A stretch of DNA of 64,000 nt, taken from Bacteroidota bacterium. Lineage in GTDB: Bacteria > Bacteroidota > Bacteroidia > B-17B0 > Aurantibacillaceae. Numbering within the stretch: position 1 is the first letter of the stretch; the number at the start of each line of letters is the position of its first letter. The position numbers were made by a program, and so were the translations under genes. The notes beneath the pieces were generated by a model that saw nothing but the letters and a program-made list of their open reading frames with translations, did no database searches and was not told the origin of the DNA. Shown here one piece after another: positions 1-64,000 of the stretch. Location: assembly GCA_017303905.1 (NCBI GenBank), contig JAFLBH010000002.1:1-64000 (forward strand), read 5' to 3'.

Positions 1-69
1 TACGTTGATAGGTTACAGATGTAAAGGCAGTAATGTCAAAGTCGAGTAATACTAATTATCCGTAAGCTT
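1..69 (+). rRNA. 23S ribosomal RNA, 3' end (partial)
   Basis: The first ~65 bases read as the conserved 3' end of bacterial 23S rRNA (GATAGGTTACAGATGTAAAGG, then GTCGAGTAATACTAATTA). The gene begins before the window. The exact 3' end is uncertain by a few bases. A 5S gene follows about 150 bp later, as in a normal 16S-23S-5S operon. Confidence 0.9.
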
Positions 70-221
70 TCTGTTATGCGCATCAGCTTTTATTAGCTGC
101 ACGCCTTGTGTCTTTTTTCAGTATGTATTTTTTAAGGATACAGGATGAAGGATAAATAGGATACAGTGATTTTCACTAAATCCTCAAGTCCTAAACCCTA
201 AATCCTCAAATTAATCCCTTT

Positions 222-331
<110 letters not shown>

Positions 332-339
332 TTTTAAAT

Positions 340-374
340 ATCCCTCATCTGAATAAGGTGGGGGATTTTTTTTT
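340..374 (+). terminator. Rho-independent terminator of the rRNA operon
   Basis: An 11-bp stem (ATCCCTCATCT / AGGTGGGGGAT, with two G-U pairs) closes a 5-nt loop and is followed by a run of nine T. It sits just after the 5S gene. Confidence 0.85.
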
Positions 375-389
375 GAATTATTCTTAAGC

Positions 390-534
390 ATGTCTCCCGA
401 CGCTACGCTTCACTACACCACGAGGCTACGCTCGCGGCAGACTCGGGATTAGATATCTCTAAGCGCCTGCTGCGGCTTATAGCCTTGCAGTCACTAAGAG
501 TTATCTAAGATGCCATCCCGATAGCTATCGGGAT
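390..534. repeat. Palindromic intergenic repeat-like segment
   Basis: This non-coding segment between the rRNA terminator and the next terminator is unusually GC-rich for the window. It contains TCCCGA (395-400) opposite TCGGGA (443-448), the 8-mer GCTACGCT twice (402-409 and 425-432), an imperfect inverted pair (TAGATATCTCTAAG near 450 with CTAAGAGTTATCTA near 495), and a perfect 20-bp palindrome ATCCCGATAGCTATCGGGAT at 515-534. It resembles the short palindromic intergenic repeats scattered through many Bacteroidota genomes. No gene is seen here. Confidence 0.5.
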
Positions 535-541
535 TACAAAG

Positions 542-573
542 AAAAACCCTCGTAGTATTACGGGGGTTTTTTG
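542..573 (+). terminator. Terminator-like hairpin
   Basis: AAAACCCTCGTA and TACGGGGGTTTT form a stem around a short loop, and a T-run follows to about 573. The A-rich upstream arm means it could act in both directions. Confidence 0.65.
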
Positions 574-704
574 TTTTGTGGCAATTATACAAAATAAATA
601 ATGCCATTTACACGAATCTAACCGTAGTGCGTGAGATAACTCTTCTCATTAAAACTAAACTAATCTGCTATTAATTTGTTTAACGGTTATTAATTAATGT
701 GAAA

Positions 705-739
705 GAAACTATTTGTTTGAAAATAGTTTCCTAAGTTTG
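705..739 (+). promoter_or_regulatory. Promoter with overlapping dyad upstream of the TonB receptor
   Basis: A perfect Bacteroidota -7 box TAAGTTTG lies at 732-739, 20 bp before the start codon. TTTG candidates for the -33 box occur at 712-715 and 716-719, at slightly short spacing. An inverted repeat GAAACTAT (705-712) / ATAGTTTC (723-730) covers the spacer, which is where a repressor would block polymerase. The regulator is unknown. Confidence 0.6.
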
Positions 740-758
740 CAAACCGAAATATATTATT

Positions 759-3134
759 ATGCTAAATCGTCTCATTCTACTACTTCTTATAATTCCACAA
801 TTTATTTTCTCACAAGAAAATTCTACTAATCCAAATCAAAAATTCACTATAAGTGGCTATGTAAAAGATGGTAAAAACGGAGAAGCTCTTATTGGTGCTT
901 TAGTTTACAAGAAGGATACTCAGTTGGGCTCTTCTACCAACGAATATGGTTTTTACTCTCTTACGCTTCCTGCCGGTAAACATACTTTACTCATCAGCTT
1001 TGTGGGCTACACTAGCATTACGCAAGAAATTGATCTTACAAAAAATACCACACTCAATTTTGAGCCTAAGGAACAAGGCCGCGATTTACAAGAGGTAGAA
1101 ATTACCGCTGAAGCTGCAGATAAAAATGTAAAGAGCATGGAAATGAGTGTGGCAAAATTGGATATTAAACAAATTCAAAAAATGCCGGCACTCCTCGGTG
1201 AAGTGGATGTGATTAAAACAATTCAACTTTTACCCGGTGTAACAACCGTTGGTGAAGGTGCAAGTGGATTTAATGTACGCGGTGGAAATATTGATCAGAA
1301 TTTAGTGTTGCTAGACGAGGCCCCGGTTTATAATTCTTCTCACTTATTCGGATTTTTCTCAGTATTTAATCCGGATGCGGTAAAAGATGTGAAGTTGATT
1401 AAAGGAGGAATTCCTTCTCAATATGGCGGACGTGTTTCTTCTATTCTCGATATCCGTATGAAAGAAGGTAACAGTAAGACCTACGAAGTGAATGGCGGAA
1501 TTGGAACTATTTTTAGTCGCTTAGCAATTGAAGCGCCAATTAAAAAAGATAAAGCTTCTTTTATCATTGCAGGAAGAAGAAGTTATATTGATGTTCTTGC
1601 TAAACCAGCGCTTAAAAAACGTCAGCCTGAATTGGCGGATGCTAAATTTTACTTCTACGATTTAACGGCAAAAATTAACTGGAAGATTAATGATAAAAAC
1701 ACTGTATTCTTAAGTGGATATCTCGGACGAGATGTGTTTGGTGCCGGTTTTACTTTTAATTGGGGAAATACAACGACTTCTCTTCGTTGGAATCATATTT
1801 TCAATAGTAAATTATTTATGAATATGACGGCATTCTATAGTAATTACGATTATCAATTAGGATTTAAGCAAGAAGGGACCAGTCAGAAATTCGAATGGAA
1901 GTCAAATATTATTAATTACAGCGTAAAACCTGACTTTGCTTACTATTTAAATAGTAAAAACACAATTCGCTTTGGTGTACAGGCCATTTATTTTGATTTC
2001 GTTCCGGGTAAGGCTGCAGTTACGGATAATAAAAGCAACACCATAAATATCAGTCTCGAAAATAAAAAAGGAATTGAATACGGTGTGTATTTAGGTAATG
2101 AACAAAAACTTTTACCACGCTTAACAGCTGAATATGGTATCCGTTGGAGTTTTTACAATTACCTGGGTGAAGGAACCGTGTATTATTATCGCGATACTAT
2201 TCCAAATGAAGAACTACCATTGGACCGCGAGGAGAAGGCTAAAAGCTGGGAGTCGATTAAATTCTACCACAATCCTGAGCCTCGCTTGGCTCTTAATTAC
2301 ACGATTGATGATAAAAGTTCCATTAAAGCCAGCTACAACCGGATGGCTCAATATATACAGATAGTTTCTAATACCGCGGCTAGCACACCGTTAGATGTAT
2401 ATACTCCGGTAACGAACAATATTAAGCCTTTGGTGGCCGACCAAGGTGCTATCGGTTATTTTAGAAATTTTAAAGAGAATATGTACGAAACATCCATTGA
2501 GATTTATTACAAGTACATGCAAAATCAATTGGATTATATTGATAATTCAGACCTTCTCTTAAATAAATACTTAGAAGCACAATTATTACAAGGGTTAGGA
2601 CGAGCCTACGGAGCAGAAGTTTACTTACGCAAAACAAAAGGAAAATTGACAGGTTGGTTAAGTTATACTTATTCTAAAACGGAGCGTTTAGTACGCGGAA
2701 TCTCTAACGATGAATGGTTCTTTTCGAAGTACGATAGAACGCACATGGTGAACACTTCTGCAACCTACGATTGGAAACGCTTTAGTTTCTCTGCTAACTT
2801 TGTTTATTTAAGCGGAACCCCGGCTACTTTCCCAAATGCTAAATTACAATTGCAATCTATTAATATTCCTTATAATACAGAAAACAAACGAAATAACTAT
2901 CGTAACACACCTTATCACCGTTTAGATTTGGCTGTTACTTATAATTTAACACGTAACCCTGAGGCAAAGAAACGTCATTCGGTGGTGGTGAGTGTTTACA
3001 ATGTGTACAACCGCAGAAATGCTTTCTCAATTTACTTCCGTACAAAAGAAGGGGAGCCTATGCAAACAGAGGCTGTTCGTTATTCTGTAATCGGTACAGT
3101 CATTCCTGCATTAACATATAATTTCAGATTCTAA
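759..3134 (+). CDS. TonB-dependent outer-membrane receptor with carboxypeptidase-regulatory-like domain
   Basis: This 791-aa outer-membrane protein should take up a large or scarce substrate using the proton-motive force through TonB. It has a signal peptide (residues 1-18, ending FSQ), a CarboxypepD_reg-like beta-sandwich at about 28-110, a plug domain at about 130-240 (GFNVRGGNIDQNLVLLDEAPVY, then GGIPSQYGGRVSS), and a long beta-barrel ending in a C-terminal Phe as outer-membrane proteins do. A DUF4249 lipoprotein gene follows after 2 bp. That pairing is common in Bacteroidota and suggests that the lipoprotein helps capture substrate at the cell surface. It is not a SusC: the SusC-specific features and a SusD partner are absent. 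The substrate cannot be read from the sequence. An overlapping promoter dyad at 705-739 suggests repression. Confidence 0.93.
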   Translation: MLNRLILLLLIIPQFIFSQENSTNPNQKFTISGYVKDGKNGEALIGALVYKKDTQLGSSTNEYGFYSLTLPAGKHTLLISFVGYTSITQEIDLTKNTTLNFEPKEQGRDLQEVEITAEAADKNVKSMEMSVAKLDIKQIQKMPALLGEVDVIKTIQLLPGVTTVGEGASGFNVRGGNIDQNLVLLDEAPVYNSSHLFGFFSVFNPDAVKDVKLIKGGIPSQYGGRVSSILDIRMKEGNSKTYEVNGGIGTIFSRLAIEAPIKKDKASFIIAGRRSYIDVLAKPALKKRQPELADAKFYFYDLTAKINWKINDKNTVFLSGYLGRDVFGAGFTFNWGNTTTSLRWNHIFNSKLFMNMTAFYSNYDYQLGFKQEGTSQKFEWKSNIINYSVKPDFAYYLNSKNTIRFGVQAIYFDFVPGKAAVTDNKSNTINISLENKKGIEYGVYLGNEQKLLPRLTAEYGIRWSFYNYLGEGTVYYYRDTIPNEELPLDREEKAKSWESIKFYHNPEPRLALNYTIDDKSSIKASYNRMAQYIQIVSNTAASTPLDVYTPVTNNIKPLVADQGAIGYFRNFKENMYETSIEIYYKYMQNQLDYIDNSDLLLNKYLEAQLLQGLGRAYGAEVYLRKTKGKLTGWLSYTYSKTERLVRGISNDEWFFSKYDRTHMVNTSATYDWKRFSFSANFVYLSGTPATFPNAKLQLQSINIPYNTENKRNNYRNTPYHRLDLAVTYNLTRNPEAKKRHSVVVSVYNVYNRRNAFSIYFRTKEGEPMQTEAVRYSVIGTVIPALTYNFRF

Positions 3135-3136
3135 TT

Positions 3137-4012
3137 ATGAAAAGATTTAGCATATTATTTAGTATTGTCCTTTCAGTTGTATTTACTTCTTGTGAGGATG
3201 TTATTCAAGTTGAACTTGACAAAGGTGAAGATTTGGTTGTGATCGACGCATTTATAAATGGAAATAAAACCAATCAAAAAGTAAGGCTTACGTATACGGA
3301 TGATTATTTCAGTTCTAAAAATCCTCCTGCTATAATTGGAGCAACAGTTAAGTTAACGGATTTATCTAATGGTAAAATTTATAATTTCACAGATATCAAT
3401 AATGGGGATTACATCTATACGCCAACAGCTTCGGATACAATAGTACATTGGTTTCATAATTATAAACTTGATGTAACTTACAATGGTAAAACATATAGTT
3501 CAGTTACTGAATCGAACCGTACAGCGAAATTAGACAGTATTAGCGCGAAGTATGAAGATGGTTCCAGTATTTTCGCTTCTGAACCAGGATACTATTGTGT
3601 TTTATGGGCACGTGATTTACCCGGACCTAAATCAGATTATTATTGGGTAAAAACTTCTAAGAACGGAATTCCATTTAATAAAAGTAATCAAATTAATATT
3701 GCAATCGATGGAACTAATGGAAGTGTTCCATCTGGTGATACCTTACTTTTTACGCCTCCAATTATTACAAATGTTACACCTTTCGGTGAAGTTTATGAGT
3801 TAGGCGATTCTTGTTCGGTGGAAATACATGCAATAACCAAGGAAACTTACTTCTTTTTACTGCAGGTAATCAATCAAACGAACAACTCAGGACTATTTGC
3901 TACTACTCCGGAAAATGTAAAAACCAATATTATTACACCGGATGGCGCTACCAAAGCTATTGGTTGGTTTAGTGTAGCGAATACTTCAGTTGCTTGGAAG
4001 AAAATAAAATAA
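3137..4012 (+). CDS. DUF4249 family surface lipoprotein
   Basis: This 291-aa protein has a lipoprotein signal (hydrophobic residues 4-17, lipobox FTSC with Cys19) followed by acidic residues. The early motif DLVVIDAFINGNKTNQKVRL and a beta-rich body (GATVKLTDLSNGKIYNF, then YKLDVTYNGKTYSSVTE) are typical of DUF4249. The family has no known activity. Its genes nearly always follow a TonB receptor, as here with a 2-bp gap, so it is probably an outer-membrane partner of that receptor. Its stop codon abuts the stop of the convergent gene that begins at 4013, with no terminator hairpin between them. Confidence 0.88.
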   Translation: MKRFSILFSIVLSVVFTSCEDVIQVELDKGEDLVVIDAFINGNKTNQKVRLTYTDDYFSSKNPPAIIGATVKLTDLSNGKIYNFTDINNGDYIYTPTASDTIVHWFHNYKLDVTYNGKTYSSVTESNRTAKLDSISAKYEDGSSIFASEPGYYCVLWARDLPGPKSDYYWVKTSKNGIPFNKSNQINIAIDGTNGSVPSGDTLLFTPPIITNVTPFGEVYELGDSCSVEIHAITKETYFFLLQVINQTNNSGLFATTPENVKTNIITPDGATKAIGWFSVANTSVAWKKIK

Positions 4013-5503
4013 TTACCAGGTTTTAATTTGCAATGAGGCAGCTCCTGTTTCTTTGTCGCCAGAAAACAGAATAATTTTATCACCAGCCACTTTATAAATA
4101 ATTGGGTGGTTGTATTTACTGCTTTCCAATATTGTTTTTTTCTCTGCGCCTTTTAGCCCGATTCTGACATCGTGAAATGTATTTATTCCGCTGATTAAAT
4201 TGGAGGTCGATAAAATCCATTTCGGGTTTTTCAAATCATCTTTCCCAAAATGCGTTTCCATGTCACTTACCGGCCATTTATATAAGAACTTATCAAATTC
4301 ATTAACGCGTACTAATTCTATTTTTCCGTTTAAATCTTTAGGATCACCGGAGGTAAAACCTTTCAAATTACATAATGGTAAATGTAATTTATCAGCATAC
4401 AGTTCTAAACCTTCCTCACTCATTGATAGTGTATAATTAAAACTGCTTTCATACAAAAAGGTTAACTGGTTGTTTAATGATTTGTAAACCGAACATGAAG
4501 CTTTGTATTCTCCATTTCCTGTTTTATTTAATTCCTTTACTTTCACATGATATGAGAAAACTTCTTTAGTCACTGATTTGTTTACTGCAAACACAAACGG
4601 AATAGTTTTTTCCAATCTTTGAATGTTTTCACATGTACTATCAATTACAGTGAAAAAATAATTGTTTTGTTTATCGAGATTTTTAAAGGTGAATTTTCCG
4701 TTTTCAAAATCAATTTGCTCATCCGTATAGGCATTTCCGGTTACTAGTAATGTTTTGTTTTTTGTGTCATAATGGTGGGCATTATAAATAAAACAACGGG
4801 GATCTCCTTTCGGACTCAACTTTATTCCTTTCAAAACAGTTCCACTCTTCGCGTCAATTTTTAATACCCATTGTCCTTTTTTCTCACCGGAAATAATGTT
4901 CACATAAACAAATACAAATTCATTATCTGCATAGAAAACATGCGTTGTGTTAATGTTCCGTTTTTCTAAAGGCAATTGCCAGGTTTGCTTATATTCAAAC
5001 ACTTTCTTTTCGTCGACAACAGTATATTTATTCAGAAAAAACTGACGACCTAAGCTGTCTTCAGAAGTACGAATAGTGTAAGTTGAATTCTTGTAAGTGT
5101 AAATTTCGTTTTCAAAAGTAGTGAGACTGTTTATTTTATTGGATTCAAATGGCGCAGACTTCACAATTAATCTCAAAGAATCGTTATATCGGATTAAAAC
5201 AGCTTGATTTTTGTTATTGGCTTTTTGTAAATAGAAGTTTAAGTAGCCATGTAAAGTGTCTACACTTATATCGAGATAATTTTCTGCTTTTTCTTTTTCG
5301 AGAAAAGTTTTAGCAGAATCCATTTTGTTCAAGCCGATATTACTCTTGTACAGTTTAAAATTTAATCCTGCCTTGTCTGATTCGAGTCCGAATATATAGA
5401 TAGAATTTCTAAAACTTATAGAAGAAGCATTCAGGATGTTTTTCTTGACACTTTGAGCGTTTATAAAAAACGGAATAAAAAATATGTACAGGTAAAATCG
5501 CAT
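4013..5503 (-). CDS. Secreted protein of unknown function
   Basis: This 496-aa protein has an N-terminal signal peptide (MRFYLYIFFIPFFINAQS) and a body rich in Lys, Asn, aromatic residues and short beta-strand patterns. No domain was recognised. The sequence has no C-terminal type IX sorting tail, so it is probably periplasmic or loosely associated with the outer membrane. The start codon overlaps the stop of the upstream MFS gene by 1 bp, so it is likely the last gene of the minus-strand run 9439-4013. The gene is intact and clearly coding, but no function can be assigned. Confidence 0.75.
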   Translation of the reverse strand: MRFYLYIFFIPFFINAQSVKKNILNASSISFRNSIYIFGLESDKAGLNFKLYKSNIGLNKMDSAKTFLEKEKAENYLDISVDTLHGYLNFYLQKANNKNQAVLIRYNDSLRLIVKSAPFESNKINSLTTFENEIYTYKNSTYTIRTSEDSLGRQFFLNKYTVVDEKKVFEYKQTWQLPLEKRNINTTHVFYADNEFVFVYVNIISGEKKGQWVLKIDAKSGTVLKGIKLSPKGDPRCFIYNAHHYDTKNKTLLVTGNAYTDEQIDFENGKFTFKNLDKQNNYFFTVIDSTCENIQRLEKTIPFVFAVNKSVTKEVFSYHVKVKELNKTGNGEYKASCSVYKSLNNQLTFLYESSFNYTLSMSEEGLELYADKLHLPLCNLKGFTSGDPKDLNGKIELVRVNEFDKFLYKWPVSDMETHFGKDDLKNPKWILSTSNLISGINTFHDVRIGLKGAEKKTILESSKYNHPIIYKVAGDKIILFSGDKETGAASLQIKTW

Positions 5504-6753
5504 CAGTTATCTATGAGTCCGCTTTTTTCTCGTTTAATATAGTCTAAAATTAACATATAATACATAAATACACCAAAAGCATAGAGTGCCGATGTGATTA
5601 AAAATATATTCACGAATTCAAATCCTTGACCAAACATGATTTTTACCATGAATCCGCTGATTACCCAACTGCCACTCCAAATGGCAGAAGTAAGGGCGCT
5701 GGTGATTTCTCTATTGTTTTTTCCTACATAATTCAAAACGAGTTCAGATGTCATAGGGCCGGCCATATTCATTAATGGTTGACGAAGTAAATAACAGGCA
5801 ATCGCAATATAAAGCGCAACAGAATACTGGCTATAAAACTGTGTGGTTGCGAGCGCAACTAATGAAATTACAGCCAAGGACTGGGTTGTAGGAATCGCAA
5901 TCTTATAACCAATGTTATGTTTAATTTTTGGAACCAACATTGCGCCATATGCAACTAAAACCGCAGCAATGGAACTGATAACAGAAAATCCGCCTTTGTC
6001 AAGGTGATGTACCCTATCAAAGAATAAACTAATAAAGGGAATGGTTAGTCCTGCACCTGTTGCAATAATAAGAGTAGGGACTAATGCTTTAAAAATTAAT
6101 GGCCAATTGCTTTCATTTTTGTTGGATGAAGGTGTTTCTTCATTCGGCGTTTCTATCACCTCATTAAATTTTGTTCGCATTAAAAACGGTAACCCACCAA
6201 ATCCCAAAATGGAAAAAATAATTAAAATGTTTTTCTCGTTAAACGTTATTGGATTGATAATATCAAGTAAGGCAATGACTACACCACTTAATATGCTAGC
6301 AAAACTCCAGGTGCTGTAGCTCAACGATATTCCTGCCGTATGATTGTGTTTAGCTGAATTACGCAAAATAAAAGGAGCAACTGGAATTTGCATGAAGGTG
6401 AATGAAGCGCCCCAAAGCAATAAAGATATTAAAATAAGCCATTTTATTTTTAATGCTATTGAAAGGACAATGAGTAGTCCAAATAACGGAACAAAAATGT
6501 TGGATATATAAAACAGGGGAACGAGTGGTTTCCCTTTAATTAATTTCCCGAATGGCAAAGCCAAAACAAATACACCAAGAAACCGAAACGTGATGTACAA
6601 AGCAATCTCTTCATCCGAAAAACCTTCGCGGGTCATGTAGAGAGGCAGGATGTTCATGAATGTGGCATTCACCAACTGAATAAAAAACTCCGAAATGATG
6701 ACGCTCATCACAGGCTTTTCAATCTTTATATAATCGTGCAGAAAATTCGACAT
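5503..6753 (-). CDS. MFS transporter
   Basis: This 416-aa inner-membrane protein has about twelve hydrophobic helices and a hydrophilic central loop at about 200-220 (NEETPSSNKNESNW), the layout of a major facilitator with two six-helix halves. A loop after helix 2 reads RFLGVFVLALPFGKLIKGKP, resembling the family's cytoplasmic loop 2-3 motif. It probably exports or imports a small solute by proton exchange, but the substrate is unknown. It lies 1 bp after miaA and overlaps the next gene by 1 bp, so it is co-transcribed with them. Confidence 0.85.
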   Translation of the reverse strand: MSNFLHDYIKIEKPVMSVIISEFFIQLVNATFMNILPLYMTREGFSDEEIALYITFRFLGVFVLALPFGKLIKGKPLVPLFYISNIFVPLFGLLIVLSIALKIKWLILISLLLWGASFTFMQIPVAPFILRNSAKHNHTAGISLSYSTWSFASILSGVVIALLDIINPITFNEKNILIIFSILGFGGLPFLMRTKFNEVIETPNEETPSSNKNESNWPLIFKALVPTLIIATGAGLTIPFISLFFDRVHHLDKGGFSVISSIAAVLVAYGAMLVPKIKHNIGYKIAIPTTQSLAVISLVALATTQFYSQYSVALYIAIACYLLRQPLMNMAGPMTSELVLNYVGKNNREITSALTSAIWSGSWVISGFMVKIMFGQGFEFVNIFLITSALYAFGVFMYYMLILDYIKREKSGLIDN

Positions 6754-6754
6754 A

Positions 6755-7672
6755 TTAGGAGTGCTGCAAAATTATTTCGAGATAAGCTTTTAGTTTTTCA
6801 AAATCATCCGGACCAAATTCCTCATAGTTATCTTGATTTTTAAACCAGGTTAACTGACGTTTCGCGTAATTGCGTGTTTTTTGTTTGATAAGTTCAATTG
6901 CCGCTTCGCGGGTAATTTCACCCGAAAAATGCATAAACCATTCTTTATATCCGACCGTATTTAATGCATTAAGATGTTTAAACGGATAAAGTGATTGAGC
7001 TTCTGCTTCCAATCCATCTGCCACCATTTTATCGACACGTTTATTAATTTTCTCGTACAAAATTTCACGTGGCTGATTGATTAAAAGTTTTATGGTTTCG
7101 AATTCTCTTTCGGAAGTGTTGTTTTTTAAGAAAGAAGAGTAAGGTTTTCCGCTCTCGTTACAAACTTCCAGTGCACGCATAAGTCGTTGCGGGTTATTTT
7201 GATCGACATTAGAAAAGTAAACAGGGTCTTTAGTTTTAACTTCCTCCTGTAACCAGGAAATTCCTTTTTGTGAGTAATTCTCTTTTACGAAATGACGAGT
7301 AGCTTCCGACACCTCTATAAATTCATCAACACCATATAAAACTGCATCAATGTATAATCCGGATCCACCTACCAAAAAAACGATGTTATGTTTAGTAAAC
7401 AATTCATGTAATAGTTTTATCACATCTTTTTCAAAATCACCAACGCTATAATTCTGATGAATACTTAAAGTATTAATAAAATGATGTGTAACAGCATTTA
7501 ATTCTTCTTGCGAAGGTTTTGCTGTTCCTATACTTGTTTCTTTGTAAAATTGGCGTGAGTCGGCCGAAATTATTTCTGTATTAAAATACTTGGCCAATTG
7601 AATAGCAAGAGCAGTTTTTCCAACACCGGTTGGTCCGGCAATGACTACCAAGTATTTTTTGCCGGTGCTCAA
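6755..7672 (-). CDS. miaA: tRNA dimethylallyltransferase
   Basis: MiaA transfers a dimethylallyl group to the N6 of adenosine 37 in tRNAs that read codons starting with U. The 305-aa length is typical. The P-loop GPTGVGKT is at residues 13-20, the substrate-binding DSRQFY motif is near 39-44, VGGSGLYIDAVLYG is near 102, and the C-terminal region contains KTRNYAKRQLTWFKNQ, the tRNA-binding signature. The gene lies 1 bp downstream of yicC and 1 bp upstream of the MFS gene. Confidence 0.97.
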   Translation of the reverse strand: MSTGKKYLVVIAGPTGVGKTALAIQLAKYFNTEIISADSRQFYKETSIGTAKPSQEELNAVTHHFINTLSIHQNYSVGDFEKDVIKLLHELFTKHNIVFLVGGSGLYIDAVLYGVDEFIEVSEATRHFVKENYSQKGISWLQEEVKTKDPVYFSNVDQNNPQRLMRALEVCNESGKPYSSFLKNNTSEREFETIKLLINQPREILYEKINKRVDKMVADGLEAEAQSLYPFKHLNALNTVGYKEWFMHFSGEITREAAIELIKQKTRNYAKRQLTWFKNQDNYEEFGPDDFEKLKAYLEIILQHS

Positions 7673-7673
7673 T

Positions 7674-8543
7674 TTATAGTACGTTGTTACTTTGTTCCTT
7701 TATTTTCTCTAATTCATCTTTCATTAACACAACCAGTTTCTGTATTTCAGCATCATTCGCTTTAGAACCAATCGTATTAATTTCCCGGCCTATTTCTTGC
7801 GTAATGAAATTTAATTTTCTTCCGCTCGAAGGATCTTTCATGGTTTTAAGGAAATAATCGCAATGTGTTTTTAAACGTACTTTCTCTTCGTTGATGTCGA
7901 GTTTTTCAACGTAATAAATTAGCTCTTGCTCAAAACGATTGATGTCGATTTTTTCTGTTCCGATTACTTCGGTGATGTTACCTTTAATACGTTTCTTTAT
8001 ATTTTCAATACGGAGCTTATCCAATTCTTTAATTTTTTCTAAGCAATCCATAATGATGTTTAATCGCTCCGTAAAGTCTTTTTCAATTGACTTTCCTTCA
8101 TCATCTCTGAATTTGTTCAAGCCTTCAATAGCTACTTCAATAACTGTTTTAATTTCTTTCCACTCGTTTTCGTTCGCTTCTTTACGTTCAGATTTTAAAA
8201 CATCAGGAAGTTTTATGATTTGCGACAATAATGAATCACTGTTTTCATTTAAATCATTAGCCAAATCTTTAAGCTTTTTATGGTAGGCTTTGGCTAAATC
8301 GGTGTTAATATCAACAGGTGTTTCCTGATTTTTACTTTCCACAAAAATGCTTAAGTCAATTTTACCGCGCTCTAATTTTTTACTGATATCGTTACGTAAT
8401 TCTAATTCAAACTCACGATAAATACTGGAAAGACGTAAACTCAAATCCATTCCTTTGCTATTCAGAGAACGAATTTCAACATTCACAGTTTTATCGGTAA
8501 ACTCTTTCGTGGCTTTTCCAAAGCCTGTCATTGATTTAATCAT
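7674..8543 (-). CDS. YicC/YloC family endoribonuclease
   Basis: This 289-aa protein starts with the family hallmark MIKSMTGFGKA and ends with EINTIGSKANDAEIQKLV, the conserved YicC N and C termini, joined by a helical central region. Family members are cytoplasmic endoribonucleases reported to cleave structured RNA or small RNAs. In many genomes the gene precedes gmk, but here miaA follows. The start codon overlaps the end of the EamA gene by 4 bp (8540-8543), so the two are translationally coupled. Confidence 0.95.
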   Translation of the reverse strand: MIKSMTGFGKATKEFTDKTVNVEIRSLNSKGMDLSLRLSSIYREFELELRNDISKKLERGKIDLSIFVESKNQETPVDINTDLAKAYHKKLKDLANDLNENSDSLLSQIIKLPDVLKSERKEANENEWKEIKTVIEVAIEGLNKFRDDEGKSIEKDFTERLNIIMDCLEKIKELDKLRIENIKKRIKGNITEVIGTEKIDINRFEQELIYYVEKLDINEEKVRLKTHCDYFLKTMKDPSSGRKLNFITQEIGREINTIGSKANDAEIQKLVVLMKDELEKIKEQSNNVL

Positions 8544-9439
8544 TTAATAATTTCTTTTTTTGTTGGTTTATAACTCACCAAATACACGCCGGTAATAATT
8601 AAAACTCCGGCAAGAACTTTAATTGGAGTTAAACTGTCTTTGCCTAAAATTACAGCAAAAATGGTTGCTAAAAAAGGCTGCGTGTAAATGTACATGCTTA
8701 CCACCGATGAGCTTAATGCTTTTAAAGCGTAAGTATTTAACAGATAGGCGAGGAAAGTAGTGGCCACTACCACAAAGGAAATTGCGCCAATAATTTCAGG
8801 TGTAAAAGCCGACCAGTTCACATGTGGTAAATCGTAAATACCAATGGGCGTCATATAGATTAATCCGAAAAGAAAAATCCATTTCATAACAGTTACGGTT
8901 TGGTATTTTTGCATATATGGTTTTGCCATCACTACAAAAACCGCCCAAGACGCAGAGTTAATAAGCGTCATTAAATCACCGGCAATATTTTCACTTCCAA
9001 ACTCAAAATTACCTCTGAATAATAATAAGGATACAGCGCCCGCGATACCTAAGCTCAATCCGGATATTTTTAAAAAGGTAATTCGCTCTTTAAAAACAAT
9101 CAGTGTAAATACAATCACCATAATCGGATTTGAAATCATGATAATAGCGGAGTTGATGGGGATCGTTAAACTTAATCCGTAAATAAAAAACACCTGATTA
9201 ACGAAAACACCAAAGATGGCCAGAATCGCCATTTTTTTTAAGTCGCCCACATCTAATGATTCTTTTCGAGCAAATAATGATAATATCCAAAACAGTAAAC
9301 AAGCTCCTGAAATGCGAAGAAATACTAAAGCTAAAGGACCGATATGAACCGGCATCAAATCTTTGGCTATAGAATAATTGAGCGCGTAAATAACTTGTGC
9401 AGCAAATAATGAAATATGGGCTTTAAGTGCGTCGCTCAT
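8540..9439 (-). CDS. EamA/DMT family transporter
   Basis: The protein is about 299 aa with ten predicted membrane helices in two repeated EamA halves (LFAAQVIYALNYSIAKDLM in the first, SASWAVFVVMAKPYMQKY opening the second), ending in the basic tail SYKPTKKEIIK. It is a drug/metabolite-type inner-membrane exporter of unknown substrate. The frame extends upstream to an ATG at 9460. I prefer the ATG at 9439 because TATTCTTG, a near match to the -7 box, lies so close to the first ATG that a transcript would start at or after it. It is the first gene of the minus-strand run down to 4013. Confidence 0.88.
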   Translation of the reverse strand: MSDALKAHISLFAAQVIYALNYSIAKDLMPVHIGPLALVFLRISGACLLFWILSLFARKESLDVGDLKKMAILAIFGVFVNQVFFIYGLSLTIPINSAIIMISNPIMVIVFTLIVFKERITFLKISGLSLGIAGAVSLLLFRGNFEFGSENIAGDLMTLINSASWAVFVVMAKPYMQKYQTVTVMKWIFLFGLIYMTPIGIYDLPHVNWSAFTPEIIGAISFVVVATTFLAYLLNTYALKALSSSVVSMYIYTQPFLATIFAVILGKDSLTPIKVLAGVLIITGVYLVSYKPTKKEIIK

Positions 9440-9536
9440 AAGGGGTATGCAAAGATGCAAGAATAATTTGGATAAATACTTTTTTAAGCCCTACAATTGT
9501 GCTAATTTTCGAGGGAAATAGACGAGTACAAAGACA

Positions 9537-10313
9537 ATGCAATATACCGACCAAACAGGTTATACAATTCAATTAAAAGCTATACCGAAACGTATCGTTT
9601 CTTTAGTTCCGTCACAAAGTGAATTGTTATGGGATTTGGGTTTAAAAAATGAATTAGTAGGAATTACAAAGTTTTGTATTCATCCAAAGGCGATGTTTGA
9701 GCGCATTGAAAGAGTAGGCGGGACCAAGCAATTGAATCTGGAAAAGATACGTTTATTAAAACCCGATTTGATTATTGGAAATAAAGAAGAAAACGATAAA
9801 ACACAAATCGAAGAATTACGCAAAGAATTTAATGTATGGATGAGTGATATCTATACGATTGATGATGCATTGAGAATGATAGAATCAATCGGTGAATTAG
9901 CCGGAAAAAAATCGGAAGCAGCCATATTATCGGATCAAACTCAGAAGAAATTTTCGCTGGTGAATAATACACATCTAAAAAATAAAAAGGTTGTTTATCT
10001 GATGTGGTACAATCCATTGATGGCCGCTGCTTCTAATACATTTATTCATTCAATTATAAATTCAGCGGGGATGATAAATTTATTCGCAGAAAAAGAACGC
10101 TATCCGGTTACCGATGTTCAAGAAATAAAATCGTTAAATCCAGATTTGATAATGCTTTCAACAGAGCCTTTCCCTTTTTCGGATAAACATATCAGCGAAT
10201 TTGAGGTTTTGTTTGGAAAAGGCAGAGTGAAAATAGTAGATGGAGAGATGTTTAGCTGGTACGGGAGTCGTTTGTTAAAAGTTCCTGACTATTTAAATCA
10301 ATTATTAGCTTAA
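9537..10313 (+). CDS. BtuF-like helical-backbone metal/cobalamin-binding protein
   Basis: This 258-aa protein has the two-lobed fold of class III ABC substrate-binding proteins: an N lobe with RIVSLVPSQSELLWDLGLKNELVGITKFC, a long connecting helix (about 115-140), and a C lobe with VVYLMWYNPLMAAASNTFIHSIINSAGMINLF and LNPDLIMLSTEPFPF. Family members bind cobalamin or iron complexes for ABC uptake. There is no signal peptide and no permease or ATPase gene adjacent, so it may be cytoplasmic or anchored indirectly. The gene is transcribed alone, divergent from the EamA gene. Confidence 0.85.
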   Translation: MQYTDQTGYTIQLKAIPKRIVSLVPSQSELLWDLGLKNELVGITKFCIHPKAMFERIERVGGTKQLNLEKIRLLKPDLIIGNKEENDKTQIEELRKEFNVWMSDIYTIDDALRMIESIGELAGKKSEAAILSDQTQKKFSLVNNTHLKNKKVVYLMWYNPLMAAASNTFIHSIINSAGMINLFAEKERYPVTDVQEIKSLNPDLIMLSTEPFPFSDKHISEFEVLFGKGRVKIVDGEMFSWYGSRLLKVPDYLNQLLA

Positions 10314-10489
10314 TTTCTAATAACTCTCAATCTACTTAATTACCAGATTGTCAGTGTTGTACAGGCTTTGTTTGTAAATTTGATTTCAGAACTCTCTAAA
10401 TTAACATTTGTTGACTAATAACTGCATCAAACTTGCATGCCAACCTATGAAACAAAGTTTTTAATATTGTATAACGTAAATTTACTATT

Positions 10490-11257
10490 ATGAAAAGATT
10501 GCTCGTGTTTTGTTTCCTTTCGTTGGCTATTGTTGCTAACGCGCAAAAAGGAAAAAAAATTGACCCAACAAAAACATCTGAAACCGCAGAAAGACCAAGC
10601 GTAGATTCGGTGATGGGTTACGCATTGTATGAGGGTATGACTGCTGCTGCTGCCTTGGAATATCAATTACCGTCTGAATCTGAGACAGATCCGGTAACAG
10701 GTAAAACAACATATTTTAAAGATGTAAAAAAGCGTAATGATTCAATTCGCGTTGCCTTTGTTAAGGCGATGAAAAGCAGAGATCAGGTTTTTTATATTAA
10801 GAACCGTAGGCCTAAAAAAGCAGGCGAGAGATGGAAGCTTTGCATCAACATCGTAAATAAAGACACAAATCTTACTAAGTGTTTTAATGATTCTTCTATT
10901 ATTGATCCTGAAACAAAAATGGTGCTGTTTGAAAAGCAGGTTGGAGATTCAATATACATGTTAATATTAGTAGAAGCATATAACAAGCGTTTAAATACTT
11001 GCGGTAAAGAAAAAGAGGCTAAGTTGTATTTTGCAAGATGGCATCCTAAAAACAATGAGGCAAAATGGAAAGTGAAAACATTCAGTTCTTGTTATAAAAC
11101 GATTACAAATATGACCAAAACGCCAATTAGCGAATGGGATAAAAAATCTGTTTTAACAATTAGCTATCATAAAGGATCTAATTTTTACGACATCTTCTTT
11201 GATCCGGAACATCCTGAGAAAGGAATACAAAGTAATAAAGATAGCGGAAACGAATAA
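10490..11257 (+). CDS. Secreted protein of unknown function
   Basis: This 255-aa protein has a clear signal peptide (MKRLLVFCFLSLAIVANAQ) and then a soluble domain with several Cys (WKLCINIV, KCFND, LNTCGKEKE, FSSCYKT) that could form disulphides in the periplasm. I recognise no domain. It is a single-gene unit, preceded by about 175 bp of non-coding DNA with TTTG-rich promoter-like sequence and followed by a strong terminator shared with the convergent gene at 11295. Confidence 0.75.
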   Translation: MKRLLVFCFLSLAIVANAQKGKKIDPTKTSETAERPSVDSVMGYALYEGMTAAAALEYQLPSESETDPVTGKTTYFKDVKKRNDSIRVAFVKAMKSRDQVFYIKNRRPKKAGERWKLCINIVNKDTNLTKCFNDSSIIDPETKMVLFEKQVGDSIYMLILVEAYNKRLNTCGKEKEAKLYFARWHPKNNEAKWKVKTFSSCYKTITNMTKTPISEWDKKSVLTISYHKGSNFYDIFFDPEHPEKGIQSNKDSGNE

Positions 11258-11258
11258 A

Positions 11259-11287
11259 AAAAAGCCCCCGGATTCAGGGGGCTTTTT
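11259..11287. terminator. Bidirectional terminator
   Basis: An 11-bp perfect stem (AAAAAGCCCCC / GGGGGCTTTTT) surrounds a short loop. A-rich and T-rich flanks allow it to stop transcription from both the secreted-protein gene on the left and the convergent gene on the right. Confidence 0.9.
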
Positions 11288-11294
11288 ATTTTAC

Positions 11295-11819
11295 TTAGTT
11301 CTTGAAATAACTTTCCTCTAAAGGAGAATTGGCAACTATTATGTAATAAGCTTCCTCTTCTTTAAATAGATAATACAATACTTCGCCATTCGAAAATTTC
11401 AAAATGCTCGACTCGTACTTTTCACTTTGAAATACATTTTCCTTTTTAAAATTCTTTTTTATTTCAGCCTCCAAACTATTAAAGTTATTAAATGATTGAT
11501 TTTGGGTGAATGAAATAAACACAGTTCTTTTAGATTTTTTACCGTTTGAAAAAATGGCAGTTTCCGCTGACCCTTCAACAGAGAGATCGTTAGCCGATTT
11601 ATTGGAATAATAGTCTGATTTATTAATTAATTTATCGCCAACATTTTTATGCTCTTTGGCAATTAAACGAAAGCCTTTAGAGCTTAGTTGCTGAATTAAT
11701 TCCTCTTCAGGATAATTGATACAGTTTTTAACAAAGTCAAAATCGAGATTCTGCGCAATCGAGAAATTAAAAAACAGTAATAGAATAAAGAATGAAGTAA
11801 ATCGTGTATAAAGATTCAT
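11295..11819 (-). CDS. Small secreted protein of unknown function
   Basis: The protein is about 174 aa with a signal peptide (MNLYTRFTSFFILLLFFNFSIAQN) when started at 11819. An upstream in-frame ATG at 11852 would add eleven residues before the signal and is less likely. The mature part is charged and contains no recognised domain. It lies between two terminators (11259 and 11908), so it is transcribed alone. Confidence 0.65.
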   Translation of the reverse strand: MNLYTRFTSFFILLLFFNFSIAQNLDFDFVKNCINYPEEELIQQLSSKGFRLIAKEHKNVGDKLINKSDYYSNKSANDLSVEGSAETAIFSNGKKSKRTVFISFTQNQSFNNFNSLEAEIKKNFKKENVFQSEKYESSILKFSNGEVLYYLFKEEEAYYIIVANSPLEESYFKN

Positions 11820-11907
11820 AAGTACGGTTTTAGAAAAGCTTGTGACATTCAATTATACGCAATCGCCGCCATTCAGGTTTATGAAACTTATTAACCGATA
11901 TGAATAA

Positions 11908-11936
11908 AAAAATCGCCCTTTAGGGGGGCGATTTTT
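11908..11936. terminator. Bidirectional terminator, left copy of a hairpin pair
   Basis: AAAAATCGCCC (11908-11918) pairs with GGGCGATTTTT (11926-11936). It follows the stop of the GIY-YIG gene on the minus strand. A nearly identical hairpin lies on the other side of that gene at 12325-12354. Confidence 0.85.
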
Positions 11937-11943
11937 ACTGCTA

Positions 11944-12261
11944 TCAATCCTTTTCGTCTATATTCACAACTCCAAGGTTTTCGTATTTGATTTTATAGCC
12001 TAAATTTTCTAACGTATTTTTTAACATGAGTCGAATAGCCTTTTTTCCGGCGGTGGTTTTAAAATATCCTTCTCTTTTTAAAGCGTCTTCTTTGAAAAGG
12101 TAGTACTCGGCAAATATTAACTTCAAAGGTAATCTGTAAGAGGTGCTTTTAGTTTTACCTGCAAAATGATTTTTAATTCTTTCTTCCAAATTAGAAGTGA
12201 ATCCAATGTATAGTAAGCTATCTTTTTCGCTGAACAATATATAAACACAATATGGCAGCAT
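11944..12261 (-). CDS. GIY-YIG nuclease-superfamily protein
   Basis: The protein is about 105 aa when started at 12261 (MLPYCVYILFSEKDSLLYIGFTSNLEERIKNH). The VYIL and YIGFTSNLEERI segments are the GIY-YIG core (here VYI...YIG) with the conserved Arg, and a late Glu (LIFAEYYLFKEDALKREGYFK) follows. These small single-domain proteins (YhbQ/UPF0213-like) are common in Bacteroidota and usually of unknown role; nuclease activity is not shown. An upstream ATG at 12303 would add 14 residues before the domain and is less likely. Near-identical hairpins stand on both sides. Confidence 0.88.
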   Translation of the reverse strand: MLPYCVYILFSEKDSLLYIGFTSNLEERIKNHFAGKTKSTSYRLPLKLIFAEYYLFKEDALKREGYFKTTAGKKAIRLMLKNTLENLGYKIKYENLGVVNIDEKD

Positions 12262-12324
12262 AGGTTTAAAATTCGCCTGAAGCAGAATACACCTCCGGTT
12301 CATTCGCTTCAGGTTAATAAAGCG

Positions 12325-12354
12325 AAAAAATCGCCCTTTAGGGGGCGATTTTTT
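12325..12354. terminator. Bidirectional terminator, right copy of a hairpin pair
   Basis: AAAAAATCGCCC (12325-12336) pairs with GGGCGATTTTTT (12343-12354). It ends the minus-strand tRNA-Gln transcript and matches the hairpin at 11908-11936. Confidence 0.85.
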
Positions 12355-12366
12355 CTGCTTTATTAG

Positions 12367-12439
12367 TTGTCCGACTAGGTTTCGAACCTAGACTCTTCTG
12401 AACCAAAATCAGACGTGTTGCCAGTTACACCATCGGACA
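12367..12439 (-). tRNA. tRNA-Gln (anticodon TTG)
   Basis: On the minus strand the sequence folds as a standard tRNA: acceptor TGTCCGA/TCGGACA with discriminator A, anticodon stem TCTGA/TCAGA with loop TTTTGGT (anticodon TTG), and T-arm CTAGGTTCGAAACCTAG. CCA is not encoded. A -7 box TAATTTTG lies about 25 bp upstream (plus-strand 12464-12471). Confidence 0.95.
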
Positions 12440-12463
12440 GTACCGTGCTTTTTAAAGCGTGTG

Positions 12464-12471
12464 CAAAATTA
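12464..12471 (-). promoter_or_regulatory. -7 promoter box for tRNA-Gln
   Basis: On the minus strand the sequence is TAATTTTG, an exact TAnnTTTG match, 25 bp before the 5' end of the tRNA. No clean -33 box at the usual spacing was identified. Confidence 0.55.
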
Positions 12472-12546
12472 ACAAATTTTCTGTTTACGCAAATAATATT
12501 TGAAAAAAATTAAACGTTTATTTCTAGCCTGTAAATGGCATTTTAT

Positions 12547-12554
12547 TAACTTCG
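12547..12554 (+). promoter_or_regulatory. -7 promoter-like box for the GT117 operon
   Basis: TAACTTCG differs from TAnnTTTG at one base and lies 19 bp before the start codon at 12574. No good -33 TTTG was seen at the right distance. Confidence 0.4.
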
Positions 12555-12573
12555 CAACTTACCTTTTTACAAT

Positions 12574-15500
12574 ATGACGTCTGATTTTAAAAAATTAAAT
12601 AATATTTTGGGATGGCTGGTTTTTGCCGTAGCAACTTTTACCTATGTAAGAACCATAGAACCCACAGCCAGTTTCTGGGATTGCGGCGAGTACATTGCCT
12701 GTGCCTACAAATTGGAAGTTGGTCACCCTCCGGGAGCACCGTTTTTCCTTCTAATCGGCCGTTTCTTTGCCTTGTTTGGCGGCAGCGATCCGGCTAACGC
12801 GGGTATGATGATTAACATTATGTCGGCTTTATGCAGCTCATTTACTATCCTATTCCTTTTTTGGAGCATTACTCGTTTAGCTTATAAAGGAATTGTTAAA
12901 AAGGGTGAGGAGTTTTCTCAAGGAAAGCAATGGGCTGTTTTAGGCGCCGGCGCAATTGGTGCTTTAGCTTATACTTTTTCCGATTCTTTCTGGTTTTCAG
13001 CTGTGGAAGGGGAGGTTTATGCGATGTCGGCTTTCTTTACAGCGGTAGTTTTCTGGGCTATTTTGAAATGGGAAGAAGAAGACACTACCGATCCGGTTGG
13101 CGCTCTTCGTTGGATTGTTTTAATCTCTTACTTAATGGGCTTGTCAATTGGTGTCCATTTGTTAAACTTACTTGTTATCCCTGCTATTTGCTTCATCTAC
13201 TATTACAAAAAATACACCTTTACCTGGAAGAGTTTCTTTATTGCAGGTGCTGTTTCAGTTTTGATTTTGGGTACTGTACAATCACTTATTATTCCAAAAA
13301 TTGTAATGTTCCTTTCCGATTGTGAGGTTTATTTCACCAATTCATTGGGAATGGGCTTCAGCTCCGGAACAATTGCTTATTTCTTATTGCTAATTACTTC
13401 TTTAGCGGCTTTCATAGCTTATAGCTCAACCAAATCTGAAAAATATTATAAGGTTGGATTTTATTCAGCAGTTGCTTTTGCCATCCTTTGCGTAATTAGT
13501 GCCGGAAATGGTGGCGCCATGTTTACCCGTGCCTTAAGTTTCGGTGCGATTTTATACGGTATCACAAAAATTAAAAACAATTACAATAATTTAAATGTTA
13601 TCATGATGAGTTTAGCTACAATTTTAATTGGCTACTCTTCATTCTTTGTTTTAGTAATTCGTTCGCAAGCAAATACGCCAATGGATGAAAATGATCCGGA
13701 GAACGCACCGAATATGCTTTCTTATTTGTTGCGTGAACAATACGGTGATTGGCCAATTTTATACGGACAATACTACAATGCTCCAACCAAATCTCAAAAT
13801 GAGTTTAAAAACGGAAATCCTGTTTACATGAAGGATGAGAAAAAAGGAAAATACATTGTTGTTGACGATCGTAAACATTCAATTCCGGTTTATGATGAAC
13901 GTTTCTGTACAATTTTTCCACGTATGTGGAGTAGTCAGAGTCATCATGAGGCATCGTATCGCTATTGGGGTGATGTAGCAAACAATCATAAAACATTAAA
14001 TCGTACCAATGAGCAAACCGGAGAAGTGGAAACCATCGAAATTCCAACATTCGGTGCTAACTTCCGTTTCTTCCTGAATTATCAGTTAAACTATATGTAC
14101 TTCCGCTATTTCTTGTGGAATTTCATAGGCAGACAAAATGATATTCAGGGCATGAATAATAATACTCTCGAAGGAAATGCCGTAACCGGTATTAAGGCGG
14201 TTGACGATGTGTTATTAGATTCAGATAGTTCATTGCGAACTCATGTGATGAAAAATAATAAAGCAGCAAATTATTTTTACGGACTACCATTGATTCTTGG
14301 TTTATTAGGATTCTGGTGGCATTACAAAAACAATAAAGGTGGTGCCTGGGTAGTTGGTTCATTCTTCCTTTTAACAGGTGTGGCTATTATTATTTATTTG
14401 AATCCAACACCGTATCAACCACGTGAACGTGATTACGCTTACGCCGGTTCGTTCTACGCATTTGCAATCTGGATTGGATTTGGTGTTCTATTCTTGTATG
14501 ATTTCTTAAGTAAAAAAGCCAATGCAAAATCGGCTGCAGCTATTGCCACTGCAGTTTCATTGGTTGTTCCCGGAATTATGGCTGCGCAAGGTTGGGATGA
14601 CCATGATCGTTCATTAAGAACTTTGTCACGTGATTGTGCGATTAACTATTTAGAGTCTTGCGCTCCAAATGCTATTTTATTTACCAATGGAGATAATGAT
14701 ACATTCCCTCTTTGGTATGCACAAGAAGTGGAAGGCATTCGTACGGATGTGCGTGTTGTTAACTTAAGTTTATTACAAACCGATTGGTACATTAATCAGA
14801 TGCGCCGTGCGGCTTATGAATCAGCACCGGTACCATTTACAATACCTGAAGAAAAATTAACGCAGCGTTTACGCGAAGTGGTTTATTTGTTCGATAAAAA
14901 TCAAGGGCCAATGAATATCAAAAAAGCCATTGAGTTTATTGAGAGCGATGACCCTGCTAATAAGTTTGAATACGGAGGAGGTTATTTAGATTATCTTCCA
15001 ACTAAGCAGTTCTATTCACCGGTTGATTCTTTAGCTGTAATGAAAAACAAAGTAATCAATGTGAAAGACACTGCTCGCTTGGTTAAATCTATTAACTGGT
15101 CTATCGGTCGTGGTGCCATCACTAAAAATGATTTAATGGTATTGGATTTAGTAGCGCATAACGATTGGAAGCGTCCGATTTATTTTGCGGTAACAACCGG
15201 TAGCGATGCTTATATTGGATTAGAAAAATATTTCCAATTAGAAGGTTTAGCATTCCGTTTGGTTCCAATCAAACAAACTGAACAAGAAGAAATGGGTGGA
15301 GGAAGAGTAAATACGGAAGTAATGTATGATAATATCATGAATAAATTCTTGTGGGGTGGAATGGATAAGCCGGGTGTTAACTTAGATGAAAACTGTATGC
15401 GTATGGCCGGAAACCTTCGTATGCAAATGTCGATTTTAGCTAATGCGTTAATTGGAGAAGGTAAAAACAGTAAAGCAAAAGCGGTATTAGATAAGTGCTT

Positions 15501-15846
15501 AGAAAAAATGCCGGATACAAATATTCCATATGATGCAACATTGTTTACAATCACTGCAGGATATTATCAATTAGGTGAAACTAAAAAAGCAAATGAGTTA
15601 GCTAAACAATTGTTCGATATTTTTGAGGGCGACTTAAAAGTATATAACAAACAAAAAGGAATTCACCGTGCAGCATATGGTCGCGAAATTAATCAGGCTA
15701 AAGAAATTATGCGCCGTTTAGTAAGCTTAACTATGCAGTTTAAACAAGATGCTTTACAAAAGGAATTTATGACGCGAATTCAGGCTGTAGTTCCTCCTGA
15801 GGAATTAATGCCGCAACAAGAAGCATCGCAACCAATATCAAATTAA
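12574..15846 (+). CDS. DUF2723 / GT117 family membrane glycosyltransferase-like protein
   Basis: This 1090-aa protein has many membrane helices in its first half, with YVRTIEPTASFWDCGEYIACAYKLEVGHPPGAP near residues 20-55, the DUF2723 signature, which resembles the first loop of protein O-mannosyltransferases. A second motif region lies near 610-625 (YLNPTPYQPRERDYAYAGSF). The C-terminal ~400 residues are soluble, with AILFTNGDNDTFPLWYAQEV, and end in TPR-like helices. The family is Bacteroidota-enriched and probably transfers sugar from a lipid carrier to proteins at the outer face of the inner membrane. It heads a run with a methyltransferase (2-bp gap), a polysaccharide deacetylase and a metal-binding lipoprotein. 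Confidence 0.9.
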   Translation: MTSDFKKLNNILGWLVFAVATFTYVRTIEPTASFWDCGEYIACAYKLEVGHPPGAPFFLLIGRFFALFGGSDPANAGMMINIMSALCSSFTILFLFWSITRLAYKGIVKKGEEFSQGKQWAVLGAGAIGALAYTFSDSFWFSAVEGEVYAMSAFFTAVVFWAILKWEEEDTTDPVGALRWIVLISYLMGLSIGVHLLNLLVIPAICFIYYYKKYTFTWKSFFIAGAVSVLILGTVQSLIIPKIVMFLSDCEVYFTNSLGMGFSSGTIAYFLLLITSLAAFIAYSSTKSEKYYKVGFYSAVAFAILCVISAGNGGAMFTRALSFGAILYGITKIKNNYNNLNVIMMSLATILIGYSSFFVLVIRSQANTPMDENDPENAPNMLSYLLREQYGDWPILYGQYYNAPTKSQNEFKNGNPVYMKDEKKGKYIVVDDRKHSIPVYDERFCTIFPRMWSSQSHHEASYRYWGDVANNHKTLNRTNEQTGEVETIEIPTFGANFRFFLNYQLNYMYFRYFLWNFIGRQNDIQGMNNNTLEGNAVTGIKAVDDVLLDSDSSLRTHVMKNNKAANYFYGLPLILGLLGFWWHYKNNKGGAWVVGSFFLLTGVAIIIYLNPTPYQPRERDYAYAGSFYAFAIWIGFGVLFLYDFLSKKANAKSAAAIATAVSLVVPGIMAAQGWDDHDRSLRTLSRDCAINYLESCAPNAILFTNGDNDTFPLWYAQEVEGIRTDVRVVNLSLLQTDWYINQMRRAAYESAPVPFTIPEEKLTQRLREVVYLFDKNQGPMNIKKAIEFIESDDPANKFEYGGGYLDYLPTKQFYSPVDSLAVMKNKVINVKDTARLVKSINWSIGRGAITKNDLMVLDLVAHNDWKRPIYFAVTTGSDAYIGLEKYFQLEGLAFRLVPIKQTEQEEMGGGRVNTEVMYDNIMNKFLWGGMDKPGVNLDENCMRMAGNLRMQMSILANALIGEGKNSKAKAVLDKCLEKMPDTNIPYDATLFTITAGYYQLGETKKANELAKQLFDIFEGDLKVYNKQKGIHRAAYGREINQAKEIMRRLVSLTMQFKQDALQKEFMTRIQAVVPPEELMPQQEASQPISN

Positions 15847-15848
15847 AT

Positions 15849-16610
15849 ATGTCAACAGCCGAACGCGTAAGCGCTACTGATAGTTCTGATAATTATGTTT
15901 TACAACGAAGCATCTTCGCCTATTTAGAAGCTGCTAAGATGGTAAAAGGACAGGTTCTTGAAATTGGTACCGGTTCCGGTTATGGTGTAAAGTACATTGC
16001 TCCCGTGGTCGATAAATTTGTCACCATCGATAAGTTTGTGTGTGATGTTGATTTTAAAACCTATCCAAATGTTCAGTTCCTTCAAATGACGGTTCCGCCA
16101 TTTAAAGGCATTGCCGACAATACATTTGATTTTGTGGTTACCTTCCAGGTTATCGAACACATTGTGAATGATGGTTTATACGTAAAAGAAATTGCTCGCG
16201 TTTTAAAACCCGGTGGTAAACTTATTGTAACAACTCCTAATCGCCATATGTCATTAAGCCGCAACCCTTGGCATATTCGTGAATATAAACCCAATGAATT
16301 GGTTACTTTATTAAAGAAACATTTCAAAAATGTGAATACACAAGGGGTTTATGGTAACAAGGTGGTGATGGATTATTACGAGAAGAATAAGGAGTCGGTG
16401 AATAAGATTATGAAGTATGATGTATTAAATCTCCAATGGATATTACCACGCCAGATTTTACAAATACCTTACGATATTATGAATCGCCGTAACCGAAAGA
16501 AGTTATTGGAATCTAATACCGACTTAACAGCAGGTATTAAATCATCTGATTTTTTCCTGAAGGAAGTGGATGACGCCAGCCTCGATTTGTTTTACATCGC
16601 AGAAAAGTAA
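15849..16610 (+). CDS. Class I SAM-dependent methyltransferase
   Basis: This 253-aa cytoplasmic protein has the SAM-binding motif I VLEIGTGSGYGVKYIAP (about 35-52), motif II around DFVVTFQVIEHI, and motif III ARVLKPGGKLIVTTPNRHMS, the pattern of Methyltransf_11/23 family enzymes. The substrate is unknown. The context, between a membrane glycosyltransferase and a polysaccharide deacetylase, points to envelope glycan or lipid modification; this is inference. Gaps are 2 bp upstream and 6 bp downstream, so it is in one operon with them. Confidence 0.9.
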   Translation: MSTAERVSATDSSDNYVLQRSIFAYLEAAKMVKGQVLEIGTGSGYGVKYIAPVVDKFVTIDKFVCDVDFKTYPNVQFLQMTVPPFKGIADNTFDFVVTFQVIEHIVNDGLYVKEIARVLKPGGKLIVTTPNRHMSLSRNPWHIREYKPNELVTLLKKHFKNVNTQGVYGNKVVMDYYEKNKESVNKIMKYDVLNLQWILPRQILQIPYDIMNRRNRKKLLESNTDLTAGIKSSDFFLKEVDDASLDLFYIAEK

Positions 16611-16616
16611 ATTCAA

Positions 16617-17246
16617 TTGCTTAGTAAAGTTTTATTACAGCCTAAACGAGCTTTAAAGCTTTTATATCCCAAAGCAGTTTGGAATGTAAAAAATGAAGAA
16701 AAGAATCTTTACCTCACCTTTGATGACGGACCAATTCCGGGATTAACCGAATGGGTGCTGGATATTTTAAAGCAATACAATGTTAAAGCCACCTTTTTTT
16801 GCGTTGGAAATAATATCGAAAAGCACCCGGAACTTTTTAACAGAATAATAAAGGAAGGCCATTTGGTCGCTAACCATACCTTTAATCACGTTAAGGGTTT
16901 TAAAACCAAAACAGCCGATTATCTTGAGAATACCGTAAAGTGTGAAGCTCTTACTCAAACTAAAATCTTTAGACCGCCGTACGGACAATTAAAACGTCCG
17001 CAGTACAAAAAGCTTTTAGAGCATGGTTATAAGATTGTTATGTGGGATGTGATTTCTTACGATTATGAAAAAATAAGCCCTGAACAATGCTTTTTAAACG
17101 TTAAAAAAAATGTAAAAAAGGGAAGTGTCATCTTGTTTCATGACAATGTAAAAGCCGAAAAAAACATAAAATATGCACTACCACTCACAATTGAGTATTT
17201 TTTAAAATTAAATTATAACTTTGTAGCCTTATCGCATCTTAAATGA
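16617..17246 (+). CDS. Polysaccharide deacetylase family protein
   Basis: This 209-aa protein has a NodB-homology domain: motif 1 YLTFDDGPIPG (catalytic Asp and metal Asp), motif 2 HLVANHTFNHV (metal His residues), motif 3 FRPPYGQLK, and a late LFHDN (motif 5). These enzymes remove N- or O-acetyl groups from glycans using a divalent metal. There is no signal peptide, so it may act on a cytoplasmic precursor. The start is a TTG at 16617; no in-frame ATG precedes motif 1. Its stop overlaps the next ATG by 4 bp. Confidence 0.9.
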   Translation: MLSKVLLQPKRALKLLYPKAVWNVKNEEKNLYLTFDDGPIPGLTEWVLDILKQYNVKATFFCVGNNIEKHPELFNRIIKEGHLVANHTFNHVKGFKTKTADYLENTVKCEALTQTKIFRPPYGQLKRPQYKKLLEHGYKIVMWDVISYDYEKISPEQCFLNVKKNVKKGSVILFHDNVKAEKNIKYALPLTIEYFLKLNYNFVALSHLK

Positions 17247-17593
17247 GAAAGTACGTATACGCAATTTTGTTTTTTGTAAGTCTTAATTTTATAGGCTGTA
17301 AGCAAGGACCATCTTCATCTGAGTCAGTAGTTCATGTTTGGGGAAATTGTGAGAAATGCAAATCAACCATAGAAAACAGTTGTAACTTAAATGGCGTTTC
17401 TAAGGCTTCCTGGGATGTTGATTCTAAACTTTTAACCCTTCAATTAGATACGAATATTATATCGGTGGATGCCGTATTACAAGCGGTTGCTAAAGTAGGG
17501 TACGATAACGAAAAATATTACGCGAACGATTACGCATACGACAACCTTCCTCAGTGTTGTCAGTACGAACGCCGCCCTTTCGAATCTAAATAA
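17243..17593 (+). CDS. Heavy-metal-associated domain lipoprotein (WGNCxxCK type)
   Basis: This 116-aa protein has a lipoprotein signal (LNFIGCKQG, Cys19 region) followed by an HMA-fold domain whose metal loop is VWGNCEKCKSTIE instead of the usual GMTCxxC. It also carries NGVSKASWDVDSK, AVAKVGYDNEKY and a C-terminal PQCCQYERR. It probably binds soft metal ions in the periplasm or at the outer membrane. Two relatives with the same motifs lie in the metal island at 42587 and 59032. It overlaps the deacetylase gene by 4 bp, so it sits in a core operon away from the other metal genes. Confidence 0.85.
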   Translation: MRKYVYAILFFVSLNFIGCKQGPSSSESVVHVWGNCEKCKSTIENSCNLNGVSKASWDVDSKLLTLQLDTNIISVDAVLQAVAKVGYDNEKYYANDYAYDNLPQCCQYERRPFESK

Positions 17594-17631
17594 TCTCAGT
17601 TTTATTATTAAATTAGTTCCTTTATTCAGGT

Positions 17632-19617
17632 ATGAATTTAAGGAGGCTATGTGTTTTGTTTTTTTTACTGATTCCGGTTTGGGTATTCAGTCAGAAAAAA
17701 GATGTAAAACAGCGCTATGCCGATTCTGTTGAATTCGCTATTGATGAAGATAAAAAAACAGAATACCTGCTTCGATTAGCCGAACTAACCCAAAACGAAA
17801 ACTTCCTTCAATCCTATGAGTATTCTCGTGAAGCGATTCGCTTGGCCCAAAAAAACAAAAATGTAAAAGTGCTTGTTAGGGCTTATGACGCTTTAGGCGA
17901 CGCGTATTGGTTTCATACCGATTACAGCAAAGCGCAGTCATATTACTTTAAATCGTATCGTATCAACGACTCGTTAAATGATAGGGTAGGAATCGCCAAC
18001 TCTTCTTATAACATAGGTTGGATAATTTGTATTCAACAAAAAAAATACAATGAAGCGCATTATTTCTATAAGGCACTCAATACTTTTATTGATCTTAAGG
18101 ATACATTCGGAATTTCTAAAGTATATAATGCGCTCGGAAACATGTTTAACGATAAATATGCTACCGATAAGCAAAAAGTAAGTTTTGATTCGGCTCTAAA
18201 GTATTACAACAGCGGTATTGAATTGCAAAAGATTATGAAGTCAAATAATAAGCTTGCCATCTTTTATGCGAATATAGGTCAGCTTATGTCTTTATCGGGC
18301 GATTATAAGTCAGCCATTTACTACACCGAAAAAAGCCAGTATTATTTCAATAAATCACAAGACTCAGTAGGGTATTTTCTGAATCTTGCTAATTTATCAG
18401 GATATCATACGATGATTGGCGAGCCAGATAAAGCTTTAGAAATGCTTCACTTATCTTATTTACATTGTTTGCGAAATGATAACAGGGATATACTCATTAC
18501 TATTTACAAGAATTATTACGAAACGTATAAGGCAAAGAACAATACTGAGAAAGCTTTATTTTTCTTAGAGCGATATAATAGTTTCAATGATTCGATTCAG
18601 AAGGAAATTAATTCCTCTACTTTAAACGATCTTAAAAACAATTATGAATTAGAAAAAAAAGAAACCAGTATCCAGGAGTTAAAACAAGCTAACGAAATAC
18701 AGGAATTAAAAACGCAAAAAAACCGTTTTGCGCTTATGGGAGTAGGCGTTATTTTACTTGTAATTATTGTGATAGCTTACTTATTGTACAAACGAAATAA
18801 AGAGAAGAATAGCGCCAATTTATTACTCAAAGAACAAAACGCTATTATATCCCAAAAGAAACAGGAAATAGAAAGCAGTATTCATTACGCTAAAGGCATC
18901 CAAACCTCCTTTTTCCCGGATGTAAATGAACTCAAAACTGTTTTCCCTGATAGCTTTATTTTTTATCGTCCTAAAGATGTAGTCAGCGGCGATTTTTACT
19001 GGTTTCATAAAATCGAAAATTACTTTTATTGTTTGGCAGCCGACTGTACAGGGCATGGTGTTCCCGGCGCCTTGATGAGTATAGTGAGCGTTGATAAAAT
19101 CAGTCAGGCTTTATTTGAAAAGAAATTACGAGAACCGTCTCAAATACTTAGCCACATTAATATCGAAATTAAAAAAGCTTTAAAACAGCACGACGACCAG
19201 TCTAAGCAAAAGGATGGCCTCGATATTGCTTTGTTACGTTTTGATTTAAACGCCAATACAGTTGCTTTTTCCGGTGCTAACCGACCACTTTTCGTGATAA
19301 GTAATGGAAATATTAACGAATACAAAGCCGATAAAGTGGCAATCGCAGGTTTTACCCCCGACCACTACGAGTTTAACCAAACCTCGGTACAATTGAGCAA
19401 GGGCGATGCGGTTTATGTGTTCAGTGATGGGTATGCCGATCAGTTTGGAGGTAAGGATGGTAAAAAATTCATGACCAAGAACTTTAAATCCTTGCTGTTA
19501 AACGTGGCCGGAAAGTCCATGGAAGAGCAGGAAAGGCAGGTTTTGAGTGCCCACTACGATTGGAAAGGCAGTTATGAACAGGTGGATGATATCTTAGTAA
19601 TTGGTATTAAGATTTAG
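17632..19617 (+). CDS. TPR-containing SpoIIE-family protein phosphatase
   Basis: This 661-aa protein has a signal peptide (1-20, VWVFSQ), several TPR helical repeats at about 40-330 in the periplasm, one membrane helix at about 365-387 (ALMGVGVILLVIIVIAYLLY), a coiled-coil linker, and a cytoplasmic PP2C/SpoIIE domain at about 425-661. The metal-binding motifs are VSGDFYW, ADCTGHGVPGALMS and VFSDGYADQFGG. Family members are Ser/Thr phosphatases that often act on anti-anti-sigma proteins. The layout suggests a sensor that passes an envelope signal inward. No partner kinase or STAS protein lies nearby. Confidence 0.9.
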   Translation: MNLRRLCVLFFLLIPVWVFSQKKDVKQRYADSVEFAIDEDKKTEYLLRLAELTQNENFLQSYEYSREAIRLAQKNKNVKVLVRAYDALGDAYWFHTDYSKAQSYYFKSYRINDSLNDRVGIANSSYNIGWIICIQQKKYNEAHYFYKALNTFIDLKDTFGISKVYNALGNMFNDKYATDKQKVSFDSALKYYNSGIELQKIMKSNNKLAIFYANIGQLMSLSGDYKSAIYYTEKSQYYFNKSQDSVGYFLNLANLSGYHTMIGEPDKALEMLHLSYLHCLRNDNRDILITIYKNYYETYKAKNNTEKALFFLERYNSFNDSIQKEINSSTLNDLKNNYELEKKETSIQELKQANEIQELKTQKNRFALMGVGVILLVIIVIAYLLYKRNKEKNSANLLLKEQNAIISQKKQEIESSIHYAKGIQTSFFPDVNELKTVFPDSFIFYRPKDVVSGDFYWFHKIENYFYCLAADCTGHGVPGALMSIVSVDKISQALFEKKLREPSQILSHINIEIKKALKQHDDQSKQKDGLDIALLRFDLNANTVAFSGANRPLFVISNGNINEYKADKVAIAGFTPDHYEFNQTSVQLSKGDAVYVFSDGYADQFGGKDGKKFMTKNFKSLLLNVAGKSMEEQERQVLSAHYDWKGSYEQVDDILVIGIKI

Positions 19618-21282
<1,665 letters not shown>

Positions 21283-21283
<1 letters not shown>

Positions 21284-21777
21284 TGAATTTAAAACCCATA
21301 GGATATTTTAGTAAACCACACGGTTTAAAAGGGCATTTAATTTTATTCACATCACTCGATTTTGATGAGAGTATGAATGTAGTCTTCATTGAAAGCAAGG
21401 GCTCTCAGGCGCCTTATTTCATTGAGGAAATGACAGAATTTAATAAAGGTTTTTTAGTAAAACTGGAAGGTGTGAACGATGTGAATGCAGCCTCTGCATT
21501 AAAGAATAAGGAAGTTTTGGCTGATGAAAAATACATCATTAAGGAAGATGAGTTTGAGTTTGCGGGTTTTGTCTTAATTGATAAAATTAAAGGTGAAGTA
21601 GGGGAGATAAAGGGAATTGAAGGCGGAGATGCCAATCCTTTATTAATCGTTGAAGTGAAAGGAAAAGAAGTTCTATTACCATTTACCGAAGAATTAATTA
21701 CCAAAGTACATAAGGCCAAAAAGCAATTACATTACAATGCTCCTGAAGGCTTGATAGACATGTATTTAGAAGAGTAA
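21283..21777 (+). CDS. rimM: Ribosome maturation factor RimM
   Basis: This 164-aa protein has the N-terminal RimM barrel (IGYFSKPHGLKGHLILF) and the C-terminal PRC-barrel (FVLIDKIKGEVGEIKGIEGGDANPLLIVEVKGKEVLLPF, ending with GLIDMYLEE). RimM binds S19 and assists assembly of the 30S head. Here it follows pyrG with a 1-bp stop/start overlap rather than lying in an rpsP-trmD operon. Confidence 0.95.
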
Positions 21778-21817
21778 AAAAAATGGGGTAAAATCTTCTT
21801 CAATAAAAAAAATTAAA

Positions 21818-21825
21818 TAACTTTG
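21818..21825 (+). promoter_or_regulatory. -7 promoter box for tRNA-Ser
   Basis: TAACTTTG matches TAnnTTTG exactly and ends 17 bp before the tRNA 5' end. No TTTG was seen at the -33 position. Confidence 0.55.
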
Positions 21826-21842
21826 CCCTCTCTCAAATCACT

Positions 21843-21931
21843 GGTGAAGTGGATGAGTGGCTGAAATCAACAGTTTGCTAAACTGTCATACGGGTTAAAC
21901 CGTATCGGGGGTTCGAATCCCCCCTTCACCG
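21843..21931 (+). tRNA. tRNA-Ser (anticodon GCT)
   Basis: Acceptor GGTGAAG pairs with CTTCACC, with discriminator G at 21931. The anticodon stem CAGTT/AACTG holds loop TGCTA with anticodon GCT. A long variable arm (CATACGGGTTAAACCGTAT) marks a class II serine tRNA, and the T-arm is GGGGGTTCGAATCCCCC. The recombinase gene of the adjoining island reads into it antisense, so this tRNA is the left border of the island. Confidence 0.95.
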
Positions 21932-23507
21932 CTGAAAGGGACTTAGGCTCAAAAAGAGAACTAAGTCCCTTTTTTATTAAAGCCAAATCGCCCGTGTGTC
22001 GGGCGATTTGTGCAATTATAAAATTGATTTCAGAGGTTCGAAATGCACCAGTTTTCTTGTCGTATACCAAACCGGACGGGAAGAGTAAGTTTTGCAATCC
22101 TTCTTTCATTGCAATACCGCCATCTTGCCACAGTTGGCGCAGGTTTCGGCAAAGAATTACTGCTTCATTTATCATTTCTTTTAGGTTCGAAATGGAAATC
22201 CCACAAGTCGCCATTTCCATTCGGATTTTATCAAATTCTTTAGTGTATTTTACTCTAAAACGTTCATAGGTTTCCTTGGGCATCTCCTCTTTTATGAAGT
22301 GCTTCTCCTCAAGCGTTTCTATGTCCTTTGTTAGTTCGACAATTCTCGCCTTAAGGATCGCTTCCTTTTCAACGGAGTCTTTATTCAGTTCATGGTAGGT
22401 GCTTTCCAATTCAATTTTGATTGCTTCGCTCAGATCAGGCTTTACTTCGTATTTCTCAAGTTCCTCTGAAAACAAACGGTGCATTTCTTTTGCGCTTTTA
22501 TTGCACCTACAGCCGTTTGTTCTGCATTTATAGTAGTACAAGTTCTTCTTCTTTACAATATAGCCTGTAAATGGCTGAATACAATCCGAGCATTTAATGA
22601 AAACCTTAAGTGGAATATTTACATCTTCTGCTTTGTGTGGTACTCCGAATTTAGTTGAAGATGAAATGACTTCATTCACTTTCATAAACGTTTCCTTAGA
22701 GATCATTTTTTCATGCACTCCTTCAACTACTTTTCCGTTCAGCATTCCGTGCGAAACTAATCCGCAATAAAATGGGTTAATGAAAATCTTATGCAATTGT
22801 TGTTTGTACATTTTTACACCGATAGCCTGAAGCTTCAAAATAATTTCTTCATTCTTCATACCCATTAGTTTCCATTCCCACGCTTTTTTAATTTTCTTTC
22901 CATCCGCATTCACTACAATTTTACGTTCACCACTTGTTCTAACAATATCATAACCCTGCGGTGGCTTCACAACCCAAATTCCTTTTTCAAATTTGGCTTT
23001 CATTCCTGCCATTGCAACTTGCTTTCGTTGTTCGTTATCCCAACGCCCGAACAAAAGTTGCATATCATGAAATAGAACTCCGTTTGGATTGGATGTGTCG
23101 ATTGGTTCTGTTACTGCTTTAATATGAACCCCGTGCTTTTCTCTTAGTTCATCTGCAATGGAAATAGCTTTGCCTCCTGTTCTGCTAAAGCGAGTCATTT
23201 TGTAAACCAAAATGGTGCTTATTTTTCCTTTGCTTGTATTTACAAAACTCAACATTCGTTGAAACTCTTTTCGTGCATCGGTTTTTGCACTTTCATAAGT
23301 ATCACCAAACGTTGAAACAATTGTGAGATTATTGCGCTTGGCATATTCCTCAATTGATTTACGCTGAGTTTCCAAAGACTCGTTTTTATCAAACTGACCT
23401 TTGCCGGAAACCCTTGTGTACATAACTGCTAAATTGGATGTGGACTGCTTTACTTCTTTTTTACCAAAGCGTCCAAACCGATTTGCTATTATTTGTTCTT
23501 CTGTCAT
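21867..23507 (-). CDS. Large serine recombinase (site-specific integrase)
   Basis: This 546-aa protein has a resolvase/invertase catalytic domain at about 26-170: VMYTRVSGKGQ with the nucleophile Ser34, then ILVYKMTRFSRTGGKA. It continues with the recombinase domain (about 185-280), a zinc ribbon (IKCSDCIQPF...YKCRTNGCRCN) and a coiled-coil (about 365-440). Such enzymes integrate and excise mobile elements by a phosphoserine link. The last ~30 codons run through the tRNA-Ser terminator stem and into the tRNA itself (tail VKGGFEPPIR), so the native C terminus may have been replaced at integration. A small gene (23538) lies upstream on the same strand. Confidence 0.92.
   Translation of the reverse strand: MTEEQIIANRFGRFGKKEVKQSTSNLAVMYTRVSGKGQFDKNESLETQRKSIEEYAKRNNLTIVSTFGDTYESAKTDARKEFQRMLSFVNTSKGKISTILVYKMTRFSRTGGKAISIADELREKHGVHIKAVTEPIDTSNPNGVLFHDMQLLFGRWDNEQRKQVAMAGMKAKFEKGIWVVKPPQGYDIVRTSGERKIVVNADGKKIKKAWEWKLMGMKNEEIILKLQAIGVKMYKQQLHKIFINPFYCGLVSHGMLNGKVVEGVHEKMISKETFMKVNEVISSSTKFGVPHKAEDVNIPLKVFIKCSDCIQPFTGYIVKKKNLYYYKCRTNGCRCNKSAKEMHRLFSEELEKYEVKPDLSEAIKIELESTYHELNKDSVEKEAILKARIVELTKDIETLEEKHFIKEEMPKETYERFRVKYTKEFDKIRMEMATCGISISNLKEMINEAVILCRNLRQLWQDGGIAMKEGLQNLLFPSGLVYDKKTGAFRTSEINFIIAQIARHTGDLALIKKGLSSLFEPKSLSAVKGGFEPPIRFNPYDSLANC
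21935..21976 (+). terminator. Terminator of tRNA-Ser
   Basis: AAAGGGACTTAG (21935-21946) and CTAAGTCCCTTT (21961-21972) form a perfect 12-bp stem, followed by T residues to 21976. It lies within the 3' end of the recombinase reading frame on the other strand. Confidence 0.85.
21985..22009. repeat. Hairpin inside the recombinase 3' region
   Basis: AAATCGCCC (21985-21993) and GGGCGATTT (22001-22009) form a perfect 9-bp stem around a 7-nt loop. The arms share the core AATCGCCC/GGGCGATT with the hairpins on both sides of the GIY-YIG gene. It is translated within the recombinase frame, so it may be a junction or terminator remnant. Confidence 0.5.
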
Positions 23508-23537
23508 TTTGCCTCCTTTCTTTTATTATTAATTTTT

Positions 23538-23789
23538 TTACGCTTGTTTTCTGTATTCAATTTCTGATTCATTATTTTCTGCATTCAATAAAATTATTTT
23601 TGCTTCAGTTGATTCATCAATCTCATTTTTCTTTTTTAGTTTTGAAAGATGTTCGCATAAAAGAACAGCCAGTTTTTTGATTGATAATACAATCTTATTT
23701 GCTTGTTCATCGCTCACACTTTCATAACCTTTTAACATTCTTAGTTTTTCAACCGTTAATCCTTTATTATTTTCGCTCTCACTTTTCAT
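23538..23789 (-). CDS. Small element-associated protein of unknown function
   Basis: This 83-aa protein is helical and charged, with GLTVEKLRMLKGYESVSDEQANKIVLSIKKLA, a pattern I associate with small proteins encoded beside integrases and phage-like genes in Bacteroidota. There is no membrane segment or clear helix-turn-helix. It is 30 bp upstream of the recombinase on the same strand and could be an accessory or directionality factor; that is inference only. Confidence 0.6.
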   Translation of the reverse strand: MKSESENNKGLTVEKLRMLKGYESVSDEQANKIVLSIKKLAVLLCEHLSKLKKKNEIDESTEAKIILLNAENNESEIEYRKQA

Positions 23790-24004
23790 TTCTATTTTTG
23801 ACTTCCGTTCTATACTCCCTTTTCATTTTTATTATATTGATTGTCAATACAATAGCTAATTTACGTACATCTTTTGGAATAAAGAAATGCCCTCGAATCG
23901 CCCTAAATTTGCCCAATTTTCAGGTTGATTTTATAGCTTTCTCCTGTACATTTTAGTATTCTAAAATTTGGCAAGGTGATCGGATTTTTATTTTTTGTTT
24001 CATG

Positions 24005-25045
24005 TTATGCAGCTTTATTTTGTTGTTGACTTTTTAATAATCCTTGTTTCTTCAATGCTTCGTATCTGTACCTCCAATCACTTTTCTTTTCCGCTTCATT
24101 TTTACCGGAGATGAATTGTTGCGCTTTTTCTTGATGCGGTTTCTCTTCAATAAAATCTATTTCGGAAAATTTTATTTCAGTTGTGTGACGCATTAATTGA
24201 TGCCTAATGCAAATCAGATGCGCTTTTCTTTCCTTTATTAATTTGAAAGCAAGCATTTTTAAATGTCTCTTTTCTTCTATCGTTTTATTTAGTCCGAGAA
24301 AGAGTTCAATAATTAATTCCTTAAAAGAATAATCATTTGGAAGCTTGTTAAAAGTTGCACTTGTAACCAATCGCTTAAATGCATCCGTTACACAAAGCAA
24401 GGTGTGCTGGTCTATCCGGCTATAGTTACTAAGCTTTATTAATCCTTCGGCTAAACATCTAAAGCGAGTGTTTACCCAAACAATACGTTTTGCATCTTCG
24501 TATTCCCAATAATCAAAAGGCTCTTTTATTTTAATACCTCCGGAATTTTGCTCGTATTTTTTTTCAATTAAACTAATGAGTTTACTGTTGATCCATTTAT
24601 AACGTGGTTCATTTTCTTCTTGCTGTTCTTTCTCAATATTTAAAGAACTTTTAATTGGTTCAACTTTCTGAGTATCCTTTTCAATCTCTCTTACATTATT
24701 TGATTCTGCTATTTCGGTTTCTTCTTCTTCTTCTTCTTCTGCATCCGCAAGCGGTACAAATTCAAATTCACTTCGCTCATCTTTATCGTATTTTACGTTA
24801 AGCTCTTCATTAGCGTATTTTACGGTATCTTTTTCCTTATCGTATTTTACGTTAACTTCATCAGTAGTAACAGGCTTTACGCTAACTACTGGCATTTTTA
24901 AACTTGGTTCTAATTCCGTTGTTCCCGAAAGCACCAAGCCATTTCTTTTAAAGTATGCCATTTGCTTACAGTTATCGCTACAATATTTTTTGCTCGACCG
25001 TATTGCCGTAAAATGCTCTCCACAATGTAAACAGGTGCTTTCCAT
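24005..25045 (-). CDS. Zinc-finger protein with 9-residue repeats, unknown function
   Basis: This 346-aa protein starts with a Cys4 zinc finger (CLHCGEHF...KKYCSDNCKQ) at about 5-31. Then comes a stretch with three 9-residue repeats (NVKYDKEKD, TVKYANEEL, NVKYDKDER) at about 65-92, an acidic run (EEEEEETE) and Glu/Gln-rich linker, and a basic helical C-terminal domain (about 165-346). The zinc finger resembles those of element-encoded DNA-binding proteins. The DNA for the three repeats carries CGTATTTTACG every 27 bp, and the same motif recurs outside the gene. It might be a replication or mobilisation protein, but no relaxase or Rep motif is visible. Confidence 0.65.
   Translation of the reverse strand: MESTCLHCGEHFTAIRSSKKYCSDNCKQMAYFKRNGLVLSGTTELEPSLKMPVVSVKPVTTDEVNVKYDKEKDTVKYANEELNVKYDKDERSEFEFVPLADAEEEEEEETEIAESNNVREIEKDTQKVEPIKSSLNIEKEQQEENEPRYKWINSKLISLIEKKYEQNSGGIKIKEPFDYWEYEDAKRIVWVNTRFRCLAEGLIKLSNYSRIDQHTLLCVTDAFKRLVTSATFNKLPNDYSFKELIIELFLGLNKTIEEKRHLKMLAFKLIKERKAHLICIRHQLMRHTTEIKFSEIDFIEEKPHQEKAQQFISGKNEAEKKSDWRYRYEALKKQGLLKSQQQNKAA
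24787..24851. repeat. Three copies of CGTATTTTACG spaced exactly 27 bp
   Basis: Identical 11-mers occur at 24787-24797, 24814-24824 and 24841-24851, inside the zinc-finger gene where each encodes the VKY of a 9-residue repeat. Related copies lie at 25824-25834 (TGTATTTTACG), 25859-25870 (TGTATTTTACTG), 25959-25969 (TGTATTTTACG), and at 59986-59996 as the reverse complement CGTAAAATACG. The in-gene copies may reflect protein repeats, whereas the outside copies are non-coding. Confidence 0.7.
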
Positions 25046-25066
25046 TCTTTTTAAATTCTAATTAGT

Positions 25067-25351
25067 TTAAAATTCGTTTTCATCATCTTCTTCATCCAAC
25101 ATCAAAACTGTATCGCCAAGCAAACCTTTCATGTATTCGCTGTAATCAGTTAATATGCCTTCCATGTTTTCCTTTGCTTCTCTACTCTTAATAGAGTTTA
25201 AATCAAAATTCACATTTAGCAATACAATGTTTTGTCGCTCCTGAATTCCAATAATTTGATGCTTGATATTGTTACCAAACAAAATGCGTAAAATATCCAT
25301 GAGCAAATCTTCCGGTACTTTATAGCGTTTTAAAATCAATTTATTTTCCAT
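25067..25351 (-). CDS. Small protein of unknown function
   Basis: The protein is about 94 aa (MENKLILKRYKVPEDLLMDILRILFGNN), ending in an acidic tail (LMLDEEDDENEF). The body alternates strands and helices with no recognised domain. I prefer the start at 25351; a start at 25381 would overlap the next gene by 20 bp. It lies between the zinc-finger gene and a membrane/coiled-coil gene on the same strand and is probably co-transcribed with them as part of the element backbone. Confidence 0.6.
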   Translation of the reverse strand: MENKLILKRYKVPEDLLMDILRILFGNNIKHQIIGIQERQNIVLLNVNFDLNSIKSREAKENMEGILTDYSEYMKGLLGDTVLMLDEEDDENEF

Positions 25352-25361
25352 TTGTTTAGTT

Positions 25362-25817
25362 TTATAAATAAGCGGTTTCATATGTTTTCTTTTTCTCCGG
25401 TTGCGTTATTGGTAAAACGTCTCTGATTGCATTCATCCCGATTCCTAAATGGGGATTCTCCGTTTCTGTTTCCGATAACACTTTTATCTTCTTGTATTTC
25501 TTCTTTACTTTTTCAAGATCCTCCTCAAGCTCCGTGTAGTCTTCTTTTAGCTTAAGGTTTTCTGCTTTCAGTTTTTCGATTTCCTCCTTTTGTCCTTTTA
25601 ATTTTATAAAGGCATAGATCAATAAACCGACACCAACCAATAGTGTAATAGGACTTAATACAAGTTTTAAAACAGATCCCATTAATTTATTGTCTCCGGC
25701 AATGGTATCTGCTGCTTTTTCCCAAGCACCTTTTTCGGCATCTGTTCCTGATAAAGTTTTTTCGGTCTTGTTTCCGTTTTGTTTTTGTTCTGTTTTTTCT
25801 CCTTTCGTTTCTTTCAT
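25362..25817 (-). CDS. Membrane-anchored coiled-coil protein, unknown function
   Basis: This 151-aa protein has a Lys/Gln/Thr-rich N terminus, one membrane helix at about 49-68 (LVLSPITLLVGVGLLIYAFI), and a coiled coil of Lys/Glu heptads at about 72-112 (KAENLKLKEDYTELEEDLEK). No enzyme motif is seen. It is the first gene of the short minus-strand set 25817-24005. The 420 bp upstream contains three TGTATTTTAC motifs that could be its regulatory region. Confidence 0.65.
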   Translation of the reverse strand: MKETKGEKTEQKQNGNKTEKTLSGTDAEKGAWEKAADTIAGDNKLMGSVLKLVLSPITLLVGVGLLIYAFIKLKGQKEEIEKLKAENLKLKEDYTELEEDLEKVKKKYKKIKVLSETETENPHLGIGMNAIRDVLPITQPEKKKTYETAYL

Positions 25818-26199
25818 GGCTATTGTATTTTACGTTTAAAAATTCAAAGGTCGTTTACTGTATTTTACTGTTTGCCGATTCCCGAACGTATTGAACCTTA
25901 TTGGTTCTTATTGAACGGTATTGGCGTTTATCGTTTACAAAAACAAAGATGCAACAAGTGTATTTTACGCTTTCCGCATTTTTGACGTTCATTGCAATCT
26001 TTTTCGTTTGTTTTATAATCTTTTCTAAAGTTTTTCGATTTTAGCGTAAAGTAACGGCAGGGGTTTAACTCGCTTTACCGATTTGGGCGGAAACTGCCGA
26101 GAAGTGCTTTCAAATGCTATATAAAGATGTTTAGGTACTTGAATCGGAAACTTTTGTCTTGGTCAACAAAACCCTTAGTAAACACCTCTAAACCACTTA
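25818..26199. other. Intergenic region with iterated TGTATTTTAC motif
   Basis: This is about 380 bp of non-coding DNA between divergent units. It holds TGTATTTTACG at 25824 and 25959 and TGTATTTTACTG at 25859. A GC-richer stretch (about 26050-26110) has no clear structure. No gene is supported. The motif spacing and the AT-rich context would fit an origin-like or regulatory region, but no DnaA-box cluster was recognised. Confidence 0.5.
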
Positions 26200-26231
26200 T
26201 TTGTACCGTATTTTTAAAATCTGTATATTTG
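26200..26231 (+). promoter_or_regulatory. Promoter of the czc-like metal efflux operon
   Basis: TTTG (26200-26203) and TATATTTG (26224-26231) are separated by 20 bp, a full match to the Bacteroidota consensus. The predicted transcript starts near 26237, almost on the TTG start codon of the small protein, so the mRNA may be nearly leaderless. Confidence 0.75.
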
Positions 26232-26236
26232 TTCCG

Positions 26237-26542
26237 TTGAAAAGAGCATTTTACATATTATTTTGTTTCTATTTTATTTCACTTGCTGTTGTGCCTTGTG
26301 GAGACAAGGATGATTGTAATGAAATAAAACACAATCAAACTTCTCAAAATACCGAAGATCATCAGGATGAAGTCTGTACTCCGTTTTGTGTATGTTCATG
26401 CTGTGCTACACATTTTGTGGTTAAACCTTTTCAAACCATACACACTCAAATAGCAGAAATTAATTCCATTTACACGGTTAATCCTGAATCGGAAATTTCC
26501 TCTGCGGTTATTGCCATTTGGCAACCCCCAAAACTTGCTTAA
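26237..26542 (+). CDS. Small Cys/His-rich secreted protein (DUF6660-like)
   Basis: The protein is about 101 aa when started at TTG 26237 (MKRAFYILFCFYFISLAVVPC), giving a normal signal peptide. An in-frame TTG at 26201 lies inside the promoter. The mature part has CGDKDDCNEIKH, VCTPFCVCSCCATHF and a final FWQPPKL-like end (IAIWQPPKLA), the features of the DUF6660 family found upstream of CzcA/CusA genes in Bacteroidota. It may bind metal in the periplasm. The RND pump gene follows 114 bp later. Confidence 0.75.
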   Translation: MKRAFYILFCFYFISLAVVPCGDKDDCNEIKHNQTSQNTEDHQDEVCTPFCVCSCCATHFVVKPFQTIHTQIAEINSIYTVNPESEISSAVIAIWQPPKLA

Positions 26543-26612
26543 TTTTTTCTTCAGTAATTACTGATTCTGTGTAGGAAATCCCTGCACTATTCTCATTTTA
26601 TGTATTAACCAA

Positions 26613-26639
26613 ATAAATAAGGTTTAGCGTCTTATTTAT
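26613..26639. promoter_or_regulatory. Inverted repeat upstream of the RND pump gene
   Basis: ATAAATAAG (26613-26621) and CTTATTTAT (26631-26639) are perfect 9-bp arms with a 9-nt spacer, 18 bp before the ATG. It could be an operator or an mRNA hairpin; no family assignment is possible. Confidence 0.4.
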
Positions 26640-26656
26640 ATTATCAATTATAAACT

Positions 26657-29600
26657 ATGTTAGATAAAGTCATACACTTTTCTATAAAAAACAAAATGAT
26701 AATAGGCCTGCTTACGTTTGCGCTTATCATTTGGGGAAGTTACTCAGTAACTAAACTCCCGATAGATGCTGTACCTGATATTACAAATAATCAAGTACAG
26801 GTTATTACCGTGTCGCCATCATTGGCAGCAGAAGATATTGAAAGATTGGTAACCTTTCCGGTGGAACAAACAATGGCAAACATTCCGGGCATTGAGGAAG
26901 TGCGTTCATTTTCACGCTTTGGCTTATCCGTTGTAACAATTGTATTTAAAGATGATATCGATGTATATTGGGCTCGTCAGCAGGTTAACGAACGCCTCAA
27001 TGAAGCCAAAACTATTATTCCGCAAGGAGTTGGTATTCCTGAATTAGCCCCTGTTACCACAGGCTTGGGCGAAATTTACCAGTATGTTATTCATACCAAA
27101 AAGGGATATGAAAAAATATATACTCCAATGGAATTACGAACCATTCAGGATTGGATTGTTCGCAGACAATTGTTGGGAACAGAAGGCGTAGCAGATGTAA
27201 GTAGCTTTGGTGGTTATTTAAAGCAATACGAAATAGCTTTAAATCCTGATAAACTGCGAAGCATGAATATCAGCATCAATGATGTATTTACAGCTTTGCA
27301 AAAAAACAATCAAAATACCGGAGGTGCTTATATTGATAAAAAACCAAACGCTTATTTTATAAGAAGTGAAGGTTTAATAGGCACGAAAGAAGACATCGAA
27401 AAAATTGTTGTAAAAGTAAACCCGAACGGAATTCCGGTATTAATACGCAATGTAGCGAGCGTAGATTTTGGTCATGCCACACGTTATGGTGCAATGACAC
27501 GCAATGATGAAGGCGAAGTGGTTGGTGCTATTGTTATGATGCTGAAAGGTGCAAATTCATCGGAAGTAATTTCCAATGTAAAAGAGCGCATAGCACAAAT
27601 AGAAAAAAATCTTCCTGAAGGTGTTGTGATAGAACCTTTCCTCGATAGAACAAAATTAGTAAACAACGCCATTGGTACAGTAACTAAAAACCTTGCTGAA
27701 GGAGCGTTAATTGTTATTTTCGTTTTGGTATTGTTACTCGGAAATTTTAGAGCAGGATTAATTGTTGCTTCTGTAATTCCATTAGCTATGTTATTTGCCA
27801 TAGCATTAATGAACTTATTTGGTGTGTCGGGCAATTTAATGAGTTTGGGTGCAATTGATTTCGGATTAATTGTGGATGGTGCTGTAATCATAGTAGAAGC
27901 CACACTACATCACCTAACTGGTAGAACGCTGTTACAAAAATTTGGTGGCAGAAAATTAAGTCAAGATGAAATGAATCTTGAAGTTTATGAGTCTGCCTCT
28001 AAAATAAGAAGTTCAGCAGCATTTGGTGAAATCATAATTTTAATTGTGTATTTACCAATTCTTGCATTGGTTGGTATTGAAGGTAAAATGTTTAAGCCGA
28101 TGGCTCAAACGGTTTCCTTTGCCATTCTTGGTGCGTTTATTCTTTCTTTAACTTATGTACCAATGGCAGCTGCTTTGTTTTTAAATAAAAACACAGTTCA
28201 TAAAAGAAACATCTCTGACCGCATTATGGATTTCTTTCAGAAAATTTATAAGCCGATGATACACGTAGCATTAAAGCGAAAAGTAGCTGTTTTAATTACA
28301 GCCGTGGTGATGTTTGTTTTTAGCATTGTAGTATTTATAAACATGGGCGGTGAGTTTATACCAACATTAGATGAAGGCGATTTCGCAGTAGAAACAAGGG
28401 TGTTACAGGGTAGTTCTATTTCACAAACTATTGAAGCTTCATTAAGAGCAGCAAAAATATTAAAGGCTAATTTTCCTGAAGTAAAAGAAGTAATTGGAAA
28501 AATTGGTTCGGGCGAGATACCAACTGATCCTATGCCTGTTGAAGCTTGTGACTTAATGGTAATCTTAAAAGATAAATCGGAATGGACAAGTGCCGAAACG
28601 AGGGATGAATTAGCCGAGAAAATGGCAGAAGCGTTGGAGGATATTCCGGGTGTTACTTTTGGATTTCAACAACCAATACAAATGCGATTTAATGAATTAA
28701 TGACTGGCGCAAAGCAGGATGTTGTTGTAAAAGTATATGGCGAAGATTTAAATGCGCTGACTGATTATGCAACTAAACTTGGTAAAATTGCAGCTACTAT
28801 TGATGGCGCACAAGACATCTATGTTGAACAGGTGACCGGACAATCGCAAATAGTAGTAAAATTCGATAGAGATAAAATTGCACAATTTGGTTTAAATATA
28901 GAAGATGTAAACCAAGTTATAAAAGCAGGATTTGCAGGAGAGTCTGCCGGATATGTTTATGAAGGAGAAAAACGATTTGATATGGTTGTTCGTTTGGAAA
29001 AAGAAACCCGTCAGAGTTTAGACGATATTAAAGGCTTGTTTGTTACCGCACCAAACGGAAATCAAGTTCCCGTTTCACAATTAGCAGAAATTGAATTTAA
29101 GATTAGTCCAAACCAAATACAACGTGATGATGCCAAACGTAGAATTACCGTTGGATTTAATGTAAGGGGAAAGGATATAGAAAGTGTTGTAAAAGAAATG
29201 CAAGACAGAGTAAACAAAGAAGTAAAGTTTAGCGCAGGCTATTATCCAACTTACGGTGGCACATTTAAAAATTTAATTGAGGCTCGTCAGCGTTTATCAA
29301 TTGCGGTTCCGGTAGCATTACTTTTAATATTTATGTTACTGTTCTTCACCTTTCATTCCTTCAAACAAAGTATTCTCATTTTTACAGCCATTCCACTTTC
29401 TGCAATTGGAGGCGTATTTGCACTTTGGTTAAGAGATATGCCATTCAGTATTTCGGCAGGGGTTGGTTTTATTGCCTTGTTTGGAGTAGCTGTATTGAAT
29501 GGAATAGTTTTGATAGCAGAGTTTAACAGATTAAAAGAAGAAGGTATGACAGATATAAAAGAAATAATCCTGAAAGGAACATCTGTGCGATTGCGTCCTG

Positions 29601-31033
29601 TAATTATGACTGCATTAGTTGCCTCGTTGGGCTTTTTACCAATGGCATTATCGCACGGATCGGGTGCCGAAGTTCAGAAACCATTAGCAACAGTTGTAAT
29701 TGGAGGTTTGCTAACTGCAACATTACTCACCTTGTTAGTATTACCTGTGTTGTATTGGTTCTTTGAGAAAATTGGCAAATCAAAATCAACCATTCAAGTA
29801 AATGCTTCAATTATTATTCTGTTAATGTTAGTACCATCATTAAGCAACGCTCAAACGAATAACGGAATTACTTTGCAACAAGCAATTGATGGAGCATTAA
29901 AGAACAATGCAGGTATTAAAGCCGGGAATTACGAAATTGATTATAGTAAAGCCTTAAAGAAAACATCAACAGACATTGGTAAAACTAATGTGTCGTTAAT
30001 GTATGGGCAATACAACTCCATTAATACAGATAATAATATTTCAGTTTCACAAAGCATTCCCTTTCCAACGTTGTTCAGTAGCCAAAGTCAATTGAACAAA
30101 GCCAATATTAAGGGAAGTGAATTAAAATTGCAGTTAACTCAAAACGAATTAATAAATCAAGTAAAATCGATCTATTATTATTTAGAGTATCTGCAAGCTG
30201 AAAGAAATTTGTTGTTGAGTCAGGATAGTATCTTCACTTCTTTCTCTAATGCATCAATCAGTCGTTTTAAAGCAGGTGAAAATACACTACTTGAAAAAAC
30301 TACTGCTGAAACACAATTGATGGAAATAAAAAATTTGTTGGCGCAAAATCAATCGAATGTTTTTATTTATCAATCACAGTTGCAAGCATTAATGAATAGT
30401 AAAGTGCCTGTGCAGATAGAACAAAAGACTATTACGAAAATAGAACTAAACCTGCCGTCAGATAGCACAGCGTATTCACAAAATCCTTATTTGCTTTATA
30501 TGAAACAGCAAATTGAAATAAGCAATAAGCAGAAGAAAGTGGAGACTGCAAAGGTGCTACCTGAATTTACTTTAGGCTATTTCAATCAATCTTTAATAGG
30601 TTATCAAAATACAAATGGAACAGATACCTATTACGATGCTTCAAAGCGTTTTACAGGATTTCAGGTTGGAGTTTCAATTCCGCTATGGATTGTTCCACAA
30701 ACCGCTAAAGTAAAAGCTGCCGGATTAAATCAAAAAGTAATGGAAAGCAATTTTGAACAATATCAAACGAATGTTCAAAATCAATATGCTCAATACTTGC
30801 AAGAATATATGCAGGATAAGAATACCTTGGAGTATTATGAAAAAAGTGCGCTTCCGAATGCCGAATTGATAATCAAACAGGCAGACAAAGGGTTTAAATA
30901 CGGAGAGATTGGTTATGTGGAATATTTACAAAGCATTAGAACGGCTTTAACAATTAAGACAAACCATCTATCAAGCTTAAATCAATACAATCAAAGCATA
31001 ATAAAACTGGAATTCTTATTAGGTAAAAAATAA
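26657..31033 (+). CDS. CzcA-type heavy-metal RND pump fused to a TolC-like outer-membrane factor
   Basis: This 1458-aa protein joins two parts. Residues 1 to about 1040 are an RND proton/metal antiporter with twelve membrane helices; helix 4 carries AIDFGLIVDGAVIIVEA (Asp-Asp-Glu proton relay), close to the HME1-type motif of Zn/Co/Cd pumps. A second signal-like hydrophobic stretch (ASIIILLMLVPSLSNAQ, about 1052-1070) then leads into an outer-membrane efflux domain (about 1075-1458) with the TolC-family helices. This inner/outer-membrane fusion is known in Bacteroidota. The periplasmic adaptor follows 15 bp downstream, so pump, channel and adaptor form one CzcCBA-like unit. The substrate is inferred from the motif: divalent zinc, cobalt or cadmium. 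Confidence 0.92.
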   Translation: MLDKVIHFSIKNKMIIGLLTFALIIWGSYSVTKLPIDAVPDITNNQVQVITVSPSLAAEDIERLVTFPVEQTMANIPGIEEVRSFSRFGLSVVTIVFKDDIDVYWARQQVNERLNEAKTIIPQGVGIPELAPVTTGLGEIYQYVIHTKKGYEKIYTPMELRTIQDWIVRRQLLGTEGVADVSSFGGYLKQYEIALNPDKLRSMNISINDVFTALQKNNQNTGGAYIDKKPNAYFIRSEGLIGTKEDIEKIVVKVNPNGIPVLIRNVASVDFGHATRYGAMTRNDEGEVVGAIVMMLKGANSSEVISNVKERIAQIEKNLPEGVVIEPFLDRTKLVNNAIGTVTKNLAEGALIVIFVLVLLLGNFRAGLIVASVIPLAMLFAIALMNLFGVSGNLMSLGAIDFGLIVDGAVIIVEATLHHLTGRTLLQKFGGRKLSQDEMNLEVYESASKIRSSAAFGEIIILIVYLPILALVGIEGKMFKPMAQTVSFAILGAFILSLTYVPMAAALFLNKNTVHKRNISDRIMDFFQKIYKPMIHVALKRKVAVLITAVVMFVFSIVVFINMGGEFIPTLDEGDFAVETRVLQGSSISQTIEASLRAAKILKANFPEVKEVIGKIGSGEIPTDPMPVEACDLMVILKDKSEWTSAETRDELAEKMAEALEDIPGVTFGFQQPIQMRFNELMTGAKQDVVVKVYGEDLNALTDYATKLGKIAATIDGAQDIYVEQVTGQSQIVVKFDRDKIAQFGLNIEDVNQVIKAGFAGESAGYVYEGEKRFDMVVRLEKETRQSLDDIKGLFVTAPNGNQVPVSQLAEIEFKISPNQIQRDDAKRRITVGFNVRGKDIESVVKEMQDRVNKEVKFSAGYYPTYGGTFKNLIEARQRLSIAVPVALLLIFMLLFFTFHSFKQSILIFTAIPLSAIGGVFALWLRDMPFSISAGVGFIALFGVAVLNGIVLIAEFNRLKEEGMTDIKEIILKGTSVRLRPVIMTALVASLGFLPMALSHGSGAEVQKPLATVVIGGLLTATLLTLLVLPVLYWFFEKIGKSKSTIQVNASIIILLMLVPSLSNAQTNNGITLQQAIDGALKNNAGIKAGNYEIDYSKALKKTSTDIGKTNVSLMYGQYNSINTDNNISVSQSIPFPTLFSSQSQLNKANIKGSELKLQLTQNELINQVKSIYYYLEYLQAERNLLLSQDSIFTSFSNASISRFKAGENTLLEKTTAETQLMEIKNLLAQNQSNVFIYQSQLQALMNSKVPVQIEQKTITKIELNLPSDSTAYSQNPYLLYMKQQIEISNKQKKVETAKVLPEFTLGYFNQSLIGYQNTNGTDTYYDASKRFTGFQVGVSIPLWIVPQTAKVKAAGLNQKVMESNFEQYQTNVQNQYAQYLQEYMQDKNTLEYYEKSALPNAELIIKQADKGFKYGEIGYVEYLQSIRTALTIKTNHLSSLNQYNQSIIKLEFLLGKK

Positions 31034-31048
31034 TTTAAAAATAGAAAT

Positions 31049-32218
31049 ATGAAAAGGACAATCATTATAAATAAACTACTTGGTTTTGTGTTTACTGTAG
31101 TTCTTATTAGCTCATGTGGAAGCAAATCAGAAGAAGCTACAAAAGAAGAACACCATGAAGAAGAAGCAAGTATTGTTGAATTAACACCTGAACAGGTTAA
31201 AATAATCAGTCTTAAATTAGGTAAGATAGAGATGAAAGACCTGAGCGGTGCAATAAAAGTGAATGGAATGTTGGATGTGCCACCACAAAATTTGGTTAGC
31301 ATTTCCGCACCAATGGGAGGCTTTGTAAAAAGCACGGAGTTATTGCAGGGAGTAAAAGTAACCAAAGGGCAGGCGATTGTAGTAATGCAACATCCTGATT
31401 ACATTCAAATGCAACAGGACTTTTTAGAAACCAAAAGTCAATTGGAATATTTGGAATTGGAGTATAACCGACAAAAGGAATTATCGAAAGATAATGTGAA
31501 CTCTCAAAAAACATTACAACAAGCTAAATCACAATACGAAAGTATGCTTGCAAAAAATGCAGGATTAAAATCTAAATTAATGATGCTTGGAATAAATGGA
31601 GAGAAATTAACAAGCCAAACCATGCAAAACTCAATCACGATTTCTTCCCCAATAAGTGGTTATGTTACACACGTAAATGTAAACATTGGAATGTATGTTA
31701 ATCCAACCGATGTGATGTTTAAAATTGTTGATACAGAACACCTCCACGCTGAATTAACTGTTTTTGAAAAAGATATCCCCAAGATTAAATTAGGACAAAA
31801 AGTGCGCTTTACTTTAGCAAATGAAACAGAAGAACGTACAGCAACAGTTTATTTGATTGGGAGGGAAATTAGCACGGATAGAACTGTACGAATTCATTGT
31901 CATTTAGATAAAGAGGACTTAGATTTGTTACCGGGAATGTACTTAAAGGCTTATGTTGAAGCAGGAACTCAGCGTTTATCTGCATTGCCAAATGAAGCCA
32001 TTGTTAATTTTGAAGGTAAAGATTATGTTTTTGTTGCGGAAAAGGAAGCAAATCACTTTAAAATGTTTGAAGTAACAAAAGGAATAAGTGAATTAGGATA
32101 CACCGAAATTGTAACAAAGGAAGGTTTGAATAATGAATCGTTGATTGTAATAAACGGAGCATACGACATACTCGCTAAAATAAAAAACAGCGAGGAAGAA
32201 GGCGGTCATGGGCATTAA
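31049..32218 (+). CDS. RND periplasmic adaptor (CzcB-like)
   Basis: This 389-aa lipoprotein (lipobox VLISSCGSK) has His/Glu-rich residues just after the anchor (EEHHEEEA), which may bind metal. It has the usual membrane-fusion layout: barrel-sandwich hybrid with lipoyl halves (VSISAPMGGFVKSTELLQGVKVTKGQAIVVMQHPDY and ITISSPISGYVTHVNVNIGMYV), an alpha-hairpin between them, and a beta-barrel (HAELTVFEKDIPKIKLGQKVRFTL). It ends in a short His-containing tail (GGHGH). It links the upstream fused pump/channel. Confidence 0.92.
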   Translation: MKRTIIINKLLGFVFTVVLISSCGSKSEEATKEEHHEEEASIVELTPEQVKIISLKLGKIEMKDLSGAIKVNGMLDVPPQNLVSISAPMGGFVKSTELLQGVKVTKGQAIVVMQHPDYIQMQQDFLETKSQLEYLELEYNRQKELSKDNVNSQKTLQQAKSQYESMLAKNAGLKSKLMMLGINGEKLTSQTMQNSITISSPISGYVTHVNVNIGMYVNPTDVMFKIVDTEHLHAELTVFEKDIPKIKLGQKVRFTLANETEERTATVYLIGREISTDRTVRIHCHLDKEDLDLLPGMYLKAYVEAGTQRLSALPNEAIVNFEGKDYVFVAEKEANHFKMFEVTKGISELGYTEIVTKEGLNNESLIVINGAYDILAKIKNSEEEGGHGH

Positions 32219-32225
32219 AATATAA

Positions 32226-32290
32226 TGGGCGGAGGCTTGGTTCCTTTTAAGTTTGATTAAACTTTTTTCATAGCCAGGTTCTCTCGCCCA
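32226..32290 (+). promoter_or_regulatory. Nested hairpin between the adaptor and P-type ATPase genes
   Basis: The outer arms TGGGCG(G)AG (32226-) and CTCTCGCCCA (32281-32290) pair and enclose a terminator-like hairpin AAGTTTGATTAAACTT followed by six T. Short GGCT/AGCC segments (32234-32237, 32272-32275) can extend the stem. This could attenuate transcription into the ATPase gene or be a structured leader. No known riboswitch was recognised. Confidence 0.45.
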
Positions 32291-32311
32291 CCAAATTAAA
32301 ATAGAATAGAA

Positions 32312-34303
32312 ATGATTAATACAGATCCAAACCATAAACACACCTACGATGAGCAGGGCAAAATGACCTGTTGTACGTTAGAGGATAAAATCTATGCGAA
32401 AGCAGAAGAACATTCGCATGAAGGGCATAATCACGACCACGAGGAAGAATCTGCTTGGAAAGAATACTTACCTGCAATTATCAGTTTTGTTGTTTTAATG
32501 TCAGGAATTATTCTTGATAATTTTATAAAGCCGGATTTTTTTAAAAATTATGTTCGCCTTGTTTGGTATATCGTAGCGTATATTCCTGTAGGAATTCCTG
32601 TATTAAAAGATGCAGTAAACTCTATCGCAAAAGGTTCGTTTTTTTCCGAATTCTTTTTAATGAGCATTGCAACCATTGGAGCATTCTTTATTGGAGAATA
32701 CTCAGAAGGCGTTGCTGTTATGTTATTTTATGCGGTTGGTGAGTTATTTCAATCAGCAGCAGTTAAACGTGCAAAACGAAGTATTAAAGCTTTGTTAGAT
32801 GTTCGACCTGATACGGTAACTGTAATAAGAAATGGGTCAACAATTACAGTATCGCCAAGTGAAGTAAAAATTGGAGAAGTAATACAAGTGAAACCGGGAG
32901 AAAAGGTAGCATTAGATGGAGAACTTATCTCTGAGACATCTGCATTTAATACAGCTGCACTAACAGGAGAAAGTAAGCCTGATACAAAACGGAAAAGTGA
33001 ACATGTATTGGCTGGAATGATTAACCTAAATACTGTTTCCGAAATAAAAGTAACAGCACTTTTTCAAGACAGTAAACTCTCAAGAATTTTAGAATTGGTG
33101 CAAGAAGCAACTGCACGAAAAGCACCTACACAATTATTCATTTCCAAATTTGCAAAGATCTATACACCAATTGTTGTCTTCTTGGCAATAGGTATTTGCT
33201 TGCTCCCTGCACTCTTTGTAAAGGATTATGTATTTAACGATTGGCTTTATAGAGCATTAGTATTCCTTGTTATCTCCTGTCCTTGTGCTTTGGTAATTTC
33301 TATTCCTTTAGGATACTTTGGAGGAATTGGTTTAGCATCTCGAAATGGAATTTTATTTAAGGGATCAAACTACTTAGATGTGATGACAAAGATTGATACA
33401 GTAGTTATGGACAAAACAGGAACACTAACCAAAGGTGTTTTTAAAGTTCAAAAAATAGTTGCAGTTGGGATTGAAGAAAGTGAGCTATTGACTTTGGCAG
33501 CAGGTATTGAAAGTAAATCAACACATCCCATTGCTATAGCTATAACACAACACGTTCAAAACAACAAGGCTGTGGTTGAAACAGTTGAAGAGATTGCAGG
33601 ACATGGATTAAAAGGAGTTGTTAATAGCAAACAAATATTGGCAGGAAATGCGAAATTGCTCCGAAAATTTAATATAGCTTACGATACCGAAATAGAAAGT
33701 ATTGTTGAGAGTATAGTTGTTATTGCGGTAAACAATAAGTATGCAGGTTATATTACAGTTGCTGATGAAATAAAAGAAGATGCTCCACAAGCCATTGTTG
33801 ATATGCATAAACTAAACTTAAAAGTAGTAATGCTTTCAGGTGATAAGCAAAGCGTAGTAGATAAAGTTGCTAAAGAATTGCATATTGTAAATGCATTTGG
33901 TAATTTATTACCGGAAGATAAAGTTAACAAAGTACAAGCCTTAAAAAACGAAAACCGAACGATTGCTTTTGTAGGTGATGGCGTAAACGATGCGCCTGTA
34001 ATTGCATTGGCGGATGCAGGTATTGCAATGGGAGGATTAGGTAGCGATGCAACCATTGAAACTGCTGACGTTGTGATTCAAAATGACATGCCTTCGAAAA
34101 TTGTAACTGCAATAAAAATCGGAAACGTAACAAGAAAAATTGTTTGGCAAAATATTACAATGGCAATGGTGGTTAAAATTATTGTACTCGCATTAGGTGC
34201 AGGCGGAGTAGCCACCCTTTGGGAAGCGGTATTTGCCGATGTAGGAGTTGCATTGGTCGCAATTTTGAACGCAGTTAGAATACAAAATATTAAATTTCAT
34301 TAA
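32312..34303 (+). CDS. Zn/Cd/Pb-type P1B ATPase
   Basis: This 663-aa inner-membrane pump exports divalent soft metals using ATP. It has a His-rich N terminus (EEHSHEGHNHDHEEE) in place of an HMA domain, helix 6 with SCPCALVISIPLGYFGG (the CPC plus LVIS pattern of Zn/Cd/Pb pumps), the phosphorylation site DKTGTLTKG, the nucleotide-binding motif STHPIA with GHGLKG, and the hinge GDGVNDAP. The length fits a ZntA/CadA protein without a long metal-binding tail. The stop overlaps the next small ATG by 1 bp, coupling it to the 46-residue gene and DUF3703. Confidence 0.93.
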   Translation: MINTDPNHKHTYDEQGKMTCCTLEDKIYAKAEEHSHEGHNHDHEEESAWKEYLPAIISFVVLMSGIILDNFIKPDFFKNYVRLVWYIVAYIPVGIPVLKDAVNSIAKGSFFSEFFLMSIATIGAFFIGEYSEGVAVMLFYAVGELFQSAAVKRAKRSIKALLDVRPDTVTVIRNGSTITVSPSEVKIGEVIQVKPGEKVALDGELISETSAFNTAALTGESKPDTKRKSEHVLAGMINLNTVSEIKVTALFQDSKLSRILELVQEATARKAPTQLFISKFAKIYTPIVVFLAIGICLLPALFVKDYVFNDWLYRALVFLVISCPCALVISIPLGYFGGIGLASRNGILFKGSNYLDVMTKIDTVVMDKTGTLTKGVFKVQKIVAVGIEESELLTLAAGIESKSTHPIAIAITQHVQNNKAVVETVEEIAGHGLKGVVNSKQILAGNAKLLRKFNIAYDTEIESIVESIVVIAVNNKYAGYITVADEIKEDAPQAIVDMHKLNLKVVMLSGDKQSVVDKVAKELHIVNAFGNLLPEDKVNKVQALKNENRTIAFVGDGVNDAPVIALADAGIAMGGLGSDATIETADVVIQNDMPSKIVTAIKIGNVTRKIVWQNITMAMVVKIIVLALGAGGVATLWEAVFADVGVALVAILNAVRIQNIKFH

Positions 34304-34443
34304 TGCAAATTTCAAAGGACGAGATAATTAAATTCATTCTAACCAATAATCCACTTTCAAAAAAGGAGGAATTGGAGAAATTATCTTTGACTGCATTAGT
34401 GATAATGAAAACACAAATTGAAGTTGAAAAAATAAAGAAATGA
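34303..34443 (+). CDS. Small coupled protein (46 aa), unknown function
   Basis: The frame starts with an ATG that overlaps the ATPase stop by 1 bp and ends with a TGA overlapping the ATG of the DUF3703 gene (ATGA). It encodes 46 charged helical residues (MQISKDEIIKFILTNNPLSK...). The coupling on both sides and absence of other reading in the gap support a real gene. No function is known. Confidence 0.55.
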   Translation: MQISKDEIIKFILTNNPLSKKEELEKLSLTALVIMKTQIEVEKIKK

Positions 34444-34808
34444 AATTGCATTATAAAATTCCTCAGGGCTTAAAAAAGCACGTAGATGGAGAATTATTAA
34501 AATCAAAAGAACTATTTTCAAAGGGAGATTTACAAACCGCATGGCGACATCTTGAACGAGCGCACATTCTTGGTCAGGCTTATCCCTTTGAACATTCAAA
34601 GGCGCATTGGCACATGTTGCTATTCGCATTCCAAATTAAAAACACTAAAGAAATCATCGGACAAATTCCCCGGTTACTTGTGGGCGGTATAAAGTCTTTT
34701 GTAGGCGAGATTCCATTGGGGAATTCGGGCGGAGCAAATGTACCACCTCTAAAACCAATGGAGATACCTTCTGATTTGCAAGAGATACTCTCGATGTACA
34801 AAAGCTAA
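34440..34808 (+). CDS. DUF3703 family protein
   Basis: This 122-aa soluble protein has LKKHVDGELLKSKELFSKGDLQTAWRHLERAHILGQ and HSKAHWHMLLFAFQ, followed by a Gly/Pro-rich segment (GNSGGANVPPLKP), all typical of DUF3703. The family occurs next to metal efflux genes in several phyla. The His residues in HIL and HWHM could bind metal. It overlaps the last 4 bp of the convergent DtxR gene. Confidence 0.85.
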   Translation: MKLHYKIPQGLKKHVDGELLKSKELFSKGDLQTAWRHLERAHILGQAYPFEHSKAHWHMLLFAFQIKNTKEIIGQIPRLLVGGIKSFVGEIPLGNSGGANVPPLKPMEIPSDLQEILSMYKS

Positions 34809-35461
34809 ATGGACTGAACGATAATACATTCAGCAGCCTTGGGGCTAATGTTCACTTCCTTTTTTTGACAAACAAGAACGATTGAGTTATCAAAATCCTC
34901 AATCGTTTTTATATTAATAGTTGCACCAATAATCAATTGATGTTTCTCTAAATATTTAAGAAATGTTGGTGAATGGTCTGTAACACCCATTACCTTATAG
35001 TTTCCTTTTACTTTGGTTTCGGATAGTTTAATGAAATTACTTTTTTGAATCTTTCCTTTCGCATCAGGAATAGGATCGCCATGTGGATCGTAAGTTGGAT
35101 TGCCAAGAATGGAAGCCAGTTTGTTTATGAGTTTTGCATTGTTTACATGTTCTAACTCTTCAGCAATTGCATGTACCTCATCCCAACCGAAACCCAATTC
35201 TTTTGCGAGGTACGTTTCCCAAATCCGATGCCTTCTAACAATATCCAATGCCAATTTAGAACCTGATGTTGTTAATCGTGAACCGTATGATTTTTCATAA
35301 ATTACATACTTTAATTCATGTAATTTTCTTAAACCTTCGGTTACGGTTGCAGGGTTTAAACTAAGTTTATCTGCAATTTTTTGGTTGCTAACAACAGCGG
35401 TATTATTGGAAGACAGGTTATATATGGTCTTTAGGTAATTCTCTATAGTTTCTGGTCTCAT
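34805..35461 (-). CDS. DtxR/MntR-family metal-dependent transcriptional regulator
   Basis: This 218-aa cytoplasmic regulator has an N-terminal winged helix-turn-helix (ENYLKTIYNLSSNNTAVVSNQKIADKLSLNPATVTEGLRKL), a dimerisation and metal-binding domain (RRHRIWETYLAKELGFGWDEVHAIAEELEHV), and a C-terminal FeoA-like SH3 domain. Family members bind Fe2+ or Mn2+ and then DNA. It is divergent from the di-haem/Rieske/porin genes. A dyad TTTTTGG-TATG-CCAAAAA at 35470-35487, 8 bp before its start codon, is a plausible operator for both directions. Confidence 0.93.
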   Translation of the reverse strand: MRPETIENYLKTIYNLSSNNTAVVSNQKIADKLSLNPATVTEGLRKLHELKYVIYEKSYGSRLTTSGSKLALDIVRRHRIWETYLAKELGFGWDEVHAIAEELEHVNNAKLINKLASILGNPTYDPHGDPIPDAKGKIQKSNFIKLSETKVKGNYKVMGVTDHSPTFLKYLEKHQLIIGATINIKTIEDFDNSIVLVCQKKEVNISPKAAECIIVQSI

Positions 35462-35469
35462 AAATTATC

Positions 35470-35487
35470 TTTTTGGTATGCCAAAAA
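35470..35487. promoter_or_regulatory. Candidate DtxR-family operator
   Basis: TTTTTGG (35470-35476) and CCAAAAA (35481-35487) are perfect 7-bp arms with a 4-bp centre. Size and base pattern are like DtxR/MntR-type boxes. It lies in the 78-bp gap between the divergent regulator and the di-haem cytochrome gene. Confidence 0.6.
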
Positions 35488-35539
35488 TAATAATTTTAAT
35501 CTTCTAAATTATAATCAGCTTTGCCAAAACATTTAAAAG

Positions 35540-36730
35540 ATGAAAAAAACACTTTTCACAGTAGTTGTTTTACTATTGGTAGTTATTGGATGCAAGAAAA
35601 TAATGCCACCAAGTCCAAAGGATGATGAATTATTGGATGGGCCTGTGGAGGGTTTAACAACCGCAGAGACTCAGCAATTCCTAAAAGGAGATGTTGCTTT
35701 CAATGATGATATTTTTACACCTCAAAATGGACTCGGACCAATTTTCGTTGCCAATTCATGTGGCTCTTGCCATGCAGGAGATGGTAAAGGACATCCTTTC
35801 ACAACCTTAACTCGATTCGGACAAGTAGATAGTACAGGAAATCAATGGCTTTCTTTTGGCGCACCGCAATTACAGAATAGAGCTATTCCCGGTTACACAC
35901 CTGAAGCTTTACCAAGCGGTGTAGGTTTTTCTAAAATACTTCCACCTGCAAATACCGGATTGGGATTTTTAGATGCTGTTTCTGATGCAGATTTGATTGC
36001 CATATCTGATCCTACAGATGCTAATGCTGATGGAATTTCAGGTATTCCAAATTGGGTAAATGTTCCGTCTTATTGCCAATTAAGAGCAAATGCAATTTCC
36101 CAAGGAGGAAAATATATCGGAAGGTTTGGAAAAAAGGGAGCTGCTTACGACCTACTGCAACAAACAGCAAACGCCTATAATCAAGATATGGGCATAAACA
36201 CTTCATTTGAACCGTATGATACTTATTCAAAATTAGAAGTTGATCCGGAAGTAACAAATAATACGGTGCATGATGTTGTATTCTATTTAAAAACCTTAAA
36301 AGTGCCAATCCAAAGAAATCAAAACGATGGCGATGTTCAAGCGGGAAAACAACTATTCATTTCGGTAGGATGTAATAAATGCCACAAAGAAGAATTGAAA
36401 ACAGGAGCATCGCCAATCGCAGCTCTTTCAAATAAAATATTCTTTCCGTACACCGATTTACTTTTGCACAATATGGGTAGTGGTTTGGATGATAATTACA
36501 CGGAGGGCTCTGCTAAAACTTATGAGTGGAAAACACCTGCCTTATGGGGTTTGGGCTTATCCAAAAATTCTCAAGGTGGAAATTATTTTTTAATGCATGA
36601 CGGACGGGCAACATCAATAGAACAAGCAATTTTATTACATGGTGGTGAAGGGCAACAAAGCAACACCAACTATCAAAACTTATCTGAAAGCGATAAACAA
36701 AAATTAATCAAATTTTTAGAAAGCCTGTAA
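35540..36730 (+). CDS. Di-haem c-type cytochrome (DUF1111, thiol-oxidoreductase-like)
   Basis: This 396-aa lipoprotein (lipobox VVIGCKK) has two CxxCH haem-binding motifs: SCGSCHAGDG near residue 74 and VGCNKCHKEE near 277. Motifs such as FGAPQLQNRAIPGY and HDGRATSIEQAILLHGGEG are typical of the di-haem oxidoreductase family (DHOR). It should work as an electron carrier or peroxidase-like enzyme in the periplasm or at the outer membrane. The stop overlaps the start of the Rieske gene by 1 bp. Regulation by the divergent DtxR protein is likely. Confidence 0.9.
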   Translation: MKKTLFTVVVLLLVVIGCKKIMPPSPKDDELLDGPVEGLTTAETQQFLKGDVAFNDDIFTPQNGLGPIFVANSCGSCHAGDGKGHPFTTLTRFGQVDSTGNQWLSFGAPQLQNRAIPGYTPEALPSGVGFSKILPPANTGLGFLDAVSDADLIAISDPTDANADGISGIPNWVNVPSYCQLRANAISQGGKYIGRFGKKGAAYDLLQQTANAYNQDMGINTSFEPYDTYSKLEVDPEVTNNTVHDVVFYLKTLKVPIQRNQNDGDVQAGKQLFISVGCNKCHKEELKTGASPIAALSNKIFFPYTDLLLHNMGSGLDDNYTEGSAKTYEWKTPALWGLGLSKNSQGGNYFLMHDGRATSIEQAILLHGGEGQQSNTNYQNLSESDKQKLIKFLESL

Positions 36731-37170
36731 TGGAAAGAAGAGACTTTATTAAATCGGCTTGTTTAACCTGTGCAGGTAGCATTGGAGCATCATGGTTGCT
36801 TCAGGCATGTACCCCACAAAAATACATTACCAACGTAGGCATTAAGGAGAATAAACTTGTAATTAAAAAGTCAGAGTTTACGGTTATAAAAAAGGAAAAA
36901 ACTATTCAGCAAAAATTTATTTTAATTAAACCGGAGACAATGCAGTTTCCTATTGCTCTTTACAAATTAAACGATAATGAATACAAAGGACTTTATTTAC
37001 AATGTACGCATCAAGGCTGTGAACTTTCTCCGCATGAAACCATGATGGTGTGTCCTTGTCATGGCGCAGAGTTTAATCCAAAAGGAGAAGTAACAACTGG
37101 GCCTGCTGAAACTAACTTAAAATCATTTATTACCTCAACAGATCATGAAAACATTTATATCCAACTTTAA
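36730..37170 (+). CDS. Rieske [2Fe-2S] protein
   Basis: This 146-aa protein has an N-terminal signal starting MERRDFIKSACLTCAG (RR with a hydrophobic stretch and a Cys near residue 28), so it could be Tat-exported and lipid-anchored. The Rieske motifs are CTHQGCELSP (CxHxGC) and CPCHGAEFNPKG (CxxH), which bind the [2Fe-2S] cluster through two Cys and two His. It lacks a cytochrome b partner, so it probably passes electrons to or from the preceding di-haem cytochrome. The porin gene starts 5 bp after its stop. Confidence 0.92.
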   Translation: MERRDFIKSACLTCAGSIGASWLLQACTPQKYITNVGIKENKLVIKKSEFTVIKKEKTIQQKFILIKPETMQFPIALYKLNDNEYKGLYLQCTHQGCELSPHETMMVCPCHGAEFNPKGEVTTGPAETNLKSFITSTDHENIYIQL

Positions 37171-37174
37171 ACTA

Positions 37175-38401
37175 ATGAAGCATTTATTTATCCTTACAAT
37201 TCTGTTTTTTTCTACTCATTATTCTTTTTCACAAATAGATACGAGTAAAGTAAAAAGAACTCCAACTGATACATCAAAAATGCAATTGAATTTAGATGCA
37301 GTTTATAATCGTCCTTTCTTACAATACGGTAAAATACCTGTTGCTATTGGAGGTTATGCAGAAGCAAACACACAATATGCAGTTACAGATGGAGTAACAG
37401 AAGGTTTTTCATTCCAAATGAGAAGGATGACTTTGTTTTTGTCATCCTCAATCCATCGCAAAATTAAGTTCCTAACAGAGATTGAGTTCGAAGATGGGAC
37501 AAAAGAAATCAATATAGAATTTGCAGCCTTAGATTTTCAATTCCATCATTTGCTGAATTTTAGAGGAGGAATAATTATGAATCCAATTGGAGCATTTAAT
37601 CAAAACCACGATGGTCCACGTTGGGAATTTATTGATAGACCAATCTCTGCAACCCAAATGTTACCATCAACCTTCAGTAATGTTGGCTTTGGTTTTTATG
37701 GCAAAATTTATAAACCGAATACAGTGTGGGCTTATGAATTGTATTTAACTAATGGCTTAAACGACAACATCATTGGTAATGCAGAGAATAAAACATTCCT
37801 TCCTGCTGCAAAATTAAACCCTGATAGATTTGAAGAGAGTTTTAATGGCGAGCCATTAACAAGCGCAAAGACGTCATTCAGGTATAGAAAAATTGGTGAA
37901 CTTGGTTTGTCATACATGGGTGGGGTTTACAATAAATTTCAAGAAGATGGTTTAGTATTGGACAAAAAAAGAAGAGCGGACGTTTTCGCTATCGATTTTA
38001 ATACCACAATCCCTAAAGCAAACACAGTAATTACAACAGAGTTTGCTTGGACTTTTGTGGATGTTCCTGACACTTATACTCAACAATTCGGAAAGAAACA
38101 GCATGGGGGATTTATAGATATAGTACAACCTATTATAAAGAAAAAAATGTTTGGTTTTGAAAAAGCAAGTTTCAATGCAGCTATCCGTGCAGAATATGTT
38201 GATTGGAACGTTGGTACGTTCAATGAAACAGGAGGGAATATTGCAGATGAGATTTTTGCTATTGTCCCAGCAATCAGTTTCAGGACTTCACCACAAACAG
38301 TCCTCCGCTTAAATTACCGCTATGAATGGAAAACAGATATTTTAGGTAATCTTGCTGCAAGAACAGGTGCAATTCAATTTGGCGTGAGCAGTTATTTTTA
38401 A
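37175..38401 (+). CDS. Porin (phosphate-selective porin O/P-like beta-barrel)
   Basis: This 408-aa protein has a signal peptide (MKHLFILTILFFSTHYSFSQ), followed by alternating beta strands (AIGGYAEANTQYAV, FQMRRMTLFLSSSIHRKIKFLTEIEFED) and a C-terminal aromatic strand ending in Phe. The pattern fits OprO/P-like outer-membrane porins. Start 37175 is chosen because the signal begins there; the frame is open 30 bp upstream inside the Rieske gene. Together with a di-haem cytochrome and a Rieske protein, it might form an outer-membrane electron-transfer or metal-oxidation unit; that is inference. Confidence 0.85.
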   Translation: MKHLFILTILFFSTHYSFSQIDTSKVKRTPTDTSKMQLNLDAVYNRPFLQYGKIPVAIGGYAEANTQYAVTDGVTEGFSFQMRRMTLFLSSSIHRKIKFLTEIEFEDGTKEINIEFAALDFQFHHLLNFRGGIIMNPIGAFNQNHDGPRWEFIDRPISATQMLPSTFSNVGFGFYGKIYKPNTVWAYELYLTNGLNDNIIGNAENKTFLPAAKLNPDRFEESFNGEPLTSAKTSFRYRKIGELGLSYMGGVYNKFQEDGLVLDKKRRADVFAIDFNTTIPKANTVITTEFAWTFVDVPDTYTQQFGKKQHGGFIDIVQPIIKKKMFGFEKASFNAAIRAEYVDWNVGTFNETGGNIADEIFAIVPAISFRTSPQTVLRLNYRYEWKTDILGNLAARTGAIQFGVSSYF

Positions 38402-38604
38402 AATTATCCTTTACTAAGTAAAAGCTCCTATTTAGTGGGTGGGTATTAATATGCCTAAGCTAAGCAGACCCTAGGCGGCAAATTTTCAAACCCTTTCCAT
38501 TATGGGTTCATGTCACGCAACTGATTGATAACAAGTATATTGTAACGAAAACCTAATAAGTATCATTTTTTTATCTCAATCGAATTTTGTACTTTCGTCA
38601 TACA
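38402..38604. other. Intergenic region with two small hairpins
   Basis: About 200 bp without a gene. Two weak stems are visible: GCCTA (38453-38457) with TAGGC (38472-38476), and AACCC (38489-38493) with GGGTT (38504-38508). An 11-mer TTTACTAAGTA at 38410-38420 recurs at 39000-39010 in the next gap. No terminator or known RNA was recognised. Confidence 0.35.
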
Positions 38605-38991
38605 ATGAAAAGAATTCTAGTCTTCACCTTGCTTTTTGTTTACACCACTTTAGCTTGCGGTGTAAATATTCAATTGCATTATTGCGGTGGGAAGATAAAA
38701 TATATTTCTCTGTTTGCACCAAGTGATGATGACGGATGCTGCGGATCTTCAATGAAGAAGAAGGACTGCTGCGATGATAAAGAACAATATCTAAAGGTAA
38801 AAGATAAACACAATTCGAATACCTCTTTAAAAGTAGTAACTTTTAAAGGACAGATATCAGACTTTGAAGTTCCTTATTTCACCTACAATTTTCATTACAA
38901 TACACATGAGTGTATTGTTGAAAATTATCACGCTCCACCCGTCTTATACGATAATCCCTTATATCTTAAGCATAGGGTATTAATTATTTGA
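38605..38991 (+). CDS. HYC_CC_PP family protein
   Basis: This 128-aa protein has a signal peptide (MKRILVFTLLFVYTTLACG) and the three family marks: HYC in IQLHYCGGK, double Cys pairs in DGCCGSS and KDCCDDK, and PP in NYHAPPVLYD. The family is found in Bacteroidota metal-resistance regions and is likely a small periplasmic metal-binding protein. The start at 38605 begins the signal; an in-frame ATG 18 bp earlier adds MYFRHT. A TACTTTCG box at 38591-38598 is a near -7 match. Confidence 0.85.
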   Translation: MKRILVFTLLFVYTTLACGVNIQLHYCGGKIKYISLFAPSDDDGCCGSSMKKKDCCDDKEQYLKVKDKHNSNTSLKVVTFKGQISDFEVPYFTYNFHYNTHECIVENYHAPPVLYDNPLYLKHRVLII

Positions 38992-39100
38992 TTTTCCGAT
39001 TTACTAAGTAGATCCCGACTATACCAATAGCTCCGGGACTTGGTTCTTTGCACTCAATCGTGTACTCAATTTAGTTTATTAATTATTTAAAAATATAAAA

Positions 39101-39991
39101 ATGAAAAAAGCAATTTTATCAATAATTTCTGTAGTTGCATTATCTGCATCTGCAATGGCACAAATTCCTAACGCAGGATTTGAAAGTTTTACAACAGTTG
39201 GTTCATATGAAGTACCAAATGGATGGGGAACAATGAATAATACAACAGCTACCTATAGCGTTTACACAGCAACTAAAGGTACTCCGGGAAGTCCAGGGGC
39301 TTCGTACTTAAAGTTAACTTCTAAAACAGTTAGTGCGTCTGTAGTAAATGGCATCGCAGTTAGCGGTGTATTAGATTCAATAACAATGAAACCGAAATCA
39401 GGATTCCCTTGCACATTACAACCTGTAAGTTTTACAGGAAAATGGCAACACATGATCTATGGAACAAGCCAAGGGTCAGTTAAAGCAGTTCTTACAAAAT
39501 GGAACGTAGGTTTAAGTAAAAGAGATACCGTGGCTATTGCTGCACAAACTCTTGCAGGTATGGCAATGAGTTGGGCTAACTTTAGCATTAACTTTACCTA
39601 TTTAAGCAGCGTTGTTCCCGATTCATGTATTATAGAATTAAGAGCAAGTGGTAGTGCGCCAACAGTTAATGATTATTTATGGGTAGACAATCTTGGATTT
39701 TCAGGATCAGTAACCGGAATTGAAAATCACGAATCGTTTGTAACAAATATGATAGTTTATCCAAATCCATCTTCTGAGAACGTAAATTTTAAATTCAATA
39801 TCAAAACTGCTCAACAAGTAAATATTGAAATTACCGACATCAATGGTAAATTAATTCGTTCAACAAATTTTGGAAAAATACAAGGCGAAACTAATCAAAA
39901 CATGAATATTTCAGGTATTGCCAAAGGAACTTATTTCGTGAAAATAAAAGGTGAGGATGCAACTGAAACAAGAAAATTAGTAATAGAATAA
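39101..39991 (+). CDS. Secreted protein with type IX sorting tail, paralogue A
   Basis: This 296-aa protein has a signal peptide (MKKAILSIISVVALSASAMAQ), an N-terminal beta-sandwich domain (IPNAGFESFTTVGSYEVPNGW...DYLWVDNLGFSG) and a C-terminal type IX secretion sorting domain (about 215-296, NMIVYPNPSSENVNF...GTYFVKIKGEDATETRKLVIE). It should be exported to the surface or medium. The protein at 41715 is a paralogue over its whole N-terminal domain, and both flank a multicopper oxidase. The domain is like carbohydrate-binding-type sandwiches (PCMD-like), but the ligand is unknown. Confidence 0.82.
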   Translation: MKKAILSIISVVALSASAMAQIPNAGFESFTTVGSYEVPNGWGTMNNTTATYSVYTATKGTPGSPGASYLKLTSKTVSASVVNGIAVSGVLDSITMKPKSGFPCTLQPVSFTGKWQHMIYGTSQGSVKAVLTKWNVGLSKRDTVAIAAQTLAGMAMSWANFSINFTYLSSVVPDSCIIELRASGSAPTVNDYLWVDNLGFSGSVTGIENHESFVTNMIVYPNPSSENVNFKFNIKTAQQVNIEITDINGKLIRSTNFGKIQGETNQNMNISGIAKGTYFVKIKGEDATETRKLVIE

Positions 39992-40002
39992 TACTAAGAG
40001 CC

Positions 40003-41715
40003 ATGAAAAACCTATTAAACCTATGTTTGGGGCTGCTTTGCATTAATGTAGCAGCCCAAACAACTCAACTCGTAATTCCTGATACCTTAATAGGGCCGAG
40101 CTATACTTTGAACATGCACAAAGATAGTGTGCAATTCTTTCCCGGAAATAAATCGCAAACTTATGCATTCAACTCCTTCAGTTATCTTGGTCCAACATTG
40201 ATATTTAACAAAGGAGCTAATGTAAATATTACTGTAAATAATCAGATTGGTGACACAACTACAGTACATTGGCACGGTATTCATCTTCCTTCAAAATGGG
40301 ATGGCGGGCCACACACACCAATATTACCAAGCGCAAGTTGGAATCCAACATTTACGGTAATGGATAATGCTGCAACGTACTGGTATCACCCACATTTGCA
40401 TATGAAAACGGCAGAGCAAGCGATTAAAGGTGCTGCCGGATTAATAATTGTGAGAGATCCTATTGAAGCTGCATTAAATTTGCCAAGGAAATATGGAGTG
40501 GATGATTTTCCATTAGTAATTCAATGTCAGCAATACGATTCAGCTAATCAAGCAATGCCTCTCGGTATGCAAGATTCAACTATTTTGATAAACGGAGCAA
40601 GAGCAAATTATGGATATACTGTATACGCAAACTGTCCTGCGCAAATTGTTCGTATGCGTATTTTAAATGCTTCAGGTGAGCGGACTTTTAATTTCGGATT
40701 TACTGCAAATAAGCAATTCAAAATAATTGCAAGTGATGGTGGATTATTAAATGCTCCGGTTAACACAACACGTTTACGACTTGCACCGGGCGAACGTGCA
40801 GAAATTTTACTTGACCTAAACGGAATGAATGGTCAAACCATTTATTTAATGAGTTATGCTTCCGAACTTCCAATGGGAATACAAGGTGGGCCAACAATGC
40901 CAATGCCAAGTGGGCCACCAATGGATAGCCCGTTGAACGGAATTGATTTTAATATCATGCAAATAAATGTTGTTCCTCAAACTGCAAGTCCGGTTACGAC
41001 TATCCCTGCAACTTTAACAACAAATAATCCTTATCCAACAGGATCGGCTAATGTAACAAGAACTATCCGATTTACAGCAGATAGTGCAATGGTAATGGAT
41101 GGGCCATTTTATTTCAATGATAGCACATTTAATATGATGCGCATTGACTATGAGATTCCATTGAACAATATTGAAATTTGGAAATTGGTAAATGAAACAA
41201 TGGTTGCTCATCCTTTTCACATCCATGACGTGCAGTTCTTTTTGTTTGATAGAAACGGAAGTACTCCGCCTGCGGAAGAGTTAGGTAGAAAAGACGTGGT
41301 ACTTGTCCCTCCAGGAGATTCGGTAATGTTTATTACAAAATTCGAAGACTTTGCAGATACAATTATTCCATTTATGTACCATTGCCATATTTTAATGCAT
41401 GAAGATGATGGTATGATGGGACAGTTTATTGTTAAACCAAACCTGACAAGTGTAAATGAAATTGCTTTGAATGACTTAAGTATCAAAATATATCCGAATC
41501 CCGTAAAAGATATTTTGTTTTTAAATATTGAACAGTTATCCAACCCGAAACCTGTTGAAGTAAAAGTGTACAACAGCATTGGAAAACTGGTTTATCAAAC
41601 TGATATTAAAGATACAAATACGGTAATTGATATTGGGCAATGGTCAGGTGGTTTATATTTAATAGAAATTCAACAAGAAGGAAGCAGAGCATTTAAAAAA
41701 ATAATTGTAGAATAA
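40003..41715 (+). CDS. Secreted multicopper oxidase with type IX sorting tail
   Basis: This 570-aa protein has three cupredoxin domains. The copper ligands lie in TTTVHWHGIHLP, TYWYHPHLHMK, VAHPFHIHDVQFF and YHCHILMHEDDGMMG, so the type 1, 2 and 3 centres appear complete. A Met/Pro-rich loop (GGPTMPMPSGPPMDSP) at about 297-312 is reminiscent of the copper-binding insert of CueO. A T9SS tail (about 490-570, IKIYPNPVKDILF, ending KKIIVE) directs it to the outside. It probably oxidises Cu(I) to the less toxic Cu(II), or another metal. It follows paralogue A after 11 bp and overlaps the next start by 1 bp. Confidence 0.93.
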   Translation: MKNLLNLCLGLLCINVAAQTTQLVIPDTLIGPSYTLNMHKDSVQFFPGNKSQTYAFNSFSYLGPTLIFNKGANVNITVNNQIGDTTTVHWHGIHLPSKWDGGPHTPILPSASWNPTFTVMDNAATYWYHPHLHMKTAEQAIKGAAGLIIVRDPIEAALNLPRKYGVDDFPLVIQCQQYDSANQAMPLGMQDSTILINGARANYGYTVYANCPAQIVRMRILNASGERTFNFGFTANKQFKIIASDGGLLNAPVNTTRLRLAPGERAEILLDLNGMNGQTIYLMSYASELPMGIQGGPTMPMPSGPPMDSPLNGIDFNIMQINVVPQTASPVTTIPATLTTNNPYPTGSANVTRTIRFTADSAMVMDGPFYFNDSTFNMMRIDYEIPLNNIEIWKLVNETMVAHPFHIHDVQFFLFDRNGSTPPAEELGRKDVVLVPPGDSVMFITKFEDFADTIIPFMYHCHILMHEDDGMMGQFIVKPNLTSVNEIALNDLSIKIYPNPVKDILFLNIEQLSNPKPVEVKVYNSIGKLVYQTDIKDTNTVIDIGQWSGGLYLIEIQQEGSRAFKKIIVE

Positions 41716-42590
41716 TGAGATTTTATTTGATTTATATATTGATGTTGGGATTCAAGACTGTTGTTGGGCAAGTTCCTAACAACAGTTTTGAAACATGGAA
41801 TTCCATGAGTGGATATTCGACCCCTGCGAATTGGGACAACTTAAATCAAATAACTTTTTCAAGTGGAATATTTACGTGTTCGCAAGGGACTCCGGGAAAT
41901 CCCGGCAGCAGTTACCTGTTTTTAATGTCTAAAACTGTTCCGGGCCGAGGAGTCGTTCCGGGAATTGCAGTTTCAGGAAAACTAGACACAAACACTTATA
42001 AGCCATTATCAGGTTACTCCTTTACAAATAGGCCGCAAAGTTTAAATTACAATATCCAATACATGCCTTATGATCCAACGGACTCAACGAGTGTGAAAGT
42101 TTTGTTAACTAAATGGAATACTTCAACTATGCTTCGTGATACGATTGCTTATGGCGCCAGCTATTACAATGCAATGGCGCATTCTTGGTTTGTTGGCAGT
42201 ACTTATTTGAATTATCAAAGTGGAGATGCTCCTGATAGTGCGTTAATTATTTTGTCTTCAAGTTCAAGTAGTCCGAAGAACGGAAGCTATATTTATTTGG
42301 ACAACTTGCTATTCACTGGCTCGGTTATCGGTATCAATGAACAAAGTATAAATCAGGAAGATGTCCTTATTTATCCCAATCCAACAGTTGAATTGCTCAT
42401 AGTGGAATTGAAAAACAATATATCTGAAGTAGAAATAACAGTTAGTGATATATTGGGGAAACAAGTTTTTTGTACATCATCTTCAAATAGTGTAACAGTA
42501 AATACAATGACATGGGCAAGAGGAGCCTATTTCATTAAAATAAGTAGAAACAATAAATCAAGTATTAACAAAAAAATAATAATCCAATGA
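41715..42590 (+). CDS. Secreted protein with type IX sorting tail, paralogue B
   Basis: This 291-aa protein is related to the protein at 39101 in most of its length: both share NxFETW/NAGFESF near the N terminus, QGTPGNPGSSYL, PGIAVSGKLDT, VKVLLTKWN, and YIYLDNLLFTGSV before the tail. It has a signal peptide (ending TVVGQ) and a T9SS sorting domain (VLIYPNPTVELLIVELK...KKIIIQ). The arrangement paralogue-oxidase-paralogue suggests that these proteins work with the oxidase on the cell surface. It overlaps the next gene by 4 bp. Confidence 0.8.
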   Translation: MRFYLIYILMLGFKTVVGQVPNNSFETWNSMSGYSTPANWDNLNQITFSSGIFTCSQGTPGNPGSSYLFLMSKTVPGRGVVPGIAVSGKLDTNTYKPLSGYSFTNRPQSLNYNIQYMPYDPTDSTSVKVLLTKWNTSTMLRDTIAYGASYYNAMAHSWFVGSTYLNYQSGDAPDSALIILSSSSSSPKNGSYIYLDNLLFTGSVIGINEQSINQEDVLIYPNPTVELLIVELKNNISEVEITVSDILGKQVFCTSSSNSVTVNTMTWARGAYFIKISRNNKSSINKKIIIQ

Positions 42591-42961
42591 AACTAAAAAC
42601 AATATTAGTAGCAAGCCTTATGGTTGTAGTACTTGCATCCTGCTCTAATAAAGCAGAATCTGAAAATACCGCAACAGCTACTGAGGTAATAGATGGGGTA
42701 ACAACTTCGACTTTCAAGGTTTGGGGGAACTGTGAAATGTGTAAGGAAACTATAGAAAGTTCTCTAAAAGTTGATGGAATTACAAAAGCTGACTGGAATG
42801 TGGATTCAAAAATAATGACAGTAACTTACGATAATAGTAAGATCACTTTGGATCAAATACAAAAAAACATTGCCTCGGTTGGTTACGATAATGAAAAATA
42901 CAAAGGGGACGACAAGGCTTATAGTGAGTTAGCCGGATGCTGTCAATACGATAGAAAGTGA
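42587..42961 (+). CDS. Heavy-metal-associated lipoprotein (WGNCxxCK type)
   Basis: This 124-aa lipoprotein (VVVLASCSNK) has the HMA-like motif VWGNCEMCKETIE, KADWNVDSK, ASVGYDNEKY and the ending AGCCQYDRK. It is closely similar to the core-genome protein at 17243 and to the island protein at 59032. It lies at the end of the multicopper-oxidase operon, with its start overlapping the preceding stop by 4 bp. It likely binds Cu or another soft metal in the envelope. Confidence 0.85.
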   Translation: MKLKTILVASLMVVVLASCSNKAESENTATATEVIDGVTTSTFKVWGNCEMCKETIESSLKVDGITKADWNVDSKIMTVTYDNSKITLDQIQKNIASVGYDNEKYKGDDKAYSELAGCCQYDRK

Positions 42962-42997
42962 TATAAATCATATCGTTCTTTGATGCATATCAGTTAG

Positions 42998-43039
42998 TAC
43001 ATATTCAGATATACGGATATTCGTATATCTGAATATGTA
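42998..43039. promoter_or_regulatory. Perfect 18-bp inverted repeat, candidate ArsR operator
   Basis: TACATATTCAGATATACG (42998-43015) and its exact complement (43022-43039) flank a 6-bp centre GATATT. It ends 6 bp before the ATG of the ArsR-family gene. The inner ATATACG...CGTATAT resembles ArsR/SmtB boxes. It is expected to control that operon (43046-48572). Confidence 0.8.
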
Positions 43040-43045
43040 TAAACT

Positions 43046-43339
43046 ATGAGAAAAAAAGAACACGACTTAGTATTGATATCGGAGTCATTGAAAGCAATGG
43101 CACACCCTGATAGAATTAGTATTTTAACTCTTCTTGGTCAAAAAAAAGAAATTAAGTTTTCGGTTAGTCAGATTTGTGACCAGTTAAAATTAAATCAGCC
43201 TGAAGTGTCAAGGCATCTTTCAATATTAAAAAATAAAGGGATTTTAATGTTTGAAAGAGTTGGTTCGCACATTTACTACTCACTAAACAAAAATAATTTG
43301 GTTTTTAACTGTATCGAAAAATTGCTCCACAAGAAATGA
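43046..43339 (+). CDS. ArsR-family transcriptional regulator
   Basis: This 97-aa winged-helix protein has LKAMAHPDRISILTLLGQ, SVSQICDQLKLNQPEVSRHLSILKNKGIL and YYSLNKNNL, the ArsR/SmtB layout. The classical ELCVCDL Cys motif is replaced by SVSQICDQL, with a single Cys, so the inducer site is unclear. An 18-bp perfect inverted repeat lies just upstream and is the likely operator. The stop overlaps the next start by 4 bp. Confidence 0.92.
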   Translation: MRKKEHDLVLISESLKAMAHPDRISILTLLGQKKEIKFSVSQICDQLKLNQPEVSRHLSILKNKGILMFERVGSHIYYSLNKNNLVFNCIEKLLHKK

Positions 43340-44202
43340 AGAATAAGAAAAGCATATTTGTAACAAAAGCTTCAGGAGAAACAGCACCTTTTATTGAGGA
43401 TAAGCTCCGCAATTCTTTGATACGGTCTGGAGCAAATGATAAACAAACTGATGAAATACTCAAAGAAGTTTCGAGTCAATTATATGAAGGAATTTCTACA
43501 AAAAAAATCTATCGTTTAGCATTTAATAAATTAAAAGATCGCTCTAAACATTTGGCTGCTCGATACCATTTGAAACAAGGCATAATGGAATTAGGCCCTT
43601 CCGGCTATCCATTTGAAAGATTCATTGGAGAAATACTAAAAGAGCAAGGCTACTCGGTAAAAGTTGGTGAGATTGTAAAAGGTAAATGTGTCACTCACGA
43701 AGTAGATGTGATTGCATTGGCGGATCATCATCATTTTATGATAGAGTGTAAATACCATAATATGCAAGGGATTGTGTGTGATGTAAAAATACCTCTTTAC
43801 ATTCAATCTCGCTTTAAAGATGTAGAAGTTGAATGGCTAAAAATTCCCCAACACGATAAAAAAATCCATCAGGGATGGGTTGTAACAAATACAAAATTTA
43901 GCTCAGATGCCATACAATACGGAAACTGTGCCGGATTAAAACTTTTAGGATGGGATTACCCGATTAAAAACAGTCTTAAAGATATTATTGATGATTTAGG
44001 CTTATACCCTATTACCTGCCTTACTACGCTTACTCGCGCTGAAAAACAAAAGTTACTGGAAATGAAAATTGTACTCTGTACAGAAATTTGTGCCAATGAA
44101 AAACTTCTATATGATATTGGAATGAATGAAACTAAAGTTAAAAAGGTTTTAGAAGAGGGGCAGCAACTTTGCCATAAACTAATGAATAATGGCAAGCATT
44201 AA
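43336..44202 (+). CDS. ATP-cone protein with PD-(D/E)xK nuclease-like domain
   Basis: This 288-aa protein has an N-terminal ATP-cone (about 5-95: IFVTKASGETAPFIEDKLRNSLIRSGA...), the nucleotide-sensing module of ribonucleotide reductases and NrdR. A restriction-endonuclease-like domain follows, with the core EVDVIALADHHHFMIECKYH (Asp, then Glu-Cys-Lys) typical of Mrr-like PD-(D/E)xK folds, and then a helical C-terminal domain. The family occurs beside metal-ATPase genes. It may cleave DNA or RNA under ATP/dATP control, but this is not shown. It overlaps the ArsR gene by 4 bp and the P-type ATPase by 14 bp, so it is part of the metal operon. Confidence 0.82.
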   Translation: MKNKKSIFVTKASGETAPFIEDKLRNSLIRSGANDKQTDEILKEVSSQLYEGISTKKIYRLAFNKLKDRSKHLAARYHLKQGIMELGPSGYPFERFIGEILKEQGYSVKVGEIVKGKCVTHEVDVIALADHHHFMIECKYHNMQGIVCDVKIPLYIQSRFKDVEVEWLKIPQHDKKIHQGWVVTNTKFSSDAIQYGNCAGLKLLGWDYPIKNSLKDIIDDLGLYPITCLTTLTRAEKQKLLEMKIVLCTEICANEKLLYDIGMNETKVKKVLEEGQQLCHKLMNNGKH

Positions 44203-46813
44203 ATTAAATATAAATCCACACGCTATTGAGCCGGAGGCAGTATTAACTGCCTTACATTCTGATGCTGCAAATGGCTTAACTTCAACAGAAGCACAAAAAC
44301 GATTAAAGAATGGTGCAAATAAAATTGAAGCAAAAAAAGACAAAAGTATTTGGCTCATTTTCCTGAGTCAATTTAAAAGTCCTATAGTATGGCTTCTTGT
44401 TTTCGCAGCAGGATTGTCTTTTTATTTTGGTGAGTTATTAGATGGCATCGCTATTCTTATTGTAATACTAATCAATGCACTTATAGGCTTTTACATGGAG
44501 TACCAAGCAGAACGCTCTATGAATGCCTTAAAGAAATTATCTGCTGTTCCTGCCAAAGTAATGCGCAATGGAAAGTTAGAAGAAATAAATGCGGAGGAAA
44601 TTGTTCCGGGAGATATAATTTATATTGAGGCAGGAGACATGATTCCTGCCGATGGAAGAATTTTTAAAGCTTCTCAAGTCCAAATTGATGAATCAGCTTT
44701 AACAGGAGAATCGCTTCCTGTAGAGAAACAAACCGATAAATTGCATGGGGATACAACTCTTGCAGAGAGAACCAATATGTTGTATAAAGGCACTTTCTCA
44801 ACAAAAGGGAATGGGTTTATGGTTGTAACAACTACAGGAATGGACACCGAGCTTGGTAATATCGCCCGAATGGTTCAATCAGCTGATCAGGCAGCCACTC
44901 CTTTAGAGAAAAAATTAGAAAATTTTAGCAAAAAACTTATTTGGATTACCGTGGGGTTGGTAGTTGTTATTTTTGTTGCCGGACTTTTGAATGGACAAAA
45001 ATTCCTTGAAATGTTGGAGACCTCAATTGCACTTGCAGTTGCCGCTATACCTGAAGGCTTGCCCATTGTTGCTACAATGGCATTAGCACAAGGGATGATG
45101 AAAATGGCAAAATACAATGTAATTGTAAAAAAACTATCCGCAGTTGAAACGCTTGGCGGAACGAATGTAATATGCACAGATAAAACAGGCACACTTACTC
45201 AAAATAAAATAGAAGTAAATAAAATAGTTACGCCTGCTGATAATATTGAAGCGTTAGAAATTATTAATCGTATTGCTGTTTTATGTAATACTGCTGAATT
45301 ACAAAACAGTAACGGTACTGTTAAAGAAATTGGAGATCCGCTTGAAACAGGGCTACTAAAATTTGCCGAAAAGAATTCCATAAATGTTCAAGGCTATAGG
45401 GCAAAATATCCAAAATTAAAAGAAGAACCATTTTCTTCGGAAACGAAAATAATGGCTACACTGCATAAAGATCAAAGCAATAATACCACCTATGCAAAAG
45501 GAGCCTCAGAAGAGTTGCTGTTGCGTTGTAATCGTATTTTAGAGAAGGATGGCATTAAAGAACTTAATACAGAAAACAGAACCCTTTGGATAAAAAAAGC
45601 GGAGGAGCTAGCAAACTCAGGATTGAGAGTGATTGCAGGTGCATATAATCCTTTGGCTTCTGCTGAAGGAGGCTTGTCTCTTAATCTTGTATTTGTTGGA
45701 TTATTCGGAATGATAGATCCACCGAGAGAAGAAGTATTTGAAGCCATTAAAGAATGCAAAGGAGCAGGAATAAAAGTTATAATGATAACAGGTGATCATC
45801 CTGCAACTGCTAAAAATATTGCTGTTAAACTTGGCATTGCCGACAACGGCAATTTTAAAGCAATGATTGGTAAAGAAATGAAAGACTTTGAACATTTGAC
45901 CGTCAATGAAAAATTGAGTTGGATGGACACGCAAGTGTTTGCAAGAGTTAGCCCAAAACAAAAATTGGATCTTGTAGCTGTTTTACAGGAAGGAAAAAAC
46001 ATTGTTGGAATGACAGGAGATGGTGTAAATGATGCCCCTGCTTTAAAAAAGGCAGATATAGGCATCGCAATGGGCTTAAGAGGTACGCAAGTCTCCCAGG
46101 AAGTAGCTGACATGGTATTGAAAGATGATTCCTTTTCATCAATAGTAATTGCCATTAAACAAGGGCGCATTATTTTTGAGAACATCCGAAAGTTCGTGAT
46201 CTTTTTACTCTCATGTAATTTGAGTGAACTATTAGTAATTGCCACTGCTTCTGTATTTAATCTTCATTTTCAGCTATTCGCTCTTCAGATACTATTTATT
46301 AACATAATAACGGATGTTTTACCTGCACTTGCTTTGGGTGTTACCGAAGGGAGTAATGAAATAATGCAAAGACCACCACGGAACATGAATGAACCTATCA
46401 TTGACAAAAAAAGGTGGATAGCCATTTTCTTTTATTCAATTATTATTGGAGCAGTTAGCGTTGGAGCAGTATTTTTTAGTCATTTTACAGTTCACAATAC
46501 AGAAACTTGGAACCCGGAATTATGTAACAATATTTTATTTTTCTCACTTATATTTTCACAGTTACTTCATGTTTTCAATATGGGAAATGGTACATCTTTT
46601 TTCAATTCAGAAGTACTTAGGAATAAATATGTATGGGGTGCAATTGCTCTCTCTATAATAATTTTATTAGGCGTCTATGCAATTGAACCTGTTAGGAAAG
46701 TGCTATCAATTTATGAGATGTCAATTTATGATTGGCTTATTTCTATTGGAGCAAGTATAGTTTCCTTAATAGTAATTCAGATTGGTAAAAAATTAAAAAT
46801 CGCACAACAATAA
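44189..46813 (+). CDS. P2-type cation-transporting ATPase (PEGLP motif)
   Basis: This 874-aa inner-membrane pump has an N-terminal cation-ATPase domain, the actuator motif LTGESLPVEK, helix 4 with AVAAIPEGLPIVATMA (PEGLP of Ca2+/Mn2+-type P2A pumps), the phosphorylation site CTDKTGTLTQNK, and GDGVNDAPALKKADIGIAMG. It lacks the CPx motif of the heavy-metal P1B class. Family members transport Ca2+, Mn2+ or Na+/K+; the operon suggests export of a divalent cation. It overlaps the nuclease-like gene by 14 bp. Confidence 0.9.
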   Translation: MASIKLNINPHAIEPEAVLTALHSDAANGLTSTEAQKRLKNGANKIEAKKDKSIWLIFLSQFKSPIVWLLVFAAGLSFYFGELLDGIAILIVILINALIGFYMEYQAERSMNALKKLSAVPAKVMRNGKLEEINAEEIVPGDIIYIEAGDMIPADGRIFKASQVQIDESALTGESLPVEKQTDKLHGDTTLAERTNMLYKGTFSTKGNGFMVVTTTGMDTELGNIARMVQSADQAATPLEKKLENFSKKLIWITVGLVVVIFVAGLLNGQKFLEMLETSIALAVAAIPEGLPIVATMALAQGMMKMAKYNVIVKKLSAVETLGGTNVICTDKTGTLTQNKIEVNKIVTPADNIEALEIINRIAVLCNTAELQNSNGTVKEIGDPLETGLLKFAEKNSINVQGYRAKYPKLKEEPFSSETKIMATLHKDQSNNTTYAKGASEELLLRCNRILEKDGIKELNTENRTLWIKKAEELANSGLRVIAGAYNPLASAEGGLSLNLVFVGLFGMIDPPREEVFEAIKECKGAGIKVIMITGDHPATAKNIAVKLGIADNGNFKAMIGKEMKDFEHLTVNEKLSWMDTQVFARVSPKQKLDLVAVLQEGKNIVGMTGDGVNDAPALKKADIGIAMGLRGTQVSQEVADMVLKDDSFSSIVIAIKQGRIIFENIRKFVIFLLSCNLSELLVIATASVFNLHFQLFALQILFINIITDVLPALALGVTEGSNEIMQRPPRNMNEPIIDKKRWIAIFFYSIIIGAVSVGAVFFSHFTVHNTETWNPELCNNILFFSLIFSQLLHVFNMGNGTSFFNSEVLRNKYVWGAIALSIIILLGVYAIEPVRKVLSIYEMSIYDWLISIGASIVSLIVIQIGKKLKIAQQ

Positions 46814-46826
46814 AAATAATAATAGA

Positions 46827-46955
46827 ATGAAAATAATTTTGACGATTTTAATAGTGTTAATTATAGCAAGTCCTGCTTTCTGTCTGCACTACACACTAAA
46901 CGAATCAATAAAAACTGACACTGTTAAAAATAGAAAAACAAGACATCACGAATGA
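46827..46955 (+). CDS. Small secreted peptide (42 aa), unknown function
   Basis: The frame encodes 42 residues with a signal-like hydrophobic N terminus (MKIILTILIVLIIASPAFC) and a basic tail with His (KNRKTRHHE). It fills the 145-bp gap between the ATPase and the SRPBCC gene, in the same direction, and its stop is 3 bp before the next ATG. No homologue was recognised. Confidence 0.5.
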   Translation: MKIILTILIVLIIASPAFCLHYTLNESIKTDTVKNRKTRHHE

Positions 46956-46958
46956 GAA

Positions 46959-47423
46959 ATGATTCTTAATGGATCACAGGAAGAGGTTTTTGCTTTTATG
47001 GATGATATTAGAAATACAGGTAAACACATGACAGAGAGCAGTGGAGCAATGGCAGGTAGTAAATTGAAAATCGAATGGCTCTCCGATCACAAAACAGGAT
47101 TAGGCACTAAATATAGATGGACAGGAAAAGTTGTGGGAATGAAAATGGATTTTACTGTTGAAGTAAGCAAATGGATTGGGGGAAAAGAGAAAGTATGGGG
47201 TACTGTAGGAGATGCGAAAATGATAGTAATTGATTGGTTTGAAATGGATTTGACAATGACACCTGAAAAGGATGGGAAATCTAATGCCAAACTTGGTATT
47301 AATTACACTAAACACAAAGGACTTTTGGGTTTTCTATTTGGTAAATGGTACGCAAAGTGGTGTGTTAAAAGTATGTTAAAGGATACAAGAAAACATTTTG
47401 AAAACATAAATAAATTAAATTAA
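46959..47423 (+). CDS. SRPBCC (START-like) family protein
   Basis: This 154-aa soluble protein has the pattern of polyketide-cyclase/SRPBCC proteins: VFAFMDDIRNTGKHMTES near the start, a central GLGTKYRWTGKVVGMKMDFTVEVSKW, and a C-terminal helix (KWCVKSMLKDTRKHFENI). Such folds enclose a hydrophobic ligand, which is unknown here. It lies in the ArsR-controlled operon, 6 bp before the next secreted protein. Confidence 0.75.
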   Translation: MILNGSQEEVFAFMDDIRNTGKHMTESSGAMAGSKLKIEWLSDHKTGLGTKYRWTGKVVGMKMDFTVEVSKWIGGKEKVWGTVGDAKMIVIDWFEMDLTMTPEKDGKSNAKLGINYTKHKGLLGFLFGKWYAKWCVKSMLKDTRKHFENINKLN

Positions 47424-47428
47424 CTATC

Positions 47429-48037
47429 ATGAAAACAATAAACGTAATACTTATAAGTGCTATAATCATTATCTCCCATTGTGCTTTCTCACAAAAAGAC
47501 AGTAGTGGGATTTATTTTACCGCTGATGATTACACGAAGCACAATTTAAGTTTTGCTATTAACTGCAAAACTCAAAAACATAAAATAAAATCTGATATGA
47601 TTTTTCATCCAAAAGAGATTTCAATCAAACATGCCGATTCAACTTACACTTATCCTAAAGATTCTATTTACGGAATTAAATATTGTGATGGCTCAATTGT
47701 AAGGGTTTACAATAACTCAGAATATCCTTTAATTAATCCAAATGAAGCAATAATGATTTTTAAAGTAGTTTCAGGCTCCACCGGAAAAAGCGGTTCAACC
47801 GTAAAGACTACTTTTTATTTCAGCAAAGATGCCAAGAGTAATATTCAAGAACTTACAATTTACAATATTAAAGCTGCCTTTCCGGAAAATCATAAATTTC
47901 ATGATCTCATAGACATGGATTTTCATAATAATATCGAATTAACGCAGTATGATGATTTTCATAAAATAATGAAGATTAACCGTGTACTACAAAACTCAAT
48001 TGAAACTAAAGGCACTAATGAAAAAAGTCATCATTAA
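47429..48037 (+). CDS. Secreted protein of unknown function
   Basis: This 202-aa protein has a signal peptide (MKTINVILISAIIIISHCAFSQ), a beta-rich body and a His/Asp-rich C-terminal segment (HKFHDLIDMDFHNN...EKSHH) that could bind metal. No domain was recognised. It lies 6 bp after the SRPBCC gene, and its end overlaps the AAA-type ATPase start by 20 bp, so it is in the same operon. Confidence 0.65.
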   Translation: MKTINVILISAIIIISHCAFSQKDSSGIYFTADDYTKHNLSFAINCKTQKHKIKSDMIFHPKEISIKHADSTYTYPKDSIYGIKYCDGSIVRVYNNSEYPLINPNEAIMIFKVVSGSTGKSGSTVKTTFYFSKDAKSNIQELTIYNIKAAFPENHKFHDLIDMDFHNNIELTQYDDFHKIMKINRVLQNSIETKGTNEKSHH

Positions 48038-48572
48038 TAATTCTACAAAGCAAACCAATTGGTATGTTATCACAGGTGGGCCAAGTTCAGGCAAAACCAC
48101 TACAGTAAATATACTAAGAGAGCGAGGCTACATCACAACAATGGAGCATGCCCGACATTTTCTTGATACTCAACGATTAAAAGGAAGAACTATTGAAGAG
48201 GTTAGAAAAAATCAACGTGAATTTCAGTTGGGAGTTTTAGATATGCAAATCGAGCAAGAAAATGAAATCGCACCTGAGGTTCAGGTTTTTCTTGATCGTG
48301 CAATCCCTGATGCGCTTGCCTATTATCGCTTTTTAAATCTTGAGCCTGATTTAAAATTAATAGAGGCGCTGAAAAATGTTTATTATAAAAAAGTATTCAT
48401 TCTCGAATGTCTACCATTAGTAAACGATTACGCGCGCAAAGAAAATGCTGAGGCTCAAAAGAAAATTCATTCGTTGATAACAGAAGTTTATGAGGCTCTT
48501 CCCTTTCCTGTTGTGCATGTACCGGTGTTACCAACGGATGAAAGAGTTGATTACATATTGAATAATTTATAG
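48018..48572 (+). CDS. AAA-type P-loop ATPase (AAA_28 family)
   Basis: This 184-aa protein has the Walker A motif GGPSSGKT at residues 20-27 and a likely Walker B in QVFLDRAIPDALAYYRF, the layout of AAA_28 proteins, which include small nucleotide kinases/ATPases of unknown role. The frame is open from 47982, but 48018 begins the natural N terminus; the first 20 bp overlap the preceding gene. It sits at the end of the ArsR operon, just before the AraC-HMA regulator. Confidence 0.8.
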   Translation: MKKVIINNSTKQTNWYVITGGPSSGKTTTVNILRERGYITTMEHARHFLDTQRLKGRTIEEVRKNQREFQLGVLDMQIEQENEIAPEVQVFLDRAIPDALAYYRFLNLEPDLKLIEALKNVYYKKVFILECLPLVNDYARKENAEAQKKIHSLITEVYEALPFPVVHVPVLPTDERVDYILNNL

Positions 48573-48579
48573 GAGGGAG

Positions 48580-49143
48580 ATGATGGTAATCTATATTAAA
48601 AATATGGTTTGTGATCGCTGCAAAATGGCGGTGAAATTTGAGTTAACTAAACTTGGAATTAATACAACAAGTATTGACCTTGGTGAGATTACTATTGATA
48701 ATGAATTAAGTGCCGATAAAAAGGAAGCACTATCAATAGCCTTAAAAGAAATTGGTTTTGAAATATTGGATGATTCTAAAGCCAAAACGATAGAAAAAAT
48801 AAAAACAGAAATCATTTATCTAATTCATCACAATGATAATGATGTTCGTATCAATTATTCAAAATTTATTGAGGAAAAACTTAAACGTGATTATAACTAT
48901 TTGAGTAATCTTTTTTCAGAGATTGAGGGAACTACTATTGAAAAGTATATTATTTTACAGAAGATAGAGAGAGTAAAGGAACTCCTTGTGTATAATCAGC
49001 TTTCCTTGAGTGAAATTGCTGACCAAATGGGGTATAGTAGTGTTGCTTATTTATCAGGGCAATTCAAAAAAGTAACAGGTCTAACCCCAAGTTACTTTAA
49101 AACTATTAAGGAAAACAAAAGAAAATCATTAGATAAAATTTAA
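48580..49143 (+). CDS. AraC-family regulator with N-terminal HMA-like domain
   Basis: This 187-aa protein fuses an HMA-like N terminus (YIKNMVCDRCKMAVKFEL, one CxxC pair, about 3-70) to an AraC-type C-terminal domain with two helix-turn-helices (KIERVKELLVYNQLSLSEIADQMGYSSVAYLSGQFKKVTGLTPSYFK). It probably senses Cu(I) or another soft metal and activates the adjacent copper genes. An AGGAGG lies at 48571-48576, unusual in this phylum, 3 bp before ATG 48580 and 6 bp before ATG 48583, so the second may be the true start. Direct repeats upstream of copA are candidate binding sites. Confidence 0.88.
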   Translation: MMVIYIKNMVCDRCKMAVKFELTKLGINTTSIDLGEITIDNELSADKKEALSIALKEIGFEILDDSKAKTIEKIKTEIIYLIHHNDNDVRINYSKFIEEKLKRDYNYLSNLFSEIEGTTIEKYIILQKIERVKELLVYNQLSLSEIADQMGYSSVAYLSGQFKKVTGLTPSYFKTIKENKRKSLDKI

Positions 49144-49148
49144 CCAGT

Positions 49149-49210
49149 AAATATCATAAACTAAAAAGAAAATATCATAATATTTATGTAAGCCAACCTG
49201 TCTACCTTTG
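49149..49210 (+). promoter_or_regulatory. copA promoter with AraC-type direct repeats
   Basis: AAATATCATAA occurs at 49149-49159 and 49170-49180, exactly 21 bp (two helical turns) apart. TACCTTTG at 49203-49210 is a perfect -7 box, while the -33 TTTG is missing. The repeats centre near -62 and -41 from the expected start, as for an AraC-type activator that replaces the -33 contact. Confidence 0.65.
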
Positions 49211-49227
49211 AATAAAAAATAATAATA

Positions 49228-51657
49228 ATGGAAACCTTAAAAAATACAATCGAAATTCCTCTTGTCGGTATGGATAGCGAGCATTGCGCTATGCTTATTG
49301 ATGGTGGTTTATCTAAATTGGAAGGTATATCAAAGCATCGTGTAGACTTTAATAATAATAAGGCGGTTATTGAATTCAATTCTAAAAAGCCTGAATTCAG
49401 TTACATTGTAAAAACTGTCCGAGATTTAGGTTATGATGTAGAAAGTATTAAGAAAACTTTTCCAATCACAGGAATGACCTGTGCTTCTTGTGCGGTAAGT
49501 ACCGAATCAATTTTGAAATCCTTAGATGGTGTAATTAGTGTAGCCTCCAACTTTGCAAATGCAAGCGCAACTGTCGAATTCATTCCTGATCTTGTAACTC
49601 TTTCTCAAATGAAAATCGCATTACAATCAATCGGTTATGACATGATAATTGATGAGGAAAATGCACACGACTTAAAGGAGAAAATTCATCAGAATCTTTA
49701 TGTCGAATTACGAAATAAAACAATTTGGGCGGTAGCACTCTCTTTTCCTGTTGTCATTATTGGTATGTTCTTTATGGAAATGCCATACGCAAATCAAATA
49801 ATGATGGTCTTAACAACTCCTGTTCTTTTTTGGTTTGGCAGGAACTTTTTTATTAATGCTTACAAGCAAATCAAGCACTTTAGTGCTAATATGGATACTT
49901 TGGTTGCATTAAGCACAGGGATAGCTTATTTGTTTAGTGCATTTAATACATTTTATCCTGAGTTTTGGCATAAGAGAGGCTTACATGCACATGTTTATTT
50001 TGAAGCAGCCTCAGTGGTAATAGCATTTATTTTATTAGGAAAGCTGTTAGAGGAAAAGGCAAAGTCTAACACGTCATCAGCCATTAAGAAATTAATAGGT
50101 TTACAACCTAAGACTGTTACAGTCATTCATGAAGGCGGTCATGAAATGGAAATGCCGATTTCAAAAGTACACATGAGTAATATTCTTCTGGTGAAACCCG
50201 GTGATAAAATTCCGGTAGATGGTGAAGTAATAGAAGGCGTATCCTTTGTTGATGAAAGCATGATCAGTGGAGAACCTATTCCTGTAGAAAAACGACAAGG
50301 CGACAAAGTTTTTACCGGTACATTAAATCAAAAAGGTAGTTTCAAAATTAAGGCACTTAAAGTTGGAAGCGAAACTGTTCTTGCTCAAATAATAAAAATG
50401 GTGCAGGAAGCACAGGGAAGTAAGGCCCCGGTTCAGAAACTTGTAGATAAAATTGCAGCGATATTTGTCCCCGTTGTAATAGCTCTTTCCATATTAAGTT
50501 TAATGGTTTGGTGGATTTTTGGTGGTGACAATGGGCTTACACAAGGATTACTTTCAATGGTAACCGTATTAGTAATTGCCTGTCCATGCGCATTAGGATT
50601 GGCAACTCCCACAGCTATTATGGTTGGGGTTGGAAAAGGTGCCGAGCATGGCATATTAATTAAAGATGCCGAAAGTCTTGAATTGGCAAAAAATGTTACT
50701 GCAATTATTTTAGACAAAACCGGAACTATAACAGAAGGGAAGCCCGAAGTAACTGATTTCATTATTTCGGATATAATAAGTGCAGATCAATCAAAACAAA
50801 TCTTGATGGCCATTGAATCGCAATCTGCTCATCCGCTTGCCGAAGCTGTAAGTAAGTATTTGAAAAAGGATAATACAATTCCGATTCAATTAAATAGTAT
50901 TGAGAATATTACTGGTAAAGGCGTTAAAGCAATTATAGATGGGCAAGCTTATTTTGTAGGGAACAAGGCTTTAATGAACGAAAATAATATTCAAATAAAT
51001 TCCGCTGATTCTGAAAAAGCAGCTGCCCTGCAAAGCGAAGCTAAAACAGTAACTTTCTTTTCTGATTCAAAACAGGTTTTAATAGTGATAGCAATAGCGG
51101 ATAAAGTAAAAGTTAATTCAGCCAAAGCTATAGAGCATTTGCAAAATCAGGGAATAGAAGTATACATGCTTACTGGCGACAATACACAAACAGCCTCTGC
51201 GGTAGCTAAACAAGTCGGATTAATAAATTACAAAGCGGAATTTCTACCCGCTCAAAAATCCGAGTTTATTAAAGAATTACAGGCTAAGGGAAAAGTTGTG
51301 GCAATGGTAGGTGATGGCATTAATGATTCTCAAGCTTTAGCACAATCAGATGTTAGTATTGCGATGGGTAAGGGCTCAGATATTGCTATTGATGTAGCCA
51401 AGATGACAATCATTTCTTCAGATCTTATGCTCATTCCGGAGGCGATCAAACTATCAAGGCTTACAGTAAAAACTATCAGGCAAAATTTATTTTGGGCATT
51501 TATCTATAACATCATAGGGATCCCAATTGCAGCCGGACTTCTGTATCCATTTAATGGATTTATTCTTAACCCAATGATTGCTGGTGCTGCAATGGCATTA
51601 AGTTCAGTTAGTGTTGTAAGCAATAGCTTATGGCTTAAATTAAAAACTATAAATTAA
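49228..51657 (+). CDS. copA: Cu(I)-exporting P1B ATPase
   Basis: This 809-aa pump has two HMA regions: the first (residues 10-70) is degenerate ([10 protein letters not shown] with one Cys), the second (about 78-140) is intact ([10 protein letters not shown]). Helix 6 has [17 protein letters not shown] (CPC plus GLATP of Cu/Ag pumps). The phosphorylation site is [11 protein letters not shown] and the ATP site has [11 protein letters not shown] with GKGVKA. It exports Cu(I)/Ag(I) to the periplasm. The copZ-like gene follows 6 bp later, and the AraC-HMA regulator lies upstream. Confidence 0.95.
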
Positions 51658-51663
51658 AAAAAC

Positions 51664-51873
51664 ATGGAAACTTTAAAATTCAAAACCAATATAAAATGTA
51701 CAGGATGTGTTGCAAAAGTAACGCCCTTGCTTAATAACGAATCAGAGATTGAAAAGTGGGAAGTTGACATCTATAACCCTGAAAAAATTCTGACAGTTGA
51801 AACAACGCATATCGATGCACAGAAAGTAATCGAAACAATAGAAAAAGCCGGATTTAAAGCAGAAAAAATATGA
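51664..51873 (+). CDS. CopZ-like copper chaperone (HMA domain)
   Basis: This 69-aa single HMA domain has the metal loop IKCTGCVAKV (CxxC) and the typical beta-alpha-beta ending IETIEKAGFKAEKI. It likely shuttles Cu(I) in the cytoplasm to CopA. The stop overlaps a small downstream ATG by 4 bp. Confidence 0.9.
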   Translation: METLKFKTNIKCTGCVAKVTPLLNNESEIEKWEVDIYNPEKILTVETTHIDAQKVIETIEKAGFKAEKI

Positions 51874-51944
51874 AAAGAGTTCTTAAAAATATTTTGAGAA
51901 TTATAAAGTGGATATTTGTCCCAAAAAAATCATGCTGTAAATAG
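51870..51944 (+). CDS. Possible small coupled peptide (24 aa)
   Basis: The frame starts at an ATG overlapping the CopZ stop (ATGA) and encodes 24 residues, basic and hydrophobic, ending in KKSCCK. The Cys pair could bind metal. It is short and has no known homologue, so it may not be expressed. Confidence 0.35.
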   Translation: MKRVLKNILRIIKWIFVPKKSCCK

Positions 51945-51976
51945 CAAGTAGTACGTTTAAGAAATAAAGACAAAAG

Positions 51977-53239
51977 ATGATAAGTAACTTCATAACATGG
52001 GCATTAAAAAACAGAATCATCGTTCTGCTAATTGCAGCGGGTGTGACTGTTTATGGGATAATTGCGGTTAAGAATACCCCTGTTGATGCTATTCCGGATT
52101 TATCCGAGAATCAGGTAATTATTTTTACTGAATGGATGGGCAGAAATCCGCAAATCATCGAAGACCAAATAACGTACCCTTTGGTAAGTAACCTACAAGG
52201 TATTCCTAAAGTAAAAAACATCAGAGCTAACAGCATGTTTGGAATGAGTTTCGTTTTTGTCATTTTTGATGATGACGCAGATATTTATTGGGCAAGGACA
52301 AGGGTTTTAGAAAGATTGAATTATGCCCAGCGTTTGTTGCCTGAAGGAATAACACCTACACTTGGGCCTGATGGAACCGGATTAGGACATGTTTATTGGT
52401 ACACTTTAGATGCACCCGGATATGATTTAGGTGAATTACGGGCATTACAAGATTGGTATGTTCGCTTTGCATTACAAACAGTTGAAGGTGTGAGTGAAGT
52501 GTCTTCTTTCGGGGGATTTCAAAGACAATATCAAGTCGTTGCCGACCCAAATAAGCTAAGATACTATAATGTAACATTGATGGATCTTAATGAAAAAATT
52601 GCTGCAAATAACAACGATGTTGGAGGACGGAAATTTGAACAATCTGATATTGGTTATATCATAAAAGGTTCAGGCTATATCAAAAATATTAAGGAGATTG
52701 AAGAGATTCCTTTGAAAACTATTAATTCGACTCCAATACGAGTAAAAGATGTCGCTACTGTGCAAATGGGAGGCGATTTAAGATTAGGGATTATTGATGA
52801 GAACGGACAAGGAGAAAAAGTTGGTGGAATAGTAATTATGCGCTATGGAGAGAATGCAAAAGATGTCATTGACAGAATAAAAGAAAAGCTTCCCGAAATA
52901 GAAAAAGGTCTACCTGTCGGTGTAAAATTTAAAACAGCTTATGACAGGTCAGATTTAATTGAAGCTACAATAGCTACATTAAAAGAGGCAGTAATTGAAG
53001 AGATTATTGTAGTTGCAATCGTGTTACTAATATTTTTATTTCATGTAAGAAGCGCTTTGATAGTAATTATCACAATACCAATTTCTATTTTAATTTCATT
53101 TATTATGATGAGTTGGTTTGGGATAACATCTAATATTATGTCGCTGGCCGGTGTAGCGTTGGCGGTTGGTGACTTAGTGGATGCGGGTATTGTGATGGTA
53201 GAAAACGCATTAAAATCAATAAGTGGTGAAGACGATTAA
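51977..53239 (+). CDS. cusA: CusA-type Cu/Ag RND pump, N-terminal part (interrupted gene)
   Basis: The 420 residues match the start of CusA: TM1, the porter domains, and helix 4 with SLAGVALAVGDLVDAGIVMVENALKS (HME4-type, Cu/Ag, with the Asp and Glu relay). It ends at TAA (53237-53239) in the cytoplasmic loop between helices 4 and 5. The same frame continues after eight codons with an ATG at 53264. Read through, the total of about 1060 residues is normal for CusA. It could be a nonsense mutation, a split pump, or a sequence error. Confidence 0.85.
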   Translation: MISNFITWALKNRIIVLLIAAGVTVYGIIAVKNTPVDAIPDLSENQVIIFTEWMGRNPQIIEDQITYPLVSNLQGIPKVKNIRANSMFGMSFVFVIFDDDADIYWARTRVLERLNYAQRLLPEGITPTLGPDGTGLGHVYWYTLDAPGYDLGELRALQDWYVRFALQTVEGVSEVSSFGGFQRQYQVVADPNKLRYYNVTLMDLNEKIAANNNDVGGRKFEQSDIGYIIKGSGYIKNIKEIEEIPLKTINSTPIRVKDVATVQMGGDLRLGIIDENGQGEKVGGIVIMRYGENAKDVIDRIKEKLPEIEKGLPVGVKFKTAYDRSDLIEATIATLKEAVIEEIIVVAIVLLIFLFHVRSALIVIITIPISILISFIMMSWFGITSNIMSLAGVALAVGDLVDAGIVMVENALKSISGEDD

Positions 53240-53263
53240 TTTGAGCAAAATAATTTAACTGAT

Positions 53264-55159
53264 ATGTTATCAAACGAAGAAAGAGAAAAGAAGATTGAAA
53301 ATTCTTCTAAATTGATTGGAAAGGCAGTGTTCAATTCCATACTTGTCACTTTGGTGTCATTTAGCCCGATCCTTTTTTTAGAGGGGCAGGAACATAAACT
53401 ATTTTCCCCACTTGTGTGGACAAAAACTTTCGCTATGATAGGATCTGCCTTCGTTGTAGTATTCCTTGTTCCTGTTCTTATGACTATGTTTTTAAAAGGA
53501 AATGTTAGGCCTGAAAGCAAACACCCTGTTTCACGCTTTTTCCTTTGGATGTATAATCCGCTAATACGGTGGTGTTTGAAATGGAAAAAGACTACTATCG
53601 GATTAAGTATTGCTTTGGTATTAGGAAGCGTTCCGCTTGTTTTAAACCTTGGTACGGAATTTATGCCTCCTTTAGATGAAGGTTCATTGTTATTCATGCC
53701 TGTTACATTGCCTGATGTTTCAAATTCTGAGGTAAAGAGAATTATGCAAGTACAGGATAAACTAATTATGACCGTGCCGGAGGTGCAAAATGTATTGGGA
53801 AAAGCAGGAAGAGCAAATACAGCAACAGACAATGCGCCAATAAGCATGATCGAAAGTATTATTCTGTTAAAGCCCCAAAAAGAATGGAGAGAAGGATTTA
53901 CCAAGGATGATATAATTAATGACCTGAATTCGAAAATGCAAATTCCGGGCGTAATTAATGGCTGGACTCAACCAATCATTAACCGCATCAATATGCTTTC
54001 AACCGGAATCAGAACTGATGTTGGGGTGAAAATATATGGACAAAGTCTTGACACCATAAACAAACTTGCTCAAAAATTTAAAAAGGAATTAGAAGGAATT
54101 GATGGAGTTAAGGATTTATATGTTGATCCAATTGTAGGAGGTAAATATGTGGATATAAAAATCAAAAAAGATGAAATTGGTCGTTACGACCTAAGTGTAG
54201 ATGATGTGAATATGTTTATTGAAACTGCATTAGGAGGAATGAATGTAACTACTACGGTTGAAGGAAGACAACGTTTTACTGTTAATGTAAGATTTGCACA
54301 GGATTTTAGGGACAAAATTGATAAACTAAAGAGACTACAGTTACAAACAATGGATTATGGGCCAATACCATTGTCTGCTGTTGCAGAAATTAAAATAAAC
54401 GAAGGCCCGCCAATGATTACTTCTGAGAACGCTATGTTGCGAGGAACATTGTTATTCAACGTGAGAGATAGGGATTTAGGAAGTACGGTAAATGATGCTA
54501 AAAAGAAACTTGAAAGCGTGATAAAGAAATTGCCTAAAGGTTATTTCTTAACATGGAGTGGTCAGTATGAAAACCAAGTTCGGGCAAATGAGAGATTAAC
54601 TATGATAATTCCTATAGTTCTTGTGATAATTATGGTCATACTTTATTTCACCTTCCATACTTTCAGAGAAGTTCTTATCGTTTTGTCAGCGGTTCCGGTT
54701 GCTTTGGTTGGTGGGGCGTATTCTTTGCATTTCTTTAATGTAAACTTCTCTGTGGCTGTTGCCGTAGGTTTTATTGCCTTGTTTGGTGTAGCGGTCGAAA
54801 CAGGAGTGCTGATGTTGGTCTATATGAATAACTCAGTATTTAAGAAAGTAAAAAAGGTGAAATCGGAAAACAAAGAATTGACAAGCCAAGATGTTGAGGA
54901 CGCTATTTACGATGGCGCAGCTTTACGACTACGCCCAAAACTTATGACAGTGTTAGTGGATATTATTGGTCTAATGCCGGTTTTACTTGCAACAGGAACA
55001 GGAAGCGATGTAATGAAGCCCATTACTATTCCGTTTGTATTTGGGTTGATTACCTCCACTTTATTTGTGCTAATTGTGTTACCAGTCCTTTATGCATTGG
55101 TAAGAGAATACGAGCTAAGAAAACACGGAAAATTAATTGTTCAGGAATTTGAAGATTAA
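53264..55159 (+). CDS. cusA: CusA-type Cu/Ag RND pump, C-terminal part (interrupted gene)
   Basis: The 631 residues continue the same frame as the upstream part and cover helices 5-12 and the second periplasmic half: FSPILFLEGQEHKLFSPLVWTKTFA, the signature PPLDEGSLLFMPVT, Met residues in PISMIESI and INRINMLSTGI that match CusA copper ligands, and the final helices. The ATG at 53264 allows separate translation. It stands 2 bp before the TolC gene. Both halves are otherwise intact, with no second stop. Confidence 0.85.
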   Translation: MLSNEEREKKIENSSKLIGKAVFNSILVTLVSFSPILFLEGQEHKLFSPLVWTKTFAMIGSAFVVVFLVPVLMTMFLKGNVRPESKHPVSRFFLWMYNPLIRWCLKWKKTTIGLSIALVLGSVPLVLNLGTEFMPPLDEGSLLFMPVTLPDVSNSEVKRIMQVQDKLIMTVPEVQNVLGKAGRANTATDNAPISMIESIILLKPQKEWREGFTKDDIINDLNSKMQIPGVINGWTQPIINRINMLSTGIRTDVGVKIYGQSLDTINKLAQKFKKELEGIDGVKDLYVDPIVGGKYVDIKIKKDEIGRYDLSVDDVNMFIETALGGMNVTTTVEGRQRFTVNVRFAQDFRDKIDKLKRLQLQTMDYGPIPLSAVAEIKINEGPPMITSENAMLRGTLLFNVRDRDLGSTVNDAKKKLESVIKKLPKGYFLTWSGQYENQVRANERLTMIIPIVLVIIMVILYFTFHTFREVLIVLSAVPVALVGGAYSLHFFNVNFSVAVAVGFIALFGVAVETGVLMLVYMNNSVFKKVKKVKSENKELTSQDVEDAIYDGAALRLRPKLMTVLVDIIGLMPVLLATGTGSDVMKPITIPFVFGLITSTLFVLIVLPVLYALVREYELRKHGKLIVQEFED

Positions 55160-55161
55160 AA

Positions 55162-56439
55162 ATGATGAATACATATAAATATTTAATAAAAAGCATTCTA
55201 CTGATTACAGTTTTTTTGCTTGACTCATCAAAAATGTTTTCACAGGTAATGTCACTTGAAAATGTCTTAAATGAGATTGAAAAAAATCAACCTGATTTGA
55301 AAAAATACGATGCAAAAATTAATGCGTATGACACTTATGCTACAGGCGCAAAGGCATTGGATGCACCACAGGTTGGCGCAGGTTTCTTTATGACTCCTTA
55401 TAATCCTCAGATGTGGAAGGCTGACCCGGCAATGAACACAAACGGCATGGGGTCTTTTATGTTGTCAGCTCAACAAATGATCATGAATCCTAAAAAGTTA
55501 AATGCAAATTCAAATTACATGAAAAGCATGTCGGGTATTGAAAAGGAAATGAAAGGCTCGATGAAAAACGAACTCTTTTCTATGGCTAAAATGAGTTACA
55601 ATGAGTGGGTCATTCTAAAAAGAAGGAGAGCCATACTTATGGAAAGTGAGAATATTTTAAAATACCTTATCGAGTCAACTGAGCTAAGATATAAATATGG
55701 AATGGATAAGCTCAACGCTTATTACAAAGCAAAGGGTATGTTAGGAGACGTTCAAACTATGATGGTAATGACAAATCAAGAAATCAATCAAAAAATGATT
55801 GAATTAAATACTTTAATGAATCGTGACAAAAAACTCTCTTTTGATGTAGATACTTTAATAAAGTTTAATGAATATGAAAACGTGTTGATTGATAGTGCTG
55901 CAATCATGTCGGCAAGGAGTGACTTCAAGATTCTTAAGCAAAACGAAAACCTATTACGAACTAAACAGACATTTGAAAACTCGAAAAGACTCCCGGACTT
56001 TGGTTTAAAATACGATCACATGCTTGCCTTTGGAAAGCAGCCACAGCAGTTCAGTTTAATGGCAATGGTAACAATACCTATCGCCCCTTGGTCATCTAAA
56101 ATGTATAAGTCAACTGTGAAGGGTTTAAATTATGAGATCGAAGCTGCTAAATTTGAGCAGCAAGGTTTTGTAAATAATGTAAGTGGGACTATTGAAAATA
56201 TCAAAGTAAAAATTAAGAATAAAAAACAACAGATTGAGCTTTTTGAAAAAGTTGTTATTCCATCTATGAAGAAAAATTACGAGACAACTTTGTTGGCATA
56301 TGAGCAGAATACAGAAGAATTATTTATGGTACTGGACGCTTGGCAAAACTTAAAATTAATGCAATTAAACTATATTGACCAGCTAATGGAATTAGCTGAA
56401 TTGCAAATTCAATACGAAAACCAACTTGAAATAAAATGA
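55162..56439 (+). CDS. TolC-family outer-membrane efflux protein (CusC-like)
   Basis: This 425-aa protein has a signal peptide (LLITVFLLDSSKMFSQ) and the repeated long helices of TolC/OEP proteins (MSLENVLNEIEKNQPDLKKYDAKINAYDTYATGAKALDAPQVGAG, then NENLLRTKQTFENSKRLPDFGLKYDHML). It should form the trimeric outer-membrane channel for the CusA pump. The sequence is unusually rich in Met (PQMWKADPAMNTNGMGSFML), which suits Cu(I). It overlaps the next gene by 4 bp. Confidence 0.9.
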   Translation: MMNTYKYLIKSILLITVFLLDSSKMFSQVMSLENVLNEIEKNQPDLKKYDAKINAYDTYATGAKALDAPQVGAGFFMTPYNPQMWKADPAMNTNGMGSFMLSAQQMIMNPKKLNANSNYMKSMSGIEKEMKGSMKNELFSMAKMSYNEWVILKRRRAILMESENILKYLIESTELRYKYGMDKLNAYYKAKGMLGDVQTMMVMTNQEINQKMIELNTLMNRDKKLSFDVDTLIKFNEYENVLIDSAAIMSARSDFKILKQNENLLRTKQTFENSKRLPDFGLKYDHMLAFGKQPQQFSLMAMVTIPIAPWSSKMYKSTVKGLNYEIEAAKFEQQGFVNNVSGTIENIKVKIKNKKQQIELFEKVVIPSMKKNYETTLLAYEQNTEELFMVLDAWQNLKLMQLNYIDQLMELAELQIQYENQLEIK

Positions 56440-57815
56440 TAATGCGTTTATTAAAAATATTATCTATCGTTCTAATTTTTAGTTCTTGCAATAGCACGAA
56501 TGAGAAAGAACATAACGATATGAATGAACACCACAACAGTGAACATAAAAATCACGTTGCAACAAGCCAAGGCAAGAAGTACACTTGTCCTATGCATCCG
56601 GAAATTATAAAGGATGAACCGGGACAATGCCCCATTTGCAAAATGGATCTTGTTGAGAAAAAAGAAGAGGCTTCTTCAGATAAGAAATATACATGCCCTA
56701 TGCATCCTGAAATTATTCAAGATAAAACTGGAATATGCCCAAAATGTAAAATGGATTTGGTTGAAATGAAAAATGAGGAAACCAAAGAAGAATATACAGA
56801 GTTAGACATTCTACTTAAACCTACTAATAGATATGTGGTCTCTCAGGTTAAAACGGTAAGTATGCAACAAAAGAAGATTCCTTTGTTGATTAACGCCACT
56901 GGAAAAGTCAGTTATGATACACGGGAAATTTCTACTATATCATCAAGAGTAGCGGGAAGGATTGAAAAATTGTACATCAAATACTTATACCAACCTTTAA
57001 GTAAAGGGCAAAAGCTAATGGATATTTATAGTAAGGAACTACTAACAGAACAAGAGAATTACATTTATCTTTTAAAAAATGATCCTGACAATACTGCTCT
57101 TATTAAAGCTGCTGAAGATCGTTTAGCACTTCAAGGATTAACAGCAGAGCAAATCAAGAAAATAAAAGGAGATAAAAAGGCAATAGAATATGTGACAATT
57201 TATAGCCCGTTTTCGGGACACTTGCATGATTTAATTGGAGAAAAAACAAATTCAGCAACAATGACTTCGATGAACGAACAAATACAACAAGAACTTTTGA
57301 TTAAGGAAGGGATGTATGTTCAAAAAGGTCAAGCTGTTTTTAATGTGTACAGCACAAAAAAACTTTGGGTATTATTAAGTATTTATACTGACAATCAAAA
57401 CATAGTTTCAAAAGGTCAGAATGTTTTGCTTACTGTTGACGGCAAACAATTATCCAATGGTAGTAAAATTGATTTTATAGAGCCTGAAATAAGAGCAGGA
57501 CAAAATACTCTTACTGCAAGAGTTTACATTTCCAACCCAAACAATTCAATTGAAGTTGGTTCGAATGTAAAGGCAACTATTGACGCAGGAGAACTAACAG
57601 GACTCTTCATTCCTGTTAGTTCTATTGTTGATTTAGGCAATAATAAAGTGGTGTTTTTAAAGGAGAACAATTTGTTTAGGGCCTGCAAAATTCAAACTGG
57701 TGTGATTGCAGATGGCATGATTGAAGTTATTTCAGGAATTACAGAAAGGGACGTTATTGCTGAGAATGCTCAATTGTTAATGGACAGTGAAAGTTTTATT
57801 AAAAGTGAAAACTAG
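56436..57815 (+). CDS. RND periplasmic adaptor with two heavy-metal-binding domains (CusB-like)
   Basis: This 459-aa lipoprotein (IFSSCNST) has a His-rich linker (EHNDMNEHHNSEHKNH) and two copies of a zinc-ribbon-like heavy-metal-binding domain (KYTCPMHPEIIKDEPGQCPICKMDL and KYTCPMHPEIIQDKTGICPKCKMDL, at about 45-115). Then come the barrel-sandwich (ISTISSRVAGRIEKLYIKY), an alpha-hairpin, and the beta-barrel regions. It should link CusA to the TolC channel and hand over Cu(I). The stop lies 4 bp before the ATG of the next adaptor. Confidence 0.9.
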   Translation: MIMRLLKILSIVLIFSSCNSTNEKEHNDMNEHHNSEHKNHVATSQGKKYTCPMHPEIIKDEPGQCPICKMDLVEKKEEASSDKKYTCPMHPEIIQDKTGICPKCKMDLVEMKNEETKEEYTELDILLKPTNRYVVSQVKTVSMQQKKIPLLINATGKVSYDTREISTISSRVAGRIEKLYIKYLYQPLSKGQKLMDIYSKELLTEQENYIYLLKNDPDNTALIKAAEDRLALQGLTAEQIKKIKGDKKAIEYVTIYSPFSGHLHDLIGEKTNSATMTSMNEQIQQELLIKEGMYVQKGQAVFNVYSTKKLWVLLSIYTDNQNIVSKGQNVLLTVDGKQLSNGSKIDFIEPEIRAGQNTLTARVYISNPNNSIEVGSNVKATIDAGELTGLFIPVSSIVDLGNNKVVFLKENNLFRACKIQTGVIADGMIEVISGITERDVIAENAQLLMDSESFIKSEN

Positions 57816-57819
57816 AAAC

Positions 57820-59019
57820 ATGAAAAATATTATCTCCTTAATTCTATTTACCTTACTACTGGGTGCTTGTACACAAAAGGAAGAAAAGGTGGAAAGTGAC
57901 GTATATTATACCTGTTCAATGGATCCGCAGGTAATAGAATCCAAACCGGGAAATTGTCCCATTTGTAAGATGCCACTTACAAAAGTAAAGAAGGATCACT
58001 CCACACATGAGGGAGGATTGAATCTTAGTGATCAACAAATTCAATTAGGGAACATTAAAACCGATGTACTGACAGAACATGAATTAGGCGATGAAATTCA
58101 ATTGACTGGAAGATTGACCATTGACCAAAATAAACAATGGTCTATAAGTTCAAGGGTAATGGGCAGAGTTGATAAACTATACATAAAGAACATAGGAGAA
58201 CCGATAAAAGAAGGTGATGTGGTTTATGAAATATACAGTGAGGACTTAAATTTAGCTGCACGGGAGTACAAATTAGCTTTAGATAAAAAACGTTCACTCA
58301 AAACTGAATCGTTTGATATTGACAAAATAATACAAAGTGCAAAAAACAAATTGAAGCTCTATGGTTTAACAGATAAACAAATAGAAAAACTAAATGATAC
58401 CGATTTGTCCAACGATCTTTTCAAAATTACAAGTAATGTTTCGGGGATTGTTTCTTCTGTGGATATTAAAGAAGGAGACTATGTGATGGAAGGAGGCAGT
58501 ATCTACCATGTAGCTGATTATGGAAATCTTTGGGCAGAAGCACAGGTTTTTATTGATGATCTATCTAAGGTTAAAGAAGGGATGAATGCTACACTTCGTT
58601 TTCCTGGATTAACCGAAAAAAAAGTTGAAAGTAAAATAACATTTATGAATCCGGAATTAGGTTCAGGAACTCAAATTAATTTAGTGAGAGTTGAAGTTCC
58701 CAATCTTGACAATCGTCTGAAAGTTGGAATGCAAGTAGATTTTTCGATTTTACTGAATACCAAATCTGTATTAGCTCTACCAACCGATGCGGTTTTATTA
58801 GAAGGCAAAGGAGCTTCCGTTTGGGTAAAAAAAGGCCATAACAAATTTGAAAGTGTTATGGTGCATACTGGGCTTGAAACAAACGAATACACACAAATTC
58901 TGCACGGATTGAAGAAAGGAGATACGATAGTTGTATCGGGCGCATATCTATTAAATAGCGAATACATGTTCAAAAAAGGTGCTAATCCGATGGAAGGACA
59001 TGATATGAGCAAAATGTAA
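57820..59019 (+). CDS. RND periplasmic adaptor with one heavy-metal-binding domain (CusB-like)
   Basis: This 399-aa lipoprotein (LLLGACTQK) has one metal-binding domain (YYTCSMDPQVIESKPGNCPICKMPL) and the usual adaptor modules (SSRVMGRVDKLYIKNIGEPIKEGD, alpha-hairpin, beta-barrel, and VVSGAYLLNSEYMFKKG near the end). Start 57820 begins the signal; the frame is open 33 bp upstream inside the previous gene. A second, non-identical adaptor next to the first suggests a heteromeric adaptor ring or specialisation for a second pump. Confidence 0.88.
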   Translation: MKNIISLILFTLLLGACTQKEEKVESDVYYTCSMDPQVIESKPGNCPICKMPLTKVKKDHSTHEGGLNLSDQQIQLGNIKTDVLTEHELGDEIQLTGRLTIDQNKQWSISSRVMGRVDKLYIKNIGEPIKEGDVVYEIYSEDLNLAAREYKLALDKKRSLKTESFDIDKIIQSAKNKLKLYGLTDKQIEKLNDTDLSNDLFKITSNVSGIVSSVDIKEGDYVMEGGSIYHVADYGNLWAEAQVFIDDLSKVKEGMNATLRFPGLTEKKVESKITFMNPELGSGTQINLVRVEVPNLDNRLKVGMQVDFSILLNTKSVLALPTDAVLLEGKGASVWVKKGHNKFESVMVHTGLETNEYTQILHGLKKGDTIVVSGAYLLNSEYMFKKGANPMEGHDMSKM

Positions 59020-59031
59020 AAAGGACGCAAT

Positions 59032-59358
59032 ATGAGCATAATACCATTTGTAGTAGAAGAATATCTTTATTCTTTAAAGCGAAAAAAGAAAGATGTAATT
59101 GCTGAAATAAAAGTATGGGGGAATTGTGGTAAATGTAAAACCCGGATTGAAAAAGCAGCAAAAGTCAAAGGGGTCAAAAAAGCTTTTTGGAATATGGAAA
59201 CCAAGATGCTTGAATTGACCTATAATCCTAAAACTGTTTCATTGGAAAAGATTCATGAGAAACTTGCCTTGGCTGGACATGATACTGAAAACATATATGC
59301 TCCCAAAGTCAAATACATTAAGCTACCAGATTGTTGTAAATATATTAGGGAAAAATAA
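59032..59358 (+). CDS. Heavy-metal-associated protein without signal (WGNCxxCK type)
   Basis: This 108-aa protein has the motif VWGNCGKCKTRIEKA, KKAFWNMETK and the C-terminal DCCKYIREK, like the proteins at 17243 and 42587. There is no lipoprotein signal; it may be cytoplasmic, perhaps a metal chaperone. It lies 12 bp after the second adaptor and 3 bp before the MerC-like gene. Confidence 0.82.
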   Translation: MSIIPFVVEEYLYSLKRKKKDVIAEIKVWGNCGKCKTRIEKAAKVKGVKKAFWNMETKMLELTYNPKTVSLEKIHEKLALAGHDTENIYAPKVKYIKLPDCCKYIREK

Positions 59359-59361
59359 AAC

Positions 59362-59970
59362 ATGAAATTACTCAGTAACATAGATAAATTTGGAACACTT
59401 GGGCTTTTCCTAACGGCTATATTCTCTCCTTGTTGTTTCCCACTTTTTGCCTTTGGGGCATCTGCTCTTGGACTTGGTAGCTTTGAATTATTTGGCGGAT
59501 GGACGATGTGGGTTTTTCAGATTATGGCAGTAATATCAATTATTGGACTTTATGTTAGTTATCGTTCGCATAAAAATATAATGCCGACTATCATTTCTGT
59601 TATTTCAGGAGGCCTTATTATTTTTTCATACAACTTTTATGACAGCGACCATTGGACAATATTACTTTATATTGGTATGTTTGGGCTTTTGTTTGCAACG
59701 GGACTTAACTACTATATAAATAAAAAACATATGACCTGTAAAACCTGTACAACATACAATGGTAAGACAGTTGAATTAAATTCAACATTGACTTGCCCAA
59801 ATTGTGGACACAAAAAAGAAGAAATCATGCCTACAGATGCCTGCGTTTACTTTTACGAATGCGAAAAATGTAAATCTGTACTAAAGCCTTTAAAAGGAGA
59901 TTGTTGCGTTTATTGCAGTTACGGGTCGGAAAAATGTCCGCCGATTCAGGCAGGAGATAAATGTTGTTAA
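59362..59970 (+). CDS. MerC-like membrane protein fused to a GDCCVxC zinc-ribbon domain
   Basis: This 202-aa protein has four hydrophobic helices (about 8-135) with a Cys pair in the first (IFSPCCFPLFAFGAS), as in the mercury transporter MerC. A hydrophilic C-terminal part follows with Cys pairs (TCKTCTTYNGKTVEL, TCPNCGHKKEE, YECEKCKSV) and the motif GDCCVYCSYGSEKCP, the GDCCVxC domain known from small heavy-metal-resistance proteins. It could import Hg(II) or bind it. It is the last gene of the island and stands at the end of the Cus block. Confidence 0.82.
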   Translation: MKLLSNIDKFGTLGLFLTAIFSPCCFPLFAFGASALGLGSFELFGGWTMWVFQIMAVISIIGLYVSYRSHKNIMPTIISVISGGLIIFSYNFYDSDHWTILLYIGMFGLLFATGLNYYINKKHMTCKTCTTYNGKTVELNSTLTCPNCGHKKEEIMPTDACVYFYECEKCKSVLKPLKGDCCVYCSYGSEKCPPIQAGDKCC

Positions 59971-60150
59971 TTACGGTAAAATTACCGTAAAATACGATAA
60001 CAGTCCTTATTTCTGACCAACCCTAAACACCTTGCAGAAGTGGCTTACAGCCCTTAAATCGGCTAAAAATCGCTGAATTTGGGCTTCTTTCGATTCTTCG
60101 GAGTTTTCGTTGGTTATTTGGTTCGAACAGGGTAAATTTGAGCCCGCAGA
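59971..60150. other. Right boundary region of the island
   Basis: About 180 bp of non-coding DNA. It holds a near-perfect palindrome ACGGTAAA/ATTACCGT at 59973-59988, a CGTAAAATACG motif at 59986-59996 shared with the left part of the island, and GGTTCGAA at 60120-60127, which matches 8 bases of the tRNA-Ser T-loop region. No gene is supported and no long direct repeat of the tRNA is present. Confidence 0.45.
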
Positions 60151-60189
60151 AAAACTAAAAAGGCGCCTTTACGGTGCCTTTTTAGTTTT
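60151..60189. terminator. Bidirectional terminator
   Basis: AAAACTAAAAAGGC (60151-60164) and GCCTTTTTAGTTTT (60176-60189) form a perfect 14-bp stem. It separates the metal island from the minus-strand stress cluster that ends at 60277. Confidence 0.85.
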
Positions 60190-60276
60190 ATGCAGATTTA
60201 AGTCATGATTTTACATTTTGACTAAAGTGAGAATAGAAAGTTATTCCGGCTGAATTTTCCTATAAAGAATATGAGT

Positions 60277-61029
60277 TTATTTACGGTCTGTAAAGTTTGT
60301 TTGTCTTAACTTTTCTTCCAATTCAATCGCTTTTGGAAATAGCACATTATTTTCAAGGTGAATGTGAAGATGTAAATCATTTACAAACTCTTTTAACATG
60401 GCAAAAGTTACTTTATAAGTATTACAAGCGTCTGGGGGTGGCGTGAAATTATTTGTGAGTTGCGTGATTTTTTCGAATCGTTCTCCTTCAATGGTATGGT
60501 CATGCTTCATAACATCAACCGGATTTTGAATACTACCGAAAGCTTGTTTGCCCAAACTACTTGTTTGTTTGTTCTGAACTAAGGCTAATCTTTTTACAAA
60601 TGGAAAAAGAATAAGTTCTTCTTTCTTCATATGTACAGCCAAGTCCCAAGCCGATTCGCCAAAGAGCTCATTAATCGTATGGAGTTCCGGGTGTTTATGA
60701 CCGTGAACCTGACAAATTTTATTAAGATATTGTTTTATTAATGGTGTTTTTTCTTCCACATATTTGTGGTGTTTGTTTTCAATGTGTTCTGCTAGTCTGG
60801 AAGGTTCCCAAGAGTTGTAGTCTTCATTGGTATTATTTTCATTTTTTAATAAGGTTACTTTATTTAAATCGTGTATAAGTAAAGTTTTACTTATGCTCTT
60901 TTCGTCACAGGCTTCATCAATTGTTTTATTACCCTTGCAACAAAAATCAATTCCGAAAGATTCAAAAACGGCTGCTGTTTTATAATTATCGGCTACTATT
61001 TGTCCGATTGTTTTTTCAATTGTTTCCAT
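60277..61029 (-). CDS. ric: Iron-sulphur cluster repair di-iron protein (Ric/ScdA/YtfE family)
   Basis: This 250-aa cytoplasmic protein has an N-terminal ScdA_N domain (TIGQIVADNYKTAAVFESFGIDFCCKG) with the double Cys and a C-terminal hemerythrin-like four-helix bundle with His/Glu ligands (HKYVEEKTPLIKQYLNKICQVHGHKHPEL, HMKKEELILFPFV, MKHDHTIEG, HIHLENNVLFPKA). It repairs iron-sulphur clusters after nitric-oxide or oxidative damage. It is the last gene of a minus-strand operon led by 61858-62190. Confidence 0.95.
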   Translation of the reverse strand: METIEKTIGQIVADNYKTAAVFESFGIDFCCKGNKTIDEACDEKSISKTLLIHDLNKVTLLKNENNTNEDYNSWEPSRLAEHIENKHHKYVEEKTPLIKQYLNKICQVHGHKHPELHTINELFGESAWDLAVHMKKEELILFPFVKRLALVQNKQTSSLGKQAFGSIQNPVDVMKHDHTIEGERFEKITQLTNNFTPPPDACNTYKVTFAMLKEFVNDLHLHIHLENNVLFPKAIELEEKLRQTNFTDRK

Positions 61030-61035
61030 ATTTTT

Positions 61036-61470
61036 TTATTTAAATTGTTGCAAACTAAATACGAATAAGAACATTACTTTTATGATTTCTGCAATTACAT
61101 AATAGAGGTGTAATGGAGATGAAGGCACATCAATACCTTGAATGTGCATTTCTGCACGTTGGTCGAGTGCAGGTAATAGCCAGATTGATTGTATACACAG
61201 AATAATTAGAGGAACATAGAACAGCATGGCATCAGAATCTCTAAATGATTTTTCTGATAAGAAATAACCTGCAATAATTGCAAGTGCTAAAATCCATTCT
61301 ACTTTGTTTAGCGCATTAAACACCAATCGGCCAATACCTAAACCTATTTGCAGATTTACGCCGGGAGCCCTGAACTTTATCCAGGCTTCCATGAAACTAA
61401 TGGCTCCAACAAATCCTATCCATAAATAGGCGGCTGCCAAAATAATAGGGGCTTTTACAATAATATTCAT
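61036..61470 (-). CDS. Small membrane protein of unknown function
   Basis: This 144-aa protein has four membrane helices (IILAAAYLWIGFVGAISFMEAW, VEWILALAIIAGYFL, LFYVPLIILCIQSIWLLPAL, IAEIIKVMFLFVFSL) and few charged residues. No family was recognised. It overlaps the truncated-haemoglobin gene by 4 bp and ends 6 bp before ric, so it belongs to the nitric-oxide stress operon. Confidence 0.75.
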   Translation of the reverse strand: MNIIVKAPIILAAAYLWIGFVGAISFMEAWIKFRAPGVNLQIGLGIGRLVFNALNKVEWILALAIIAGYFLSEKSFRDSDAMLFYVPLIILCIQSIWLLPALDQRAEMHIQGIDVPSSPLHLYYVIAEIIKVMFLFVFSLQQFK

Positions 61471-61853
61471 AGCGGTTTTAGTTGAGGGTTGTTTTTATAA
61501 TGTTCAATTTTTAGCTCAAACATCTCAGCCATTTTTTCTGCCCGCCATTTTGCTTCATTGGCTTTTGGACCTGAAAAATTTTCATCTATGGTTTTAAAAA
61601 ATAACTCTAACCATACACCGAAGTGAAGATTGCTTATTGGCATCTTTGCATGCGGTAAAAACGGACTGCCCGAATAAGTATGCTCATCTAACAACACAGT
61701 CTGCCAAAAACGATACATTTTATCAAGATGTGTGGGCCATCGGTCTTTAATGATGTTTTCAAAAATGGGCGACAATAATTCATTTTCTCTTACTTTTCCG
61801 TAAAACGAATCAACAAGTAATTTGATGTCATTTATGTTGGTTATGTCGCCCAT
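61467..61853 (-). CDS. Group III truncated haemoglobin
   Basis: This 128-aa haem protein has the group III pattern: DSFYGKVRENELLSPIFENII, DKMYRFWQTVLL, GSPFLPHAKMPISNLHFGVWLELFFKTI with the proximal His in LHF, and the C-terminal helix. Group III proteins bind O2 and NO and may detoxify NO or related species. It lies between two small membrane proteins in the stress operon. Confidence 0.93.
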   Translation of the reverse strand: MGDITNINDIKLLVDSFYGKVRENELLSPIFENIIKDRWPTHLDKMYRFWQTVLLDEHTYSGSPFLPHAKMPISNLHFGVWLELFFKTIDENFSGPKANEAKWRAEKMAEMFELKIEHYKNNPQLKPL

Positions 61854-61857
61854 GTTT

Positions 61858-62190
61858 TTAAATATTCGTTAAAATGAAGAGTGAGTTAGCGAAAATGCTT
61901 AAGTAGAACGAAGCCAAGCACCATTTGCCCGGACCTTGTGCAATAAATATTGCATTGCATGCCATTGTAATTACCGCACACAAAACAAGTAAAATATCGC
62001 TTGCTTTATTTTGTAAAATATAAAGACAAGCTATAGAACCTAAACAGCTTTGAGCGGTCATGTACATGGCCATCCAACCGAATCGGCTTTTTTCAAATTT
62101 CTCCGCTTGTTTATTAAACCAACCATCGATGCCGATGGTATTTAGTTGTGATTTAGGCTTTGTAGCCACTTGTGCTTTTGTTGTATTCAT
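61858..62190 (-). CDS. Small membrane protein of unknown function
   Basis: This 110-aa protein has a soluble N terminus (about 1-40) and three membrane helices (WMAMYMTAQSCLGSIACLYIL, ILLVLCAVITMACNAIFIAQ, WCLASFYLSIFANSLFIL). No family was recognised. It is the first gene of the minus-strand stress operon, 4 bp upstream of the truncated haemoglobin. A copy of the 16-bp Rrf2-site candidate lies 36 bp before its start codon. Confidence 0.75.
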   Translation of the reverse strand: MNTTKAQVATKPKSQLNTIGIDGWFNKQAEKFEKSRFGWMAMYMTAQSCLGSIACLYILQNKASDILLVLCAVITMACNAIFIAQGPGKWCLASFYLSIFANSLFILTNI

Positions 62191-62225
62191 GATTTTACGT
62201 TTTTAATTAATATAAAAAGACCTTT

Positions 62226-62241
62226 ATATCCTTTATTTATT
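62226..62241. promoter_or_regulatory. Candidate Rrf2/NsrR operator, copy 1
   Basis: The 16-mer ATATCCTTTATTTATT (minus strand AATAAATAAAGGATAT) lies upstream of the stress operon and is identical to the copy at 62735-62750 upstream of the Rrf2 gene. The shared context suggests a common regulator. Confidence 0.65.
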
Positions 62242-62250
62242 CAAATTTTT

Positions 62251-62685
62251 TTATCGATGTAAAAATGTTAAGCCCTTTTCAAGCTCTTTTGATAGTTCAT
62301 AAATGCTTGTCGTTTCAAGCATATGTCTTAATTCATCACGCACTTTTTTAAATTTATGATGAACAGGGCAGGGGCGTTTTTCAGAGCATTCTTTAAAACC
62401 TAAGCCGCAACCTTTATAAATACTATCACCGTCGATAGCCAACACAATTTTACCTATTTTTAATTGGTGCGCCTTTTTCTTTTCTATACTAAATCCACCA
62501 CTTGGACCTTTTACAGAATCAATTATTTCTGCGCGGCTTAATTGTTGTAAGATTTTTGCTGTAAAAGCCTCCGGTGAATCTATCGCAGCTGCAATTTCCT
62601 TAAGGCTAACTCTTTTTCCTAGATTAGATTGCTCGGCAACATAAATCGTGGCTCTAATGGCATATTCGCAGGCTTTTGAAAACAT
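62251..62685 (-). CDS. Rrf2-family transcriptional regulator (NsrR-like)
   Basis: This 144-aa protein has an N-terminal winged helix (MFSKACEYAIRATIYVAEQSNLGKRVSLKEIAAAIDSPEAFTAKILQQLSRAEII) and three Cys in GCGLGFKECSEKRPCPVH that match the Fe-S cluster ligands of NsrR/IscR-type proteins. It probably senses NO or Fe-S status through a bound cluster and controls the operon at 60277-62190 and itself. A shared 16-bp site lies upstream of both. Confidence 0.92.
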   Translation of the reverse strand: MFSKACEYAIRATIYVAEQSNLGKRVSLKEIAAAIDSPEAFTAKILQQLSRAEIIDSVKGPSGGFSIEKKKAHQLKIGKIVLAIDGDSIYKGCGLGFKECSEKRPCPVHHKFKKVRDELRHMLETTSIYELSKELEKGLTFLHR

Positions 62686-62701
62686 TATCTATTTGTTTAC
62701 A

Positions 62702-62733
62702 CAAATGTAATGTGTTTTTATAATTCGGACAAA
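62702..62733 (-). promoter_or_regulatory. Promoter of the Rrf2 regulator gene
   Basis: On the minus strand TTTG (62733-62730) and TACATTTG (62709-62702) are separated by 20 bp, a full Bacteroidota promoter. The 16-bp site 62735-62750 lies right against the -33 box. Confidence 0.75.
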
Positions 62734-62734
62734 A

Positions 62735-62750
62735 ATATCCTTTATTTATT
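62735..62750. promoter_or_regulatory. Candidate Rrf2/NsrR operator, copy 2
   Basis: This 16-mer is identical to 62226-62241. It is adjacent to the -33 box of the Rrf2 promoter, and together with the next bases it shows a GGATAT...GTCC dyad (GGAT and GTCC halves), a size suited to a regulator dimer. Confidence 0.65.
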
Positions 62751-62784
62751 TGTTAAATTGTGTGCATAATGACAAAAATCACTT

Positions 62785-63588
62785 TTAAGGGGTAACAACC
62801 CCGCTGTATTTTTTTAGATAAACCTTTACTGTACCTACTACAATCGGTGTTTCTACTTTTATAGGTAATCTCCTGTCATCGTCTGTTACCCAAACCGTCA
62901 TTTCATCTCCTTCCTTAAAAATGGTTCCGGGGATTAAAGTGGGCTTAAACTTTATGCAATTAAATGTGCCCAGTTCGGTTTTTATAGTTTCTTTTCCTAA
63001 ATAGGTAATCTTTTGTTTAAATACTTCGTTATCGAGTAAAATGCTAATTGGTATTTCATCTTTCACTTTAAAATTATTGTAGTCTAATGCCCGCGCGTAA
63101 TAAATCATACTCATGGGGTCGAAGGTAAGGGACGTAATTTTTAATGTATCAATTTTTAAAGTGGGGCGCTTTTTACTTTTAATGTAACCAATGGCTTTGT
63201 TATTCCGTTGGTCAAAAGTTACATCGTTGTACACCCATTCGCCGCCATCGTTACTGTTTCTGATGTATTTAAATGGGCGAAGCGTAGCAGTATCATTAAA
63301 GGCTTCAAATTTATCGCGCACTTTGTAAAACCAATCCCAGTTTTTTTTACTCCAACCTTCACCGATAAAATGAAACAATGTTTTGTCTTTAACCGTTTCG
63401 TGTTTTACTGAAAAGTTCACATAGCCGGCATTCACCCAAATAACTCCCCAATTGTAAAATACATCGTACTCTAAAACTTCACCTCTGGTAAAGGCTTTAA
63501 TTTTAGGACTGAGATTTTGGGCTTGAAATTTTTTAAATACAAGAAAGACGGTAAAAAATAAAAGAACATATTTTTTCCGACCTTTCAT
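62785..63588 (-). CDS. DUF3108 domain protein
   Basis: This 267-aa protein has a signal peptide (LLFFTVFLVFKKFQAQ) and a beta-rich DUF3108 domain: FTRGEVLEYDVFYNWGVIWVNAGYVNFSV, DKFEAFNDTATLRPFKYIRNSNDGG, and FNCIKFKPTLIPGTIFKEGDEMTVWVTDD. It is periplasmic or outer-membrane-associated with no known activity. It is preceded by 2 bp by the SPFH-family gene and likely shares its transcript. Confidence 0.88.
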   Translation of the reverse strand: MKGRKKYVLLFFTVFLVFKKFQAQNLSPKIKAFTRGEVLEYDVFYNWGVIWVNAGYVNFSVKHETVKDKTLFHFIGEGWSKKNWDWFYKVRDKFEAFNDTATLRPFKYIRNSNDGGEWVYNDVTFDQRNNKAIGYIKSKKRPTLKIDTLKITSLTFDPMSMIYYARALDYNNFKVKDEIPISILLDNEVFKQKITYLGKETIKTELGTFNCIKFKPTLIPGTIFKEGDEMTVWVTDDDRRLPIKVETPIVVGTVKVYLKKYSGVVTP

Positions 63589-63590
63589 TT

Positions 63591-64000
63591 TTATTTAATA
63601 GTTTTTACCGGCTTAACATCTCCGAAAATAATCGACACGTTTTGTTTGTCTTTTATGAGTTCAACTTTTTCTTTTTCAATTTCTAACTGACGTAATTCTA
63701 AATAATCGCTGATGCTCATGCCCATTTGTTGTTTGTAAGCTTCGTCGGCTATGGCTTTGTTGATTTCTGCTTGCTTACGAGATAACTCAGCTTTTGCGCG
63801 CGCTTCTTGTGTTAAAATACTTTGATTTTGCGCAGCGGTTTTTTGTGTTTCCACTAATACTTCATCAGGCGGAGTAGCGGCACCAATGGTTACTTGCATA
63901 ATTTCAACCGGAATCTTTATGGCCTTAAAATAAGTTTCCATGCTTTTATATAATTTTTCATCAATAGCTGTTAAGATTTCACGACTACTAATTAAATCTT
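63591..64000 (-). CDS. SPFH/band-7 (prohibitin-like) protein, C-terminal part (partial)
   Basis: The frame is open to the edge of the window, so only about 136 C-terminal residues are seen. They include DLISSREILTAIDEKLYKS, IPVEIMQVTIGAATPPDEVLVETQKTAAQ, and the long Ala/Glu/Lys helix typical of prohibitin-type SPFH proteins (ARAKAELSRKQAEINKAIADEAYKQQ). These membrane-associated proteins form large ring-like scaffolds. An internal ATG at 63941 is not the true start, because upstream residues continue the domain. Confidence 0.85.
   Translation of the reverse strand, partial: DLISSREILTAIDEKLYKSMETYFKAIKIPVEIMQVTIGAATPPDEVLVETQKTAAQNQSILTQEARAKAELSRKQAEINKAIADEAYKQQMGMSISDYLELRQLEIEKEKVELIKDKQNVSIIFGDVKPVKTIK

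Follow-up and report, generated by a model that had tools for sequence, protein, structure and literature searches.

A copper gene cluster with a divided pump gene

The window, by which we mean the whole analysed stretch of 64,000 nucleotides from a Bacteroidota bacterium, carries a CusA pump gene divided by one stop codon, together with the following neighbours:

48580-49143, same strand as the cluster: AraC-type regulator (Pfam finds a helix-turn-helix only)
49228..51657, plus strand: CopA-type copper P-type ATPase, upstream of the pump (Pfam E1-E2_ATPase with HMA domains)
51664..51873, plus strand: small CxxC protein of 69 aa with a heavy-metal-associated look (read from the sequence)
51977..53239, plus strand: cusA-N, N-terminal CusA chain, 420 aa (ORF; TM1-TM4 and the first periplasmic loop)
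53237..53239, plus strand: TAA stop of cusA-N (sequence; a stop at the matching place in 81 non-redundant relatives)
53240..53263, plus strand: spacer between the chains, 24 bases (sequence and length vary among close relatives)
53264..55159, plus strand: cusA-C, C-terminal CusA chain, 631 aa (ORF; TM5-TM12 and the second periplasmic loop)
55162..56439, plus strand: cusC-like outer-membrane channel (Pfam OEP; lies 3' of the C-half in most related operons)
56436..57815, plus strand: cusB-like adaptor 1 with two heavy-metal-binding (HMBD) motifs (Pfam HlyD_D23, HMBD)
57787..59019, plus strand: cusB-like adaptor 2, start codon uncertain (Pfam HlyD_D23, HMBD)
59032..59358, plus strand: HMA-domain metallochaperone-like protein (Pfam HMA)
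59362..59970, plus strand: MerC-like membrane protein with a GDCCVxC domain (Pfam MerC; NCBIfam GDCCVxC)

When stops are read through, with the TAA as X, positions 51977-55159 form a frame of 1060 residues whose sole internal stop is the TAA at 53237-53239 (codon 421), and the ATG at 53264, 24 bases past it, opens the 631-aa ORF. The first-pass annotation had described a CusA frame split by a single in-frame TAA, with the same frame on both sides, a normal total length and an ATG 24 bp downstream, and all of this is borne out.

The two ORFs cover the Pfam ACR_tran profile exactly once and without overlap (cusA-N 2-414 and cusA-C 418-1021 of 1021 positions). Two half-ORFs matching adjacent parts of one family at such length are not there by chance. 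Against TIGR00914 (CusA/CzcA) the joined read-through chain scores 1085 bits and passes the curated cut-off of 701.45, while the N and C halves alone, at 468.5 and 608.1 bits, both fall below it. In place of one polypeptide with 12 TM helices there are two ORFs with four and eight helices in structure models, and 12 are reached only by both together, for which reason we class the CusA of the window as a two-chain variant and not as an ordinary member of TIGR00914.

The partner genes of a tripartite RND system, an OEP protein and two HlyD_D23 proteins, lie directly downstream of cusA-C, and this exact order (N, C, cusC, cusB1, cusB2) is found in 44 of 74 larger loci. The CopA-type ATPase is likely part of the same copper cluster. 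A similar cluster has been described as cargo of Elizabethkingia ICEEa1 (czcA/cusA, cnrB, merC and copA), in a passage that makes no mention of a split (PMC5458099). The N-terminal part of the AraC-type regulator starts like a metal-binding HMA domain (CxxC), and the GDCCVxC domain of the MerC-like protein is C-terminal and belongs to a family named for (seleno)protein members. Elsewhere in the window, an ORF of 1458 aa (26657-31033) consists of a whole RND permease (ACR_tran) fused to an outer-membrane channel domain (OEP 1270-1455), a puzzling fusion in that it would put a periplasmic channel on the cytoplasmic C-end of a permease. Across the class, corresponding RND hits often lie in frames of about 1450 aa.

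A search of the organism's own genome for a second CusA of this type, including a single-chain backup, found none, the next RND permeases having at most 39% identity. When the junction was scanned for internal promoters and terminators, sites turned up in about the same number as in shuffled sequences, and a search of the window for a suppressor tRNA found two tRNAs only, Gln and Ser, with ordinary anticodons.

Pump residues are divided between the two chains

AlphaFold models of the separate single chains, built from alignments (A3 and A4) of loci from genomes only, reached a middling mean pLDDT of 69.6 (N) and 69.1 (C). The last helix of the N model (387-419) is its fourth transmembrane one, in agreement with the earlier placing of the break between helices 4 and 5. 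The closest solved structure to the joined sequence is E. coli CusA: the N model aligns to its residues 1-423 (46% identity, Z 15.6, rmsd 7.5 Å over 398 residues) and the C model to residues 429-1043 (Z 33.6, rmsd 7.4 Å over 530 residues).

In E. coli CusA, M573, M623 and M672 hold Cu(I) together with E625, and D405, E939 and K984 relay protons and are required for transport; TM4 contains metal-path methionines as well as relay residues, and the cytosolic entrance is gated by M410 paired with M501 (PMC8092243). The Cu(I) triad lies on the C chain of the window pump as M145, M195 and M244 and is invariant in 81 of 81 split rows of our alignments, as is the E625 equivalent, E197, throughout alignment A2. 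The relay aspartate is on the N chain (D402, for D405), invariant in the 81 split and 13 single-chain rows, and its partners E512 and K559 (for E939 and K984) are on the C chain. The E939 equivalent is kept in 76 of the 81 split rows and replaced in 5, and that of K984 is kept in 69 and replaced in 12. The gate is divided in the same way: the M410 equivalent is M407 of the N chain (invariant in alignment A1), and the M501 equivalent, read from the alignment to E. coli CusA, is a methionine of the C chain. Both marks of an HME4 Cu(I)/Ag(I) CusA, the triad with E625 and the D405/E939/K984 relay, are thus found in the window. Judging by these residue positions, both the relay and the gate would be formed between the two chains, and since their residues sit on both, neither chain should pump alone. 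As a separate observation, the E939 or the K984 equivalent is absent from L015, L057 and about a dozen more of the split rows; such pumps might use another proton route.

The same cut recurs across Bacteroidota

Looking for the same split in related genomes had been proposed as a check, and it was found. When 199 relatives were searched with translation continued across stops, many of the genomes proved to have the break at this position, and in a class-wide sample of 395 genomes from 197 genera, 52 genomes in 35 genera gave strong matches, mostly in two pieces. We then examined the junctions of loci taken from whole genomes, from plasmids and from 80 named genome contigs. Both halves were complete in 140 loci, 106 split and 34 single-chain, 27 of the latter being out-of-class relatives brought in as such by a phylum search. 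The query for the genome contigs was made from split members, so the share of split loci there is no census; the whole-genome searches are less biased. Carriers of the split include Flavobacterium, Sphingobacterium, Chryseobacterium, Kaistella, Niastella, Terrimonas, Runella, Pontibacter, Cytophaga, Mucilaginibacter and Haliscomenobacter. RefSeq already holds two adjacent CDSs in Haliscomenobacter, Runella, Pontibacter and Mucilaginibacter plasmids, both labelled 'efflux RND transporter permease subunit', a generic name that they carry because each half is below the CusA/CzcA cut-off. The two-gene CusA is the normal form in a large Bacteroidota group, and the stop codon is no defect.

Two loci show irregularities of their own. 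In L023, a close relative with an N half 98-99% identical, the C-half breaks off after about 414 codons and the remainder is rearranged, and this may be a decayed copy or an assembly fault. In L059, on a Mucilaginibacter robiniae plasmid, the annotation gives the first adaptor as a pair of short neighbouring ORFs (10448-11808), and its CusB may be split as well.

The place of the cut is constant, in the cytoplasmic loop between helices 4 and 5, in 81 of the 86 non-redundant rows of one Bacteroidota clade, and the junction itself is variable. The C-half lies in frame 0, 1 or 2 relative to the N-half in 17, 28 and 36 of the 81 split rows. The N-half ends in TAA in 56, TGA in 21 and TAG in 4, and the C-half starts with ATG in 78. 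Stop and start overlap as a four-base ATGA in 11 of the 81, and close relatives have spacers of 24 (L009), 25 (L042), 60 (L011), 31 (L043), 12 (L012) and 9 (L013) bases, although start codons were picked by rule and individual distances may be off. L010, 96% identical, has a second in-frame TAA inside its spacer. Genes are inserted between the halves in L032, L051, L076 and L093, and three operons (L097, L105 and L129) are permuted, beginning with the C-half, followed by cusC, cusB1 and cusB2, and ending with the N-half. Where the halves are out of frame, interrupted by a gene or reversed, read-through cannot yield one chain.

The inserts in L032, L076 and L093 encode small heavy-metal-binding lipoproteins (1241-1477, 8058-8303 and 7287-8022 of the respective loci) with CPMHPE...CPKCGMDL motifs, that of L051 being another gene. 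The lipoproteins are perhaps periplasmic copper chaperones.

The split is old and both halves are under purifying selection

We built a quick tree with a simple model on the N plus C parts, leaving out the linker. The 81 split and five single-chain rows fall into one clade (support 100), and eight single-chain rows from other classes serve as its outgroup. The single-chain rows L014 with L065, L016, L017 and L073 are nested inside the clade, and the minimum number of changes between split and single-chain forms is 5, or 4 if only those forced by well-supported branches are counted. An AU test rejects a topology that groups every split row to the exclusion of these five (p 6e-36), which calls for re-fusions or for several splits. 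With the single-chain outgroup as root, one basal split followed by re-fusions is the simplest reading of the tree; several independent splits instead of re-fusions are less probable.

Compared with L010, dN/dS is 0.012 for the N half and 0.043 for the C half, at dS of 0.97 and 0.70, and compared with L042 it is 0.015 and 0.023. At the level of these sequence comparisons, such strong purifying selection on both halves is the signature of two working genes. The split is old and conserved, neither a recent mutation nor read-through. The N-half of L042 is 97% identical to that of the window, yet this locus belongs to a different family (f21), suggesting that the split pump was passed horizontally between families.

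A two-chain pump and its alternatives

The three readings offered by the first-pass annotation were a working two-chain pump, a recent nonsense mutation and programmed read-through, and the first is the one supported: the split is kept across many families, with halves in differing frames, separated by genes or in reversed order. We consider it very probable that cusA-N and cusA-C are two operon genes forming one two-chain Cu(I)/Ag(I) RND pump, counting in its favour conserved separate genes, purifying selection, residues and gene order, and inferring its assembly, stoichiometry, metal and transport. As a counterweight, a few clade relatives manage with one chain. Each half would have its own translation start, probably used through coupled re-initiation, and the chains would insert in the inner membrane as TM1-4 and TM5-12, with both free ends cytoplasmic at the TM4-TM5 loop. 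One N and one C chain would assemble into a CusA protomer, and three such protomers, by analogy three N and three C chains, would make a trimeric proton-driven pump working with the CusC channel and the pair of CusB adaptors whose genes lie downstream. In this arrangement the chain interface would be crossed by the proton relay (D on N; E and K on C) and by the cytosolic methionine gate. Specificity for Cu(I)/Ag(I) is suggested by the residues and the gene neighbours.

It is very unlikely that the two ORFs encode separate proteins with separate jobs. The halves can be some 4 kb apart and in either order, as separate proteins might be, but they cover the family profile exactly once, divide the invariant pump residues between them and remain together with cusC and cusB in a single operon, and the single-chain form occurs in several lineages inside the clade.

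Equally improbable is a recent nonsense mutation or an assembly error, with the pump a pseudogene or the TAA a sequencing mistake. The unchanged frame and normal length in the window are what such an event would leave; against it, a stop at the same place is present in many independent assemblies of relatives, including the nearest, L009 and L010 share it at dS 0.7-1.0, dN/dS is 0.01-0.04 on both sides of it, and the halves are elsewhere out of frame or reordered. Least credible of all is programmed read-through giving a full-length CusA besides a short N chain, since the halves share a frame in the window and 16 other rows but are out of frame in 64 of 81, the spacer is not conserved and in L010 holds a second in-frame TAA, other loci have inserted genes or reversed order, and TAA ends 28 of the 36 window ORFs of at least 200 aa.

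Beyond the two-chain pump as such, we regard it as rather unlikely, if worth considering, that the cut is non-neutral, with freed TM4/TM5 ends altering proton-metal coupling or permitting regulated assembly, and that genomes with two copies make hybrid N/C pumps. The freed ends adjoin the cytosolic metal gate and the proton-relay helix.

Comparison with known systems and meaning

The multidrug pump MdtB/MdtC is also made by two permease genes of one operon. Each of these is a full-length permease that arose by gene duplication, whereas neither chain of the split CusA is a complete permease. SecD/SecF, of the RND superfamily, is likewise an RND-fold machine with two chains in some bacteria and one in others; unlike CusA, which is cut 4+8 inside the first repeat, it is cut into 2 x 6 TM helices at the pseudo-repeat boundary (PMC8277102). 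The window pump resembles E. coli CusA (HME4 RND, PDB 3K07/3NE5; PMC8092243) in whole sequence and predicted fold, in the triad and E625, in the relay and in its partner genes cusC and cusB, and differs in having two chains, cut between TM4 and TM5, and two CusB-like adaptors after them. The closest single-chain relatives outside the clade, from other Bacteroidota classes and Pelobacter propionicus pPRO1, are 51-59% identical to the halves but have an unbroken frame of about 1045-1050 aa, and pPRO1 has TolC and one adaptor gene upstream of CusA.

In the open-licence literature that we searched, no paper describes a two-chain CusA, and within that scope the form seems new, even if the adjacent genes are already in RefSeq. 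CusA of Bacteroidota can escape annotation, each half scoring below the family cut-off and being named only as a permease subunit. Counts of CusA in surveys of metal-resistance genes may therefore be wrong, or false 'truncated' genes may be listed. The cut provides places chosen by nature at which CusA can be divided for labelling, cross-linking or chain exchange, and it opens the coupling role of TM4 to direct tests. For the family, our results indicate that a proton-driven RND pump can bear a cut midway through its first repeat and yet stay selected as a working pump over long evolution, and that such a pump can move between families and be re-joined several times.
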